Positions 1 through 51,739 of a stretch of DNA of 51,739 nucleotides are shown here, piece by piece. Position 1 is the first letter of the stretch; each line of letters opens with the position of its first letter. The stretch spans positions 1 to 51,739 of the forward strand of contig JACQZJ010000001.1 in the NCBI GenBank assembly GCA_016213895.1, written 5' to 3'. Under the pieces are notes generated by a model. It was given only the letters and a program-made list of their open reading frames with translations, had not been told where the DNA came from and made no database searches. This stretch comes from Planctomycetota bacterium (GTDB lineage: Bacteria; Planctomycetota; B15-G4; JADJEK01). The position numbers were made by a program, and so were the translations under genes.

Positions 1-434
1 TGAAAGTCAGCGGCAATGCACTGCCGGTGGGCGAGGCGAACATCGCGCACGATCCGCACGCCGCCGAGCTCGTGGTGAATGCCGCGTGGCGCACGCCACC
101 GCTGCTCGTGGGACTGGATGTGACGCACCAGGCGACGCTGTCGGAAGCGGAGTTCGCGCTGCTCGCCGAACGGCGCACGCCCGCCGCGCGCTTCCTCGAT
201 GCGCCGGCGCGCCTCGGCGAAGGGGTTCTCGGTGGTGACGGGCTTGCGCGGCGCAGACGGCGCGGGTGAAACGGCCGCCTCGTCCTCGCCAGCCGGAGCC
301 GCGACCGCCTCTGGCGCAGCGCCTGCCTGCTGCGCGGCCGGCGGCGGCGCGCCGGCGTCGCCGGCATAGGTTCCCTCGAAAGACTGGCAGCCGACCGCGG
401 CGGCCAGCCCGAGCAGGACGGAGAGCGAGACCAT
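1..434 (-). CDS. Putative lipoprotein, C-terminus lost at junction (partial)
   Basis: The ATG at 432-434 shares its A with the TGA of the upstream TPR-like gene (TGATG), so the two are probably translated together. The product starts MVSLSVLLGLAAAVGC, a lipoprotein signal peptide with the lipobox cysteine at residue 16, followed by an Ala/Pro/Glu-rich low-complexity linker and an NPFAEARRRIEEA segment that could be helical. Beyond about position 200 the frame stays open to the window edge, but there it is only the antisense of the nucleoside hydrolase fragment, so the real C-terminus is missing. Function unknown. The start and lipobox are convincing; no domain is recognised. Confidence 0.5.
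   Translation of the reverse strand, partial: MVSLSVLLGLAAAVGCQSFEGTYAGDAGAPPPAAQQAGAAPEAVAAPAGEDEAAVSPAPSAPRKPVTTENPFAEARRRIEEARGGRAPFGEQRELRFRQRRLVRHIQSHEQRWRAPRGIHHELGGVRIVRDVRLAHRQCIAADF
3..269 (+). pseudogene. Nucleoside hydrolase fragment, both ends missing
   Basis: The frame opens at the window edge and matches the mid/C-terminal part of inosine-uridine-preferring nucleoside hydrolases (N-glycosidic cleavage of ribonucleosides). Visible marks are GEANIAHDPHAAELV, which corresponds to the AEFNIxxDPEAAxxV segment of RihA/IunH, followed by LLVGLDVTHQATL, the conserved GLDVTH block. Resemblance stops at about position 203 (FLDAP). The last ~90 residues of the family, including the C-terminal HDP region, are absent and the frame ends in Arg-rich nonsense at a stop at 267-269. 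The lost part is replaced by the 3' part of a minus-strand gene. Either the gene was broken by a rearrangement or the contig is mis-joined here. Family assignment is firm; activity is not expected from this copy. Confidence 0.75.
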
Positions 435-937
435 CAGTCTTGTGTGCTGCGCCATTGTTCTGGTTGGTGCACGTGCGTGTCACCCCTCCGGAGCAGCCGG
501 ATGCGCTGCTCGGCCTCGACCTTGTGCGTTTCCAGTAGCCACTTTCGCTCGCTGTCGCCACCCGTGTCGTACTGGGGGAGCGAGGCGATGAACGCCTGGA
601 AGGCCTCGAGCGCCTGCTCCAGGCGGCCGGCCGCGGCGCAGGCCTCGCCGAACAGGAACTTGGCCGGCCTCTCGCCAGCCGCCCAGAGGCGCGGATCGGC
701 GCGGTCGAGCGCCTCGAGGAGCGCCAAGGCCTCGGCCGGCCTGCCGGCCAGATCGAGCAACACGCGCGCGAGCTTGACCTTTGCTCCCGGGTCCTCGGGG
801 CAGCGCGCCACTTCTTCGGACGCCTGCCGCAAGGCGATTGCCACGGCCTGGTTGCGCCGCCGCGCCGGCGCCGTGACCAGGCGGAAGACGAGCACGCCGA
901 GGACGGCGGCTGAGGCAGCAACGACCCAGACCCACAT
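434..937 (-). CDS. TPR-like membrane-anchored protein
   Basis: A 167-residue product beginning MWVWVVAASAAVLGVLVF, one N-terminal membrane segment (residues 1-20), followed by a soluble helical part. Segments such as AKVKLARVLLDLAGRPAEAL and FLFGEACAAAGRLEQALEAF have the spacing of tetratricopeptide-like helical hairpins. Such proteins usually act as scaffolds at the membrane (general family knowledge). The ATG at 935-937 was chosen over an upstream in-frame ATG at 1064-1066 because it places the membrane segment at the N-terminus and clears the divergent promoter region. It overlaps the downstream lipoprotein gene by one base. No partner can be named. Confidence 0.6.
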   Translation of the reverse strand: MWVWVVAASAAVLGVLVFRLVTAPARRRNQAVAIALRQASEEVARCPEDPGAKVKLARVLLDLAGRPAEALALLEALDRADPRLWAAGERPAKFLFGEACAAAGRLEQALEAFQAFIASLPQYDTGGDSERKWLLETHKVEAEQRIRLLRRGDTHVHQPEQWRSTQD

Positions 938-1008
938 GTTCTCGCGGCTCCGCGGAAGCCCGGCGCGACGCCCCGGGATTGTACCGGCCGGCCGGATCAG
1001 CGCCCTGC

Positions 1009-1040
1009 TATACTCGCGCTCGATCCTGTCCCGAACAGGA
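1009..1040 (+). promoter_or_regulatory. Candidate -10 box and inverted repeat upstream of the GTPase gene
   Basis: TATACT at 1009-1014 is a near-consensus -10 hexamer, about 50 nt before the ATG at 1065. It is followed by a perfect inverted repeat, TCCTGT at 1024-1029 and ACAGGA at 1035-1040, separated by CCCGA. The repeat lies between the putative transcription start and the ribosome-binding site (AAGGAAG), where an operator or 5' UTR hairpin could act. No convincing -35 box was seen at 16-18 nt. Purely sequence-based and tentative. Confidence 0.3.
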
Positions 1041-1064
1041 GACTCGACCAGCAAAGGAAGCGAC

Positions 1065-2384
1065 ATGGCTCAGCGCAGCGTGGTGATCATGGGTGCCGCG
1101 GGCAAGGACTTCCACGTGTTCAACACGTGCTTCCGCGACGACGCCGCCCGCCGGGTGGTGGCGTTCACGGCCACGCAGATCCCGGGAATCGACGACCGGC
1201 GCTACCCGCCGGCCCTGGCCGGCCGCCTCTACCCGAGCGGCATCCCGATCGTCCCCGAGGAGGATCTCCCCTCGCTCATCGAGCGCGAGAAGGTGCAGGA
1301 CGTCGTATTCGCCTACTCGGACGTGTCCTACGCCTACGTCGAGGACCGGGCCAAGGTCGCCCGCAGGGCCGGCGCCACGTTCGACACCTTCGACGTGGAC
1401 CGCACCATGCTCGCCTCCTGCAAGCCCGTGATCGCGGTCTGCGCCGTGCGCACCGGCTGCGGCAAGAGCCAGACCTCGCGCCGCATCCTCACCCTGCTGC
1501 GCGCCAGGGGGTACAAGGTCGTGGCCATCCGCCACCCCATGCCCTACGGCGACCTGGAGAAGCAGGCGGTGCAGCGCTTCGCCACCCTTGGGGACCTGAA
1601 GACCCACGAGTGCTCCATCGAGGAGATGGAGGAGTACGAGCCCCATATCCGGCACGGCCACGTGGTCTATGCCGGCGTCGACTACGGGGCCATCCTCGCC
1701 GCGGCGGAGAAGGAGGCGGACATCATCCTCTGGGACGGCGGCAACAACGACACGCCCTTCTACCGGCCCAAGCTCTACATCACGGTGGCGGACGCGCTCC
1801 GGCCCGGCCACGAGCTGGACTACTTCCCGGGGCGGGTCAACTTCGAGCGCGCCCACCTGATCGTCATCAACAAGTGCGACAGCGGCACCAGGGAGGCGAT
1901 CGAGCAGATCGAGAAGAACGCGGCCCGCCTGAACCCGGGGGCGCGCATCCTCAGGGCCGAGTCGCCGGTGACGGTCAGCGACCCGGCACGGATCAAGGGC
2001 AAGCGCGTGCTCGTGGTCGAAGACGGCCCGACCTTGACGCACGGCGGCATGAAGTTCGGCGCGGGCGTGGTCGCGGCCGAGAAGTGCGGCGCGGCCGCGA
2101 TCATCGACCCGCGGCCGTTCGCCGTGGGCTCGATCGCCGCCACCTACGCCAAGTACCCGGAGACCGGCAAGATCCTGCCGGCCATGGGCTACGGCGACCA
2201 GCAGATCAAGGACCTGGCGGCCACCATCGACCGCGCCGACTGCGACGTGGTGGTGATCGGCACGCCCATCGACCTGGGGCGCGTGATCCAGATCAACAAG
2301 CCGTCGGTGCGCGTCACCTACGAGCTGTCCGAGCAGGCGGACAAGCCGCTGCTCGAGGCAATCGAGACCGCCCTGTCGCGCTGA
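1065..2384 (+). CDS. Cyclic 2,3-diphosphoglycerate synthetase-like P-loop GTPase (COG2403 type)
   Basis: A 439-residue protein with an N-terminal Rossmann-like part and a P-loop nucleotide-binding part. GCGKS (residues 131-135) is the Walker A motif, WDGGNND around D224 fits the Walker B/G3 position, and NKCD (269-272) is the G4 guanine-specificity motif. Length and architecture match the COG2403 family, which includes archaeal cyclic 2,3-diphosphoglycerate synthetase, an enzyme that closes 2,3-bisphosphoglycerate into its cyclic form with ATP; most bacterial members have no tested role. The ATG at 1065 is preceded by AAGGAAG at good spacing, so the longer upstream frame is not used. It stands alone, divergent from the TPR-like gene. 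Family confident, substrate uncertain. Confidence 0.8.
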   Translation: MAQRSVVIMGAAGKDFHVFNTCFRDDAARRVVAFTATQIPGIDDRRYPPALAGRLYPSGIPIVPEEDLPSLIEREKVQDVVFAYSDVSYAYVEDRAKVARRAGATFDTFDVDRTMLASCKPVIAVCAVRTGCGKSQTSRRILTLLRARGYKVVAIRHPMPYGDLEKQAVQRFATLGDLKTHECSIEEMEEYEPHIRHGHVVYAGVDYGAILAAAEKEADIILWDGGNNDTPFYRPKLYITVADALRPGHELDYFPGRVNFERAHLIVINKCDSGTREAIEQIEKNAARLNPGARILRAESPVTVSDPARIKGKRVLVVEDGPTLTHGGMKFGAGVVAAEKCGAAAIIDPRPFAVGSIAATYAKYPETGKILPAMGYGDQQIKDLAATIDRADCDVVVIGTPIDLGRVIQINKPSVRVTYELSEQADKPLLEAIETALSR

Positions 2385-2493
2385 GCCCGCGGCCGCGGCG
2401 CGCGGCCCCCTGGCGCTTCGGCCGCCCATGGCGTACCATCGCGGGCGTCGGCCTTCGGCCTCACGCCGCGCACGCCTCATGGAGACCCAGCCC

Positions 2494-5400
2494 ATGCGCC
2501 GTCCCGCCGCCCGCCTCCCGATCCTCGCCGCCCTCGCCCTGCTCGCGCCCTGCCTGACGCCCGCGCTCGCGGCTGCGCAGGCAAGCGACGGCCCTCCCAT
2601 CCCCGGCGCCTCGGCGCGCGGCTTCCTCGCGCGCCACGGCGGGAACTGGCGCGTGGTCCTCGACCCGGCCTCCGGCAACCCCGCTTTCGTCTACGGCGGG
2701 AGGTTCGCGCTCGCGGAACCTCCGCTGCGGCTCGAGGAGTTCGAGTCCGCTGCGCGCGCCGTGGTCGAGGAGGAGTCCGACCTCCTGGGCGTCACGCCCG
2801 CTGAGCTGGTGCTGGAGGAGGTGCGGCCGCTCGCGCTCGCGCGCATCGGGTCGTCCGACAAGGTGGCGGTCACGTTCCGCCAGGAGGTGGACGGCATCCC
2901 GGTGGAGAGGGGCCAGGTCACCGTCCTGTTCGAGCGCGGGAGCGGCGCGGTGCTCGCCCTCGACAGCACGGCCGTGCCGAACGCGCGCCTCGTCGATCTC
3001 GCGCCGCGCTCCATGGTCGAGGAGGCGGTGGCCGCGGGGAGCGCCGCGTTCGAGCAGCGCTACGGCCTCCCGGCCGCGCGCGTCGAGGACGTGCGCGCCG
3101 CTCTCATCGGCCCGTCGGCCTACTTCGGCCGGGAGAACGCGCTCTCCGACCGCGGGCCGACCTTGGCCTACGTCATCGAGCTCTCCTGCCCCGGCCTCTT
3201 GACCGCCGAGGGCCTGCCTGCCGGCGCCATCGCGTACGTCTCGGCCGAGGGCGACCTCACGGTCTTCAAGCTCGTCCCCACGTCGTACGCGGCGAGCAGC
3301 GGCACCACCGCCGGGAACGTCAACGTCGGCCCGGAGCCGAACTCCTCCACCAATCAGGAGCAGCCCTTCCTCAAGAACATCTGGATCCAGGACCCGGTCT
3401 CCGGCTCGATCCTCGCGACCACGGGCGCGGGCGGCGCGTTCAGCTTCGCCTCCTCCGGGCCGGCGCGCGTCGAGCTGCGCCTCAAAGGGCCGTACGCCTT
3501 CGTCGAGAGCAAGACGGGCGCCAGCTCCCTCCTCAGCGGCGTGCTCGACCCCGGCATCCCGGCCAGCTACCTCTTCAACCCCGCCCTGAGCGAATACACC
3601 ACGGCCGAAGTGGCCGCCTACTACTGGGTCGACCGCTTCCGCGACTGGATCAAGGGCATCGACCCGAGCGACGTCAAGATGGACTTCTCCGTCAAGGCGA
3701 ACGTCAACCTGAGCGCGCACTGCAACGCCTACTTCACCGGCGGCATCGGCGGCGGCTCGATCAACTTCTTCTCGGCGGGCAGCGGGTGCACGAACACGTC
3801 CTACAAGGCGGTCATCCACCACGAGGAGGGACACTACGCCAACGTCAAGTACAACGGCGCGGTGACCGGCGCCTTCCACGAAGGGGCGGCGGACGCCTGG
3901 GCGTACTACATCGCCGACGACCCGTGCCTCTACGCCTTCTACACCAGCGGCGGCTGCCTGCGGCACGGGGAGCAGACCTCGGTCTTGAAATGCCCGACGG
4001 ACGGCGACGAGTCCTGCCACGGCGGCGAGGTGCATCTCGAGGGCGAGGCGCTGGCGAGCGGCCTATGGGCCGTGAAGAAGAACCTGAAGGCCGCCCTCGG
4101 CGCGAGCGCGGGCGCGGCCGCGGCCGACGCCCTGTTCCTCGCCTGGCTGCAGGTCTTCAATGACGGCGCCATCCTGAACGTCATCAATGACCACTGGATC
4201 GCGCTCGACGACGACAATGGGAACATCTACGACCTGACCCCCCACTTCAGCGCGATCAACGCCGGCTTCACCTCCTACAACTGGCCGGGGGTGGTGGTTC
4301 CGGACCTGATGATCGACCTGGTGAACGCGCCGGCCCAGAACGGCAGCGTGCAGCCCCTGCAGCCCGTCACCATCGAGGCGCGGCTCGTGTCGAACTTCGG
4401 CCTGCTCACCGCGACCGAGCTGTACTACTCGAGCGACGGCGGCGCGAACTTCAGCATGACGCCCATGCTCCCCGCCGGAGCTCCGGACCACTACACGGCC
4501 TCGATCCCGGGCATGGCCTACCGCACCAGCCCGCGCTGGTACGTGCGCGTGACCGGCTCGCTGGGCGGGAGCCTGACCGAGCCCGCGGGCGCGCCACAGA
4601 CCTCCGCCATCTGCCATTGCGGCCTCTTCGTGCCGCTGCAGCAGTGCAGCTTCGACAACGTCTTCAGCGAGGAAGGCTGGACGCACGCCCTCCTCTCCGG
4701 CACGAGCGGCGACCAGTGGGAGCGCGCTTGTCCGGCCGCGCCCGGCTCGCAGGAGGCGACCGACCCGAAGGAGCAGTACTCGGGCATCTACGTCTGGGGT
4801 ACGGACCTCTCGACCTCGGGCGCGGACGGCAAGTACGAGCCGAGCGGCAGCGGCGAGCTGCGCTCGCCCGCCTTCGACCTGAGCGCCTCGCCGCACGTCA
4901 AGCTGCAGTACCGGCGCTGGCTGGCGGTCGAAAAGGCGAGCGCCGACCAGGCGAGCATCTTGGTGAACGGCGCGCAGGTGTGGCAGAACCCCGCGGCGCA
5001 GAACCTGATCGACACCACGTGGGTGCTGCATGACCTGGACATCACGGCGCAGGCGGCGGGCAATCCCGCGGCGCAGATCAAGTGGCGCCTGGCGGCCAAT
5101 GGCAGCACGGAATACGGCGGCTGGAACATCGACGACGTGCTCGTCTACCGCATCGATCCGCCCGTGGCCGGCTACTTCGCGGCGTATGGCGCCGGCTGCC
5201 CGGGCTCGTTCGGCAAGGTGCCGGCGCTCGGCGGCAGCGGCGCGCCCACGCCCGGCGGCACGGTGACCCTCGCCGTGTCGAACGGCCTGCTCATGAGCTC
5301 CGGCCTGCTGCTCCTCGCGACGGCCCAGGGCAGCACTCCGCTCGGCGGCGGCTGCGACTGCCTGCTCGGCGGGACCTTCCTCGGCGGCGGCATCCCGCTC

Positions 5401-5553
5401 ACCCTCGGCTTCACGGGGGAGGTGCAGCTCACCGGGCCGATCCCCGCGGGCACGCCCGTGACCGACGTCTATCTGCAGTGGATCGGTTTCGACTCGGGCT
5501 CGGCCAACGGCCAGTACGCCGTCTCGAACGGCCTGCACATGCACATCGAGTAG
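2494..5553 (+). CDS. Secreted zinc metallopeptidase with FTP-like propeptide and planctomycete-type C-terminal domain
   Basis: About 1,019 residues. A signal peptide (residues 1-28, hydrophobic core ILAALALLAPCLTPALA) is followed by a region resembling the fungalysin/thermolysin propeptide (about 65-165; VTFRQEVDGIPVERGQVTV). The catalytic region carries HEEGH at 443-447 (HExxH zinc ligands and general base) and a downstream glutamate in EGAADAW at 463, the gluzincin arrangement. A beta-sandwich-like middle follows, and residues about 890-1019 form the YGAGCPGS...SNGLHMHIE domain shared with the protein at 18174-19838. Probably a self-processed extracellular or envelope protease. The ATG at 2494 has GGAG nine bases upstream; an in-frame ATG at 2479 would add five residues. 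The downstream gene is convergent. Confidence 0.8.
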   Translation: MRRPAARLPILAALALLAPCLTPALAAAQASDGPPIPGASARGFLARHGGNWRVVLDPASGNPAFVYGGRFALAEPPLRLEEFESAARAVVEEESDLLGVTPAELVLEEVRPLALARIGSSDKVAVTFRQEVDGIPVERGQVTVLFERGSGAVLALDSTAVPNARLVDLAPRSMVEEAVAAGSAAFEQRYGLPAARVEDVRAALIGPSAYFGRENALSDRGPTLAYVIELSCPGLLTAEGLPAGAIAYVSAEGDLTVFKLVPTSYAASSGTTAGNVNVGPEPNSSTNQEQPFLKNIWIQDPVSGSILATTGAGGAFSFASSGPARVELRLKGPYAFVESKTGASSLLSGVLDPGIPASYLFNPALSEYTTAEVAAYYWVDRFRDWIKGIDPSDVKMDFSVKANVNLSAHCNAYFTGGIGGGSINFFSAGSGCTNTSYKAVIHHEEGHYANVKYNGAVTGAFHEGAADAWAYYIADDPCLYAFYTSGGCLRHGEQTSVLKCPTDGDESCHGGEVHLEGEALASGLWAVKKNLKAALGASAGAAAADALFLAWLQVFNDGAILNVINDHWIALDDDNGNIYDLTPHFSAINAGFTSYNWPGVVVPDLMIDLVNAPAQNGSVQPLQPVTIEARLVSNFGLLTATELYYSSDGGANFSMTPMLPAGAPDHYTASIPGMAYRTSPRWYVRVTGSLGGSLTEPAGAPQTSAICHCGLFVPLQQCSFDNVFSEEGWTHALLSGTSGDQWERACPAAPGSQEATDPKEQYSGIYVWGTDLSTSGADGKYEPSGSGELRSPAFDLSASPHVKLQYRRWLAVEKASADQASILVNGAQVWQNPAAQNLIDTTWVLHDLDITAQAAGNPAAQIKWRLAANGSTEYGGWNIDDVLVYRIDPPVAGYFAAYGAGCPGSFGKVPALGGSGAPTPGGTVTLAVSNGLLMSSGLLLLATAQGSTPLGGGCDCLLGGTFLGGGIPLTLGFTGEVQLTGPIPAGTPVTDVYLQWIGFDSGSANGQYAVSNGLHMHIE

Positions 5554-5568
5554 CGCGGGGCGGCGGTT

Positions 5569-5775
5569 TCAGCGCGAGCGTGGCCCGCGCCGCGCGGGCC
5601 GTGGAGTGTGCGTTGCCCGCCGGCCGCGGGCCCTCCCGGCCGCGCGGAACCTCTCGGCGGCCTCGCGAAAGAACTCGATGATCTCCTCGTTCGACTTGCC
5701 CTCGAGCAGCCTCGCCTGCCGATCGCGGATACGGCGCACGAGCTCAACGGCGCGGATGTCAGTCCTCTCTTTCAT
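5569..5775 (-). CDS. Small helical protein, probable partner of the PIN-domain protein
   Basis: A 68-residue charged protein: MKERTDIRAVELVRRIRDRQ, then GKSNEEIIEFFREAAERF, then a basic tail. The N-terminal 45 residues look like the short conserved helical proteins often encoded beside PIN-domain toxins; the Arg/Pro-rich tail looks unstructured. Its ATG (5773-5775) lies inside the last codons of the PIN gene (17-nt overlap), so it is the second gene of the pair. That is the reverse of the usual antitoxin-first order. An antitoxin role is inferred from position and size only; no DNA-binding motif is evident. Confidence 0.55.
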   Translation of the reverse strand: MKERTDIRAVELVRRIRDRQARLLEGKSNEEIIEFFREAAERFRAAGRARGRRATHTPRPARRGPRSR

Positions 5776-6226
5776 GTGTCGCCACCTCCCGCGGAGAGCA
5801 GATCGTCAACGGCTTGTACCCCAGCTCCATATTCACGGCGTTGAAGAGCCTGATCTTGTCCAGCCTCACGATGTGTCTGAAGTTCCAGCTCACGACGGCG
5901 TCCACCTCGGCGACCGTCGCGATCGCGATGTGCAGCATGTCGTTGCGGAAACGCGGCGCAAGAACGCGGCGCGCCTCGTAGGCGCTCAGCACCTCGATCG
6001 CCTCGTCAGTCACGGGGACGACGAGAGCAGCTTCCAGGAATCCATCAAGCAGGTTCCGGACGTGCTGCGGGGCCGACGAGACCTCGGCCAGGGTCACCGC
6101 CGAGACGACCATGCTGAAGCGCGCCTCCCGGAAGTCGGTCATGAGGGCGTTCGACCACTTCGAGAACTCCCGATCGAAACAGCCGCCCAGAACGGACGTG
6201 TCCAGGTAGACACGCAGTCGTTTCAT
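5759..6226 (-). CDS. PIN-domain protein (VapC-like ribonuclease)
   Basis: 155 residues. The start MKRLRVYLDTSVLGG puts the first catalytic acid at D9, where PIN domains have it. Further acidic residues fit the metal-binding set: E48 in TLAEV, D96 in NDMLHIA and D109 in VDAVVSWNF. PIN toxins cleave RNA with Mg2+ or Mn2+. The ATG at 6224-6226 was chosen because it starts the domain directly; the longer upstream frame is non-conserved sequence, and a second in-frame ATG lies 9 nt upstream. It overlaps the small helical protein gene by 17 nt. Toxin activity is inferred from family. Confidence 0.8.
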   Translation of the reverse strand: MKRLRVYLDTSVLGGCFDREFSKWSNALMTDFREARFSMVVSAVTLAEVSSAPQHVRNLLDGFLEAALVVPVTDEAIEVLSAYEARRVLAPRFRNDMLHIAIATVAEVDAVVSWNFRHIVRLDKIRLFNAVNMELGYKPLTICSPREVATHERED

Positions 6227-6567
6227 GGATCCCATACTACACTTCCCGTGAGTCGGTGGCCGCCGGCACCCGGCTCTGGCTCGCGGGCTGCGCGAATCTG
6301 AACCGGAGGCGTGGGCCATCTCGGGACGGCTGCGCCGAGGGGCACGGGCAGTGCCGCTGGACAACATGGCCGGAACTCCGGGCCCTCGGAGCGGTCATGG
6401 GAGAAGGCAGTGGCCAGGCCCTCCGGCGAGCGGACGCGTCGCGAACCGCAGCTTGAGGCAGAATCCCGCCCCGGAATCACCAAGCCGCGGCCGAGCGGGT
6501 CCGTTACAAGGGGCGGCGGCCAGACCGCCCCCGGAAGACGCAGGCCGCACGCGATGGAGCGCACGCC
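6227..6567. other. Intergenic region between divergent PIN and alpha-2-macroglobulin genes
   Basis: About 340 bases with no supported gene. It must hold the promoters of both the PIN pair (minus) and the alpha-2-macroglobulin gene (plus). Short open frames here are compositionally random. No repeat, tRNA or strong promoter consensus was recognised. Confidence 0.5.
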
Positions 6568-9500
6568 ATGAACAGGAAACTCGCATTCTGCGTCGTCCAC
6601 GCCGCGCTGGCGGTCTTGCTCGCCGGCCTGCTGGCCGGCAAGCTCCTGCCCCAGGCGCCGGCGGCCACCGAGGAAGAGTTGGAGGAACTCATGCGGGACG
6701 GCAACTACCTGGAGGCGTTCCAGGGTTTCGCGCGGCGCGCGCGCGAGGGGCTCGGCGCGCCGGAGCGCATCGGCGTCGATCTCTCCCGCGCTCTCCAGTG
6801 CCTGGACAAGCTCGCCCGTCAGGCCGACATGGACGCGTTCCGCGAGGAGATCGTCGCGCTGTACGCGGGCAACTGGCGGCTCCTCTGGGCTGCGGGAACC
6901 TCGTACCTCGCCTACAACCACCGCGGCACGATCGTGGCGGGCGTGTTCCAGCGCGGCCAGTACGGCGGCGGAGAGTACGCGAGCTCCCTGCTCCGCGACC
7001 GGGCGCGCGCCATCCAGCTCCTGTTCGCCGCGCGCGCGCACGCGCCGGAAGACGCGGCCGCGTACCTCCTCGGCGACCTCATGGCCGACCTCGCCTCTGC
7101 CCTCCTCTTCGAGGCGGACCACGGCGCCGCCTTCCGCCTGCTCAGCCTGACGGACCTCGCGGAGCTGCCCGACCACGAGAGGGGCGGCTTCTACGGCCGC
7201 TGGGGTGACGCGGGAGCGGCGGTCGACGCCGAGGGGAACCCGATCTTTCATCGCTTGCCAGCGAGCCTGGACGAGGCGAAGACGGACGGCGAGCGCTGGC
7301 GCTTCGCGCTGGCCGAGGCCGCGCGCCTGAACCCGGCCCGCGCCGGCGAGATGAGCTGGCGGTTGGCGGAGTTCCTGAACGGCCAGTTCGGCGTGCGCAC
7401 CATCGGGGACGAGTTCCTGCTCCGTGTCCCGAAGGCGGAAGACGGCGCGGGCGCAGGCGCGAGCGGGCCCTTCGCCCTCGAGAGCCTCGCGGACGAGGAG
7501 ACCATCTGCCGGCTCGCGACCGGCGTGCGCCGCATCCGGCTCCCGGACGAGTTCAACTTCTTGAAGATCTACCGCTCGATGGGCGAGAACGCCGCGAACC
7601 CGTATCGCGTCTCGGCCTTGCAGGAGCTGGCGCAGATCTTCGAGGACCGCCGCCAGTATCCGCGCGCGGCCGAGGTCTGGCAGAGGCTCGCGGACCTCCA
7701 CGACACCAAGCGCGAGAGGGAGCCGTTCCTCATGCGCCGGAACGCCATCATCGGCAACTGGAGCGAGTTCGAGCCGGTCTCGACCCAGCCGGCGCAGAAG
7801 GGCGCCACCGTGGACTTCCGTTTTCGGAACGGCCGGCAGGTCTCGTTCGAGGCGCGAGCCATCAAGGTCGAGAAGTTGCTCGAGGACGTCCAGGACTACC
7901 TGAAGTCAGACCCGGGGACGATCGACGGCCGGCGCGTCAACATCGAGGACCTGGGCTGGCGCCTGGTCACGCGAGACGAGAAGAAGTACCTCGGCGAGCG
8001 CGTGGCCGCCTGGAGCCTCGATCTCGAGCCGGCGCCGGGCCACCAGGACCGCCGCATCACCGTGGCCACGCCGCTTCGGAGCGCGGGCGCCTACCTGCTG
8101 TCCGGTCGCATGGAGGACGGCAATACCAGCAGGACCGTGCTCTGGGTCGCGGACACGGCCATCGTCAGGAAGCACCTGGACGGCGGCGAATGGTACCTGG
8201 TCGCGGACGCGGTGACGGGCTCGCCCGTGGAGAAAGCGAACGTCGAGTTCTTCGGCTATTGCCCGGAGCACGTCGCGGGCACAAAGCGCTACCGCGTCCT
8301 GACCAAGAGCTTCGCGCGCTTGACCGATGCGGCGGGTCAGGTGGTGAATCGCGAGGACGAGCAGCCGCCGAACCACCAGTGGCTGGCGATCGCGCGCACT
8401 CCGGCCGGCCGCCTGGCCTATCTCGGCTTCTCATCCATCTGGATGGGGCGCCACGAGCCCGCGCGCGACGCGGAACTCGAGGCCTTCGCGATCACGGACC
8501 GCCCCGTCTACCGGCCCGAGCAGACGGTCCACTTCAAGTGCTGGCTCGGCACGCCGCGCTACGACCGAGAAGGGCCCTCCGACTGGGCGGGCCGCGAGAT
8601 CGCGCTCGAGATCCTCGACCCGCGCGACGAATCCGTACTCGCGGAGAAGCGCTGCTGCGACGAGTACGGCGGCCTGGAGGGAAGCGTTGGGCTCGGCCCG
8701 GGCGCGGCGCTCGGCGTGTACACGATCCAGGTGGACGACCACTACGCCGGCGCGTTCCGCGTCGAGGAGTACAAGAAGCCGGAGTTCGAGGTCGCGGTCG
8801 AGGCGCCGGCCGAGCCGATCGCCCTGGGCGAGCGCTTCACGGCCGTGGTCAAGGCAAGCTACTACTTCGGCGGGCCGGTGCGAGAGGCCAAGGTCCAGTA
8901 CCGGGTGCTGCGCACCTCCTTCGAGCAGGAGTGGTATCCGCCGCGGTGCTACGACTGGCTCTACGGTCCGGGATACTGGTGGTTCGGCTATGACTGCCTC
9001 GGTTACCCGGGGTGGGAGAGATGGGGTTGCTCGCGGCCCGTGTGGTGGTGGCTGCGCCGGCCCTCCGCTCCGCCCGAAGTGATCGCCCAGGGCGAGGCGG
9101 AGATCGCGGGAGACGGCACGTTCCAGATCGACATCGACAGCGCGCCGGCCAAGGCGCTCTACGGCGATCAAGACCATCGGTACCAGATCTCGGTGGACGT
9201 GACCGACCGCTCGCGGCGCACGATCTCCGGGAGCGGCGCGGTCATCGCCGCGCGCGCGCCGTTCAAGGTCTACGTCTGGCCGGACCGCGGCTACTACCGC
9301 GCGGGCGACACGATCGAGGTGAGCGCGGCCGCGCGCACGCCGGCAGGCGAACCGGTGTCGGGCAAGGGCGTGCTCCGCCTCTTCAGCGTGCGCCAGGAGG
9401 AAGACGGACCGGTCGAGACGCTGGTCGAGGAGCGGCCTTTCTCCGCCGGCGCGGACGGCCCGACGCGGCTCAAGCTCGTGGCGGCGCGGCCCGGCCCCTA

Positions 9501-12500
9501 CCGCGCCTCGGCCACGGTCACGGACGCGCGCGAACGCGCGCTCGAGGGCGCCTGCCTGATCGCGGTGCACGGCGACGTCGCGGCCGGCACGGACTTCCGC
9601 TTCAACGCCCTGGAACTCGTGCCCGAGAGAATGGAGCAGCGCCCCGGCGACAAGGCGAAGCTGCGGATCAACACGGATCGCGCCGGCAGCACGGTCTTCC
9701 TCTTCGTTCGGCCGGTGAACGGCGTCTACCTGCAGCCGGAGATGCTTGAGCTCTCCGGCACGTCGCGCGAGATCGAGATCGAGGTCCGGCCGGAGGACGT
9801 GCCGAACTTCTTCGTCGAGGCGCTCTCCATCGCCGACGGCCGCGTGCACCAGGAGACGCGGCTGATCGCCGTGCCGCCCGAGGACCGCGCGTTGCAGGTG
9901 GCCGTCCTGCCCGAGTCCGCGACCTTGAAGCCGGGACAGGAGGCGCGCGTCACGGTGCGCGTCACGGACCACCAGGGCAAGCCCTTCGCGGGCGCCGCCG
10001 TGGTCACGATCTATGACAAGGCCGTGGAGTACATCTCCGGCGGCAGCAACGTGCCGGACATCCTGGCGTGCTTCTGGGCGTGGCGGCGCGGCCACCATCC
10101 GTACAGCGAGGCCAGCCTCGAGCGCTTCGGCCACAACGTGGTCCCCGAGGGCGAGGCGAGCATGAGCACGATCGGCGCGTTCGGCGACTTCGCCGCCGGA
10201 GACCTCGAGCAGCTCGGCTACGCGGCAGCGGACGGCTGGGGCGCGAAGGGGCCAGGCGCAGGCCCCGGCGGGCCGCTGGCGAAGATGGAGCGCAGGCGGG
10301 CAGCGCCTGAGAACACGTTGACTGCCAGCTACGACGAGGAAGAGGTCGATCCGATCGGCGGCCCGGCCGGAGCAGAGCGTTCCCAGCCGGCCGTGCGCAC
10401 CGAGTTTGCCGACACCGCGCTCTGGCGAGGCGCGCTCGTCACGGACCAGAATGGCGTGGCCGAGGTGTCCCTCGCCATGCCCGAGAACCTGACCACCTGG
10501 AAGGCGCGCGCCTGGTGCCTGGGACATGGCCTGCGCGTGGGCGAGGGGAGCGCGGAACTCGTCACGACCAAGAACCTGCTGCTCCGCATGCAGGCGCCGC
10601 GCTTCTTCACCGAGAAGGACGAGGTGGTGCTGTCCGCCAACGTGCACAACCGGCTCGAAGCTGAGCAGCAGGCGCGCGTGCTGCTCGAGCTGGAAGGGGG
10701 CTGCCTGGAGCATCTCGGCCAGGCCGAGCAGAGCGTGACCATCGCGCGGGGCGGCGAGACGCGCGTGGACTGGCGCGTGCGCGTGCTGCGGGAGGGCGCG
10801 GCCATCGTGCGCATGAAGGCTCTCGCCGCTCTGGACTCGGACGCCGTCGAGGCGCGCTTCCCGGTGCACGTGCACGGCATGATGAAGACCGAGGCGTTCT
10901 CCGGGTCGCTCAGGCCCGAGGAGAGCGCCGGCACGATCGCCTTCCGCATCCCGGAGGAGCGGCGCGCGGCAGCGAGCCGCGTGGAGCTGCGCTTCTCGCC
11001 GACCCTGGCCGGCGCGCTGGTCGACGCCCTCCCCTACCTCGCCGATTACCCTTACGGCTGCACCGAGCAGACGCTGAACCGCTTCCTGCCCGCGGTGATC
11101 ACGCGCAAGATCCTGATCGACCTGGGGCTCGACCTCGCGGCCATCGAGGCGAAGCGCACCAACTTGAACGCCCAGGAGATCGGCGAGGACCGCGCGCGCG
11201 CGGCCGGCTGGAAGCGCTTCGAGCAGAATCCGGTGTTCGACGAGAAGACGCTGCTCGACATGACGCAGCAAGGCCTCGAGCGCCTGGCCGCCATGCAGCT
11301 CGACGACGGCGGCTTCGGCTGGTTCTCCGGTTGGGGTGAGCACTCCTCCCCGCATACTACCGCGCTGGTGGTGCACGGCTTGCAGACCGCGGTCCAGTGC
11401 GACGTGGCCGTGGTGCCGAGCGTGCTGAAGCCCGGCGTGGCCTGGTTGAAGGCCTATCAGGACAGCCAAATGGCCGAACTCAGGAACCACGAGTCGCGGA
11501 CGCATCCGTACAAGGCGCACGCGGACAACGTGGACGCGTTGGTCTACATGGTGCTCGCCGACGCGGGCGCGGACGACCCCCCCATGCGCGCCTTCCTCTA
11601 CCGCGACCGCAACGAGCTGTCCCTCTACGGCAAGGCGCTCTTCGGCCTGGCGCTCGAACGCCTCGGCGATGCCGAGAAGCTGGCGATGATCCTCAGGAAC
11701 ATCGAGCAGTTCCTGGTTGAGGACGAAGAGAACCAGACCGCGTGGCTCAGGCAGCCCGAGGACGGCTGGTGGTGGTGGCACCAAAGCTCCGTCGAGGCCC
11801 ACGCCTTCTACCTGAAGCTCCTGGCGCGCACCGCGCCGCGCGGACAGACAGCGCCGCGGCTCGCGAAGTACCTGCTCAACAACCGCAAGCACGCGACCTA
11901 CTGGGACTCGACGCGCGACACGGCGTTCGCCATCGAGGCGCTCGCCGAGTACCTCCAGGCGAGCGGCGAGCTTGCACCCGACATGACGGTCGAGATCCTG
12001 CTCGACGGGGAGAAGCAGAAGGAGGTCCGCATCACCCCGGCCGACCTCTTCACCTTCGACAATCGCTTCGAGCTTGTGGGCGACGCCGTGAGCGGCGGAG
12101 AGCACCTGCTCGAGATCAGAAAGACGGGCACGGGGCCCCTCTACTACAACCTCTACTCGAGCTTCTTCACGCTCGAGGACTTCATCACCAAGACCGGCCT
12201 GGAGCTCAAGGTCGAGCGCAAGGCGTACCGCTTGGTGCGCGTGGATGCGACCGAGAAGGCGGCGGACGCGCGCGGCCAGGCCGTGGACCAGAAGGTGGAG
12301 AAGTACCGGCGCGAGCCGCTCGACGACCTCGCGGTGCTGAAGAGCGGCGAGCTGGTCGAGGTCGAGCTGACGGTCGAGGCGAAGAACGACTACGAGTACG
12401 TGGTCTTCGAGGACGTGAAGGCCGCGGGCTTCGAGCCGGTGAGCGTCACCAGCGGCTACATCGACCATCCGCTCGGCGTGTACCAGGAGCTGCGCGACCG

Positions 12501-12672
12501 CACGGCCGGCTTCTTCGTGCGCCGCCTGCCGCAAGGCAGGCACAGCATCTCGTATCGCCTGCGCGCGGAGATCCCGGGCCGCTTCAGCGCCCTGCCGGCC
12601 AAGGCCTACGCCATGTACGCGCCGGAGCTCGCGGGCAACTCGGACGAGGTGCGCCTGGTCATCGAGGACTGA
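6568..12672 (+). CDS. Bacterial alpha-2-macroglobulin family protein with thioester motif
   Basis: 2,034 residues, larger than the typical ~1,600-1,900. The N-terminus is a hydrophobic signal or anchor (residues 5-27) without a lipobox. Macroglobulin-type beta domains follow, including the conserved DRPVYRPEQTVHFK (around residue 647). A Gly/Ala/Glu-rich stretch at about 1192-1271 is the likely protease bait region, and the conserved MPENLTTWKARAW block follows it. The thioester motif is CTEQ at 1498-1501, matching the CxEQ rule (Cys and Gln form the reactive bond), within the alpha-helical domain; a C-terminal receptor-binding-like domain ends the protein. Known homologues trap foreign proteases in the periplasm. 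An aromatic, Trp-rich insertion lies at about 787-832. No penicillin-binding protein 1C gene adjoins it, unlike the enterobacterial case. Confidence 0.9.
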   Translation: MNRKLAFCVVHAALAVLLAGLLAGKLLPQAPAATEEELEELMRDGNYLEAFQGFARRAREGLGAPERIGVDLSRALQCLDKLARQADMDAFREEIVALYAGNWRLLWAAGTSYLAYNHRGTIVAGVFQRGQYGGGEYASSLLRDRARAIQLLFAARAHAPEDAAAYLLGDLMADLASALLFEADHGAAFRLLSLTDLAELPDHERGGFYGRWGDAGAAVDAEGNPIFHRLPASLDEAKTDGERWRFALAEAARLNPARAGEMSWRLAEFLNGQFGVRTIGDEFLLRVPKAEDGAGAGASGPFALESLADEETICRLATGVRRIRLPDEFNFLKIYRSMGENAANPYRVSALQELAQIFEDRRQYPRAAEVWQRLADLHDTKREREPFLMRRNAIIGNWSEFEPVSTQPAQKGATVDFRFRNGRQVSFEARAIKVEKLLEDVQDYLKSDPGTIDGRRVNIEDLGWRLVTRDEKKYLGERVAAWSLDLEPAPGHQDRRITVATPLRSAGAYLLSGRMEDGNTSRTVLWVADTAIVRKHLDGGEWYLVADAVTGSPVEKANVEFFGYCPEHVAGTKRYRVLTKSFARLTDAAGQVVNREDEQPPNHQWLAIARTPAGRLAYLGFSSIWMGRHEPARDAELEAFAITDRPVYRPEQTVHFKCWLGTPRYDREGPSDWAGREIALEILDPRDESVLAEKRCCDEYGGLEGSVGLGPGAALGVYTIQVDDHYAGAFRVEEYKKPEFEVAVEAPAEPIALGERFTAVVKASYYFGGPVREAKVQYRVLRTSFEQEWYPPRCYDWLYGPGYWWFGYDCLGYPGWERWGCSRPVWWWLRRPSAPPEVIAQGEAEIAGDGTFQIDIDSAPAKALYGDQDHRYQISVDVTDRSRRTISGSGAVIAARAPFKVYVWPDRGYYRAGDTIEVSAAARTPAGEPVSGKGVLRLFSVRQEEDGPVETLVEERPFSAGADGPTRLKLVAARPGPYRASATVTDARERALEGACLIAVHGDVAAGTDFRFNALELVPERMEQRPGDKAKLRINTDRAGSTVFLFVRPVNGVYLQPEMLELSGTSREIEIEVRPEDVPNFFVEALSIADGRVHQETRLIAVPPEDRALQVAVLPESATLKPGQEARVTVRVTDHQGKPFAGAAVVTIYDKAVEYISGGSNVPDILACFWAWRRGHHPYSEASLERFGHNVVPEGEASMSTIGAFGDFAAGDLEQLGYAAADGWGAKGPGAGPGGPLAKMERRRAAPENTLTASYDEEEVDPIGGPAGAERSQPAVRTEFADTALWRGALVTDQNGVAEVSLAMPENLTTWKARAWCLGHGLRVGEGSAELVTTKNLLLRMQAPRFFTEKDEVVLSANVHNRLEAEQQARVLLELEGGCLEHLGQAEQSVTIARGGETRVDWRVRVLREGAAIVRMKALAALDSDAVEARFPVHVHGMMKTEAFSGSLRPEESAGTIAFRIPEERRAAASRVELRFSPTLAGALVDALPYLADYPYGCTEQTLNRFLPAVITRKILIDLGLDLAAIEAKRTNLNAQEIGEDRARAAGWKRFEQNPVFDEKTLLDMTQQGLERLAAMQLDDGGFGWFSGWGEHSSPHTTALVVHGLQTAVQCDVAVVPSVLKPGVAWLKAYQDSQMAELRNHESRTHPYKAHADNVDALVYMVLADAGADDPPMRAFLYRDRNELSLYGKALFGLALERLGDAEKLAMILRNIEQFLVEDEENQTAWLRQPEDGWWWWHQSSVEAHAFYLKLLARTAPRGQTAPRLAKYLLNNRKHATYWDSTRDTAFAIEALAEYLQASGELAPDMTVEILLDGEKQKEVRITPADLFTFDNRFELVGDAVSGGEHLLEIRKTGTGPLYYNLYSSFFTLEDFITKTGLELKVERKAYRLVRVDATEKAADARGQAVDQKVEKYRREPLDDLAVLKSGELVEVELTVEAKNDYEYVVFEDVKAAGFEPVSVTSGYIDHPLGVYQELRDRTAGFFVRRLPQGRHSISYRLRAEIPGRFSALPAKAYAMYAPELAGNSDEVRLVIED

Positions 12673-12688
12673 GCGCGCTGCGCGACCG

Positions 12689-14056
12689 TCAAGGCAGGAT
12701 CACGGTCTCCTGGCCCGGAGGCGGCGGGAGCGGCGTGATCTTGGCCGCGACCTGCTCCTTGGGCGAGGCGAAGCCCGTGACCTCGATGCGCCAGGAGCCG
12801 AGCGCGTCCAAGGGCACGGCCACGAACTCGAGGCCGCCGCCCGCCATGGGCAGGGCGCTGGCGGGCGCGGCCTGGCCGGCGGGCGAGAGGAGCGTGAGCC
12901 CCAGCGGCCCGGTGAACGTCTTCTTGGGCGAGAACTTGGCGCTGAGAAGAGCGCCCGGCAGCGTCTCGAACTCGACCACGGCGCTGTCCGTGCCGGCCGC
13001 GGCCTTCAAGGTCTTGGTGAAGGGCTTGCACTCTTTCGGCAGCGTGCTCTTGGTCGCGATCGAGTAGGGTCCGGGCGGGCCGTCCAGCCCGATGAGGAGC
13101 AGCGCGTGCGTCCCGCTCTGCGCGAGCTTCAGGTTCTTCTTCACCGCCTTCTTGCCGAGCTTGACCGTGGTCCACTTCTCGGCCGCGCCGCCCGCGTCGA
13201 GAAGCAGGAGCAGCAGGGTGCGCGCCTCTGCGCTCTTCTCGAATGTCAGCGCGAGCCCCATGCCCTTGAGGCCGTCGAAGCAGACCTGGGTCGCGTCGCC
13301 CGCTCCCTCGTGAAAGCCGATGAGCTGATCGCCCGGCACGAAAGAGACGCCCGCTTCCGCCACGCGGAAGTCCGGCTCCTCGCGGCCGCGCCACGGCACC
13401 TTCGCCCAGCGGCCGAAGGGCTGAAGCGGGCACGAGGCCAGGTCGAAGCGCGGCCGCGCGCGCCAGTGGTAGAGGCCCGCGGGCAGGTCCTCGGCCAAGG
13501 TGAAGAGCGCGACGCCCGCCGCGCCCGTGTCCTGGAACGAGACGCCGCCGCTCAGGTCCGAGCCGTCGAAGGGAACGCCCGCCGGCTTGAGCTCGACCTC
13601 GAGCATCGCCCGGGCGCGGCCGAACACCGAGCGGCAGAGCAGATCGAATCGTAGATCGCCTGTCTGCGTCATTCCGCCTGGTGCGATGGCGTGGGAGTCG
13701 TCGCCCGAGCGCTGCCTGGGCCAGGAATGGTCCGCGCCCCCGCTCCCGAGGAAGAGCGCGGCGCGGCCGTTTCCCCCGGACGCTCCGGGCGCGCCGAGGA
13801 GCAGGTCTGCGTAGCCGTCGCCGTTCACGTCGCCCGCTCCGGCCACGGCCTGGCCGAGGCGCGCCTGCGGGGCTCCGCCCGCGAACTCGGCGCTCGCGCC
13901 GGCCGCGAGGCCGCCCGGCGCACCCTCGAACAGGAAGGCGCGGCCCTCGCCCTCGAGCACCGCGCCGAACCCGGGCGCGCCCACCAGGACGTCCGCGCAG
14001 CCGTCGCCGTTCACGTCGCCCGCGGACGCGAGCGCGGCGCCGAACTCCGCCTGAGC
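12689..14056 (-). CDS. FG-GAP repeat protein, 3' part after frameshift
   Basis: The downstream frame of one gene whose 5' part is 14011-16689. It resumes at AEFGAALASAGDVNGDG and carries the last two FG-GAP blades (DVNGDGCADVLVGAPGF and DVNGDGYADLLLGAPGA). About 300 further residues follow: a fibronectin-like segment (LPAGLYHWRARPRF) and a Lys/Thr-rich tail resembling pre-peptidase C-terminal beta-sandwiches (KKAVKKNLKLAQSGTHALL...VEVTGFASP-like pattern). There is no start signal here: the frame stays open upstream to 14473 only as antisense-like nonsense. With the shift repaired the protein would be about 1,334 residues. It converges on the alpha-2-macroglobulin gene with a 16-nt gap. Confidence 0.75.
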   Translation of the reverse strand, partial: AQAEFGAALASAGDVNGDGCADVLVGAPGFGAVLEGEGRAFLFEGAPGGLAAGASAEFAGGAPQARLGQAVAGAGDVNGDGYADLLLGAPGASGGNGRAALFLGSGGADHSWPRQRSGDDSHAIAPGGMTQTGDLRFDLLCRSVFGRARAMLEVELKPAGVPFDGSDLSGGVSFQDTGAAGVALFTLAEDLPAGLYHWRARPRFDLASCPLQPFGRWAKVPWRGREEPDFRVAEAGVSFVPGDQLIGFHEGAGDATQVCFDGLKGMGLALTFEKSAEARTLLLLLLDAGGAAEKWTTVKLGKKAVKKNLKLAQSGTHALLLIGLDGPPGPYSIATKSTLPKECKPFTKTLKAAAGTDSAVVEFETLPGALLSAKFSPKKTFTGPLGLTLLSPAGQAAPASALPMAGGGLEFVAVPLDALGSWRIEVTGFASPKEQVAAKITPLPPPPGQETVILP

Positions 14057-16080
14057 GCCGCGCCGAAGCGCGCGCCTGCCTGGCCGCCCGCGGCCGACCA
14101 CGCCGGGTTTGCGGCCAGGCCGAAGGCCGAGCCGAGGAAAAGGCGCGCCTGGCCCTCGCCCGCGGCGGCGCCGTCCCAGCCGGGCGCGCCCGCGAGCACG
14201 TCGGCGAAGCCGTCGCCGTCCACGTCGCCCGCGCCGGCCAGGGAACTGCCCAGGCCCGCGCCTTCCTGGCCGCCCTCCGCGGCCCAGGACGCCGCCGCGC
14301 CCGGCCCCCACTTCGATCCCAGGAAGAGCGAAGCCCGGCCCTCGCCGGCCTCGCCGCCGGAGAAGCCCGGCTCGCCGATCAGAAAGTCGGCGTATCCGTC
14401 GCCGTTCACGTCGCCCGCGGCTGCAAGCGCCGCGCCAAGCGTCTGACCGGCCTTCGCGCCCGCGATGGTCCACGCGGGCAGGGAGGCGAGCCCGGAGGTC
14501 GAGCCGAGGTGCAGGTACGCCGCCCCCGCATCCGCCGCCTTCTTGCCGGCATCGGCGAGCGGCGCGCCGAGGAGCACGTCCGAGCAGCCGTCACCGTTCA
14601 CGTCGCCCGTGCCGGCGAGCGCGGCGCCGAGGGCCGCGCCCTCCTCGACACCGTCCAGGACCCAGTCCGCCGCTGCTCCCGGCCCGCCCGCCGACCCGTG
14701 GAAGAGGAGCACGCGGCCCGCGTCCGCCTGCCCCGCGTCGAAGCCTCGCGCGCCGACCAGGAAGTCGGCGTGGCCGTCGCCGTTCACGTCGCCCGCGTCG
14801 GCGAGCGCCGCGCCGAGCGCCTCGCCCCCCTGACCGCCGTCGCACGTCCAGGCGGCGACGCCGGGAACGCCGCTCGCGCCGCCGAAGAAGACGCAGGCGC
14901 AGCCCTCGTCCGCCTCGCCGCCGTCGAACTGCGGCGCTCCCACGGCCACGTCCGAGAAGCCGTCGCCGTTCACGTCCCCTGCCAGGCCCACCGCGCCGCC
15001 GAAGCGCCCTCCGGCGAGGCCGCCGTCCGCGGTCCAGGCCGGAGTCAGGGCCAGGCCGGCGATCGAGCCGAGGTACACGCGGGCCTCTCCCTCCGCCCCC
15101 GCGACGACGTCGGCGCAGCCGTCGCCGTTCACGTCCCCGGCCGAGGACACCGCGCCGCCCAGCTTCAGGCCGGCCTGCTCTCCCTCGACCTTCCAGGCGG
15201 CGCTTTGCGCGAGCCCGGAGGCCGAGCCGAGGTACGCGTACAGCGCGCCTTCTTCCGCCTGGCCGGAGGCGAAAAGGCCCGCGCCCACGACCACGTCCGA
15301 GCAGCCGTCGCCGTTCACGTCGCCCGCACCCGACACGGCCAGGCCGAACTCCGTGCCAGGGGAGGGACTGAATCCCACCCAGGCCGGAATGGCCGGCAGG
15401 CCCGAGGCGGACCCGTGGTAGACGCGGGCGAAGCCCTTCTTCGGCGGGGGCATCAAGTGCATGGGCGCGCCCAGGATCACGTCCGAGAAGCCGTCGCCGT
15501 TCACGTCGCCCGCCGTCCCCACCGACCAGCCGAGGAGGGCCACGTTCTGGTCGCCGGAGAACGTGCGGGTTGGCGCGGGCGACAGGCCCGAGGCCGAGCC
15601 GTGGTAGACGTACACCCGGCCCTCGGAGTTCTGGTCGTCATCGAGGAACGGCGCGCCGACGATCACGTCGGAGAAGCCGTCGCCGTTCACGTCGCCCGCC
15701 GTCCCCACCGACCAGCCGAAGAAGGAGATGGCCTGCTCGCCGTCCGCGCTCCAGGCGGCCGCGCCCGAGAGCCCGGCCGGCGAGCCGTGATAGACGTACG
15801 CCCTGCCTTCCCGGTCCGAGGCCGCCGTGTACTGCATGGCGCCGACGATGACGTCCGAGAAGCCGTCGCCGTTCACGTCGCCGGCCGTCCGCACCGAGAT
15901 GCCGAAGTTGGCGTTGGCCTGATCGCTCTCCGCGGTCCAGACCGGCGCGGCAGCAAGCCCGGACGGCGAGCCGAGGAAGAGGAAGGCGCGGCCCTCGTCA
16001 GCCTGCCCGTGGTCATAGAGATTGGCGCCCGCGACCAGGTCGCTGAAGCCGTCGCCGTTCACGTCGCCCGCGGTCTCGAC
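13760..16080 (-). repeat. Tandem ~190-bp coding repeats (13 FG-GAP blades)
   Basis: The plus-strand string gtcgccgttcacgtcgcc, or a one-base variant, recurs about every 190 bases from roughly 16,050 down to 13,820, encoding the GDVNGDG loop of each blade. Thirteen copies were counted, eleven before and two after the frameshift. The near-identity at DNA level makes the array prone to recombination and to assembly collapse. Confidence 0.75.
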
Positions 16081-16689
16081 CGAGATGCCGAACTGCGCAC
16101 CCTGCTGGTTGCCCTCGGCCTGCCAGGAGGCCGCCGCGGCCAATGGATCGATGACCACGGGGAAGAGCGCGGCTGCAACGTCCACCTCGATCGCCAGGAG
16201 CATGCCCTCGAGCCGGAAGCGCGCGGGAAGCGCCCTTCGCGCGGCGTCCCGGGCCAGGAGATGGTCGTAGCGCAGCACGGGCGCGCCTGCCGTGTTCAGG
16301 AAGTCGACGCCCGCGCCGTCCGGCACGCGGTTCCCGTTCGGGATCGGCTCGGCCGGCGCTGGCGCTTCCTCGTCCCGGCCCATGCCGATCGAGACCAACT
16401 CGAGCTCGAGGGACCAGGAGGGGACCTGCTCGCGCCGCGGCACGATGCGGACGCCGTCCGGCGCGAACCACGTGCGCAGGCCCTGGGCGCGGTTCGGCGC
16501 CTGCAAGCCGGCGCGCGCCGCCGGGGTCGCATCCTGCCAGGTCACGCTGTATTCCGCCTCGCGGATCCTCCGCTCCACGGCCTGCCACCAGTCGTCGCGG
16601 GTGGCGCCGCGGGCCGGCGCGGCCGCGGCGAGGATCGAGAAGACCGATAACAGGGCGGCCGTGGCGCGCGCCAGAGTAGTGGAAGACAT
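14011..16689 (-). CDS. FG-GAP (integrin-alpha-type beta-propeller) repeat protein, 5' part with frameshift
   Basis: Starts with a signal peptide (residues 1-29, ending APARGA), so it is exported. After about 160 residues of N-terminal domain come eleven blades, each with a calcium-binding D-V-N-G-D-G loop, an S/A-D-V-x-V-G-A-P strand and a Y/F-x-G-S-x-x-G-L strand, repeated every ~64 residues. Coding sense is lost at about 14053, after ARFGAAL; the remaining residues to the stop at 14011 are out-of-frame, and the true continuation is the frame ending at 12689. Blade proteins of this kind are usually adhesins or cell-surface proteins. It is divergent from the DUF6786 lipoprotein gene. The break may be a real mutation, slippage in repetitive DNA, or a collapsed repeat in assembly. 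Confidence 0.8.
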   Translation of the reverse strand: MSSTTLARATAALLSVFSILAAAAPARGATRDDWWQAVERRIREAEYSVTWQDATPAARAGLQAPNRAQGLRTWFAPDGVRIVPRREQVPSWSLELELVSIGMGRDEEAPAPAEPIPNGNRVPDGAGVDFLNTAGAPVLRYDHLLARDAARRALPARFRLEGMLLAIEVDVAAALFPVVIDPLAAAASWQAEGNQQGAQFGISVETAGDVNGDGFSDLVAGANLYDHGQADEGRAFLFLGSPSGLAAAPVWTAESDQANANFGISVRTAGDVNGDGFSDVIVGAMQYTAASDREGRAYVYHGSPAGLSGAAAWSADGEQAISFFGWSVGTAGDVNGDGFSDVIVGAPFLDDDQNSEGRVYVYHGSASGLSPAPTRTFSGDQNVALLGWSVGTAGDVNGDGFSDVILGAPMHLMPPPKKGFARVYHGSASGLPAIPAWVGFSPSPGTEFGLAVSGAGDVNGDGCSDVVVGAGLFASGQAEEGALYAYLGSASGLAQSAAWKVEGEQAGLKLGGAVSSAGDVNGDGCADVVAGAEGEARVYLGSIAGLALTPAWTADGGLAGGRFGGAVGLAGDVNGDGFSDVAVGAPQFDGGEADEGCACVFFGGASGVPGVAAWTCDGGQGGEALGAALADAGDVNGDGHADFLVGARGFDAGQADAGRVLLFHGSAGGPGAAADWVLDGVEEGAALGAALAGTGDVNGDGCSDVLLGAPLADAGKKAADAGAAYLHLGSTSGLASLPAWTIAGAKAGQTLGAALAAAGDVNGDGYADFLIGEPGFSGGEAGEGRASLFLGSKWGPGAAASWAAEGGQEGAGLGSSLAGAGDVDGDGFADVLAGAPGWDGAAAGEGQARLFLGSAFGLAANPAWSAAGGQAGARFGAALRRSSAPRSRPRAT

Positions 16690-16872
16690 GTCATGCTCCT
16701 CGCGGCGCCATGCCCGCGGGCCGCCGCATACCTGAAGAGCGCGAAACGGCGCCCCCTGCTGCGCGTTTTCCGCGCGAGTTTCGGCGGCCGGTGAGACGCT
16801 CGCGCGAGGCGGCGGCCGTGTGCTACCTTGCCGCCATGCCTGGAAACCGTGTCGTGATCAGGAGCCCTGACC

Positions 16873-18126
16873 ATGAAGACTGCGCTCCGCGGCGCATCGT
16901 TTGCACTCGCGTTCGTCCTCGCGTCGGCCTTGTACGGCTGCCGTAGCCAGGAGAGCCGCGTGAACCCCTTCGACGAGGACCTGCGTTTCCTACTCGACCA
17001 CGCCGAGGTGATCGTGCTGGGCGAGGACCCGGCCGGTGCGCGGGTCGCGGTCGTGCCGCAGTGGCAGGGCCGGGTCGTGACCAGCACCACGGGCGGGAAG
17101 GACGGCATCAGCCACGGCTGGATCAACCGCGAGCTGATCGCGAAGGGCGAGATCCAGCCGCACATCAACGTCTTTGGCGGCGAGGACCGCTTCTGGATGG
17201 GGCCGGAGGGCGGGCAGTACGCCATCTTCTTCCGCCAGGGCGATCCCTTCGACCTCGAGCACTGGCAGACGCCCGCGGCCATCGACACCGACCCATACGC
17301 GGTGGTGAGCCAGGACGCGCGCGCGGTGAGCTTCCGGCATGAGGTGCGCCTGCAGAACTACTCCGGGACCTGGTTCGACGTGGGCATCGAGCGCACCATC
17401 CGCCTGCTCGACGCCGCGCAGGCCGCGGAGCGCCTCGGCGTGGCCGCGCCGCCCGGCGTGCGCGCCGTGGCCTACGAGTCGGAGAACCGCATCTCCAACC
17501 AGGGCGAGCAGGCGTGGACGCGGCAGGGCGGCCTGCTCTCCATCTGGATCCTCGGCATGTTCCGCCACTCGGACTTCTCGACCGTCATCGTGCCCTTCCG
17601 CCAGGGCCCGGAGCAGGAGCTCGGGCCGATCGTCAACGACTCCTACTTCGGCAAGGTCCCGGCCGAGCGCCTCGCGGTCGGGGAGGGCGTGCTCTTCTTC
17701 AAGGCGGACGGCCGCTGCCGCAGCAAGATCGGCGTGTCGCCGGCGCGCGCCAAGGACGTGCTCGGCAGCTACGACCCCTCGCGCCAGCTCCTCACCATCG
17801 TGCGCTACGACCTGCCCGAGGGCGCGAGGGACTACGTCAACTCCATGTGGGCGCTGCAGGAGCAGCCGTACGGCGGGGACGCGATCAACAGCTACAACGA
17901 CGGCCCGCCTGCTCCAGGGAAGCCGCCACTCGGCCCCTTCTACGAGTTGGAGACCTCATCCCCGGCGGCCGTGCTCGGCCCAGGCGAGAGCATGACGCAC
18001 ACGAACCGCACCTTCCACTTCCGCGGCGACCAGCAGGCCCTCGACCTGATCGCGACCAAGGTGCTGGGCGTCTCCCTCGCCGAGGTGGGCATGCCGGGCT
18101 CGCCTCCCCCCGACCCCGGCATGTAG
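16873..18126 (+). CDS. DUF6786 family lipoprotein
   Basis: 417 residues. The signal peptide ends at the cysteine in ASALYGC (C23), a slightly atypical lipobox, so an envelope lipoprotein is likely. The body carries blocks I recognise from the DUF6786 family: QWQGRVVTSTTGG, GWINRELI, FGGEDRFWMGPEGGQYAIFF and HWQTPAAIDT. Members occur in Bacteroidota and Planctomycetota and are thought to be beta-rich, possibly carbohydrate-related; no reaction is known to me. ATG at 16873. It is divergent from the FG-GAP gene (183-nt shared upstream region) and converges on the second FG-GAP gene with a hairpin between. Confidence 0.75.
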   Translation: MKTALRGASFALAFVLASALYGCRSQESRVNPFDEDLRFLLDHAEVIVLGEDPAGARVAVVPQWQGRVVTSTTGGKDGISHGWINRELIAKGEIQPHINVFGGEDRFWMGPEGGQYAIFFRQGDPFDLEHWQTPAAIDTDPYAVVSQDARAVSFRHEVRLQNYSGTWFDVGIERTIRLLDAAQAAERLGVAAPPGVRAVAYESENRISNQGEQAWTRQGGLLSIWILGMFRHSDFSTVIVPFRQGPEQELGPIVNDSYFGKVPAERLAVGEGVLFFKADGRCRSKIGVSPARAKDVLGSYDPSRQLLTIVRYDLPEGARDYVNSMWALQEQPYGGDAINSYNDGPPAPGKPPLGPFYELETSSPAAVLGPGESMTHTNRTFHFRGDQQALDLIATKVLGVSLAEVGMPGSPPPDPGM

Positions 18127-18140
18127 AACGCGTGCCCGCG

Positions 18141-18168
18141 CCGCCGAGCGACGTCCGTGATTCGGCGG
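18141..18168. terminator. Candidate bidirectional hairpin between convergent genes
   Basis: CCGCCGA at 18141-18147 pairs perfectly with TCGGCGG at 18162-18168 across a 14-nt loop. It fills most of the 47-nt gap between two convergent stops. There is no T-tract on either side, so an intrinsic terminator is plausible rather than proven. Confidence 0.35.
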
Positions 18169-18173
18169 CTGCC

Positions 18174-19838
18174 CTACTCCATCCGCAGCTCGACGCCGTT
18201 CGTGGCCGAGAAGCCAGCGGAAACGCCCAAATCGTGCACGAAGGCCTGGATCGTCAGGTCCACGATCGGGGCATCCGGCGGAATCAGCGCCTGGAAGGAC
18301 AGCGAGCCGTTTCCGGGTCCGCTTCCGCCGATCGGAAAGAGCGGCAGAGGTCCGAGCGGGCCGGCGAGGACGGGCCACACGGCGAGCAAGCAGTCGAAGC
18401 CGATCGGCACGGCCGCCTGCTGCGATCCGACGAAGAGGAAGACCCAGCCACCGCCGACGCCATTCGCGACGCTCACGGTCACGGTTCCCGCCGGAACGGC
18501 GCAGCCTTCCAGGAAGAGGTCCGGCGTGATCCCGCCCGATCCAGGGCAGCCAACTCCATAGGTCACGAAGGAAGGGTGCAGGTCGATGACGTAGGTGGAT
18601 CCCGAGTCCGTGCCGAGATCGTCGTCGCGAACAGACGGGACCACAAGCAGGTCCCCGTCGAGAGTCGCTCTTCTCCCGAAGAGATCGCCGACCGCCCCAT
18701 CCGCAGGCGTCAGCCTGAAGGTCTCGGACCACTGGCCAGAGACCGCATCCCGCTCGAACAGGTACACCGCACCCGGGCCGGTTCCCGGCACGTCCTCCGA
18801 GCCCTCCGCCCCGACGATGCAGAGGTCGCCGCGAACCAACACATCAACGCCAAACCACGCGTTTGCGCATGCGTCGCTGGCCGTGAGCTTGGCCTCCTGC
18901 ACCCAAGATTCCGTGCCTGCGTCGTGGCGGAACACGTACGCCGAGCCCGCGGCAGGCGCGTTGTCATCGTCCTTGAGCGCCCCGACGACCAGAACCCCGC
19001 CGTCCAGCGCGATCGAGTAGCCAAACCAATCCCCGCCACTCGAGTCGGACGCCGTGATCTTCTGATGCTGGACCCACGCGCCGGCCAGGGTGCGCCGGAA
19101 AACATAGACCGCGCCCGCGTCCGTCGCCGCGTCGTCCTGAAGATGCGACGAGACGAAGAGGGAATCTCCAAGCACGGCCGTGGACACGCCAAACTCGTCG
19201 AAGGGACTGCCATCGGCAGCGTGCAGCTTGGCGACTTCGTTCCACTGTCCAGTGGCCAAGTCCCGCTCGAACACATACGCAGACCCTGACCACGTGCCAA
19301 GATCGTCGTCGTGTGGCGCGCTGACGACCATTCGGTCGGCGTCCACGGCGATCGAATCGGCGAAGATGTGACCGGCCGCACCATCCGTCGCCTTCAGCTT
19401 TGCGACCTCCTGCCACGCAAAACTCGAACGCTCGAAGACGTAGAGAGCGCCGGCATCGCTGCCCTTGTCGTCGTCGTACTGCGCCGAAACGAACAGGCGC
19501 TCTCCATCCAGAAGAACGACGCGACCGACCAAGTCGCCAGCGCCGGCAGTAGCCGGAATCAGCTTCTGCGTCTGCGCCCAGTGGCAGGCTGAGTCGCGGC
19601 TGAAGATGTACACGCTGCCCGAGTCAATGCCCGCGTCATCGTCCCAGTGCGCACCTACTGCCAGAGTCGACCCCTGAATGGCGACCCCGATCCCGAAGTG
19701 GTCGTGTGCGCATCCGTCATTCGCAAGAAGCTTCGTCCACACCGGATCCGACGATGCCGCCGCCCCGGCCGGAACCATGGCCAAGAGAAGGAAGGCAAGC
19801 CCAGAGCGTTCGAGGCTGGATCGCAAGAGGGAGATCAT
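18174..19838 (-). CDS. Secreted seven-bladed FG-GAP protein with planctomycete-type C-terminal domain
   Basis: 554 residues. A signal peptide (residues about 1-27, AFLLLAMVPAGAAA) is followed by seven blades with the pattern L-x-A-x-D-G-x-x-x-D-x-F-G-x-S ... V-G-A-x-x-D-D-D-x-G-x-x-S-G-S-A-Y-V-F, one complete propeller. The last ~125 residues, from YGVGCPGSGG to SATNGVELRME, match the C-terminal domain of the metallopeptidase at 2494-5553. The ATG at 19836-19838 has an excellent GGAGGTGA upstream, so the longer open frame to 20285 is rejected. Likely extracellular or surface-bound. Its base composition is slightly less GC-rich than its neighbours. Confidence 0.8.
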   Translation of the reverse strand: MISLLRSSLERSGLAFLLLAMVPAGAAASSDPVWTKLLANDGCAHDHFGIGVAIQGSTLAVGAHWDDDAGIDSGSVYIFSRDSACHWAQTQKLIPATAGAGDLVGRVVLLDGERLFVSAQYDDDKGSDAGALYVFERSSFAWQEVAKLKATDGAAGHIFADSIAVDADRMVVSAPHDDDLGTWSGSAYVFERDLATGQWNEVAKLHAADGSPFDEFGVSTAVLGDSLFVSSHLQDDAATDAGAVYVFRRTLAGAWVQHQKITASDSSGGDWFGYSIALDGGVLVVGALKDDDNAPAAGSAYVFRHDAGTESWVQEAKLTASDACANAWFGVDVLVRGDLCIVGAEGSEDVPGTGPGAVYLFERDAVSGQWSETFRLTPADGAVGDLFGRRATLDGDLLVVPSVRDDDLGTDSGSTYVIDLHPSFVTYGVGCPGSGGITPDLFLEGCAVPAGTVTVSVANGVGGGWVFLFVGSQQAAVPIGFDCLLAVWPVLAGPLGPLPLFPIGGSGPGNGSLSFQALIPPDAPIVDLTIQAFVHDLGVSAGFSATNGVELRME

Positions 19839-19842
19839 GGTC

Positions 19843-19850
19843 GTCACCTC
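19843..19850 (-). promoter_or_regulatory. Strong Shine-Dalgarno site fixing the FG-GAP start
   Basis: On the minus strand GGAGGTGA lies four bases before the ATG at 19838, among the best anti-16S matches in the window. It decides the start of the seven-bladed protein and suggests high translation. Confidence 0.7.
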
Positions 19851-20485
19851 CTTCCACAGCCAGACACGTGGAGCCACGTCGCCGCCGTCCCGGCATCTCT
19901 GGCCGTCTTGAGCTTGCTGGAGCCGTGGTTCCCGCACGTGGCTTGTTCCGCCCGCGCTCAGCCTACCGGCCGCGAGATGCCGGCGCCATCCTGTTCTCCG
20001 TTGCGGCTGCCAAACTCCCCCTGACCTGGTCGGCGGTGCGATTCCGTCGCCCCGCCCTGCTTCGGCCGCGCACGCCGGTACCGGGGATCCCGCCCGGACC
20101 TCATCGACGCCGATCAGCCCGTGCCTCCGCCAGCCGACTTTCAGCAGCCGGATTCTCGCTCGCGCCAGCGACGGCTTCGCATCCCCGCCGCCCAGGCCGT
20201 GGGGCGGCCGGCCTCCAGTCTCCTTCCATCCCGCGTACCAGAACTCGGTCGTGAAGGGATCAGGCGTCAACTTCTTGAGACCCACCGCAAGCGAGAACCT
20301 GGCTGCTCGAACTCGGCTGGCGGAAGCGCGGTCTGATCAGCATGCGCGAGGTCCCCGCCGTCCGGGCTCTCTGACGCTGCCCCCCGTCGACCAGCTCGCC
20401 ATCGCGACCGCCCTTACTCGTCAGGGCGGCCGCGTCAACCGCAAGGCCGGCAGCGGCAAGTCGCGCCGCCCGCTGCACTCAGCGG
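19851..20485. other. Intergenic region without a supported gene
   Basis: About 635 bases between the FG-GAP gene and the small gene downstream of glgC, both on the minus strand. It must contain the FG-GAP promoter. Open frames are short, Arg/Pro-rich and lack a ribosome-binding site. A minus-strand segment near 20,200-20,285 (KKLTPDPFTTEFWYAGWKET) looks more protein-like than its surroundings and might be a remnant of something, but I cannot identify it. No tRNA or repeat seen. Confidence 0.4.
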
Positions 20486-20668
20486 TCAGACCGTCTCTTC
20501 CCTGGGAGGCGCCGCTGGCTTCCGCGCTGGTCGACACACGACGGCCACGCCGGATTCACGCTCCTGACGCTCAAGGTCCTCCGTGATCCGCGTCAGATCG
20601 CAGCCCAGAGACTCCGCATGGGCTTCCCGTCGTCGCTGGATCTCGTCCACGATCCCGTCGTCAGCCAC
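20486..20668 (-). CDS. Small conserved-type hypothetical protein downstream of glgC
   Basis: 60 residues from a GTG at 20666-20668. The pattern V/M-ADDGIVDEIQRRREAHAE, then LGCDLTRITEDLERQERES, matches a common class of ~60-residue proteins (xxVEEVRRxREAHAxxFxYDLxxIxxDLxxxE) that often sit in toxin-antitoxin-like contexts. No toxin gene follows it here. The start lies 8 nt after the glgC stop, and a G-rich stretch (GGGGGGAG) overlapping the end of glgC could serve as ribosome-binding site, so it is probably the last gene of the glg operon. Function unknown. Confidence 0.55.
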   Translation of the reverse strand: MADDGIVDEIQRRREAHAESLGCDLTRITEDLERQERESGVAVVCRPARKPAAPPREETV

Positions 20669-20676
20669 GCTCCCCC

Positions 20677-21900
20677 CTACTCCAGCCGCGCGCGGCGCGG
20701 GACCACGGTGATCCCGCCCGGCGAGCGCACGAACTCCTTCTCGTCCGCCTCGGGATCGCAGCCGATCTCGCGCCCTTCGGGCACCGTGACGTGGCGGTCG
20801 ATGATCACGCGCCGCAGGCGCGCTCCGGCGCCGATGCGCACCCGTCCGAGGAGCAGCGACTGCTCGACCGTGGCGCCCGGTCCCAGGAAGACGTCCGGGC
20901 CGAGCACGCTGTCCGCGACGGTCGCGCCCGCCACGACCGTGCCGTTCGCGATCAGCGAGTCGTACACCTCGGGCCGCCGGCCGCCGGCGGTGCGCAGCTC
21001 GGCCGCGGGCAGGCGCTGGCGCACCGAGTAGAGCGGCCACTTGGGATCGCGCAGGTCGAAGCGCGGGTTCTCCCCGAGCACGTCGCGGTGCGCCTCGTAG
21101 TAGGCGTCGATCGTGCCCACGTCGCGCCAGTAGCCCGGCTGCGCCCCCGAACGGTCGCGGAAGGGGAAGGCGAAGACCTTCATCCCGGTCGCGACCATGT
21201 GCGGCACCACGTCCTTGCCGAAGTCGTGCGAGCTCTCGGTCTTGGCGTCCTGGGCGACCTCGCGCACCAACGTCGTGGTGTCGAACAGATAGATGCCCAT
21301 GCTCGCCAGGGCCACGCCGTCGCGGCCCGGGATGGGCTTGGGCGCGGCGGGCTTTTCCTCGAAGCCGACCACGCGGTAGTCCCGGTCCACCTGCAGCACG
21401 CCCATGCGCCGCGCCTCGCCGAGCGGCACCTCGATGACGCCGATGGTCATCGAGGCCTCCCGGTCGAGGTGGCTGCGCAGCATGTCGCGGTAGTCGAAGC
21501 GGTAGACGTGGTCGCCGGACAGGATGAGCGTGCGCTTCGGCCGGTCGCGCTCAAGCAGGTAGATGTTCTGATAGACGGCGTCCGCAGTGCCGAGGTACCA
21601 GGTGGAGGACATGCGGAACTGCGGCGGCACGGTGTCGATGAACTCGTCCAGCTCCATGGAGAGAAACGAGTAGCCGCTGCGCACGTGGCGCTCGAGCGAG
21701 AGCGAGCGGTACTGGGTGAGCACGTACACGCGCCGCAGTCCGGAATGCACGCAGTTGGTCAGGGTGAAGTCGATGATGCGGTAGTTGCCGGCGAACGGCA
21801 CCGCCGGCTTGGCCCGATCGCGCGTCAGCGGGTAGAGGCGCTCGCCCTGGCCGCCGGCGAGCAGGAAGACCAGGATGTCCTCGGTGATGCCGGTCAGCAT
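20677..21900 (-). CDS. glgC: Glucose-1-phosphate adenylyltransferase
   Basis: 407 residues, full length. Makes ADP-glucose from glucose-1-phosphate and ATP, the committed step of bacterial glycogen synthesis. The nucleotide-binding loop is LLAGGQGERLYPLT (residues 13-26), followed by RAKPAVPFAGNYRIIDFTLTNC. The mid-region GTADAVYQN and SGDHVYRFDY and a C-terminal left-handed beta-helix of hexapeptide repeats (from about 315, SLIANGTVVAGATVADSVLG) are all typical. Its ATG overlaps the stop of the receiver gene by 7 nt. Together with glgA it frames a histidine kinase and a receiver protein, an unusual arrangement. Confidence 0.93.
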   Translation of the reverse strand: MLTGITEDILVFLLAGGQGERLYPLTRDRAKPAVPFAGNYRIIDFTLTNCVHSGLRRVYVLTQYRSLSLERHVRSGYSFLSMELDEFIDTVPPQFRMSSTWYLGTADAVYQNIYLLERDRPKRTLILSGDHVYRFDYRDMLRSHLDREASMTIGVIEVPLGEARRMGVLQVDRDYRVVGFEEKPAAPKPIPGRDGVALASMGIYLFDTTTLVREVAQDAKTESSHDFGKDVVPHMVATGMKVFAFPFRDRSGAQPGYWRDVGTIDAYYEAHRDVLGENPRFDLRDPKWPLYSVRQRLPAAELRTAGGRRPEVYDSLIANGTVVAGATVADSVLGPDVFLGPGATVEQSLLLGRVRIGAGARLRRVIIDRHVTVPEGREIGCDPEADEKEFVRSPGGITVVPRRARLE

Positions 21901-22331
21901 GCGCCGCCGCCCCCGCCCTGCGCCGGCGCCTCCCCGCCCGCGCCGCGGCGGCCTGCGAGCACCTCGGCGATCTTGGCCAGGAGCACGCCGACGTCGGCCG
22001 ACTTGACGATGTAGGCGTCCGCCGACCAGGTCATGAAGTCGTCCTCATAGGTCGAGTAGGCGGTGTTCAGGATCACCGGCAGGGTGCGGTCGTGGTCGAG
22101 GATGCGCCCGAGCGCCTCGATGCCGTCCATGCCCGGCATGCGGATGTCGAGCACGACCAGGTCCGGCTTCTCGCTGCGGACCTTCTCCACCGCCTCCCTG
22201 CCGTCCTCGGCGAGCAGCACCTCGTAGCCCTCCGCCTCCAGCTCGTTCTGATAGAGGAGGCGGATATTGGGCTCGTCATCCGCGATGAGGATGCGCGTGC
22301 GCCTGGCTGCCCCGCTCTGACCGCTGCTCAT
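21894..22331 (-). CDS. Stand-alone response regulator receiver protein
   Basis: 145 residues, a single CheY-like receiver without output domain. Acidic pocket DD at 18-19, phospho-acceptor D62 in LVVLDIRMPGMDG, switch Thr in ILNTAYSTYEDDF and the conserved Lys in AYIVKSADV. Its ATG is inside the stop of the histidine kinase (ATGA, 4-nt overlap) and its own stop overlaps the glgC start, so the cognate kinase is almost certainly the upstream gene. Without an output domain it must act by protein contact, for example on the co-encoded glycogen enzymes or as a relay. The Gly/Ala-rich C-terminal tail is probably disordered. Confidence 0.85.
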   Translation of the reverse strand: MSSGQSGAARRTRILIADDEPNIRLLYQNELEAEGYEVLLAEDGREAVEKVRSEKPDLVVLDIRMPGMDGIEALGRILDHDRTLPVILNTAYSTYEDDFMTWSADAYIVKSADVGVLLAKIAEVLAGRRGAGGEAPAQGGGGGAC

Positions 22332-24580
22332 GGCTTCCTGTCCTCTGCCTCGGCCCTGGTGGCCACCCGCTGAGGCAACACGATATCGAAGGTACACCCG
22401 GGCGGCCCGGAATCGCGCAGGGTAATCTGCCCGCCCTGCAGCTCGACGAGCCGCTTGGCGATGGCCAGCCCGAAGCCCGTTCCTTCCTGGCGCGTGGTGA
22501 AGCCGGGCTCGAAGACCTTGGGCCGCAGCTCGGCGGGGATGCCGGGACCCGTGTCCTGGATGGTGATGCGCACCGCGGCGGGCGGCAGGGCGGCGGTCTC
22601 GATCCTGAGCGTGCCTTTCTCCAGCATGACGTCGAGCGCGTTGCGGATGATGTTCAGGAGCACCTGCCGCACCTTGTCGATGTCCAGGACGACCTTCCCG
22701 ACCTTGCGGTCGTACGCCTCCTTCACGGTCACGCCGTGCGCCTCGGCCTCGACCGTGGCCATCGCCACGATCTCGCGGATCTGCTCGTTGAGCGCCACCT
22801 CGCGCAGGTTGAGCGCGCTCTTCGGCCGCGAGAAGTCGAGCAGCCCCTGCACGATGCGCTCCAGGCGGCTGACCTCGTCGGAGATGATGCGCAGGTAGTC
22901 CGAGCGCGGGTCCTCGGCGTTCAGCCCGCGCCGCACCAGGCGGGCGAAGCCGCCGATGGCGACCAGCGGGTTCCTCACCTCGTGCACCACGCGCGCCGCC
23001 ATCTCGCCGATGATCGACAGGCGCTCCGACTTGATGAGCTTGGCCTGGTTCTCCTTCATGGCCAGGTTGAGCTGGGCCAGCTCCTCCAGGCGCCGCTCCA
23101 GGTGCTGGCGCAGCTGCGAGTTCTCGAGCGCGATGCCGGCGTGGTTGGCGAAGACCTTGAGCATCTGCAGGTCGGCGTCGCTGATGCCGATGCCGGTGAT
23201 GCGGTTGTCCACCACGAGCACGCCGAGCGCGCTGTCGCGGGTGTTGAGCGGCACCACCGCGAAGCTGTCGCACTGCAGGAGCTCGCGCAGGCCGCGGTCC
23301 ACCTCGAGGTCGTCGCCGATGATCCTCCCCTGCAGGACGTTCAGCGCCTCGCGGCTGCGCAGCGCCCTGACCAGGACGTGGTCCTCGCGGCTCAGCGGGA
23401 CGTCGATCTGCGCCACGATGGAGTTGACGAGCACGTCCTGGCGCGCGCTCTCCTCGCGGTAGCGCTGGTAGAGCTCGACCAGGTTGACGCGCTGCTTGGA
23501 GAGCGAGGCCCAGATGCGGCCGGCCTCCTCGGCGTTGGACGGGCCGATCGCCATCTTGCCGCGCAGCCGCTCTGGCCCGCCGTCCTCGGTCTGCTCCACC
23601 AGCAGCAGGAAGGCGCGGTTGAAGCCCAGCCCCTGGCCCGCAGTCACGCCCAGCAGGATGACCTGCAGGATCTCGTCGACGCTGCGCGTCGAGTGCAGCA
23701 CGTCGCCGATCTCGTGCGTGACGGACATGGCGCGGATCTGGTGGTCGATCAGCTCCTTGAGCAGCACCTCCATGGTGACGTCGCGGCAGATCACGGAGAC
23801 CCCGCGCGGCCCGCCGTCCGGGCCGCGCACGAGCGAGCGCGTGCACGTCACGACCACGGTGCGCCCGTCCTTCGCCACCCGGCGCGCCTGGTAGTTCCTG
23901 AGGATGTCGCGCCGCTCGAAGTCGCGCAGCTCCGCCTCGTACTCGCGCTGCGAGTCCCGGTCGGCCGGCACCAGGAAGCGGAAGTCACGGCCGATGGTCT
24001 CCTCCGGCGTGTAGCCGAAGGTCTCGACCGCGCCCTGGTTCCAGGAGCGGATCTTGCGGTCCAGGTCGAGGCCGATGATCGCGTCCGCCGAGTGGCGGAT
24101 GATGGCCGCGAGGTGTTCGCGCTCCTCCTCGGTCGCGCCGCGCGGCCTGAGCAGGGGCTGCCCGTCCTTCTCGATGATCAGCACCTCCGAGCCCTGGCCG
24201 AACTCGGTGCGCGTGGTGAGCGGGACGGTGAGGATCTCCAGGGTGCGCGGCGGGCGCTGCTCGCGCGCGGGGAGCGTCTCCTGGTGGCGGCGCGTCGTGC
24301 CCTCCCGGCAGACGCGCATCGCCGGGCACTGCGTTTCCTCGCCCAGGCAGGGCTGCCCGCCCGCGCCGTAGACCGTGGAGCAGTGCAGCGGGAGCTTCGC
24401 GCCCTGCGCCACGCCGTGGTTGGCGAGGAAGCGCGTGTTGGCGTAGAGCACCACGCAGCAGCTGGCGTCGATGACGGCGATCCCGTGCAGGATGTTGGCG
24501 GCCAGCGGCTCGTAGAAGTGGCGGTAGAAGGCCGCGCGGTCGCGGTTGCGCGCCAGGAGCGCGACGTCGGTTCGGTCCAT
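22328..24580 (-). CDS. PAS/PAS/GAF sensor histidine kinase in the glg operon
   Basis: 750 residues with no membrane segment, hence cytoplasmic. Order: N-terminal PAS-like domain (about 15-140) with a cysteine cluster (CSTVYG, then PCLGEETQCPAMRVC); second PAS (about 155-280; IIRHSADAIIGLDLDRKI, WNQGAVETFGYTPEE); GAF (about 300-490); coiled linker; HisKA with phospho-acceptor H533 in VVHEVRNPLVAIGGF; HATPase with N-box NIIRNALD, DTGPGIP and GTGFGLAIAKRL. The cysteines suggest a redox or metal input (inference). The ATG at 24578-24580 shares one base with the glgA stop (TGATG), and the stop overlaps the receiver gene start. Confidence 0.9.
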   Translation of the reverse strand: MDRTDVALLARNRDRAAFYRHFYEPLAANILHGIAVIDASCCVVLYANTRFLANHGVAQGAKLPLHCSTVYGAGGQPCLGEETQCPAMRVCREGTTRRHQETLPAREQRPPRTLEILTVPLTTRTEFGQGSEVLIIEKDGQPLLRPRGATEEEREHLAAIIRHSADAIIGLDLDRKIRSWNQGAVETFGYTPEETIGRDFRFLVPADRDSQREYEAELRDFERRDILRNYQARRVAKDGRTVVVTCTRSLVRGPDGGPRGVSVICRDVTMEVLLKELIDHQIRAMSVTHEIGDVLHSTRSVDEILQVILLGVTAGQGLGFNRAFLLLVEQTEDGGPERLRGKMAIGPSNAEEAGRIWASLSKQRVNLVELYQRYREESARQDVLVNSIVAQIDVPLSREDHVLVRALRSREALNVLQGRIIGDDLEVDRGLRELLQCDSFAVVPLNTRDSALGVLVVDNRITGIGISDADLQMLKVFANHAGIALENSQLRQHLERRLEELAQLNLAMKENQAKLIKSERLSIIGEMAARVVHEVRNPLVAIGGFARLVRRGLNAEDPRSDYLRIISDEVSRLERIVQGLLDFSRPKSALNLREVALNEQIREIVAMATVEAEAHGVTVKEAYDRKVGKVVLDIDKVRQVLLNIIRNALDVMLEKGTLRIETAALPPAAVRITIQDTGPGIPAELRPKVFEPGFTTRQEGTGFGLAIAKRLVELQGGQITLRDSGPPGCTFDIVLPQRVATRAEAEDRKP

Positions 24581-26019
24581 CAGGGCACCATCATCCTCGT
24601 GTAGAGGTCCAGGTACCGCTCGGCGGTGCGGCGCGCGGAGAAGTCGCGCGCCATGCCGCGCCGCATGACCGCGAGGCGCTTGCCGTCCTCGCGGTAGAGG
24701 GCGAGCGCCGAGCGCGCCTTGGCGACCAGCAGCTCGGCGCGCGGCGCGGCGAAGGCGAAGCCGGTGGCGTCGTCCGCCGACTCGTCGTAGTCGGTCACCG
24801 TCTCCGCCAGGCCGCCCACGCGGTGCACGATGGGGATGCTGCCGTAGCGCATGGAGTACATCTGGTTCAGACCGCAGGGCTCGTAGCGGGACGGCATGAG
24901 AAAGAAGTCCGAACCCGCCTCGATCCAATGGGCCAGCTCGTCATCGAAGCCCAGGAACACGGCAAAGCGCTCCGGGTGCGCGCTTGCCAGCTCGCGCAAC
25001 ATGCGATGGTACTTCTCCTGGCCGACGCCGAGGATCGCGAAGCGCAGGTCCAGGCGCGCCAGCGCCGGCGCCGCCGCGGCGAAGATGTCCAGCCCCTTCT
25101 GCTCGGCGAGCCGGCCCACCATGCCCACGAGCGGCGCGCGCGCGCCTTGCGGCAGCCGCGCCCGGCGCAGCAGCTCGCGCCGGCACTTCCACTTGCCGCT
25201 CGGGTCGGCGGCCGAGTAGCGCGCCGGCAGGAGCGGATCGGTGGCCGGGTCCCAGACGGCGGTGTCGATGCCGTTCAGCACGCCGTGGAGCAGCGCGCGG
25301 CGCTCGCGCAGCAGGCCGTCGAGGCCGCAGCCGTGCGCTGGCGTCTGGATCTCCTCGGCGTAGCGCGTGGAAACGGTGGTGAGCAGGTCGGCGAAGTGGA
25401 TGCCGACCTTCAGGAAGTTGGAGCCGCCGTGGAACTCGAGGGGCGACAGGGGGCGGAACCAGTCGCGCGGAAAGCCGACGTCGAACAGCACGCGCGGCGG
25501 GCTGAGCATCTGGTAGGCGAGGTTGTGGATGGTGAGCACGGTCTTCACCGGGCGCGCCGGCGGGACGACCAGCCGCAGGAGCCCGGGCACGAGCGCCGCG
25601 TGACAGTCGTGCACATGCACCACGTCCGGCGGATCGCGCGCGATCAGCCCGGCCACGGCGCGCGCGAAGCAGGCGAACCTCTCCGGGTTGTCAGGGTGGC
25701 CCTCGCCCGTCTCCGGAACGTCGTAGACGCCGTCGCGGTCGAAGGCCCAGGGCGCGTCCACCAGTGTCACGGTGACGCCGTCCGCGCGCACCAGTCGCGC
25801 GACGCCCGCCGCGGCGGCGCGGCCGGCCAGGGGGAAGGCGACGTCCTCGGCCGCGCTCAGGTCGAGGCCAAGGGCGCCCACGCAGCGGTAGCGCGGCAGG
25901 ACCAGCTCGACCTCGCAGCCCAGGGCCGCGAGGTCTCCCGCCAGCGCTCCGGCCACGTCCGCCAAACCGCCGACCTTGACGTACGGAGTCGCCTCCGCCG
26001 CGACCTGCATGATGCGCAT
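24580..26019 (-). CDS. glgA: Glycogen synthase (ADP-glucose type)
   Basis: 479 residues, normal for GlgA. A GT5 glycosyltransferase that extends alpha-1,4-glucan from ADP-glucose. The N-terminal substrate motif KVGGLADV (residues 15-22), VHVHDCHAALVPGLL, the GMVGRLAEQKGLD block of the second Rossmann domain and EPCGLNQMYSMRYGSIPIVHRVGGLAETV-type catalytic region are all present. It is the first gene of the set glgA-kinase-receiver-glgC. A branching enzyme (glgB) is not in the window. About 250 bases separate it from galT upstream, so it probably has its own promoter. ATG at 26019; a second ATG three codons later is possible. Confidence 0.93.
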   Translation of the reverse strand: MRIMQVAAEATPYVKVGGLADVAGALAGDLAALGCEVELVLPRYRCVGALGLDLSAAEDVAFPLAGRAAAAGVARLVRADGVTVTLVDAPWAFDRDGVYDVPETGEGHPDNPERFACFARAVAGLIARDPPDVVHVHDCHAALVPGLLRLVVPPARPVKTVLTIHNLAYQMLSPPRVLFDVGFPRDWFRPLSPLEFHGGSNFLKVGIHFADLLTTVSTRYAEEIQTPAHGCGLDGLLRERRALLHGVLNGIDTAVWDPATDPLLPARYSAADPSGKWKCRRELLRRARLPQGARAPLVGMVGRLAEQKGLDIFAAAAPALARLDLRFAILGVGQEKYHRMLRELASAHPERFAVFLGFDDELAHWIEAGSDFFLMPSRYEPCGLNQMYSMRYGSIPIVHRVGGLAETVTDYDESADDATGFAFAAPRAELLVAKARSALALYREDGKRLAVMRRGMARDFSARRTAERYLDLYTRMMVP

Positions 26020-26266
26020 GGTTGATCAGGTGCCGCGAGCAGCGATAGACCGCGCAGCGGCGCGTCCCACCGCGGAACGCGCCGCGCCTCCGGCGCGCGC
26101 GTGCCCGCACTGCGCGCAGCGCCAGAGTCTATGGGTTCAACCACCCGCTTCAAATAGCGCGCTCGGCCGGAGGCTCGCACCGAGGCCAACCGCGGCCGAA
26201 CGCGCCTCAGACCAGTCAGGCGAGACTTCAGCGCGACCACCTGCAGCGCGCGCACGACCAGGCGCC

Positions 26267-27271
26267 CTACGGCGCGGCCGCGCGCAGCCTGAGCACCGCC
26301 TCCTCGGGCGGCAGGGAGTTGATGAACATCCCCGTCCCCAGCTCGAACCCGCCGAACTGCCCGCGGCGCGGCAGGATCTCGGCGCGCCAGTGATGCCCGT
26401 CCGGCAGCTCGCCGGAGCGCACCAGGGCGTGCAGCAGGAAGTTGTAGGGCGGGTCGCGGAAGGCGGCCTTCAGCCGCCGGATGGCGCCGACGAGGAGCGC
26501 GCAGAAGTCGGCCAGCTCGGCGTCGCTCAGGTCGGCGAAGGGAGGCGGGTGCGCGACCGGGGCCACGAAGATCTCGCAGGGGATGCGGCCCGCGTACGGC
26601 AGGTAGCTGGCGAAGCCGCCGGCGCGCTCCAGGACGCGCGTCCCCTCCTGCAGCTCCACCGCCACCAGGTCGCAAAGCAGGCAGCGGCCGGCGGCGCGCC
26701 GGTGCTCGCGGATCCCGGCCAGCTCGGTCTCGATCGTGCGCGGCACCTCGTGCATGGCCACGAGCTGCGTGTGCGGGTGGCGCAGGGAAGCGCCGGCGCG
26801 CGGTCCGGTGTTCCTGAAGAGCAGCAGGTCGCGCACCGCGCCGTCATGGGCGATCGCGCGCACGCGCTCGCGCAAGGCGCTGAGCACGAGCAGCGCGTGC
26901 TCAGCCGAGTAGTCGGCCAGCTCCGCGTCGTGCCGCGTGCTCTCGATGACCACCTCGTGGTAGCCGCGCGCCGGCGCCGCGCGGTACGCGCCGGGCGGGT
27001 GCGGCTCCGCGCCCGGGTCGCCCAGGAAGGCGGGGAAGAGGTTGGGCACGACGCGCACGCTCCAGCCGGGGCCGTCGGGCGCGGAGCCGTGCGGCCGCAC
27101 GGCCAGGACCTCGGGCGGAGTCTCGGCCTCGTTGCCCTCGCAGAAGGGACATGCGGCCGGATCGCCGATGTCGCGGTGCTGGGTCTCGAAGTCGTTCGGC
27201 CGCCACGCCCTTTTCGGCGAGATCACGACCCAGTAGCGCCTGAGCGGGTCGAAACGGAACTCCATGCCCAT
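26267..27271 (-). CDS. galT: Galactose-1-phosphate uridylyltransferase
   Basis: 334 residues. HIT-superfamily enzyme exchanging UMP between UDP-glucose and galactose-1-phosphate. The catalytic HPHTQ (residues 165-169) follows RNTGPRAGASLR, with the nucleophile the middle histidine. Zinc-site cysteines CPFC (41-44) and CLLC (197-200) are present, and the C-terminal half contains HHWRAEILPR. Its start lies 4 nt after the PDZ lipoprotein stop, so it is expressed from the lon transcript. No galK or galE neighbours it, but glgA/glgC downstream use the same glucose-1-phosphate pool. Either ATG of MGM could start; the first is given. Confidence 0.92.
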   Translation of the reverse strand: MGMEFRFDPLRRYWVVISPKRAWRPNDFETQHRDIGDPAACPFCEGNEAETPPEVLAVRPHGSAPDGPGWSVRVVPNLFPAFLGDPGAEPHPPGAYRAAPARGYHEVVIESTRHDAELADYSAEHALLVLSALRERVRAIAHDGAVRDLLLFRNTGPRAGASLRHPHTQLVAMHEVPRTIETELAGIREHRRAAGRCLLCDLVAVELQEGTRVLERAGGFASYLPYAGRIPCEIFVAPVAHPPPFADLSDAELADFCALLVGAIRRLKAAFRDPPYNFLLHALVRSGELPDGHHWRAEILPRRGQFGGFELGTGMFINSLPPEEAVLRLRAAAP

Positions 27272-27275
27272 GGCG

Positions 27276-29066
27276 TCAGAAACCGCTCGGTCCGCCCGCG
27301 AAGAGCAGCTGCAGCCGCGCGGCGATCTCCTCGGTGATCTCCTCCTCGAAGGGCTCCTCCTCCTCGCCCTCGCCGGGAGCGCCCTGCACCTCGAAGGTCA
27401 GGCGCCGGTTCGCGCCGTTGCGCATGATGTGCGCCTCGTAGCGCGTCTCGCGCGGGTGCTCGACGAAGTAGCTCCACAGGTCCCCGAAGTCGCGGATGTC
27501 GCAGCCGTTGACGGCGAGCAGCACGTCGCCGCTGCGGAAGCCCAGGTCGCGGAGCGCCGAGTCCTCGGGAACATGCACGATGCCGAGCACGCGGCGCTCG
27601 TGGCGGCCGTCGATGTAGCTGAAGAGACGCGCCTCCAGCGTGAGCAGCCGCAAGCGGTTCCGCAGCAGGTAGCGCCGTCCCTCCGGCTTGACGATGATCC
27701 GATCGGGGGCCGCGGCTTCGACCAGGGTGCCGATGCGGCCGCCGCCCAGGTCGCGCGGCAGCGGCTCGACGGCCTGTTCCGCGGGCAGCACGCGCGCGCT
27801 CAGGAGGTCGCCCGGCGCGGGCTGGCGGCCCGCCGCGGGGAAAGCGGCTTCGGCGCCGCGCACCAGGAGGTCCCGGATCACCTCTCCGCCGGGGTCGAAC
27901 GAGGGCGCGGTGAAGGGCAGCACGCGCACGTGGCCCGCGGCCGACACCACCCACTGCGTCTGCCAGGAGAGCGAGCCGATCACCTCGCCGGCCGCGTCGT
28001 CGATCAGGCCGGTCTTGTAGTCGCAGATGACCGTGAAGTCGCAGAGCTGCCGGAACAGCGCGTGGCTGGCGTTGACGCCCGGCACGAACACGGCGCTCGC
28101 CAGGAAGCGCGGATCGATCAGGTCCTGCTGCGGCAGGAGCCGGCCGTCGCGCCCCGGAGTCCCGGGATCGAGGCGCCAGCCGAGGTCCTCCACGACCATG
28201 CCGCCGCGCACGATGCGCACGCGCACGCCCTGCAGGAAGACGTAGCGCCGATCCGCGGGCAGGCGGTCGTTTTGAAAGGCCACGGCGGTGCACAGCGAGT
28301 CCTGCTCGCGCGCGCGGAAGCCCTCCAGCGCGTCCGTCTGGAACAGGAGGAAGCGGCCCACGCGCTCGGGCGCGTCCGGCCGCGGCGGCGCCAGGACCGC
28401 GCTCGCGGCCGGCGCGCTCCCCGCCAGCTCCTCGGCCTGCAGGTCGTGGCGGAAGCGCTCCGCCAGCTCCAGCACCTCGCGCTTGCGGAGCGCGCCCAGA
28501 TCGCGCAGCCCCGGCACGTCGGCGAAGCCCTGCAGCAGCTCGAGGGTGACGAAGGCGCGCTCGTCGACCTCCTGGACGCCGGAGACGAAGCCGTAGCCCG
28601 CCCCCTGTGCGTCCCCGCCCACCGCGGCCGCGGTCGCGAGCGCCTCACGTTCGATCGCGCCGATCAGCTCGTCCTGCTCCGGCGAGCGCGGCCGCCCGAC
28701 GAGGGCCTCGGTGCGCGCCACCGCGTCCTCCACCAGCCGGTCGATGGCCGCCTCGAAGCACTCGTGCTCGGCGGCGCCGTACCCGCGAAAGGTGCGCTCG
28801 ACGGCCAGGAGGCGCGCCGGCGGGCGCAGCCGCGCCAGCGCCTGCTCCAGTTCCTCGCGGATGCCGGCAATCTCGGCCTGGCAGCGCCGCGTCATCTCGT
28901 TCATGCGCCGCTCCATCTCCTCGATGAGCACGCGCTTCTCCGCGGCGTAGGAAGCGGCGCGCTCGCGCGGCGCCTCCGCCTGCTGCACCACGGAGCCCGC
29001 GTGGTAGCAGGAGGCGAGGAAGAGGAGACCGAGCGCGGCGCCGGCGCGGCGAGTGTCGAGCCTCAC
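27276..29066 (-). CDS. PDZ-domain lipoprotein between lon and galT
   Basis: 596 residues from a GTG at 29064-29066 that overlaps the lon stop by 4 nt (GTGA), with GGAGG a good distance upstream. The signal peptide ends in FLASC (C20), a clean lipobox. A charged helical segment (about 40-90, possible coiled coil) is followed by a long middle region unlike anything I recognise. A C-terminal PDZ domain (about 500-570) shows GIVHVPEDSALRDLGFRSGD and VLLAVNGCDI, then an acidic EEEE tail. PDZ domains bind peptide C-termini; co-translation with Lon suggests a role in envelope protein quality control, but Lon is cytoplasmic and the lipoprotein is not, so the link is only contextual. Confidence 0.75.
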   Translation of the reverse strand: MRLDTRRAGAALGLLFLASCYHAGSVVQQAEAPRERAASYAAEKRVLIEEMERRMNEMTRRCQAEIAGIREELEQALARLRPPARLLAVERTFRGYGAAEHECFEAAIDRLVEDAVARTEALVGRPRSPEQDELIGAIEREALATAAAVGGDAQGAGYGFVSGVQEVDERAFVTLELLQGFADVPGLRDLGALRKREVLELAERFRHDLQAEELAGSAPAASAVLAPPRPDAPERVGRFLLFQTDALEGFRAREQDSLCTAVAFQNDRLPADRRYVFLQGVRVRIVRGGMVVEDLGWRLDPGTPGRDGRLLPQQDLIDPRFLASAVFVPGVNASHALFRQLCDFTVICDYKTGLIDDAAGEVIGSLSWQTQWVVSAAGHVRVLPFTAPSFDPGGEVIRDLLVRGAEAAFPAAGRQPAPGDLLSARVLPAEQAVEPLPRDLGGGRIGTLVEAAAPDRIIVKPEGRRYLLRNRLRLLTLEARLFSYIDGRHERRVLGIVHVPEDSALRDLGFRSGDVLLAVNGCDIRDFGDLWSYFVEHPRETRYEAHIMRNGANRRLTFEVQGAPGEGEEEEPFEEEITEEIAARLQLLFAGGPSGF

Positions 29067-31471
29067 GTTCTTGTCCTCCGTGCGCGCGCGCGGCGCGCCG
29101 TTCGAGCGAAGGCGATCTCGACCACCTCGCGGAAGTCGGACACGAAGAGGAACTCGAGCCCCTTGCGGGCGTCGTCCTTCAGCTCCTCGATCTGCGCCTG
29201 ATTGGCGGCGGGCAGGACCACCGCCTTCATGCCGGCGCGGCGCGCCGCGAGCACCTTGTCGCGCAGTCCGCCGATCGGCAGGACCTTGCCGGTCAAGGTC
29301 AGCTCGCCGGTCATTGCCAGGCGCGCGCGCGTCGGCCGGCGGCGGAACAGGGAGACGAGCGCCGTCGCCATGGTGATCCCGGCCGAGGGCCCGTCCTTGG
29401 GCACCGCGCCCGCGGGCACGTGGATGTGGATGTCGCTGTTGCCGAGGTTGGGCTCCGCGAAGCCGTAGGCGGCGGCGCAGGCGCGCACGTGCGAGAGGGC
29501 GATGCGCGCCGACTCGAGCATCACCTCGCCCATCATGCCGGTGAGCGTCAGCTGTCCCTTGCCCGGCACCTGGCTCGCTTCGATGGAGAGGGCCTCGCCG
29601 CCCACCGGAGTCCACGAGAGGCCGACGGCGATCCCGGGCCGGTCGGGGCGCAGCGCCTTGTCCTCCTGGTAGCGCGGCGTGCCGAGGTACTCCTTGAGGT
29701 GCCGCGGCTCGACCTTGATGCGGCGGGCGCGGCCGCGCGCCGTGCGCGTGGCGTGCTTGCGGCACACGCGCGCCAGCATCTGCTCCAGGATGCGCACGCC
29801 CGCCTCGCGCGTGTAGCCGTGCAGGAGCTCGCGCAGAGCCGGCCGGGTGAGCGCCACCGCGCGTGGCTTGAGGCCGTGGCGCTCGATCTGGCGCGGCAGC
29901 AGGTAGCGGTTGGCGATCTCGATCTTCTCGCGCGCCGTGTAGCCGGGCAGCTCGATGACCTCGAGGCGGTCGAGCAGCGCCGGCGGGATGGTCGCCAGGG
30001 TGTTCGCGGTCGCCACGAACATCACGCGCGAGAGGTCGAAGGGCAGCTCGAGGAAGTGGTCGGAGAAGCGGCTGTTCTGCTCCGGGTCGAGCGCCTCGAG
30101 CAGCGCCGCGGTCGGGTCGCCGCGGAAGTCCGTGCCCACCTTGTCCAGTTCGTCCAGCATGAACACCGGGTTGTTCGAGCCCGCCGTCTTCAGGCTCTGC
30201 AGGATCCGCCCGGGCATGGCGCCGACGTAAGTGCGCCGGTGACCGCGGATCTCGGCCTCGTCTCGTATTCCTCCAAGACTGATGCGCAGGAATTTCCTTC
30301 CCAGCGAATCCGCGATGGCCCGCCCGAGCGAGGTCTTGCCCACCCCGGGCGGACCCACGAAGCACAGGATCGGGCCGCGGTGGTCGGGCTTGAGCTGCCG
30401 CACCGCGAGGAACTCGAGCACGCGCTCCTTGACCTCGTCGAGCGCCCAGTGGCTGTCGCGCAGGAGCTTCTCGGCCGCTCCGAGGTCGCGCCGGTCCTCG
30501 GTCGCGCGGCTCCAGGGCAGGGCGGCGATCCACTCCAGGTAGTTGCGGATGACGCCCGTCTCGGGCGATTCCAGCGGCAGGAGCTTGAGCCGCCCCATCT
30601 CCTCCCCCACCCGCTTCTTCACGTCCTCCGGCAGCACCGACTCGGCCAGGCGCTCCTCGAGGCGCTGGATGGCGACCTCCTTCTCGTCCTTGGCCTCGCC
30701 CAGCTCCTGGCGGATCTGCTTCATCTGCTCGCGCAGCAGGAAGTCGCGTTGCTGCTTCTCGAGCTTCTCCCGGATCTGCTGCTGGATGCGCTGCCCCAGC
30801 TCGACCAGCCCTACCTCGCGCGTCAGGATGGTGACCACGTGCTCGAGACGCGTGCGCACGTCGAAGGCGGCGAGCAGCTCTTGCCGGTTCTTCGGGTCGC
30901 GCACGAAGTAGGTCGAGGCGAAGTCGGCGAGCCCGCGCGGCGACTCGATGTTGGCCGCCGCCACCTTGAACTCGTCCGGCACGGAGTCGTCGCTGGCGAG
31001 CAGCTTGTTCACCAGCCCGCGCAGCAGCCGGAGCATGGCCTGCGCCTCGTCCGTCAGGGCGCCGGTCTCGTCCGGGTACTCGACGCGCGCGATCAGATAG
31101 GGCCGGGTGCGCAGGAAGCGGGCGATGCGGAAGCGGCGCAGGCCGCGCAGCACGACCGTGACCGAGTCGTCCGGCATGTTGAGCTTGCGCATGATCTTCG
31201 CGGCGCAGCCCACGTCATGCATGTCCTCGGCGTCGTACGCGTCCCGCTCGCGGCCGGTCCTGGCCAGCACCACGCCCAGGTAGTCGGTCTGGGCTCCGGC
31301 CTGCTCGACGGTCTGGCGCGCCAGCGACCCCTTCAGCGCCACCGGCACGACGAGATCGGGGAAGAGCACGATGCCGTCCTGCGGCAGGATGAAGAGGCTG
31401 GAAGGCGGGGAGTCCCGGGCCTCGACCAGGGCCTCGCCTGCAATCACGGTCCGCTGCGGTTCGCTTGCCAT
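29063..31471 (-). CDS. lon: ATP-dependent protease Lon
   Basis: 802 residues, the usual LonA length. N-terminal substrate-binding domain (about 25-230), coiled region with [15 protein letters not shown] (typical), then AAA+ with Walker [10 protein letters not shown] near 373-381 and Walker [10 protein letters not shown]. The protease domain has the catalytic dyad S696 (PKDGPSAG) and K739 (GGLRDKV), 43 residues apart as in E. coli. It degrades misfolded and regulatory proteins. First gene of lon-PDZ lipoprotein-galT. No Shine-Dalgarno precedes the ATG; instead a small inverted repeat spans the start codon. Confidence 0.95.
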
Positions 31472-31483
31472 GGAGGAGGCAAG
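31464..31483 (-). promoter_or_regulatory. Inverted repeat enclosing the lon start codon
   Basis: CTTGCC at 31464-31469 and GGCAAG at 31478-31483 can pair in the lon mRNA across an 8-nt loop; the ATG (31469-31471) sits at the loop/stem edge. Such a hairpin could limit access to the start at low temperature, but the stem is only six pairs. No experimental analogue is claimed. Confidence 0.25.
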
Positions 31484-31607
31484 TCTACCGGCCGGCCGCG
31501 AGCGGCCAAGCGGCCGTTTCCAGGATGGGGCGACAGGAAACGGAGTACTGCCGCCAGCGGACGCGGGCCGCCCGCCCGCGCCTGCGGCGCGACGCCAGGC
31601 GCACGCT

Positions 31608-32180
31608 CTAGCGGCTCTTCTTCGCCGGGGAGCGCGAGAGCTTCGGGGCGGCGCTCGCTGCGCCCGACGCGCTCGCGGGCGCCTTGGCCGCCTTGACCGC
31701 CTTGGCGCCTCGCGCCTCCTGGCGCTTGCGTGGCACGGTGACGGCGAGGACGCCCCGCGCGACGTGCGCCTTCGCCTTGGCGTGTTCGCAGCCCTCGGGG
31801 AGCGGCACCTCGCGATGGATGCGCGAGGCGCGGTACTCGGAGTGGAGCACCCGCCCCTCGGCCGTACGCGCCGGCGCGCGGCTGCCGCGCACCAGCAGGC
31901 AGGCGCTGCTCAGGACGATCTCGATGTTCTTGGCCTCGAGCCCCGGGACCGCGAACTCGAAGACGTATCCGTCCTCGGTCTCCACGATCTCGCAGGCGGG
32001 CTTGTAGACCGTCTCTGCCTCGGCCTGCAGCCAGTCGCGCACGTCGTCGCTCATGGCGTCGCGGCGCTGGAAGATCTCGAAGGCGCGCTGGCGCACCTCG
32101 GCCTCGATGGCCTCGGCCTCGTGCGCGAACGGCGCGCGGTCTGCTGCAACGGTAATGCTCGGTAGATCTCGATTAGGCAT
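31608..32180 (-). CDS. Small heat-shock protein (Hsp20) with DUF2934-like N-terminus
   Basis: 190 residues. Residues about 25-55 (EVRQRAFEIFQRR ... VRDWLQAEAE) match the DUF2934 pattern of short helical segments ending in DWLQAE. The alpha-crystallin domain follows (about 62-155): VYKPACEIVETEDGYVF, AVPGLEAKNIEI, then EYRASRIHREVPLPEG and VARGVLAVTVPR, the hallmark GVL motif of Hsp20. The tail is Ala/Lys/Ser-rich and basic. ATP-independent holdase by family. ATG at 32178-32180 with GGGAGG upstream. It lies 136 nt downstream of the lon start on the same strand, but lon is downstream of it, so both may answer to stress. Confidence 0.85.
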   Translation of the reverse strand: MPNRDLPSITVAADRAPFAHEAEAIEAEVRQRAFEIFQRRDAMSDDVRDWLQAEAETVYKPACEIVETEDGYVFEFAVPGLEAKNIEIVLSSACLLVRGSRAPARTAEGRVLHSEYRASRIHREVPLPEGCEHAKAKAHVARGVLAVTVPRKRQEARGAKAVKAAKAPASASGAASAAPKLSRSPAKKSR

Positions 32181-32528
32181 GATCCGCCTCCCGTGCAATG
32201 GTGTAGCCGAAGCTCGCCGGAAGCGCAACGCAAATCGCCCGCGGCGGCGGGGATTGCCGCGCCGCGCGCCCGTGCGGCCTGGCGCCAAGACAGTGCCGCC
32301 GACGACCGGCACCCCGGCAAACCGTGGACTTTCCGTGGGATGCTGACGAAGGGGACGACAGGTGCACCGAATGTCGCGAGGAAGGGGCCCGTGGGCCTCC
32401 TCACTGCGGACTTCTGACTTCCAACTTCCGACTCGCGGCGCTGCGGGTAACCTGGGCCTTCGATCCTGCGCGGGCGGGGATCGGCTTCGCGAACGCATGA
32501 GTCCAGCATCTTGCCGGGGGCAACCTTG
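32181..32528. other. Divergent intergenic region between hsp20 and the Mur ligase gene
   Basis: About 348 bases holding the promoters for both directions. No CIRCE element or sigma-32-like promoter could be recognised. A heptad repeat lies at 32408-32433. Ribosome-binding candidates are GGGAGG for hsp20 and GGGGG at 32516-32520 for the ligase. Confidence 0.45.
32408..32433 (-). repeat. Short heptanucleotide tandem repeat
   Basis: Read on the minus strand: AGTCGGA, AGTTGGA, AGTCAGA, then AGTCC, about three and a half degenerate 7-mers. This is the AAGTCGG/AAGTCAG style of heptad repeat scattered in intergenic DNA of several bacterial groups. Function unknown. Confidence 0.6.
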
Positions 32529-33935
32529 ATGTCCTCTTCATCCGTCATTGCGGCCGGACGCGTGAGCGAGCTCGCCGCCCTGGTCGAGAACGCGGACAAG
32601 GTCGTCCACTTCGTGGGCGCCTGCGGCGCGGGGGTGAGCGCCCTGCTGCAGTACCGCCTGCTGGGCGGCGGCAAGGCGTCGGGCAGCGACCGCTCCTTCG
32701 ACCGCGGGGAGCAGCGCCAGGCGCGCGAGCGCCTCGAGACGCTCGGCGCGCGCATCTATCCCCAGGACGGCAGCGGAGTCGGCGGCGCCGACCTGGTCGT
32801 GGCCTCGACCGCGGTGGAAGCGGATATCGCGGACCTGGTGCGGGCGCGCGAGCTGCAGAAGGCCGTGGTGGCGCGCGCGGACCTCCTGGCCCATCACGTG
32901 GGCGGCAAGTCGCTCGCGGTCGCCGGCACGAGCGGCAAGTCCACGGTCACTGCCATGATCTTCGAGATCCTGCGCCACGCCGGCCGCGACCCGGGCCTGA
33001 TCGCCGGAGGCCGCCTGCACGCCGTGACGGCGCTCGGGCTTCTCGGCAATGCCTGGCGCGGGAGCGGGCCGCTCGTGTTCGAAGCGGACGAGAGCGACGG
33101 CAGCCTGGTGCGCCACCAGCCCGAGGCGGCCGTGGTGCTGAACCTGCAGCGCGACCACATGGAGCCGGAGAAGGTGCTGGAACAGTTCATTACGTTCCGC
33201 GCCCGCACGCGCGGCCCCTTCGCGGTCGGAGACGACCCGAACCTCAGCGGCCTGCGCCCGGGGGCCGTGGTTTTCGGGTTCGGCCCGGAGGCGCGGGTGC
33301 GCGCGGAGGGCCTGGACCTGCGGCGCGACAGCGTGAGCTTCCGCATCGGCGGCCAGCCCTTCAGCCTGCCCCTGCCAGGCCTGCACAACGCGCGCAATGC
33401 CCTGGCGGCAGCGGCCTTGTGTCATGCCTGCGGCATCTCCTGGGAGACGGCGGCCGAGGCGCTCGCCGCCTATCACGGGGTGCTGCGCCGCTTCGAGCGC
33501 GCCGGTTCCGTCCGCGGAGTGGACGTGATCGACGACTTCGCCCACAACCCCCACAAACTGGGCGCGGTGCTCCTGCTCGCGGCCAGCCGCTCCGAGCGCG
33601 TCTTCGCTTACTTCCAGCCCCACGGCTACGCGCCGACCCGTTTCCAGTGGCACGACCTGGTCGCGACCTTCGCCGCGGCGCTCAGGCCCGCGGACCGGCT
33701 GTGGATCGCCCCGATCTACTACAGCGGCGGCACGGTGGCGATGGACGTGTCCTCCGAAGGCCTGGTGCGCGAGCTGCACGCCCGGGGCGCGCCGGTCGAG
33801 CTGGCGCCGGACCGCGGCCGCTGGATCGAGGAGGTCGCGGCGCGCGCCGCGGAGGGCGACACGGTGCTTGTGCTTGGAGCGCGCGACCCCACTCTGCCCG
33901 AGCTGGCGCGCGCCGTGGTGGCGGCGCTGGCCTGA
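32529..33935 (+). CDS. Mur ligase family protein (MurC/Mpl-like)
   Basis: 468 residues with the three Mur domains. N-terminal Rossmann HFVGACGAGVSALLQY (residues 27-42), central P-loop AGTSGKST (132-139) with EADESDGSL, C-terminal DDFAHNPHKLGA where MurC and Mpl have a His-Pro substrate motif. UDP-N-acetylmuramate-L-alanine ligase (MurC) or muropeptide ligase (Mpl) activity is likely: ATP-driven peptide bond formation on UDP-MurNAc. The gene stands alone, away from any division/cell-wall cluster, which favours a recycling Mpl-like or divergent role. The ATG at 32529 is preferred over the in-frame TTG at 32511 because GGGGG lies eight bases before it. Confidence 0.8.
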   Translation: MSSSSVIAAGRVSELAALVENADKVVHFVGACGAGVSALLQYRLLGGGKASGSDRSFDRGEQRQARERLETLGARIYPQDGSGVGGADLVVASTAVEADIADLVRARELQKAVVARADLLAHHVGGKSLAVAGTSGKSTVTAMIFEILRHAGRDPGLIAGGRLHAVTALGLLGNAWRGSGPLVFEADESDGSLVRHQPEAAVVLNLQRDHMEPEKVLEQFITFRARTRGPFAVGDDPNLSGLRPGAVVFGFGPEARVRAEGLDLRRDSVSFRIGGQPFSLPLPGLHNARNALAAAALCHACGISWETAAEALAAYHGVLRRFERAGSVRGVDVIDDFAHNPHKLGAVLLLAASRSERVFAYFQPHGYAPTRFQWHDLVATFAAALRPADRLWIAPIYYSGGTVAMDVSSEGLVRELHARGAPVELAPDRGRWIEEVAARAAEGDTVLVLGARDPTLPELARAVVAALA

Positions 33936-33944
33936 TTCGCCCGG

Positions 33945-33968
33945 CAGGCCGTTTCCCGCGCGAAACAG
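33945..33968 (+). terminator. Candidate terminator hairpin after the Mur ligase gene
   Basis: GGCCGTTTC (33945-33953) pairs with GAAACAGCC (33960-33968), one C-A mismatch, six-base loop, ten bases after the stop codon. No clear T-run follows, as is common in high-GC genomes. Confidence 0.4.
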
Positions 33969-34052
33969 CCGGCCGCCTGGGCCCGCGCACCAGGCCGGGG
34001 ATTCCCGGCCGGGGGATGGGCATTCCGCCTGGAGCGCTGTTACCGTGACACG

Positions 34053-34778
34053 ATGATGCCCCTTGGCGAGGAGATCCCGCGCGACTCGATCGACCTCCTG
34101 CCCCAGCCCGTGGCGCTGGTCAGGAACGGGAAGATCGTCCATCTGAACGGCGCCGCCTGCCAGCTTCTGGGCGGACCGGCCGGCCCCCTCGTCGGCGCGC
34201 GGCTCGCCGGGTTCCTGCGCTCCGGCCGCCTCCCCGCCCCGATCGCTCCCCGGACGCCGCCCGTGCAGGACGTGCTCGAGCGCCCGGACGGCACGAGCAT
34301 TCCCGTGGAGATCGAGACGACCGAGCTGCGCGCGCGGGAGGACATCCTGCTGCGCGTGTTCCTCAAGCCCGCGGGCGCGACTTCCCACCCGGCCGCGGCA
34401 GCGCCCCGGCCCGCGCCCACGATCCTCCTGGTCGAGGACGACGCCCTGGTGCGCGAGGTGATGGCCCGCGCGCTGCGCGGGCGCGGCTACATCGTTCTCG
34501 AGGCCGAAAACGGCCGGGACGCCATCGACCTCTCGCTCGAGGCGGGCGCGAGCATCGACCTGCTCGTCACCGACGTGGTCATGCCCCGAAAGGGCGGCGC
34601 CGAGCTGGCGCATGAGCTGCGCGCCAGGCTCCCCGGCCTGCGCGTCCTCTTCGTTTCCGGCTTCACGCGCGGCGCCCTCGGCGCCGGCGACTTGCGCCAG
34701 CCGCGAACCGCCTTCCTGCGCAAGCCCTTCACCCCTTCCGAGCTGCGCCAGCAGCTCGACGAGCTGCTCAGCCGCTGA
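34053..34778 (+). CDS. PAS-receiver protein without kinase domain
   Basis: 241 residues. The N-terminal ~105 residues fold-match a PAS domain (DLLPQPVALVRNGKIVHLNGAACQLLG). After an Ala/Pro linker, residues 123-241 are a CheY-like receiver with acidic ED/D at 128-130, phospho-acceptor D174 in LLVTDVVMP and K224 in FLRKPF. There is no HisKA, HATPase or output domain. It resembles the tail of hybrid histidine kinases, so it may be a split piece or a phospho-sink. Start ATGATG at 34053/34056 with weak ribosome-binding context. It is not next to any kinase; the nearest is the glg-cluster kinase 10 kb away. Confidence 0.8.
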   Translation: MMPLGEEIPRDSIDLLPQPVALVRNGKIVHLNGAACQLLGGPAGPLVGARLAGFLRSGRLPAPIAPRTPPVQDVLERPDGTSIPVEIETTELRAREDILLRVFLKPAGATSHPAAAAPRPAPTILLVEDDALVREVMARALRGRGYIVLEAENGRDAIDLSLEAGASIDLLVTDVVMPRKGGAELAHELRARLPGLRVLFVSGFTRGALGAGDLRQPRTAFLRKPFTPSELRQQLDELLSR

Positions 34779-35314
34779 GGCGCGGACGCGCGCCCAGCGC
34801 GGCGGCGCCTTCCCGCCATCACTTCCCCTGGCGGGACCGCGCTCCGAATCCAGACCACCTGAAACAGACCTGCCCCGCCCCGCTGACCGAGCCGCCGGGA
34901 CTTCGTGAAGTGCTGCCAGACCAGCCAGAAGTCGGCGAGGATGAAGACCGGCGCGACGATCAGCTCGCCGATGAAGAGCGGGGCGCCCAGGACGTGGCAG
35001 GTGTCTGATCCCGGCGTCATCAGCAGAGGTGGGCGAGGAGATGATCTCTTGCGTCGGGCTCGTGCGTGCTTCTACGCAAAGGACGGCGGTCGGCGACGGG
35101 CCCAAGAGCAGATCACGCGCCACCCGCGGCTGCGGAGCACGACCGCGCAGGGCGGCGGGCGGCGCGAGGACAAGACGATCGCGGCAGGATCACCAGCCCC
35201 CGAGTCCCTGCGACGCCGCGGGTGTCATGACCAGACCCCTCTCTCTCGGCTCCGGATCAGCACTTTCCAAGCTTCGTGCAGCACCGTGCGGGAAAGGGCG
35301 TCAAGCTCCCTGCG
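34779..35314. other. Region with no firm gene; possible small membrane ORF on the minus strand
   Basis: About 535 bases between convergent genes. On the minus strand an ATG at 35018-35020 opens a frame whose first ~45 residues look membrane-like (GAPLFIGELIVAPVFILADF, then WLVWQHFTKSRRL). It has no usable stop before running antisense into the PAS-receiver gene. It may be a degraded gene or chance. The rest is slightly less GC-rich and shows no coding pattern, tRNA or repeat. Confidence 0.3.
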
Positions 35315-36580
35315 TCACTCATGACGCAAGGCCTCGATCGGGTCGAGGTTGGCCGCCCGCACCGCTGGGTAGAGGCCGAAGACCAGACCGACCGCGAGGC
35401 TGATGCCCGCGGAGAGAACGACGCTGTAGGCGGTCACCACGGTCGGCATGCCGGCGAACAGGGTGATGAGCCAGGGGATGAGCGCGCCCACGCCGATGCC
35501 GATGGCGCCGCCCACGCTCGACAGCACCACCGTCTCGATGAGGAACTGGGAGATGATCTGGCCGCGCTTGGCGCCGATGGCGCGCCGCACGCCGATCTCG
35601 CGCGTGCGCTCCGTCACCGAGGCGAGCATGATGTTCATGATGCCGATGCCGCCGACCAGCAGGCTGATGCCGGCGATGGAGCCGAGCACGATGTTGAAGG
35701 TGCGCTTGGTCGCCTCGGCCGAGCGCAGCAGGGCGAGCGGCACGCGCACCTTGTAATCCATCTTCTTGTGGAAGCGGGCGAGCATCGCCTCGATGCCCGC
35801 CGCCGTCGCCGCGACCTCCTCGGTCGAGCGCACCTGCACGATGATCTGGTGCAGCTCGACGAACTCCTGTTCGCGCGAGCCGGAGGAGCGCCGCACCACG
35901 TAGTCGCCGAACATGCCGCGCGCCACGTGGATGGGAATGTAGGCGTCCACCTCCTCGTCGGGAACCTGCACCCCCTCCGAGCTGACTTCGTTGCGCACGA
36001 TGCCGACCACCTCGAAATAGCCGCCGCCGATGCGCAGCGTCTGCCCGATCGAGTTCTCCGTGGCCAGCAGGCGGCGCGCGCCGTACTCGGTCAGGACCAC
36101 GGCGTTCGTCGAGCCGTGGTCGTCCTCGGCGCCGAGCAGGCGCCCCGCGATCACCTCGCGCCGCACCAGGTCGAACCAGACGGGCGACGTGCCCACCACG
36201 CGCACTTCCAGGGTCCTGTCGCCGAGGCGCCCTTCCTTGCGAACCAGCTTGACCGGCACGGTGCGCTTCACCGCCTCGAAGGTGCGGCCGATGCGGTCCT
36301 CGTCGTCGTAGGTCAGGCCGTAGATGCTGATGCGCGAGCGCACCGACCCGGACTGCACGTCCTCGGTCGCCTTGATCGAGTCCAGGATGATGTTGTCGCT
36401 GCCGAGCTTGCGGATGCGCTCCAACGCCTCGGCGCTCGCCCCCTCCCCCACCGCGAGCATGGCCACCACGCTGCCCACGCCGAAGACGACGCCCAGCGTC
36501 GTCAGGAACGAGCGCAGCTTGTGCAGCAGGAGCGTCTTGATCCCTAGCCTGATGTTGCGCGCGACGCGCGACTGATGCAC
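35315..36580 (-). CDS. MacB-type ABC transporter permease
   Basis: 421 residues. One N-terminal membrane helix (about 21-45, [23 protein letters not shown]), a ~220-residue periplasmic MacB-PCD domain, then an FtsX domain with three helices (about 290-410), including [28 protein letters not shown], the MacB/FtsX signature. It ends DPIEALRHE as usual. Works as a mechanotransmission dimer, driving substrate from periplasm through the outer-membrane channel with the three co-encoded partners. Its start is 4 nt after the ATPase stop. Substrate not deducible. Confidence 0.92.
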
Positions 36581-36584
36581 GCGG

Positions 36585-37322
36585 CTACTCCTCGATGCGG
36601 TCCACGCGGCCGTCGAGCATGTGCACGCGTGCGGCGGCGTACGCGGCGATGTTCGGCTCGTGCGTGACCATGACGATCGTCTTGCCCTGCTCGTTCAGGC
36701 CGCGCAGCAGATCCATGATCTGTACGCCGGTGGCCGAGTCGAGGTTGCCGGTGGGCTCGTCCGCGAGCAACACCTCGGGGTCGTTGGCCAGGGCGCGCGC
36801 CACGGCCACGCGCTGCTGCTGCCCGCCCGAGAGTTGGTTGGGGCGGTGCTCCAGCCGGCCGCCGAGGCCGACGATGCCCGCCAGCTCCTCGGCGCGCTTC
36901 ATGCTCTCCGCGTGGGGCCAGCCCTGGTAGTAGAGCGGCAGCTCGATGTTCTCGCGCACCGAGAGCTGCGCGATCAGGTTGAAGCTCTGGAAGACGAAGC
37001 CGATCTTGCGCAGGCGGATCTCGCTCAGCTGGTCGTCGTCGAGGCGCGACACGTCCTCGCCGGCGATGAAGTAGCTGCCCGACGTGGGACGGTCGAGGCA
37101 GCCGAGCAGGTTGAGCAGCGTGCTCTTGCCCGAGCCGCTCGGTCCCATGATGGCGGTGAAGCTCCCCGCCGCGAACTCGAGGCTCACGCCGGCGAGTGCA
37201 GAGACCTCTGCCTCGCCCATGCGGTAGACCTTGGCGACCTCGCGCAGGGAGACGACCGCGGCCGCGCCCTGGCCGGCCGGCGCCGCGCCGCGCGGGGGCC
37301 TCGCTCCGGGCGGGGCCTTCAT
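36585..37322 (-). CDS. MacB/LolD-type ABC transporter ATPase
   Basis: 245 residues. Walker [10 protein letters not shown] (60-68), Q-loop FQSFNL (111-116), signature LSGGQ (164-168), Walker B LLADEP (185-190) and H-loop VTHEP. The [15 protein letters not shown] start and GNLDSATG are typical of the MacB/LolD/FtsE group. A ~20-residue Ala/Pro-rich N-terminal extension is unusual. Its ATG overlaps the membrane-fusion gene stop (ATGA, 4 nt). Energises the permease encoded just downstream. Confidence 0.93.
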
Positions 37323-39067
37323 CGTTCGCCCTGCGGCGCCTGCTTCTCCCCGGAGCTCGGCCGTTCGCGCCGCGAGCGCTCCCCGCCGCCGCCCTCGCCC
37401 ATGCCGGGCGGCCGGCGGCGCGTGCGCGGCCGCCCTTCCGTCTCGCTCCCCGTCCCCTGCGGCGCGCCCTCCGCGCCTTCGGGGGCGCGCGTGGCGCCCG
37501 CGTCCGGCTGGGCCGGAAGCGGCGCGCCTGGTGCTCCGGTCGGGACGGCCGGCGCCGCCTCCGGCTGAAGCGCCCTGGACGCGGCCGCCTGCAGCGGAGG
37601 CGTGAGCAGGACGACCTCGCCCGCCTCGAGCCCGCGCTTGACGTGCACCATTTGCGCGTTGTCCAGCCCGATCTCCACGTCGCGCTGCAGGAAGCCCTCG
37701 GCGCCGGCCACGAACACCGCCGGCTGGCTGCCCACGCGCACCACGGCCTGGATCGGGACGTAGACCACGTTTTGCAGCCGCTCGACGAAGATCTCGGCGC
37801 GGCAGTTCATCCCGGTGCGCACCTCGGAGATCTCCCCCTCCAGGTGGATCTCCGTGGGATAGACCTTGAGGTCCGGGTTCATCCACACGCTCTGGGCGTC
37901 GGGCAGCGGCGCGATCTTGGCGACCCTGCCCTTGAATTCGCGGCCGGGCAAGGCGTCGACGGTGACGTTCACCTCCTGGCCCACGCGCACCTTGTCCAGG
38001 CTGGTTTCGCGGATCTTGACCACCGCCATCATGGAGTTGGTGGTCGGCAGGTGGATCAGCTCCTCGCGCTCGCGCACCGTGCCGCCCTCGTGCAGCGGCT
38101 CGTCGTCGCCGCGCCAGCCCTGGCGACCGGTCGTGGCGTACACGACCATGCCCGCGCTCGGCGCCACGATGCGCGCCTTGGCGATCTGGTCGTCGAGTTT
38201 CCGCAGCTGGTCCACCTGGCGGTCGCGCTCCGCCTCGCGCGCGCGCAGCTGCGCCTCGGCCTCGACGATGTCGGCGGCCGCCTTGCACTTGGTGCGCTCG
38301 AGCGCCATCTCGTTCTGCAGGATGGCGCTCTTGAGCTCGTCGAGCTGGCGCTTGTGCGTGAACTCGTCGAGCAGCTCCAGCGCCGACACGGCCAGCTCGT
38401 AGTCCAGGCGCGCGCGGTTCTCGGACAGGCGGTCGCGGTCGAGTTCCGTCTGGGAGATGTACTTCTCCTGGAAGAGCTTCTCCGACCAGCGCAGCGTCTC
38501 CGCCGCGTTCTTCAGCTCCTCCTGGGCGAGGGTGATCTTCGACTCCGCTTCCTTCCTCTGGCGCGGGAACTCGCCGTTCTCGTACTGCGTCAGATCCTCC
38601 TTGGCGAAGCGAAACTTCAGCTCCGCATCGGCCACGTCGCTGGCGGCCTGGCTCTTCACCACGGCCAGGTTCTCGCGCGCGCTCACGAAGGCGGCCTCGG
38701 CGCTCTGCACGGCGATGTCCCGGTCGACGCGCTTGTCCTGCAGGCCGCTGGCGTCGAGCTCCACGAGCAGGGCCCCGGCTTCGACCATCTTCCCCTCCTC
38801 CTCCAGGAAAATGACCGTGGTCTGGCCTTCGACCTCGCTCTTGATGACGACCTGGTCGCGCGCCTGGATGGTCCCGGCCTCGGACACGCTGATGACGAGC
38901 GCGCCGCGCCGCGCCGCGGAGGTGGATTCCTGCTCCGCCTTGCCGCCGCCGGCCAGGTCGGTGCCGAACACCACGCCGGCGATCACCGCGCCGGCCACGA
39001 CGAGGCCGCCCGCCACGAGGATGATCAGCCGGCGCGGCGCCGCCGCGCTGTCAGGGCGTGTCTTCAT
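37319..39067 (-). CDS. Periplasmic membrane fusion protein (HlyD/MacA family)
   Basis: 582 residues, longer than the usual ~380. One membrane helix (about 13-35), then a lipoyl/biotinyl half-domain (VISVSEAGTIQARDQVVIKSEV), a long helical hairpin (about 110-300), the second half-lipoyl (KARIVAPSAGMVVY), a beta-barrel and a membrane-proximal domain. Links the inner-membrane pump to the outer-membrane channel. The last ~70 residues are Pro/Gly/Arg-rich, low-complexity and probably disordered. It overlaps the outer-membrane factor gene by 17 nt and the ATPase gene by 4 nt. Confidence 0.9.
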   Translation of the reverse strand: MKTRPDSAAAPRRLIILVAGGLVVAGAVIAGVVFGTDLAGGGKAEQESTSAARRGALVISVSEAGTIQARDQVVIKSEVEGQTTVIFLEEEGKMVEAGALLVELDASGLQDKRVDRDIAVQSAEAAFVSARENLAVVKSQAASDVADAELKFRFAKEDLTQYENGEFPRQRKEAESKITLAQEELKNAAETLRWSEKLFQEKYISQTELDRDRLSENRARLDYELAVSALELLDEFTHKRQLDELKSAILQNEMALERTKCKAAADIVEAEAQLRAREAERDRQVDQLRKLDDQIAKARIVAPSAGMVVYATTGRQGWRGDDEPLHEGGTVREREELIHLPTTNSMMAVVKIRETSLDKVRVGQEVNVTVDALPGREFKGRVAKIAPLPDAQSVWMNPDLKVYPTEIHLEGEISEVRTGMNCRAEIFVERLQNVVYVPIQAVVRVGSQPAVFVAGAEGFLQRDVEIGLDNAQMVHVKRGLEAGEVVLLTPPLQAAASRALQPEAAPAVPTGAPGAPLPAQPDAGATRAPEGAEGAPQGTGSETEGRPRTRRRPPGMGEGGGGERSRRERPSSGEKQAPQGER

Positions 39068-40973
39068 GCGTCAACTCCCGCGGGTCGAACTCCTCCCACA
39101 GTCCGTCCTCGCTGACCTGGAGCACTCCCAGGTCGCGCTGCAGCTCGTACTCAGCGATTCTATACGCGATGAGCGCGGCGGTGAGGTCATTCTGCGCGGC
39201 GACGAGATCCTCCTGGGCCTCGAGCAGGTCGCGCGTCTGCGCCCGGCCGGCCTCGAGGAACGAGCGCGTGCTGTCCACGCGGCGCATGGCCACGGCCACC
39301 GCGCTCGTCTGGATCAGCTGCTCCTCCCGGGCCAAGAGGAGGCTGCGCAGCTCCTCCCGGACCTCCTGCTTGATCTGGTCCTCCAGCTCCTGGTAGGCGC
39401 GCACCGTGCGCTCGAGGAGGATCCAGCTGTCGCGGTAGGCGTTGCGCTCCGCGGTGCGCTCGAGCGGCAGGTCGATGGTCAAGAGGGCCTCGTAGGTGGC
39501 GTCGTCGTAGCGCAGGTCGGTCGAGTCCGGGAGGGCGGCGGAGGAGAGAGTGCGCCGCTCGCCAAAGCTGCCGCTGCCAAGCAGCGTGACCTCGGCGCGC
39601 AGGGCGTCGGCCGCGACCACCACGGCGCGCTGGGCGTCGAAGATCCCCCCCTCGGCCACGGCCAGGTCGAGCCGGTTCCCGAGCGCCACCTCGACCGCGA
39701 TCCTCTGGTCCAGCTCGAAGGGACCGGGGTGGCCCCGGCCGGGCGGATCCAGCTCGACGGGCGCGTCCGCGGCGACCTCCGCGGCGGCGCCCGCCTCCGG
39801 CTGCCGCGGCCCGCCCTCGGCGCCAAGGACCGCGCGCACCGACTCCCCGAGGCGCCCGAGCTCAGCGCGCTCGAGCGCCACCTCGGCGTCGGGCGGCAGG
39901 CCCAGCACGATGCGGAACGCGTCGAGCTGGCGCTCGTAGGCGTTGATCGCCCTGATCCAGCCGTCGCGCGCCTGCAGCTCGTTCTGCACCGCTTGGTCGA
40001 CCTCGATCTCCGAGCGCCGGCCTGCGTCCGCCTGCCTCCTGAGCTGGCGCACGGACTGCATCAGGCTGCGGTAGTTCTGCTCGGCGTTGTTCACCGCGTC
40101 GATCTGCTGCAGCACCTGCAGGTAGCGCGTGGCGATGTCGACCGCGAACGTCTTCTTGAAGCGCTCGAATCGCAGGATCTGGTAGAGCGTGTTGCGCTCG
40201 GCCTGGATGAGCGGCTCGGCGACGATGTGGCGGCCGGCGCCGCGCATCAGCGGGATGGTGATCGAGGCGTCCCCGAAGAGCGCGAGCGACCGCGGCTTCT
40301 TGCCGGTCACCACGTCCGGCGTCAGGAGCTTCACCACGTCCAGGCCGATCTGGGTGGAGATGGACACGCCGTTCTGGAAGACGCGGCCGGCCGAGAGCGT
40401 GCCGGTGCTCTCGATCCCCGTGGTCCTGGACTTGGGATCGGACGTCAGCGTGCTGTCGAGCGAGCCCTCGGCCGCGCCGGTGAAGAGGGTGCGGAACTCG
40501 TTCCTCGCCAGGTCGAGGTCGAGCGCGGCGCGGAACACCTCCTCCTTCTGTTCCTGGTAGTCGCGGCTGTTGCGCGCCGCGACGCGCAGCGCGTCCACGA
40601 GCTTCAGCTCCACGCTCCCCGCCGAGGCGCCGTGGGCCGTGCCGGCCACGCCGAGGTCGAGGTCGCCGCTGCCAGACGGGCCGGGATCGGCGGGCCAGTA
40701 GTCCACGGGCTCGAGCGCCGCGACGCCAAGGGAGCCCGAGGAGGCGAAAGGGAGGTTCTGGTCGAGCAGCAGGCGGCGCCGCAGGGTCTCGGAGGGGCGC
40801 TCGATGGTGAACGCCTCGCTCCGGTTCAGGGCCAGGCGGCGCGTGGTCTCGATGATCTCGGCCGCCGCCGCGTCGGCGCTCTCGCGCTGCAATTCGGCCG
40901 TGCTGCACCCGGGCGGCGCAGCGGCCGCGGCGAGGAGGATGACCTTCGCGGCGATCCGTCCCAGGCCTTTCAT
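39051..40973 (-). CDS. Outer-membrane efflux protein (TolC/OMF family) lipoprotein
   Basis: 640 residues, longer than TolC. N-terminal signal with APPGC (C23), so probably lipidated, as in many OMFs. Two repeats of the long-helix/beta-strand pattern: KLVDALRVAARNSRDYQEQKE and the second with LAVAEGGIFDAQRAVVVAADALR. The C-terminal half contains FLEAGRAQTRDLLEAQEDL and NDLTAALIAYRIAEYEL, the consensus end of OMF proteins. An inserted Ala/Glu/Pro-rich stretch lies around residues 385-410. First gene of the four-gene efflux operon. ATG at 40971-40973; the longer upstream frame lacks the signal peptide. Confidence 0.9.
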   Translation of the reverse strand: MKGLGRIAAKVILLAAAAAPPGCSTAELQRESADAAAAEIIETTRRLALNRSEAFTIERPSETLRRRLLLDQNLPFASSGSLGVAALEPVDYWPADPGPSGSGDLDLGVAGTAHGASAGSVELKLVDALRVAARNSRDYQEQKEEVFRAALDLDLARNEFRTLFTGAAEGSLDSTLTSDPKSRTTGIESTGTLSAGRVFQNGVSISTQIGLDVVKLLTPDVVTGKKPRSLALFGDASITIPLMRGAGRHIVAEPLIQAERNTLYQILRFERFKKTFAVDIATRYLQVLQQIDAVNNAEQNYRSLMQSVRQLRRQADAGRRSEIEVDQAVQNELQARDGWIRAINAYERQLDAFRIVLGLPPDAEVALERAELGRLGESVRAVLGAEGGPRQPEAGAAAEVAADAPVELDPPGRGHPGPFELDQRIAVEVALGNRLDLAVAEGGIFDAQRAVVVAADALRAEVTLLGSGSFGERRTLSSAALPDSTDLRYDDATYEALLTIDLPLERTAERNAYRDSWILLERTVRAYQELEDQIKQEVREELRSLLLAREEQLIQTSAVAVAMRRVDSTRSFLEAGRAQTRDLLEAQEDLVAAQNDLTAALIAYRIAEYELQRDLGVLQVSEDGLWEEFDPRELTHEDTP

Positions 40974-41142
40974 GCTCCAGGTCTCCGCTGCCGTCGCTGC
41001 GTGTCTGCCAAGAGGATCTGCCGGCGCGCGCCGGCGCACGCGTTGCGCTAGATACGCAGCCCTGCCCCGCGAGCGCGGGCGGGCCTTGAAAAGATAACGA
41101 GTTCCCGCGACGAAGCGTATGCTCGCCCGCCTGGAGCGAACG

Positions 41143-41976
41143 ATGAAGCCGCGGTGTTTCAGCGTGGCGCTCGCCGCCCTCCTGTGCGGCGGCTGCGCCG
41201 GCGACCGCGCCAGCCTCGACCTGGCCGTGGCCGGCACGGGCATCGGCTTCGGCAACTCGCGGGCGCTGAACGGCGTGCGCTGCAACTTCAAGGACGAGGC
41301 GGTCGAGCGCGTGAACGGCCTGAACGTCACGCTCTGGGACCCGGGGAAGAACCCGGACCTGGTGCTCCGCGGCGTCGCGCTCGGCCTGGCGCGCACCGAC
41401 GCGCGCGAGGCGTGGGGCCTCTCCCTCGGCAGCATCGCCGGCGGCGAGCGCCTCTACGGCATCAACCTCGGCCTGCTCGCCGCGCGCGGCCGCGCGACGG
41501 TGCGCGGCGTGAACGCCAGCGCGTTCACCACCTGGGGCGGCGAGGAGCTGTCCGGCATCAACGCCGGCCTGATGGTGAGCGGCGGCGGCGCGATCAACGG
41601 ACTGACGCTGGGCCTGCTCTACATCAGCCCGGAGCCGGTGACCGACATCCTCGAGCCGCACCGCGGCTGGATGAAGGGCATCAACCTGAGCGGTCTGGTG
41701 ATCGACTACCCCGGCGCCCTTGGCCTGACCGCGGCCGGGATCGTACGGGCGCGCGACGTGCGCGGGCTGTGCGGCGCCTGGTTCATGTGCGACGTGCGCG
41801 AGGACGCGCGCGGTGTGTGCATCGCGCCCTTCACCTTCTCCAAGCGGCTCGCGGGCGTGCAGCTCGGCCTCTTGAACCACGTCGCGTCGCACCCGCATCC
41901 GTTCAAGTGGCTGCCCGGGATCAACATCGGGTTCGGCGGGCCGCCGGGCGAAGAGGAGGCGGCCGCGGGCGGCTGA
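41143..41976 (+). CDS. Putative lipoprotein with G-I/V-N surface repeats
   Basis: 277 residues. MKPRCFSVALAALLCGGC gives a lipoprotein signal with C18, lipobox slightly atypical. The body contains repeats of about 20-25 residues of the form GINLGLLA, GVNASAF, GINAGLMV, GLTLGLLY, GINLSGLV, GVQLGLLN and GINIGFG. The pattern is like the LA_2272-type surface repeat proteins of Leptospira and others; no biochemical role is known to me. The ATG at 41143 follows GGAG by seven bases and places the signal peptide at the start; the upstream ATG at 41119 does not. Its TGA overlaps the presumed CTG start of the next gene. Confidence 0.65.
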   Translation: MKPRCFSVALAALLCGGCAGDRASLDLAVAGTGIGFGNSRALNGVRCNFKDEAVERVNGLNVTLWDPGKNPDLVLRGVALGLARTDAREAWGLSLGSIAGGERLYGINLGLLAARGRATVRGVNASAFTTWGGEELSGINAGLMVSGGGAINGLTLGLLYISPEPVTDILEPHRGWMKGINLSGLVIDYPGALGLTAAGIVRARDVRGLCGAWFMCDVREDARGVCIAPFTFSKRLAGVQLGLLNHVASHPHPFKWLPGINIGFGGPPGEEEAAAGG

Positions 41977-42917
41977 CGCCCCGGGCAGCAGGCGGCGCCG
42001 CCTGCACGGGCAAGCTCGCCGTCGGCCTGCTGATCGGCTCGGTGTCCGTCATCTCCGAGGCGATCCACTCCGGGGTCGACCTGCTGGCCGCGATCATCGC
42101 GCTCTTCGCCGTGAAGGCCGCGGCGCGGCCCGCGGACTCGGATCACGCCTACGGCCACGGCAAGTACGAGAACGTCTCGGGCACGATCGAGGCGCTGCTC
42201 ATCTTCCTGGCCGCGCTCTGGATCGTCTGGGAGGCGGCCGGCAAGCTCGCGACGCGCCAGGCGATGGCGGGCGCCGGCCTGGGGGCGGCCGTCATGGCGG
42301 TCTCGGCGGCAATGAACTACGCGGTCTCGGCGCTGCTCTTCCGCGTCGGCCGCCGGACCGACTCGATCGCGCTCACGGCCGACGCCTGGCACCTGCGCAC
42401 GGACGTCTGGACCTCGGCCGGCGTCATGGCCGCGCTCGGCGTCATCGCGCTCGGCGAGCGCCTGTTCCCCGGAACGCCCCTGTGGTGGATCGACCCGCTG
42501 GCGGCCATCGCCGTCGCCCTGCTCATCGTGCGCGCGGCCTGGCGGCTCACGCGCCAGTCGCTCCGGGACGTGCTCGACAGCAGCCTGCCGCAGGAGGAGA
42601 TCGAGTGGATCCGCGAGGCGATCGGCGGCCGTCCCGAGGTCAAGGGAGTGCATGACCTGCGCACGCGCAAGTCGGGAGCGCAGCGCTTCATCCAGTTCCA
42701 CGTGATCGTCGATCCGGCCATGAGCACGCTCGACTCGCACCGCCTCGCCGAGCAGGTATGCGACGCCATCCGCGCGCGCTTCGCCCCGGCGAGCGTCATC
42801 GCCCACGTCGAGCCCTGCGACGGCCGCTGTCCCGAGAAGTGCGTCTCGGGCTGCCTGCTCCCCGAGGAAGAGCGGCGCGCCGTGCGCGGCCGCGGGCGCT
42901 CCCCGACCTCGACTTGA
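41973..42917 (+). CDS. Cation diffusion facilitator transporter, start unclear
   Basis: About 314 residues. Exports divalent metal ions (Zn, Fe, Mn or Cd) against protons. Transmembrane marks: KLAVGLLIGSVSVISEAIHSGVD with the HSxxD metal site in TM2, HAYGHGKYENVSGTIEA, and DAWHLRTDVWTSAG with the HxxxD site in TM5. The cytosolic C-terminal domain ends in four cysteines with exact C-x3-C-x3-C-x3-C spacing, a likely metal site. No ATG, GTG or TTG lies in frame between the previous stop and the conserved TM1. The first plausible initiator is CTG at 41973-41975, forming CTGA with the upstream stop, with GAGGAGG upstream. This would leave a TM1 about ten residues shorter than usual. Confidence 0.8.
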   Translation: MTPRAAGGAACTGKLAVGLLIGSVSVISEAIHSGVDLLAAIIALFAVKAAARPADSDHAYGHGKYENVSGTIEALLIFLAALWIVWEAAGKLATRQAMAGAGLGAAVMAVSAAMNYAVSALLFRVGRRTDSIALTADAWHLRTDVWTSAGVMAALGVIALGERLFPGTPLWWIDPLAAIAVALLIVRAAWRLTRQSLRDVLDSSLPQEEIEWIREAIGGRPEVKGVHDLRTRKSGAQRFIQFHVIVDPAMSTLDSHRLAEQVCDAIRARFAPASVIAHVEPCDGRCPEKCVSGCLLPEEERRAVRGRGRSPTST

Positions 42918-42985
42918 AGGATGCGCGGCTTCCGCTTCGGGCTATACGAAGCGGAATCCAGCGCCAACGGAGGCGACGTATTCGG

Positions 42986-43420
42986 ATGAAGTGGATCACC
43001 CGCTCCCACGTCCACGTGGACCGCGTGGCCTGCCCCTGGCTGATCACGCGGTTCGTCGATTCGGCCGCCGAGTTCCTGTTCGTCCCGCGGGACAAGGTGT
43101 TGGAGGCGGCGCAGGCGCAGGGCGCGATCCCCTTCGACACGCCGGGAGCCGAGCTGCATCACCAGGGCGACCTCTGCACCTTCGACGTCATCATCGACAG
43201 GTACAGGCTGAGCGACCCGGCGCTCCTGCGCATGGCCAGGATCGTCAACGCGGCCGACACGAAGCGCCTGGACGTTGATCCTCTGGCGGCCGGCCTCGAG
43301 GCGATCGCCGTGGGCTACAGCCTGCGCTATCCGCTCGACCTGGAGAACCTCGCGCACCAGTTCGAGGTCTATGACGCGCTCTACGCCTGGTGCCGCGTCG
43401 AAACCGCGCGAGGCGTCTGA
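42986..43420 (+). CDS. ChrB-type chromate resistance domain protein
   Basis: 144 residues. The opening WITRSHVHVDRVACPWLITRFVDSAAEFLFVP is the hallmark of the C-terminal ChrB domain, here as a stand-alone protein (full ChrB is ~300 residues). ChrB proteins regulate or support chromate efflux. H, D and C residues in this motif could bind metal. ATG at 42986, with GGAGG about 12 nt upstream. It lies between a cation exporter and an MFS transporter; no chrA gene is recognised in the window, though the MFS protein downstream could fill an export role. Confidence 0.8.
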   Translation: MKWITRSHVHVDRVACPWLITRFVDSAAEFLFVPRDKVLEAAQAQGAIPFDTPGAELHHQGDLCTFDVIIDRYRLSDPALLRMARIVNAADTKRLDVDPLAAGLEAIAVGYSLRYPLDLENLAHQFEVYDALYAWCRVETARGV

Positions 43421-44688
43421 CGGCGACGCTCCCCTTGACCCGCGCAGCAGTTCCGGACAGTCGATTCTCCCGGGTCTCCCGCTTCCTCGCCCTCAGGCGC
43501 AGCACCGCCGGCGTGCTCGCCATGGCCGTGCTCGTGGGCATGGGCGAGCGCATGGCCGAGCGCTTCCTGCCCATCTACCTGATGGCCCTGGGCGGCGGCG
43601 TGCTGGTCGTCGGCCTGATGCAGGCCATGGACAACCTGCTCTCCGCGCTTTACTCCTTCCCCGGCGGCTACCTCTCCGACCGCCTGGGCACGAAGCGCGC
43701 TCTGTTGCTCTTCAACCTGGCGGCCATGGCCGGCTTCCTGCTCGTGGTCCTCGTGCCGGCATGGCAGGCGGTGCTCGCCGGGGCGATCCTCTTTATCTCG
43801 TGGTCGGCGATCTCGCTGCCGGCCGTCATGAGCCTGCTCTACAAGGTCCTGCCCCGCGACAAGCGCACGATGGGCGTGACCATGCATTCCCTGGTGCGGC
43901 GCGTGCCGATGGCGCTCGGGCCGGTGATCGGCGGCCTGTTCATCGGCGCGTGGGGGGAAGTCAACGGCGTGCGCCTGGCCTTCGGCGCCGCCCTGCTCCT
44001 CGCGCTCGTCGCCCTCGTCCTGCAGCAGCGCCTGATCGACGACGATGCTCCCGGCGCTCCGTCCCCGGAACAGGCGTTCGACCCGAGGCCGGAGAGAAAC
44101 CCTCTGCGCCTGCTGCGGCAGATGAGCGCTTCCATGAGAAGCCTCCTGCTCAGCGACATCCTGATCCGCTTCTGCGAGCAGATCCCCTACGCCTTCGTCG
44201 TGGTGTGGTGCATGAAGACCATTGCCGAGCCGGTCTCGGCCGTGCGCTTCGGCCTGCTGACGGCGATCGAGATGGCCACCGCCGTGCTCGTCTACATTCC
44301 CGTGGCCTTCCTCGCCGACCGCACGACGAAGAAGCCCTTCGTCCTCGCGACCTTCTGCTTCTTCACCTTGTTCCCGCTCGTTCTGCTGTACACCCGCTCC
44401 TTCGAGTGGCTCGTCGCGGCCTTCGTCCTGCGCGGGTTGAAGGAGTTCGGCGAGCCGACGCGCAAGTCCCTGATCATGGACTTGGCCCCGGCGAGCTCGC
44501 GCGCCGGCATGTTCGGGCTCTACTACCTGATCCGCGACGCGTGCGTGTCCGTGGCCGCCCTGGGCGGGGCGTTCCTCTGGCAGATGAGCCCGGCGACGAA
44601 CTTCCTCGCGGCGTTCGCCTGCGGCCTTCTCGGAACGCTGGGATTCGCGCTCTTCGGCCGCGACGCCGGGCCAGCGCGTCCGGCGTAG
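43390..44688 (+). CDS. MFS transporter
   Basis: About 423-432 residues with 11-12 hydrophobic helices. Major facilitator marks: GGYLSDRLGTKRALLL between helices 2 and 3, the A-motif G-x-L-x-D-R-x-G-x-K/R-R, and FLADRTTKKPFVL in the second half. The central loop (about 215-245) separates two six-helix bundles. Start uncertain: GTG at 43390 overlaps the ChrB-like gene by 31 nt; CTG at 43417, in frame, forms CTGA with its stop; TTG at 43435 is another choice. Substrate unknown; neighbours suggest metal or oxyanion stress. Confidence 0.85.
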   Translation: MPRRNRARRLTATLPLTRAAVPDSRFSRVSRFLALRRSTAGVLAMAVLVGMGERMAERFLPIYLMALGGGVLVVGLMQAMDNLLSALYSFPGGYLSDRLGTKRALLLFNLAAMAGFLLVVLVPAWQAVLAGAILFISWSAISLPAVMSLLYKVLPRDKRTMGVTMHSLVRRVPMALGPVIGGLFIGAWGEVNGVRLAFGAALLLALVALVLQQRLIDDDAPGAPSPEQAFDPRPERNPLRLLRQMSASMRSLLLSDILIRFCEQIPYAFVVVWCMKTIAEPVSAVRFGLLTAIEMATAVLVYIPVAFLADRTTKKPFVLATFCFFTLFPLVLLYTRSFEWLVAAFVLRGLKEFGEPTRKSLIMDLAPASSRAGMFGLYYLIRDACVSVAALGGAFLWQMSPATNFLAAFACGLLGTLGFALFGRDAGPARPA

Positions 44689-45268
44689 GACGCATTCAAT
44701 CCGGGGCAGGAGCGGGCCCTGGCAGCCCGTCGAAGGAGTCATCCTGCCTGCGGCGGCGCCTCTCGGCCGATCTCGGCGTCGCGAGATCCTCGGCGAATCC
44801 CCCGATTCGCCTCCGGTCTCGCTCCTTGATCTCGACCGAGATGCGCTCGCCTCGGCAACGGAGCACTCCTTCGACGAGCTGCCGGCCCGCGACCGCCTTC
44901 CGCAAGTGAGTTGAACCAGAGCGGCCTGCCTTGACTTGAGTTCGAGACGTGGTGTTGGGGGAGCGAAGCGGCGTTTCCCCGGTTGAGGGGCCGCCAGCGC
45001 CGACGTACCGCTCTCACCCGGCGTTCCTTCGCCACACTGGACCGCCAGCATCGCCTTCACCGCGATGAGCCCTTGCTCGTTCGTCGCGCGCACGATGCAC
45101 CGGGAGGCGCGACGTGGCCCCGGACCCCGGGGAAACGGCCGCGACCGCTCCGCTCACGGTCCTCCCCTCCGGTTCCCAGCCAAACAGCCGCGACGCCCCG
45201 CGCCTTTCCAGCCGCCCGCACAAGCGCTAGCCTGGCTCGCTTGCGCGGCCGAGGCCGCGTCCTGATCC
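44689..45268. other. Intergenic region before the MinD/GH3 operon
   Basis: About 580 bases with no supported gene. It contains a perfect hairpin at 44792-44811 and a locally less GC-rich stretch at about 44,910-44,960. A minus-strand frame at 44696-44905 from a TTG (start RKAVAGRQLVEGVLRCRGER) is weakly protein-like, but no family is recognised. The operon promoter must lie here; no clear -35/-10 pair was seen. Confidence 0.4.
44792..44811. repeat. Perfect 8-bp inverted repeat with CCCC loop
   Basis: GGCGAATC, CCCC, GATTCGCC. It lies about 100 nt after the MFS stop and could end that transcript, or act as an operator for the operon starting at 45269. There is no following T-run. Confidence 0.55.
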
Positions 45269-46045
45269 ATGAGCCACATCATCTCCATCCACTCGTACCG
45301 CGGCGGCACCGGCAAGAGCAACCTCACCGCCAACCTGGCCTGGCTCGCCGCCCGGGAAGGACGCCGCGTGGCGCTGCTCGACACGGACCTGGCCTCGCCC
45401 GGCGTGCACCTCGTCCTCGGCCTGCAGAAGGAGCGCATGACCTTCACGCTCTCCGACTTCGTGTTCGGCCGCTGCGACCTGGAGGAGGCGGCCTACGACA
45501 TGACCGCCCAGACCGGCATCGCGGGAGGCGGCGCGCTCTACCTCTTGCCCTCGTCCATGAACGTCGAGGCCATCACCCGGGTGGTGGCCGAGGGCTACGA
45601 CGTCGGCAAGCTGAACGAGCACTTCGCCGTGCTCGGCGAGACGCTCGGGCTCGACCTGCTCTTCATCGACACGCATCCGGGCCTGAACCGCGAGACCATG
45701 CTCACCACGGCGGTCTCCGACACGCTGGTGATCGTGGTCCGGCCCGATCGGCAGGACTACCACGGCACAGCGGTCATGGTCGAGGTCGCCGCGCGCCTGC
45801 GCGTGCCGCGCCTGCTGCTGCTCGCCAACAAGGTGCCGCGCCGCCTGGACGCGCCCGCCGTGGCCGCGCGCCTCGAGCAGGCCTTCGGCCACGAGGTCCT
45901 GGGAGTCCTGCCTCTCGAGGAGGACATGGCCTGCCTGGGCAGCGAGGGGTTGTTCGCGCGCCTCTTCCCCGAGCACCCGCTCACCGCGCAGCTCATGCAG
46001 GTGGCCGAGCGGCTGCTGCCCAAGGAACCGGGGACGCGGACTTGA
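45269..46045 (+). CDS. MinD/ParA-like deviant Walker ATPase
   Basis: 258 residues. Deviant Walker A YRGGTGKSN (10-18) with the signature lysine, LLDTDLASPGVH as switch I, and LLFIDTHPGLNRE as the Walker B/DTxPG region. Such ATPases dimerise on ATP and position or regulate partner machinery at membranes or on DNA. No amphipathic MinD-type C-terminal helix is obvious, and there is no MinE, MinC or ParB gene beside it. First gene of a six-gene run whose others look metabolic. ATG at 45269; its TGA overlaps the TTG start of the next gene (TTGA). Confidence 0.85.
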   Translation: MSHIISIHSYRGGTGKSNLTANLAWLAAREGRRVALLDTDLASPGVHLVLGLQKERMTFTLSDFVFGRCDLEEAAYDMTAQTGIAGGGALYLLPSSMNVEAITRVVAEGYDVGKLNEHFAVLGETLGLDLLFIDTHPGLNRETMLTTAVSDTLVIVVRPDRQDYHGTAVMVEVAARLRVPRLLLLANKVPRRLDAPAVAARLEQAFGHEVLGVLPLEEDMACLGSEGLFARLFPEHPLTAQLMQVAERLLPKEPGTRT

Positions 46046-46905
46046 CGGCCGACACGGCGCTCCTCCCGCCCGGCGCCACCTGCCGGGGCGAGATCATGGC
46101 CTTTTCCGGCAGCGGCGGCCGCGTGCTCCGCTGCCGCGTGGTGCGGGCGCGCCAGGAGAAGCGCCTCTTCCTCTACTTCCACGGCATCGAGAGCCACGGC
46201 GGCTGGTTCCTGCCGGCCGCCGCCCGCTTCGCCGAACGCGGCGTCAGCACCTGCCTGATGGACCGGCGCGGCTCGGGCCTGAACCGCGAAGAGGAACCGG
46301 GCGACGCGCCCTCGGCCGAGGTCCTGCTCGAGGACGTGCGCCGGTTGCGACGCGCGCTCGGCGATCCGCCGCTCAGCCTGGTCGGCCTTTCCTGGGGGGG
46401 CAAGCTCGCGCTCGCCGCCGCGCTGGATCGGCCGCGCGCGGTGAAGAGCGTGATCCTGATCACGCCCGGCCTGAAGCCGCGCGTCGACCTCGGCGCGGCG
46501 GACAAGCTGCGCCTGCTGCTCAGCCTGTGCGCCGGCGGCCGCCGCCTGCTCCCGGTCCCGATCGAGCCGGAGATGTTTACGGTCGAGCCAGCCCTGCTCG
46601 ACTACATCCGCAACGACCCGTGGCGCCTGCACCGCGTCACGGCGCGCTTCCTGCTGGCCGGCGTCCGCCTCGACCGGCAGATCGCCCGCGCGCTCCACTC
46701 TCTCGCCGCGCCGGTCTTGCTCTTCCTGGCAACGCGCGACCGCATCATCGACAATGCGCGCACCGAGGCCTTGCTCGCGGCTCTCCCGCCGGGGCGCCTG
46801 GCAATGCGCGTTTACGACGCCACGCATTCCATCCAACTCGAGCAGACCGAGCGCATGGTCGAGGACGTGGTCTCGTTTCTTGACGGCCTGGAGGAAGCGC
46901 CCTGA
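46042..46905 (+). CDS. Alpha/beta hydrolase (first of two in the operon)
   Basis: 287 residues from a TTG at 46042-46044 within the stop of the MinD-like gene. Serine hydrolase fold: HGIESHGGW oxyanion region, DRRGSGL, nucleophile S117 in GLSWGG, acid D in LATRDRIID and His in DATHSIQLE. Resembles monoacylglycerol lipase/serine aminopeptidase S33 types. It shares HGIxSHxGW and DRRGxGL blocks with the hydrolase at 49747-50700, so the two are paralogues. Its stop overlaps the CTG start of the enolase-superfamily gene. Substrate unknown; ester or amide. Confidence 0.8.
   Translation: MTADTALLPPGATCRGEIMAFSGSGGRVLRCRVVRARQEKRLFLYFHGIESHGGWFLPAAARFAERGVSTCLMDRRGSGLNREEEPGDAPSAEVLLEDVRRLRRALGDPPLSLVGLSWGGKLALAAALDRPRAVKSVILITPGLKPRVDLGAADKLRLLLSLCAGGRRLLPVPIEPEMFTVEPALLDYIRNDPWRLHRVTARFLLAGVRLDRQIARALHSLAAPVLLFLATRDRIIDNARTEALLAALPPGRLAMRVYDATHSIQLEQTERMVEDVVSFLDGLEEAP
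46902..46905 (+). promoter_or_regulatory. CTGA stop-start overlap, probable CTG initiation
   Basis: The TGA of the hydrolase (46903-46905) overlaps a CTG (46902-46904) that opens exactly at the conserved N-terminus of the enolase-superfamily enzyme (next residues KIAQLEVLELEIPFRF). The first ordinary start in frame is a GTG at 46995, which would delete the first 31 residues including a conserved strand. Confidence 0.6.
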
Positions 46906-48023
46906 AGATCGCCCAACTGGAAGTCCTCGAGCTGGAGATCCCCTTCCGGTTCACGTTCCGCCACGCGCTCTCCGCGAGGTCGTGCGGCGACAGCGTGCTG
47001 GTGCGCGCGACCGGCGCTGACGGGCTTCTGGGCTACGGCGAGTGCGCACCGCGCAGCTACGTGACCGGCGAAACCCCGGAAACGGCGCGCGCCGACCTGG
47101 CGGAGCGCCTCCTGCCCGCCTTCCTGGGCGCCGCCTTCGCCACGTTCGGCGAGGCGGCCGCGGCCCTCGCCGAGACGCTCGATCGCCTGCCGCGCGCGCG
47201 GCACGCCGCGTTCTGCGCTCTCGAGCTGGCCGTCCTCGACCTGGCCGGAAAGACCTTCGGCGTCTCCGCCGGCGAGGTTCTGGGACCCGTGCTGCAGGAC
47301 GAGGTGCGCTACAGCGGCGTGGTCTCGGCCGGCGGCAAGGAGGAGGCGGCGCGCGCGCTCCTGGCGATCGCGGCCTTCGGCTTCCAGGCGGTCAAGGTGA
47401 AGGTCGGGCAGGACGCGGCAACGGACCGCGCCGTGCTCGAGGCCGCGCGCTCTCTCCTCGGCGAGCGCTGCTCGCTGCGCGTCGACGCCAACTGCGCGTG
47501 GTCGAGCGAGGAGGCCTTGCTGCGCATCGAGGACCTCGCGCCCTTCCGTCTGGACGGCGTGGAGCAGCCGCTCGCCGCGGGCGACATCGCGGGCCTGGCC
47601 TGGCTCACGGAGCGCAGCCCCGTGCCGATCATCGCCGACGAGTCGCTCGCCTCGCTGGAGGACGCGCGCCGCCTGGTCGAAGCGGGCGCCTGCCACCACT
47701 TCAACGTCCGCGTGTCCAAGTGCGGCGGCCTGATCAATGCGGCGCGCATCCGCGACCTGGGCGCGCGCTCCGGCGTCTCCTGCCAGCTCGGCGCGCAGGT
47801 GGGCGAGACCGCGCTGCTCTCGGCCGCGGGCCGCCATTTCGCCACGCGCAGCGCGGGCGTCCTCTTCCTGGAGGGGTCGTACGGCACGCTCCTCCTCGAG
47901 GAGGACATCGCGCGCGAGGACATCACCATCGGCAGGGGCGGGCTGGCCCGTTCCCTGCCGGGACCCGGGCTCGGCGTCGAGGTCGATCCCGGCCGTCTGG
48001 CCCGCTTCCTGAAAGCGAGGTGA
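46902..48023 (+). CDS. Enolase-superfamily enzyme (dipeptide epimerase/cycloisomerase-like)
   Basis: 373 residues with a CTG start. N-terminal capping domain (1-120) and a TIM barrel. The full muconate-lactonizing-enzyme catalytic set is present: KxK at 165/167 (VKVKVG), metal ligands D195 (RVDANCAW), E221 (DGVEQPL) and D246 (ADESL), and K273 (RVSKCGG). The enzyme abstracts an alpha proton from a carboxylate via Mg2+. The DxD motif that dipeptide epimerases use to bind the substrate amine is not seen in the late barrel strand, where LEGSYG stands, so a cycloisomerase, racemase or novel N-acyl-amino-acid activity is equally possible. GAQVGETALLSAAGRHFA is a family-typical block. It lies between a hydrolase and GH3. 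Confidence 0.85.
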   Translation: MKIAQLEVLELEIPFRFTFRHALSARSCGDSVLVRATGADGLLGYGECAPRSYVTGETPETARADLAERLLPAFLGAAFATFGEAAAALAETLDRLPRARHAAFCALELAVLDLAGKTFGVSAGEVLGPVLQDEVRYSGVVSAGGKEEAARALLAIAAFGFQAVKVKVGQDAATDRAVLEAARSLLGERCSLRVDANCAWSSEEALLRIEDLAPFRLDGVEQPLAAGDIAGLAWLTERSPVPIIADESLASLEDARRLVEAGACHHFNVRVSKCGGLINAARIRDLGARSGVSCQLGAQVGETALLSAAGRHFATRSAGVLFLEGSYGTLLLEEDIAREDITIGRGGLARSLPGPGLGVEVDPGRLARFLKAR

Positions 48024-48028
48024 CAGGG

Positions 48029-49750
48029 ATGACGCGTCTCGCTTCGTTCTTCATCCGCCTCATGGGGCGCGCGGCGGCGCGCAGGTTCGAGGAGGCCACG
48101 CGCCGCCCGGTCGAGGTCCAGGAGCAGAAGCTCAAGGAGATCCTGGCGCGGAACCAGGACACCGAGTACGGCCGCGAGCACGGCTTCGCCGCGGTGCGGT
48201 GCCTGGCGGACTACCGGAAGGCCGCGCCGATCGTCTCCTACGAGGACATCAAGGAGCGCATGGAGCGCGTCACGCGCGGCGCGAAGAACGTCTTCACCGC
48301 CGAGGACCCGGTGATGTTCGCGAAGACGTCCGGCACGAGCGGCGACGCCAAGTACATCCCGGTGACGCCGACCTGCCAGGGGCGCGACCACGCCGGTCAG
48401 ATGCGCACCTGGTTCTATCACGCGATCAGCGACCACCCGCGCCTCTTCCACGGCAAGGCGCTCAGCCTGGTGTCGCCCGCGATCGAGGGCTACACGCCAA
48501 GCGGCATCCCGTTCGGGTCGACCAGCGGCCTGATCTACAAGAACATGCCGGCCGTGGTGCGGGGCACCTACGCCGTCCCCTACGAGGTGTTCGAGATCCA
48601 GGACTACGAGGCCAAGTACTACGTGCTCATGCGCCTCGGCCTGCAGATGAACGTCACCTTCATGGCCACGGCCAATCCGTCGTCCGTGGTCAAGATGTGC
48701 GAGCTGGCGAACGAGCACGCCGACAGTCTGCTGGCGGACCTCGCCCGCGGCACGCTGTGCGCCGACCTGGCCGTGCCCGCCCCGATCCGCGCCCAGGTGG
48801 AGGCGCTCTGCCGGGCGGATCCTTCCCTGGCGGCGCGGCTGGAGAAGGCGCGCGCGCGGCGCGGCGGCCGGCTTCTACCCGCCGACTACTGGCCCAACCT
48901 GCAGCTCATCGGCTGCTGGAAGGGCGGCACGGTGGGAACCTATCTGCAGCGCTTCCCGGCCTGGTTCTGGCCGGAAGAGGGCGGGCGCGTCATCCCCATC
49001 CGCGACTGGGGCTATCTCTCTTCCGAGGCGCGCGGCAGCATCCCGCTCTCCGACACGGGCGCAGGCGGAGTGCTCACCGTGGGCACGAACGTCTACGAGT
49101 TCGTGCCCGTGGAGGAACTCGAGGCCGCGCCCGAACAGCCCGATTCGTGGACCTTCCTCGGCGCGGACGAGATCGAGCTGGGCCGCGATTACTACGTCTT
49201 CTTCACCACCACCGGCGGCCTCTATCGCTACGACATCAACGACGTGGTGGGAGTGGTCGGCATGCACCACCGCACGCCGGTGATCGCGTTCAAGCGCAAG
49301 GGACGCGGCGCCACGAGCATCACCGGCGAGAAGGTGACCGTGACCCAGGTGATCGAGGCCTTCCAGCGCGCCGCGGCCGAGGCCGGGGTCGAGATCGACC
49401 ACTACAAGGCCGAGGCGGACGTGCAGCGCGCGCGCTACCTGTTCATGGCGGAGTCGTCCGCGGGGATCCCGCCCGAGAAGCGCCAGCCGCTGCTCCAGGC
49501 CCTGGAGCGCAGCCTGGCGCGTCTCAACATCGAGTACGAAGGCAAGCGCAAGAGCCTGCGCCTCGGTCCGCCGCAGCTCCTGGTCATGAGGCCCGGCTGG
49601 TACGATCGCGAGAAGAAGTCCCTCATCGCCCAGGGCAAGCGGCTGTTCCAGGCCAAGACGATCCGCCTCTCCGACCACCGCGCGGACCTGAGCGACGAGG
49701 TGGAGGCGATCGTCGAGTGGCGCCAGGACGCGCAGCAGGAGGCGACATGA
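48029..49750 (+). CDS. GH3-family acyl-acid amido synthetase-like protein
   Basis: 573 residues, full length. ANL-superfamily adenylating enzyme: plant GH3 proteins activate acids such as jasmonate or indole-acetate with ATP and join them to amino acids. ATP-binding motif TSGTSGDAK (100-108), a central STSGLIYKNMP block, YRYDINDVVGVVG as the second ATP motif, and a C-terminal domain containing KRKGRGATSITGEKV. Bacterial members mostly lack tested substrates. The ATG at 48029 follows GAGGTGACAGGG; its stop overlaps the next gene (ATGA). In this operon the acid and amine partners may be produced or recycled by the enolase-type enzyme and hydrolases. Confidence 0.88.
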   Translation: MTRLASFFIRLMGRAAARRFEEATRRPVEVQEQKLKEILARNQDTEYGREHGFAAVRCLADYRKAAPIVSYEDIKERMERVTRGAKNVFTAEDPVMFAKTSGTSGDAKYIPVTPTCQGRDHAGQMRTWFYHAISDHPRLFHGKALSLVSPAIEGYTPSGIPFGSTSGLIYKNMPAVVRGTYAVPYEVFEIQDYEAKYYVLMRLGLQMNVTFMATANPSSVVKMCELANEHADSLLADLARGTLCADLAVPAPIRAQVEALCRADPSLAARLEKARARRGGRLLPADYWPNLQLIGCWKGGTVGTYLQRFPAWFWPEEGGRVIPIRDWGYLSSEARGSIPLSDTGAGGVLTVGTNVYEFVPVEELEAAPEQPDSWTFLGADEIELGRDYYVFFTTTGGLYRYDINDVVGVVGMHHRTPVIAFKRKGRGATSITGEKVTVTQVIEAFQRAAAEAGVEIDHYKAEADVQRARYLFMAESSAGIPPEKRQPLLQALERSLARLNIEYEGKRKSLRLGPPQLLVMRPGWYDREKKSLIAQGKRLFQAKTIRLSDHRADLSDEVEAIVEWRQDAQQEAT

Positions 49751-50700
49751 AGCGCGCGGCGCAGGCGGGCGGCGCGCGCGCGCCGACTTTCACCATCGCC
49801 GCGCGCGACGGCCTGCAGCTGACGGTCGGGGCCTACCCGGCGGACGGCGGCGGCCCGATCCTGGTGCTCTGCCACGGCATCGCCAGCCACATGGGCTGGT
49901 ACGGCAGGCTCGCGCTCGCCCTCGCCGAGCGCGGCGTCGCCGTTTACACGCCCGATCGTCGCGGCGCGGGCCTCTCCGAGGGCACGCGCGCGCACATGAC
50001 GAGCTGGCGCGTGGTGGTGGACGATCTGCACCACGTGGCCGAGGAGGCGGCGCGCCGCCACCCGGGACGCCCCCTGCACTTCCTCGGCATCTCGCTCGGC
50101 GCGGTCTTCTGCGCGGCCGCGGCTCTCGAGCGACCGGACGCCTACCGCAGCGTGGTCGCCTTCTCTCCGGGGTTCGCCTCGCGCATCCCCATCCCGTTCA
50201 TCCGCCGGCTGCGCGTGCTCAGGCGCTCGCTCACCGAGCCGGAGAAGCTCTACGACCTGCCGTTCGGCGTGCGCGACCTCACCGACCGCGAGGATTGGCG
50301 CGCGGTGCTCTCGCGGGACGAGCTGAGCGCGTCGCAGGCGAGCGCGCGCTTCCTGGTCGAGATGTTCCGCCTGCAGCGCTTCATGAAGAAGCAGATCGCC
50401 TGCCTGCGCGTGCCCATGCTCGTGCTCCTCGGCGGCGGCGACGCGATCATCGACGGGGAGGCGGTGATCGAGATGATGGCGCGCGTCGAGCGCGCGGCGG
50501 TGCGTATCGAGGTGTTCGACGGCGTGCCGCACATCATCCCGGCGTCCTTGCCCCTGGCACGGCTCGCCGATCGGCTGTGCTCGTGGCTCGGCAAGGAGCA
50601 CGCGGGCGCCGCGGCCGGACGGGATCTGCAGCGCATCCCGCGCGAGGCGTTCGCGCCCGAGGACCTGCCCCCGCCGCCCGAGGTGTCCTCGCGCAGATGA
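49747..50700 (+). CDS. Alpha/beta hydrolase (second of two in the operon)
   Basis: 317 residues. Oxyanion and lid region HGIASHMGWYG, DRRGAGLSEG, nucleophile S116 in GISLGA, acid in LLGGGDAIID, His in GVPHIIP. This is the monoglyceride-lipase-like S33 type. Paralogue of the hydrolase at 46042-46905. The tail of about 35 residues is Pro/Arg-rich. Its ATG overlaps the GH3 stop (ATGA) and its stop overlaps the patatin start (ATGA), so it is tightly coupled. Confidence 0.85.
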   Translation: MKRAAQAGGARAPTFTIAARDGLQLTVGAYPADGGGPILVLCHGIASHMGWYGRLALALAERGVAVYTPDRRGAGLSEGTRAHMTSWRVVVDDLHHVAEEAARRHPGRPLHFLGISLGAVFCAAAALERPDAYRSVVAFSPGFASRIPIPFIRRLRVLRRSLTEPEKLYDLPFGVRDLTDREDWRAVLSRDELSASQASARFLVEMFRLQRFMKKQIACLRVPMLVLLGGGDAIIDGEAVIEMMARVERAAVRIEVFDGVPHIIPASLPLARLADRLCSWLGKEHAGAAAGRDLQRIPREAFAPEDLPPPPEVSSRR

Positions 50701-51680
50701 GCGCTCCGTGCCAGGACATCCTCGGGCGGCGCGGGGAGGCGGACGCGCCGCTCGAGCGCGCCCGCTACGAGACCCTGCTGCGCATGGCGGCGGATCCCAA
50801 GCACCGCCTGGTCGTGTCGCTTGGCGGCGGGTCGCTGCCGGGCGTGTGCGGCAACCTCGCGCTCCTCTCCATCCTCGAGGAACTCCACCTGCGCGGCCGC
50901 GTGGAAGAGGTCTGGGGCACGAGCGCCGGCGCCGCGGTCGGCGGACCCTGGGCGGCGGGCGCGAGTGCGGCCGAGATTCACGCCCTGGCCAGGAAGCTCG
51001 ACCGCCCGGGCACGATCGACGTGCCCTGGCTCAAGCTGGCCCTCGCCTTCCTGAAGAAGCCGTTCGGCGGCACCCTGCCCGACGGGCTGGTGAAGGGCGA
51101 GAAGATCGCCGCCGTGGTGCGGGCCGCTCTCAAAGTGGAGAGCTTCGAGCAGTGCGCCATCCCGTTCCGCTGCATCGCCTGCACGGACGACGGCTACGCG
51201 CGGCGCCGGGTCTTTCGCCGCGGCCCGCTCTTCCCGGCCATCTTCGCCAGCATGACCCTGCCCGGCATCGTCATGCCGCCCGCGCTCGCGGCCGGCCAGG
51301 AGAGCGGCTACTACGACGGCGGGCTGGTGGAGAAGACCCCGCTGCTCTCGCCCATTGCCGAGCACGGCCGCAGCGGCGACGAGCGCCGCCTGCTGGTGAT
51401 CGCCACGCACTACGGCAACGACAACCGCCGGCAGCGCGAGAGCGGCTTCCTCAACCGCTTCCTGCAGAGCATGTTCGCGCTCGAGGATCTGGCCTGGTCC
51501 TATCAGCTCGCCGAGGCGCGTGCGCGCCGCGACGTGGCCTTGATCCTCCTCGACCCGCGCATCGACGATCCGGAGCTGTTCAACTTCGCCAACCTGGAGC
51601 GCAACTACGTGATCGCGCGCCAGCAGTTCCGCGAGGCGCTCGAGGACGCGCGCATCGGGCTGACGTTCGGGAGGGAGTAG
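50697..51680 (+). CDS. Patatin-like phospholipase
   Basis: 327 residues. GGGSLPG glycine-rich oxyanion hole (43-49), nucleophile S76 in GTSAG (74-78) and the catalytic D207 in YDGG. Together these form the Ser-Asp dyad of patatin lipases, which hydrolyse membrane lipids or acyl esters. No signal peptide, so cytoplasmic or membrane-associated. Last gene of the operon seen; the window ends 59 bases later. It adds a fourth acyl/amide-handling enzyme to the set. Confidence 0.88.
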   Translation: MSAPCQDILGRRGEADAPLERARYETLLRMAADPKHRLVVSLGGGSLPGVCGNLALLSILEELHLRGRVEEVWGTSAGAAVGGPWAAGASAAEIHALARKLDRPGTIDVPWLKLALAFLKKPFGGTLPDGLVKGEKIAAVVRAALKVESFEQCAIPFRCIACTDDGYARRRVFRRGPLFPAIFASMTLPGIVMPPALAAGQESGYYDGGLVEKTPLLSPIAEHGRSGDERRLLVIATHYGNDNRRQRESGFLNRFLQSMFALEDLAWSYQLAEARARRDVALILLDPRIDDPELFNFANLERNYVIARQQFREALEDARIGLTFGRE

Positions 51681-51734
51681 CGCGGCGGCGTCCATCGGCC
51701 GGATGTCCGCCTCCGTCGAGGAGCGACAAGGAAC

Positions 51735-51739
51735 ATGCC
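51735..51739 (+). CDS. Probable start of next gene (cut by window edge)
   Basis: ATG at 51735-51737 with AAGGA two bases upstream of it (51728-51732). Only two codons are visible, so nothing can be said of the product. It may continue the operon 54 bases after the patatin gene. Confidence 0.35.

Follow-up and report, generated by a model that had tools for sequence, protein, structure and literature searches.

Six tightly packed genes, a GH3 gene among them, lie near the end of a contig from an uncultured planctomycete, raising the question of whether they serve a single pathway and what such a pathway would make. Within the window, that is, the whole stretch of 51,739 nucleotides that was analyzed, these genes are intact and occupy positions 45269-51680 of the + strand. 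They encode, in order, a MinD-like ATPase (M), an alpha/beta hydrolase (A), an enolase-superfamily enzyme (E), the GH3 protein, a second alpha/beta hydrolase (B) and a patatin-like lipase (P):

45269..46045, + strand: MinD/ParA-like ATPase M, 258 aa, ATG start (Pfam ParA 1e-14, CbiA 5e-13)
45299-45319, + strand: P-loop of M, RGGTGKS, with Arg in place of the ParA/MinD signature Lys
46042..46905, + strand: alpha/beta hydrolase A, monoglyceride-lipase type, 287 aa, TTG start (Pfam Hydrolase_4 2.5e-33)
46384-46401, 46738-46752 and 46816-46830, + strand: motifs of A, namely nucleophile GLSWGG, Asp in DRIID and His in DATHS
46902..48023, + strand: enolase-superfamily enzyme E, muconate-lactonising subgroup, 373 aa, CTG start (Pfam MR_MLE_C 3e-46 plus MR_MLE_N)
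47391-47408, 47478-47495, 47556-47573, 47631-47648 and 47706-47729, + strand: catalytic sites of E, namely KxK, Asp, Glu, Asp and Lys
47862-47885, + strand: position of the dipeptide-epimerase DxD site in E, reading LFLEGSYG
48024..48028, + strand: E/GH3 gap, 5 nt, the sole non-overlapping junction of the operon
48029..49750, + strand: GH3 acyl-acid amido synthetase, 573 aa, ATG start (Pfam GH3 N, middle and C domains)
48326-48358, 49013-49027 and 49217-49252, + strand: nucleotide motifs of GH3, namely TSGTSGDAKYI, YLSSE and GLYRYDINDVVG, kept in four full relatives
49747..50700, + strand: alpha/beta hydrolase B, monoglyceride-lipase type, 317 aa, ATG start (Pfam Hydrolase_4 1.5e-44; monoglyceride lipase structures 1e-16)
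50086-50100, 50440-50454 and 50524-50538, + strand: motifs of B, namely GISLG, DAIID and VPHII
50697..51680, + strand: patatin-like lipase P, 327 aa, ATG start (Pfam Patatin 1.6e-15; PlpD patatin domain 1e-14)
50916-50930 and 51315-51329, + strand: motifs of P, namely GTSAG and, within the second interval, DGG

Successive genes meet at TTGA, CTGA, the 5-nt gap, ATGA and ATGA, the four overlaps being of 4 nt each; in the four full relatives, the E/GH3 junction measures 0 nt or is a 1-nt overlap. The gene set, the single strand and these junctions, already reported in a preliminary description of this DNA, were all confirmed; the families were established by Pfam and the folds by sequence matches over the full length. 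The CTG start of E lies where homology begins, the first in-frame ATG, GTG or TTG coming not before residue 32. The catalytic motifs of the operon enzymes are intact, and dN/dS against a genome of the same genus is ~0.12-0.33 for the five genes open to this comparison. The patatin stop is located 59 nt from the contig end, where the view of the 3' side stops.

The preliminary description held that its pathway would fail if related genomes carried these genes scattered. They are not scattered: all six, in identical order and strand and still coupled, are encountered in five genera belonging to three families and two Planctomycetota classes. Since the order recurs in four genera other than that of the window, the operon represents more than chance. 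Coupling is kept at ~45-70% protein identity across the two classes, which argues for an old unit, and the flanks of the operon differ between genera. Close relatives of the patatin are restricted to these operons (6 of the 392 Planctomycetota genomes on which all phylum counts are based). Judged from gene order and conservation, the six-gene operon is a genuine, repeatedly conserved single functional unit.

The linkage between GH3 and E extends well beyond this operon. GH3 is present in 43 of the 44 genomes bearing E, as compared to 74 of all 392, and the 14 E-bearing families all fall within the 24 that carry GH3. The two genes lie within 5 kb of each other in 13 genomes, in several layouts, and E adjoins GH3 in the nearest outgroups. 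E and GH3 are far apart in most genomes of family f26, and 31 of the 74 GH3 genomes have no E at the threshold used. Because E tracks GH3 across the phylum and is so often found close to it, the two very probably operate in a common pathway, as far as genome comparison can tell. The functional unit centered on these two enzymes that was initially suggested is thus borne out by conserved order and by linkage, and remains consistent with acyl-amide chemistry.

The GH3 protein is, on its domain architecture, a member of the GH3 acyl-acid amido synthetase family and is predicted to form amides. PF03321, PF23571 and PF23572 all score above their Pfam cut-offs (N domain 1.4e-74), and residues 18-546 align to plant GH3 structures. 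It is the only GH3 of its genome. Plant GH3 enzymes inactivate acids by conjugation, and bacterial GH3 enzymes are numerous. Our literature search found a demonstrated function among the bacterial ones for OlsH alone (2025), and nothing relevant on bacterial GH3 gene clusters beyond it. In Singulisphaera acidiphila, OlsH and the alpha/beta hydrolase-fold protein OlsI make ornithine lipid: OlsH, a GH3 enzyme, converts free fatty acid to N-acyl ornithine with ATP and Mg, and OlsI O-acylates this product (PMC12493201). The earlier statement that no described system resembles this gene set must consequently be withdrawn, as a route to N-acyl amino acid lipids combining GH3 and an alpha/beta hydrolase has been published. 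It is this GH3-based route to lipids, demonstrated for the first time in 2025, that the operon extends.

E possesses the KxK motif, the metal-binding residues D, E and D, and a second catalytic Lys, all conserved in a 15-member family alignment. Its closest solved relatives are epimerases and racemases, the best being 1jpm and 2p88. In dipeptide epimerases, a DxD motif located where the barrel ends binds the free alpha-ammonium of the substrate; this motif occurs in none of the 15 aligned members of the E family, as an N-acylated substrate would allow.

We tentatively propose that the operon makes a hitherto undescribed N-acyl-amino-acid ('amino') lipid by a GH3 route, a reading to which we grant slightly less than an even chance. 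In this scheme, P, together with A or B, would free a fatty acid from a membrane lipid. Lipases would fit here, as OlsH was inactive in living E. coli and its authors held scarce free fatty acid responsible (PMC12493201). GH3 would adenylate the freed acid at the expense of ATP and use it to acylate an amino acid or amine at its amino group, a chemistry drawn from the GH3 family and OlsH. E would come next and work on the carboxylate of the resulting product; a 1,1-proton transfer at the alpha carbon, yielding an epimerised N-acyl amino acid, is its most likely reaction, with cyclisation or elimination as alternatives. A and/or B may add a second acyl chain in the manner of OlsI or trim the product, and the MinD-like ATPase would play an accessory role. 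The fatty-acid or polyketide-type clusters that harbor distant GH3 genes of the phylum and the lack of an OlsB-type N-acyltransferase in the genome also speak for this scheme. It is just as conceivable that the lipases serve to break the pathway product down.

The hydrolytic enzymes leave room for these different roles. A and B share 30% identity, and P carries both the GxSxG nucleophile and the DGG dyad. Their assignment to hydrolase and lipase folds stands by Pfam; the accompanying view that all three cut esters or amides proved too narrow, OlsI being an O-acyltransferase with such a fold. The suggestion that M organizes the pathway at the membrane found no support. Its family neighbors FHA and glutaminase genes elsewhere in the phylum, and the signature Lys of the deviant Walker A motif (KGGxGKT/S) is absent, the Arg at this position being kept in orthologues and in 9 paralogues. 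The family models still match M, and among solved structures it comes nearest to site-determining proteins (FleN type) and MinD. A defense-system reading was rejected, its only basis being a weak match of this protein.

More broadly, it is possible, and we say so with added reserve, that GH3 and the uncharacterized E form the core of an unrecognized, phylum-wide planctomycete pathway. Its products would be amino-acid lipids or acyl-amides of a new class, in which the amino acid may be of D configuration or otherwise rearranged, and the six genes would represent the simplest form in which the pathway stands by itself. With its separate position and its fixed set of partners, this second GH3 branch offers a concrete target in the search for a new lipid, and the linkage designates E as the enzyme to study alongside GH3. 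Should the N-acyl amino acids produced by GH3 be substrates of E, the enolase superfamily would gain a role new to it in the biosynthesis of lipids.

E might instead operate before GH3: A and E, elsewhere with a ketopantoate-reductase-like enzyme, would build or rearrange a hydroxy- or cyclic acid that GH3 amidates, giving a small amide or acyl-amide and not an epimerised lipid. This order of events, rather unlikely in our opinion, matches the gene order A-E-GH3 and the adjacency of A and E, with no GH3 alongside, in several other families. In other families, too, A is fused to PanE/ApbA (ketopantoate-reductase-like) directly upstream of E (L108, L102), or PanE/ApbA is encoded ~3 kb from E (L076), which suggests a hydroxy-acid or keto-acid chemistry of the A-E pair that the amino-lipid scheme does not explain. 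The top NCBIfam match of E, a cycloisomerase subfamily, points the same way, at 168 bits for a cut-off of 335, every equivalog cut-off being missed. However, the six-gene form is devoid of a keto-acid reductase, E comes closest, among solved proteins, to epimerases and racemases, and the distant GH3 genes of the phylum sit in fatty-acid or polyketide-type clusters (ACP, KS, DH; LpxL-like acyltransferase or MMPL exporter).

That GH3 spends ATP to build amide bonds weighs against a catabolic or salvage role, which we consider improbable. Here the patatin and hydrolases would degrade exogenous or membrane lipid, E would racemise the released N-acyl amino acid, by analogy with the N-succinyl amino acid racemase pathway converting D- to L-amino acids, and GH3 would re-conjugate or detoxify the acid. 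Hydrolase folds do account for three of the six genes, E resembles N-acyl amino acid racemases and plant GH3 conjugation offers a precedent for acid inactivation, but the unit has neither transporter nor deacylase, related GH3 genes belong to biosynthetic FAS/PKS clusters, some with exporters, and OlsI illustrates that a hydrolase fold can be biosynthetic.

Two further explanations, on a par with each other, appear more doubtful still. The locus could be an ornithine-lipid operon proper, in which GH3 would be an OlsH that has diverged and one of the two alpha/beta hydrolases an OlsI. The phylum is the same, the partners are alpha/beta hydrolases, no OlsB-type N-acyltransferase was found in the genome and OlsH is the sole and best NCBIfam match of GH3 (1.6e-33). 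Yet this match reaches 116 bits for a cut-off of 620 (NF052613), and the OlsH-like GH3s of the phylum, which all score below that cut-off themselves and do not include S. acidiphila OlsH, group on a branch of their own (support 100/100), outside which this GH3 falls; its identification as OlsH was therefore rejected. Against the OlsI model NF052614 (cut-off 385 bits), A scores 35.5 bits over 42 residues, resembling OlsI no more than other hydrolases do, and B has no match. OlsG is absent from the six genes, as are E, M and P from the described OlsH/OlsI operon. Alternatively, only the GH3-B and A-E pairs would be functional units and the six-gene order a cassette that has spread, its lipid-active genes acting separately. 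Four genomes whose GH3 is closely related (49-54%) have retained only the GH3-B neighborhood, so E is not always needed beside GH3; A-E pairs without GH3 and the other partners of MinD-like relatives can be read likewise. The age of the coupled unit and the co-occurrence of E and GH3 even when unlinked weigh against this.

A menaquinone pathway, in which E would be o-succinylbenzoate synthase (MenC), the hydrolases MenH-like and GH3 a replacement for the MenE ligase, is scarcely tenable and was rejected: the MenC match of E and the MenH match of A are weak, E lies far under the MenC cut-offs, MenD was not found in the genome and the MqnA/MqnD family of the futalosine pathway has two members there. 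The stieleriacine/N-acyl tyrosine pathway was likewise set aside, the 2025 paper naming NasY, a cyclase and a nitroreductase with GH3 and enolase unmentioned.

Four known systems place the operon in context. Aryl-polyene-like clusters, that is, fatty-acid/polyketide clusters with export and acyltransferase genes, house the distant GH3 genes of the phylum and, in L061, L071 and L076, also E and A, whereas the six-gene form brings along neither KS, ACP and DH nor an exporter. Plant GH3 enzymes (JAR1, GH3.6 and others) belong to the same family over near-full length and share the three nucleotide-binding motifs; the present GH3 is distant in sequence and set in a bacterial operon. The dipeptide epimerases and N-acyl amino acid racemases (1jpm, 3jva, 2p88) are the nearest solved relatives of E over its full length and have the KxK, D, E, D, K set in common with it; E differs by an xxEGS site in place of DxD and by strongly conserved R-H-A and PRxYVTGET segments. 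In comparison with OlsH/OlsI, the operon is without OlsG, has its GH3 on another branch and contains E, M, P and one hydrolase more. Both systems nevertheless occur in the same phylum, pair a GH3-type enzyme with an alpha/beta hydrolase inside a single operon and have the GH3 nucleotide motifs in common, and an amide bond made from free acid, ATP and amino acid would be expected here as well.

The window, with a G+C content of about 71%, is an entire contig of a 5.5 Mb planctomycete assembly and ends in the following operon, in which each family assignment was confirmed by Pfam:

45269-51680, forward strand: six consecutive genes, M-A-E-G-B-P, encoding a MinD-like ATPase (M), an alpha/beta hydrolase (A), an enolase-superfamily enzyme (E), a GH3 enzyme (G), a second alpha/beta hydrolase (B) and a patatin-like lipase (P)

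Four junctions are 4-nt overlaps, the E-GH3 junction is a 5-nt gap and E starts with CTG. M is probably the first gene of the operon, since 580 nt separate it from the end (44688) of the upstream gene, MFS-like by inspection; the contig stops 59 nt past P. Elsewhere the window encodes an alpha-2-macroglobulin-like protein of 2034 aa (6568-12669, forward strand), a PAS/GAF histidine kinase flanked by a nucleotidyltransferase, whose C-terminal domain is GlmU-like, and a starch-synthase-type glycosyltransferase (20680-26019, reverse strand), and a tripartite efflux set of MacB/FtsX-type permease, HlyD-type fusion protein and outer-membrane efflux protein (35318-41435, reverse strand).

GH3 genes were searched in 392 Planctomycetota genomes and their neighbourhoods compared. 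The identical six genes, in the same order and on one strand, recur in four other genera: genome G012 (locus L048, on a contig shared with L021), G105 (L049), G189 (L050) and G163 (L051). A same-genus genome deposited as a Phycisphaera MAG (G001, L047) carries the last five genes, A being cut off by the contig end. The operon thus spans, window included, five genera, three families and two classes, with protein identities of about 45-70% outside the window's own genus. In the four relatives that have all six genes, each junction is compatible with an overlap or a gap of no more than 10 nt. The flanks in G012 are unlike the others, and the unit therefore consists of these six genes. A DUF445 gene follows the operon in both L050 and L051; the three f10-family operons (L049-L051) share a frame of 540-650 aa without Pfam match directly upstream of M (L051:3290-5227, forward strand; 26-49% alike). 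Relatives of P (E<=1e-20) occur in 6 of the 392 genomes, always within this operon; by this marker, 3/14 and 3/12 genomes of the two classes are carriers, all with the operon. The six-gene operon of the preliminary description is confirmed, its genes being found in conserved order rather than scattered.

GH3 and E are linked outside this operon too. At the thresholds used, GH3 was found in 74 genomes and E in 44, of which 43 also have GH3 (hypergeometric 5e-36, genome relatedness ignored); all 14 families with E are among the 24 with GH3, of about 99 (5e-11, the family count being approximate). E lies within 5 kb of GH3 in 13 genomes, and in others the two are distant on the chromosome or on separate contigs. 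Besides M-A-E-G-B-P, the layouts include E-G (L062), G-E (L068), A-G-E (L079), a KS/ACP cluster that contains G, followed further along by E-A (L061, L071), and PKS-G with A and E running in the opposite direction (L076). In several families A adjoins E, GH3 not being alongside; in two, A forms a fusion with a ketopantoate-reductase-like (PanE/ApbA) protein, encoded immediately upstream of E (L108:3475-5313 and L102:2825-4684, both reverse strand), and L076 has a separate PanE/ApbA gene close to A and E. The core is G, E and often A, and M, B and P are clade-specific additions.

The window GH3, the sole one of its genome, retains all three nucleotide motifs, and plant GH3 structures align to its residues 18-546. 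Its only NCBIfam match is OlsH (116 bits vs a cut-off of 620). A tree of 49 rows places the OlsH-like GH3s of the phylum on a separate branch (100/100) and the six operon GH3s in one clade (100/98), whose nearest outgroups, L062 and L068, likewise have E adjoining GH3. Two further close lineages (G050/G149 and G020/G120) retain GH3 and B alone. In family f34, the gene immediately preceding GH3 encodes a protein of about 1000 aa that has no Pfam match (L069:5690-8716, forward strand; relatives in L060 and L066).

The catalytic residues of the muconate-lactonising subgroup are present in E. Its closest solved structures are the L-Ala-D/L-Glu epimerase 1jpm, 2p88, which we take to be an N-succinyl-Arg/Lys racemase, and the dipeptide epimerase 3jva. 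The dipeptide-epimerase DxD motif is absent from E, the site reading xxEGS in most members (exact pairing hinges on one gap). E missed every curated equivalog cut-off; as a first guess, it would epimerise an N-acyl amino acid.

A and B are paralogues (30% identity) of the monoglyceride-lipase type, and P comes closest to the PlpD patatin domain. In the subfamily of M, Arg replaces the signature Lys. Nine M relatives (about 47-51% identity; RGGTGKS P-loop) in other planctomycete genomes (L110-L118, about 8200-11200 in each) adjoin glutaminase-like and mostly also FHA-domain genes, a conserved trio outside the GH3 operon.

A menaquinone reading of the operon was excluded. The acyl-amide pathway proposed earlier is partly supported: the conserved GH3/E unit speaks for it, and nothing favours an ATPase organising it at the membrane, given the genes that M relatives adjoin. 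The proposed pathway is of a known kind, GH3-dependent amino-lipid synthesis, with a conserved added partner enzyme, for which we found no paper giving it a role in such synthesis. A lipid setting finds support in the neighbours of distant GH3 genes: ACP, KS and DH genes (L061, L071), a type I PKS (L076), an MMPL exporter (L076, L083-L085) or, in L056, an LpxL-like acyltransferase together with a glycosyltransferase. The L061 (2052-15134, forward strand) and L071 clusters, of fatty-acid type, comprise ACP, two KS, FabA-like dehydratases, GH3, DUF1571, E and A, with an aminotransferase, KR and DUF362/Fe-S gene in L061, and look like an undescribed lipid or polyene cluster. In L082 and L075, GH3 between a GNAT-type and a phosphatidylglycerol-lysyltransferase-like protein may represent another amino-lipid arrangement.

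We infer substrates and reaction order as follows. Together with A or B, P would provide the free acyl chains, and GH3 would make the amide bond; E would then act on the carboxylate of the GH3 product, and A and/or B would O-acylate or trim that product. The window's own genome yielded no OlsB-type N-acyltransferase. For this mechanism, proposed by analogy, the OlsH/OlsI pathway of Singulisphaera acidiphila is a described precedent: OlsH requires free fatty acid, ATP and Mg and yields N-acyl ornithine, after which the alpha/beta hydrolase OlsI works as an O-acyltransferase (PMC12493201).
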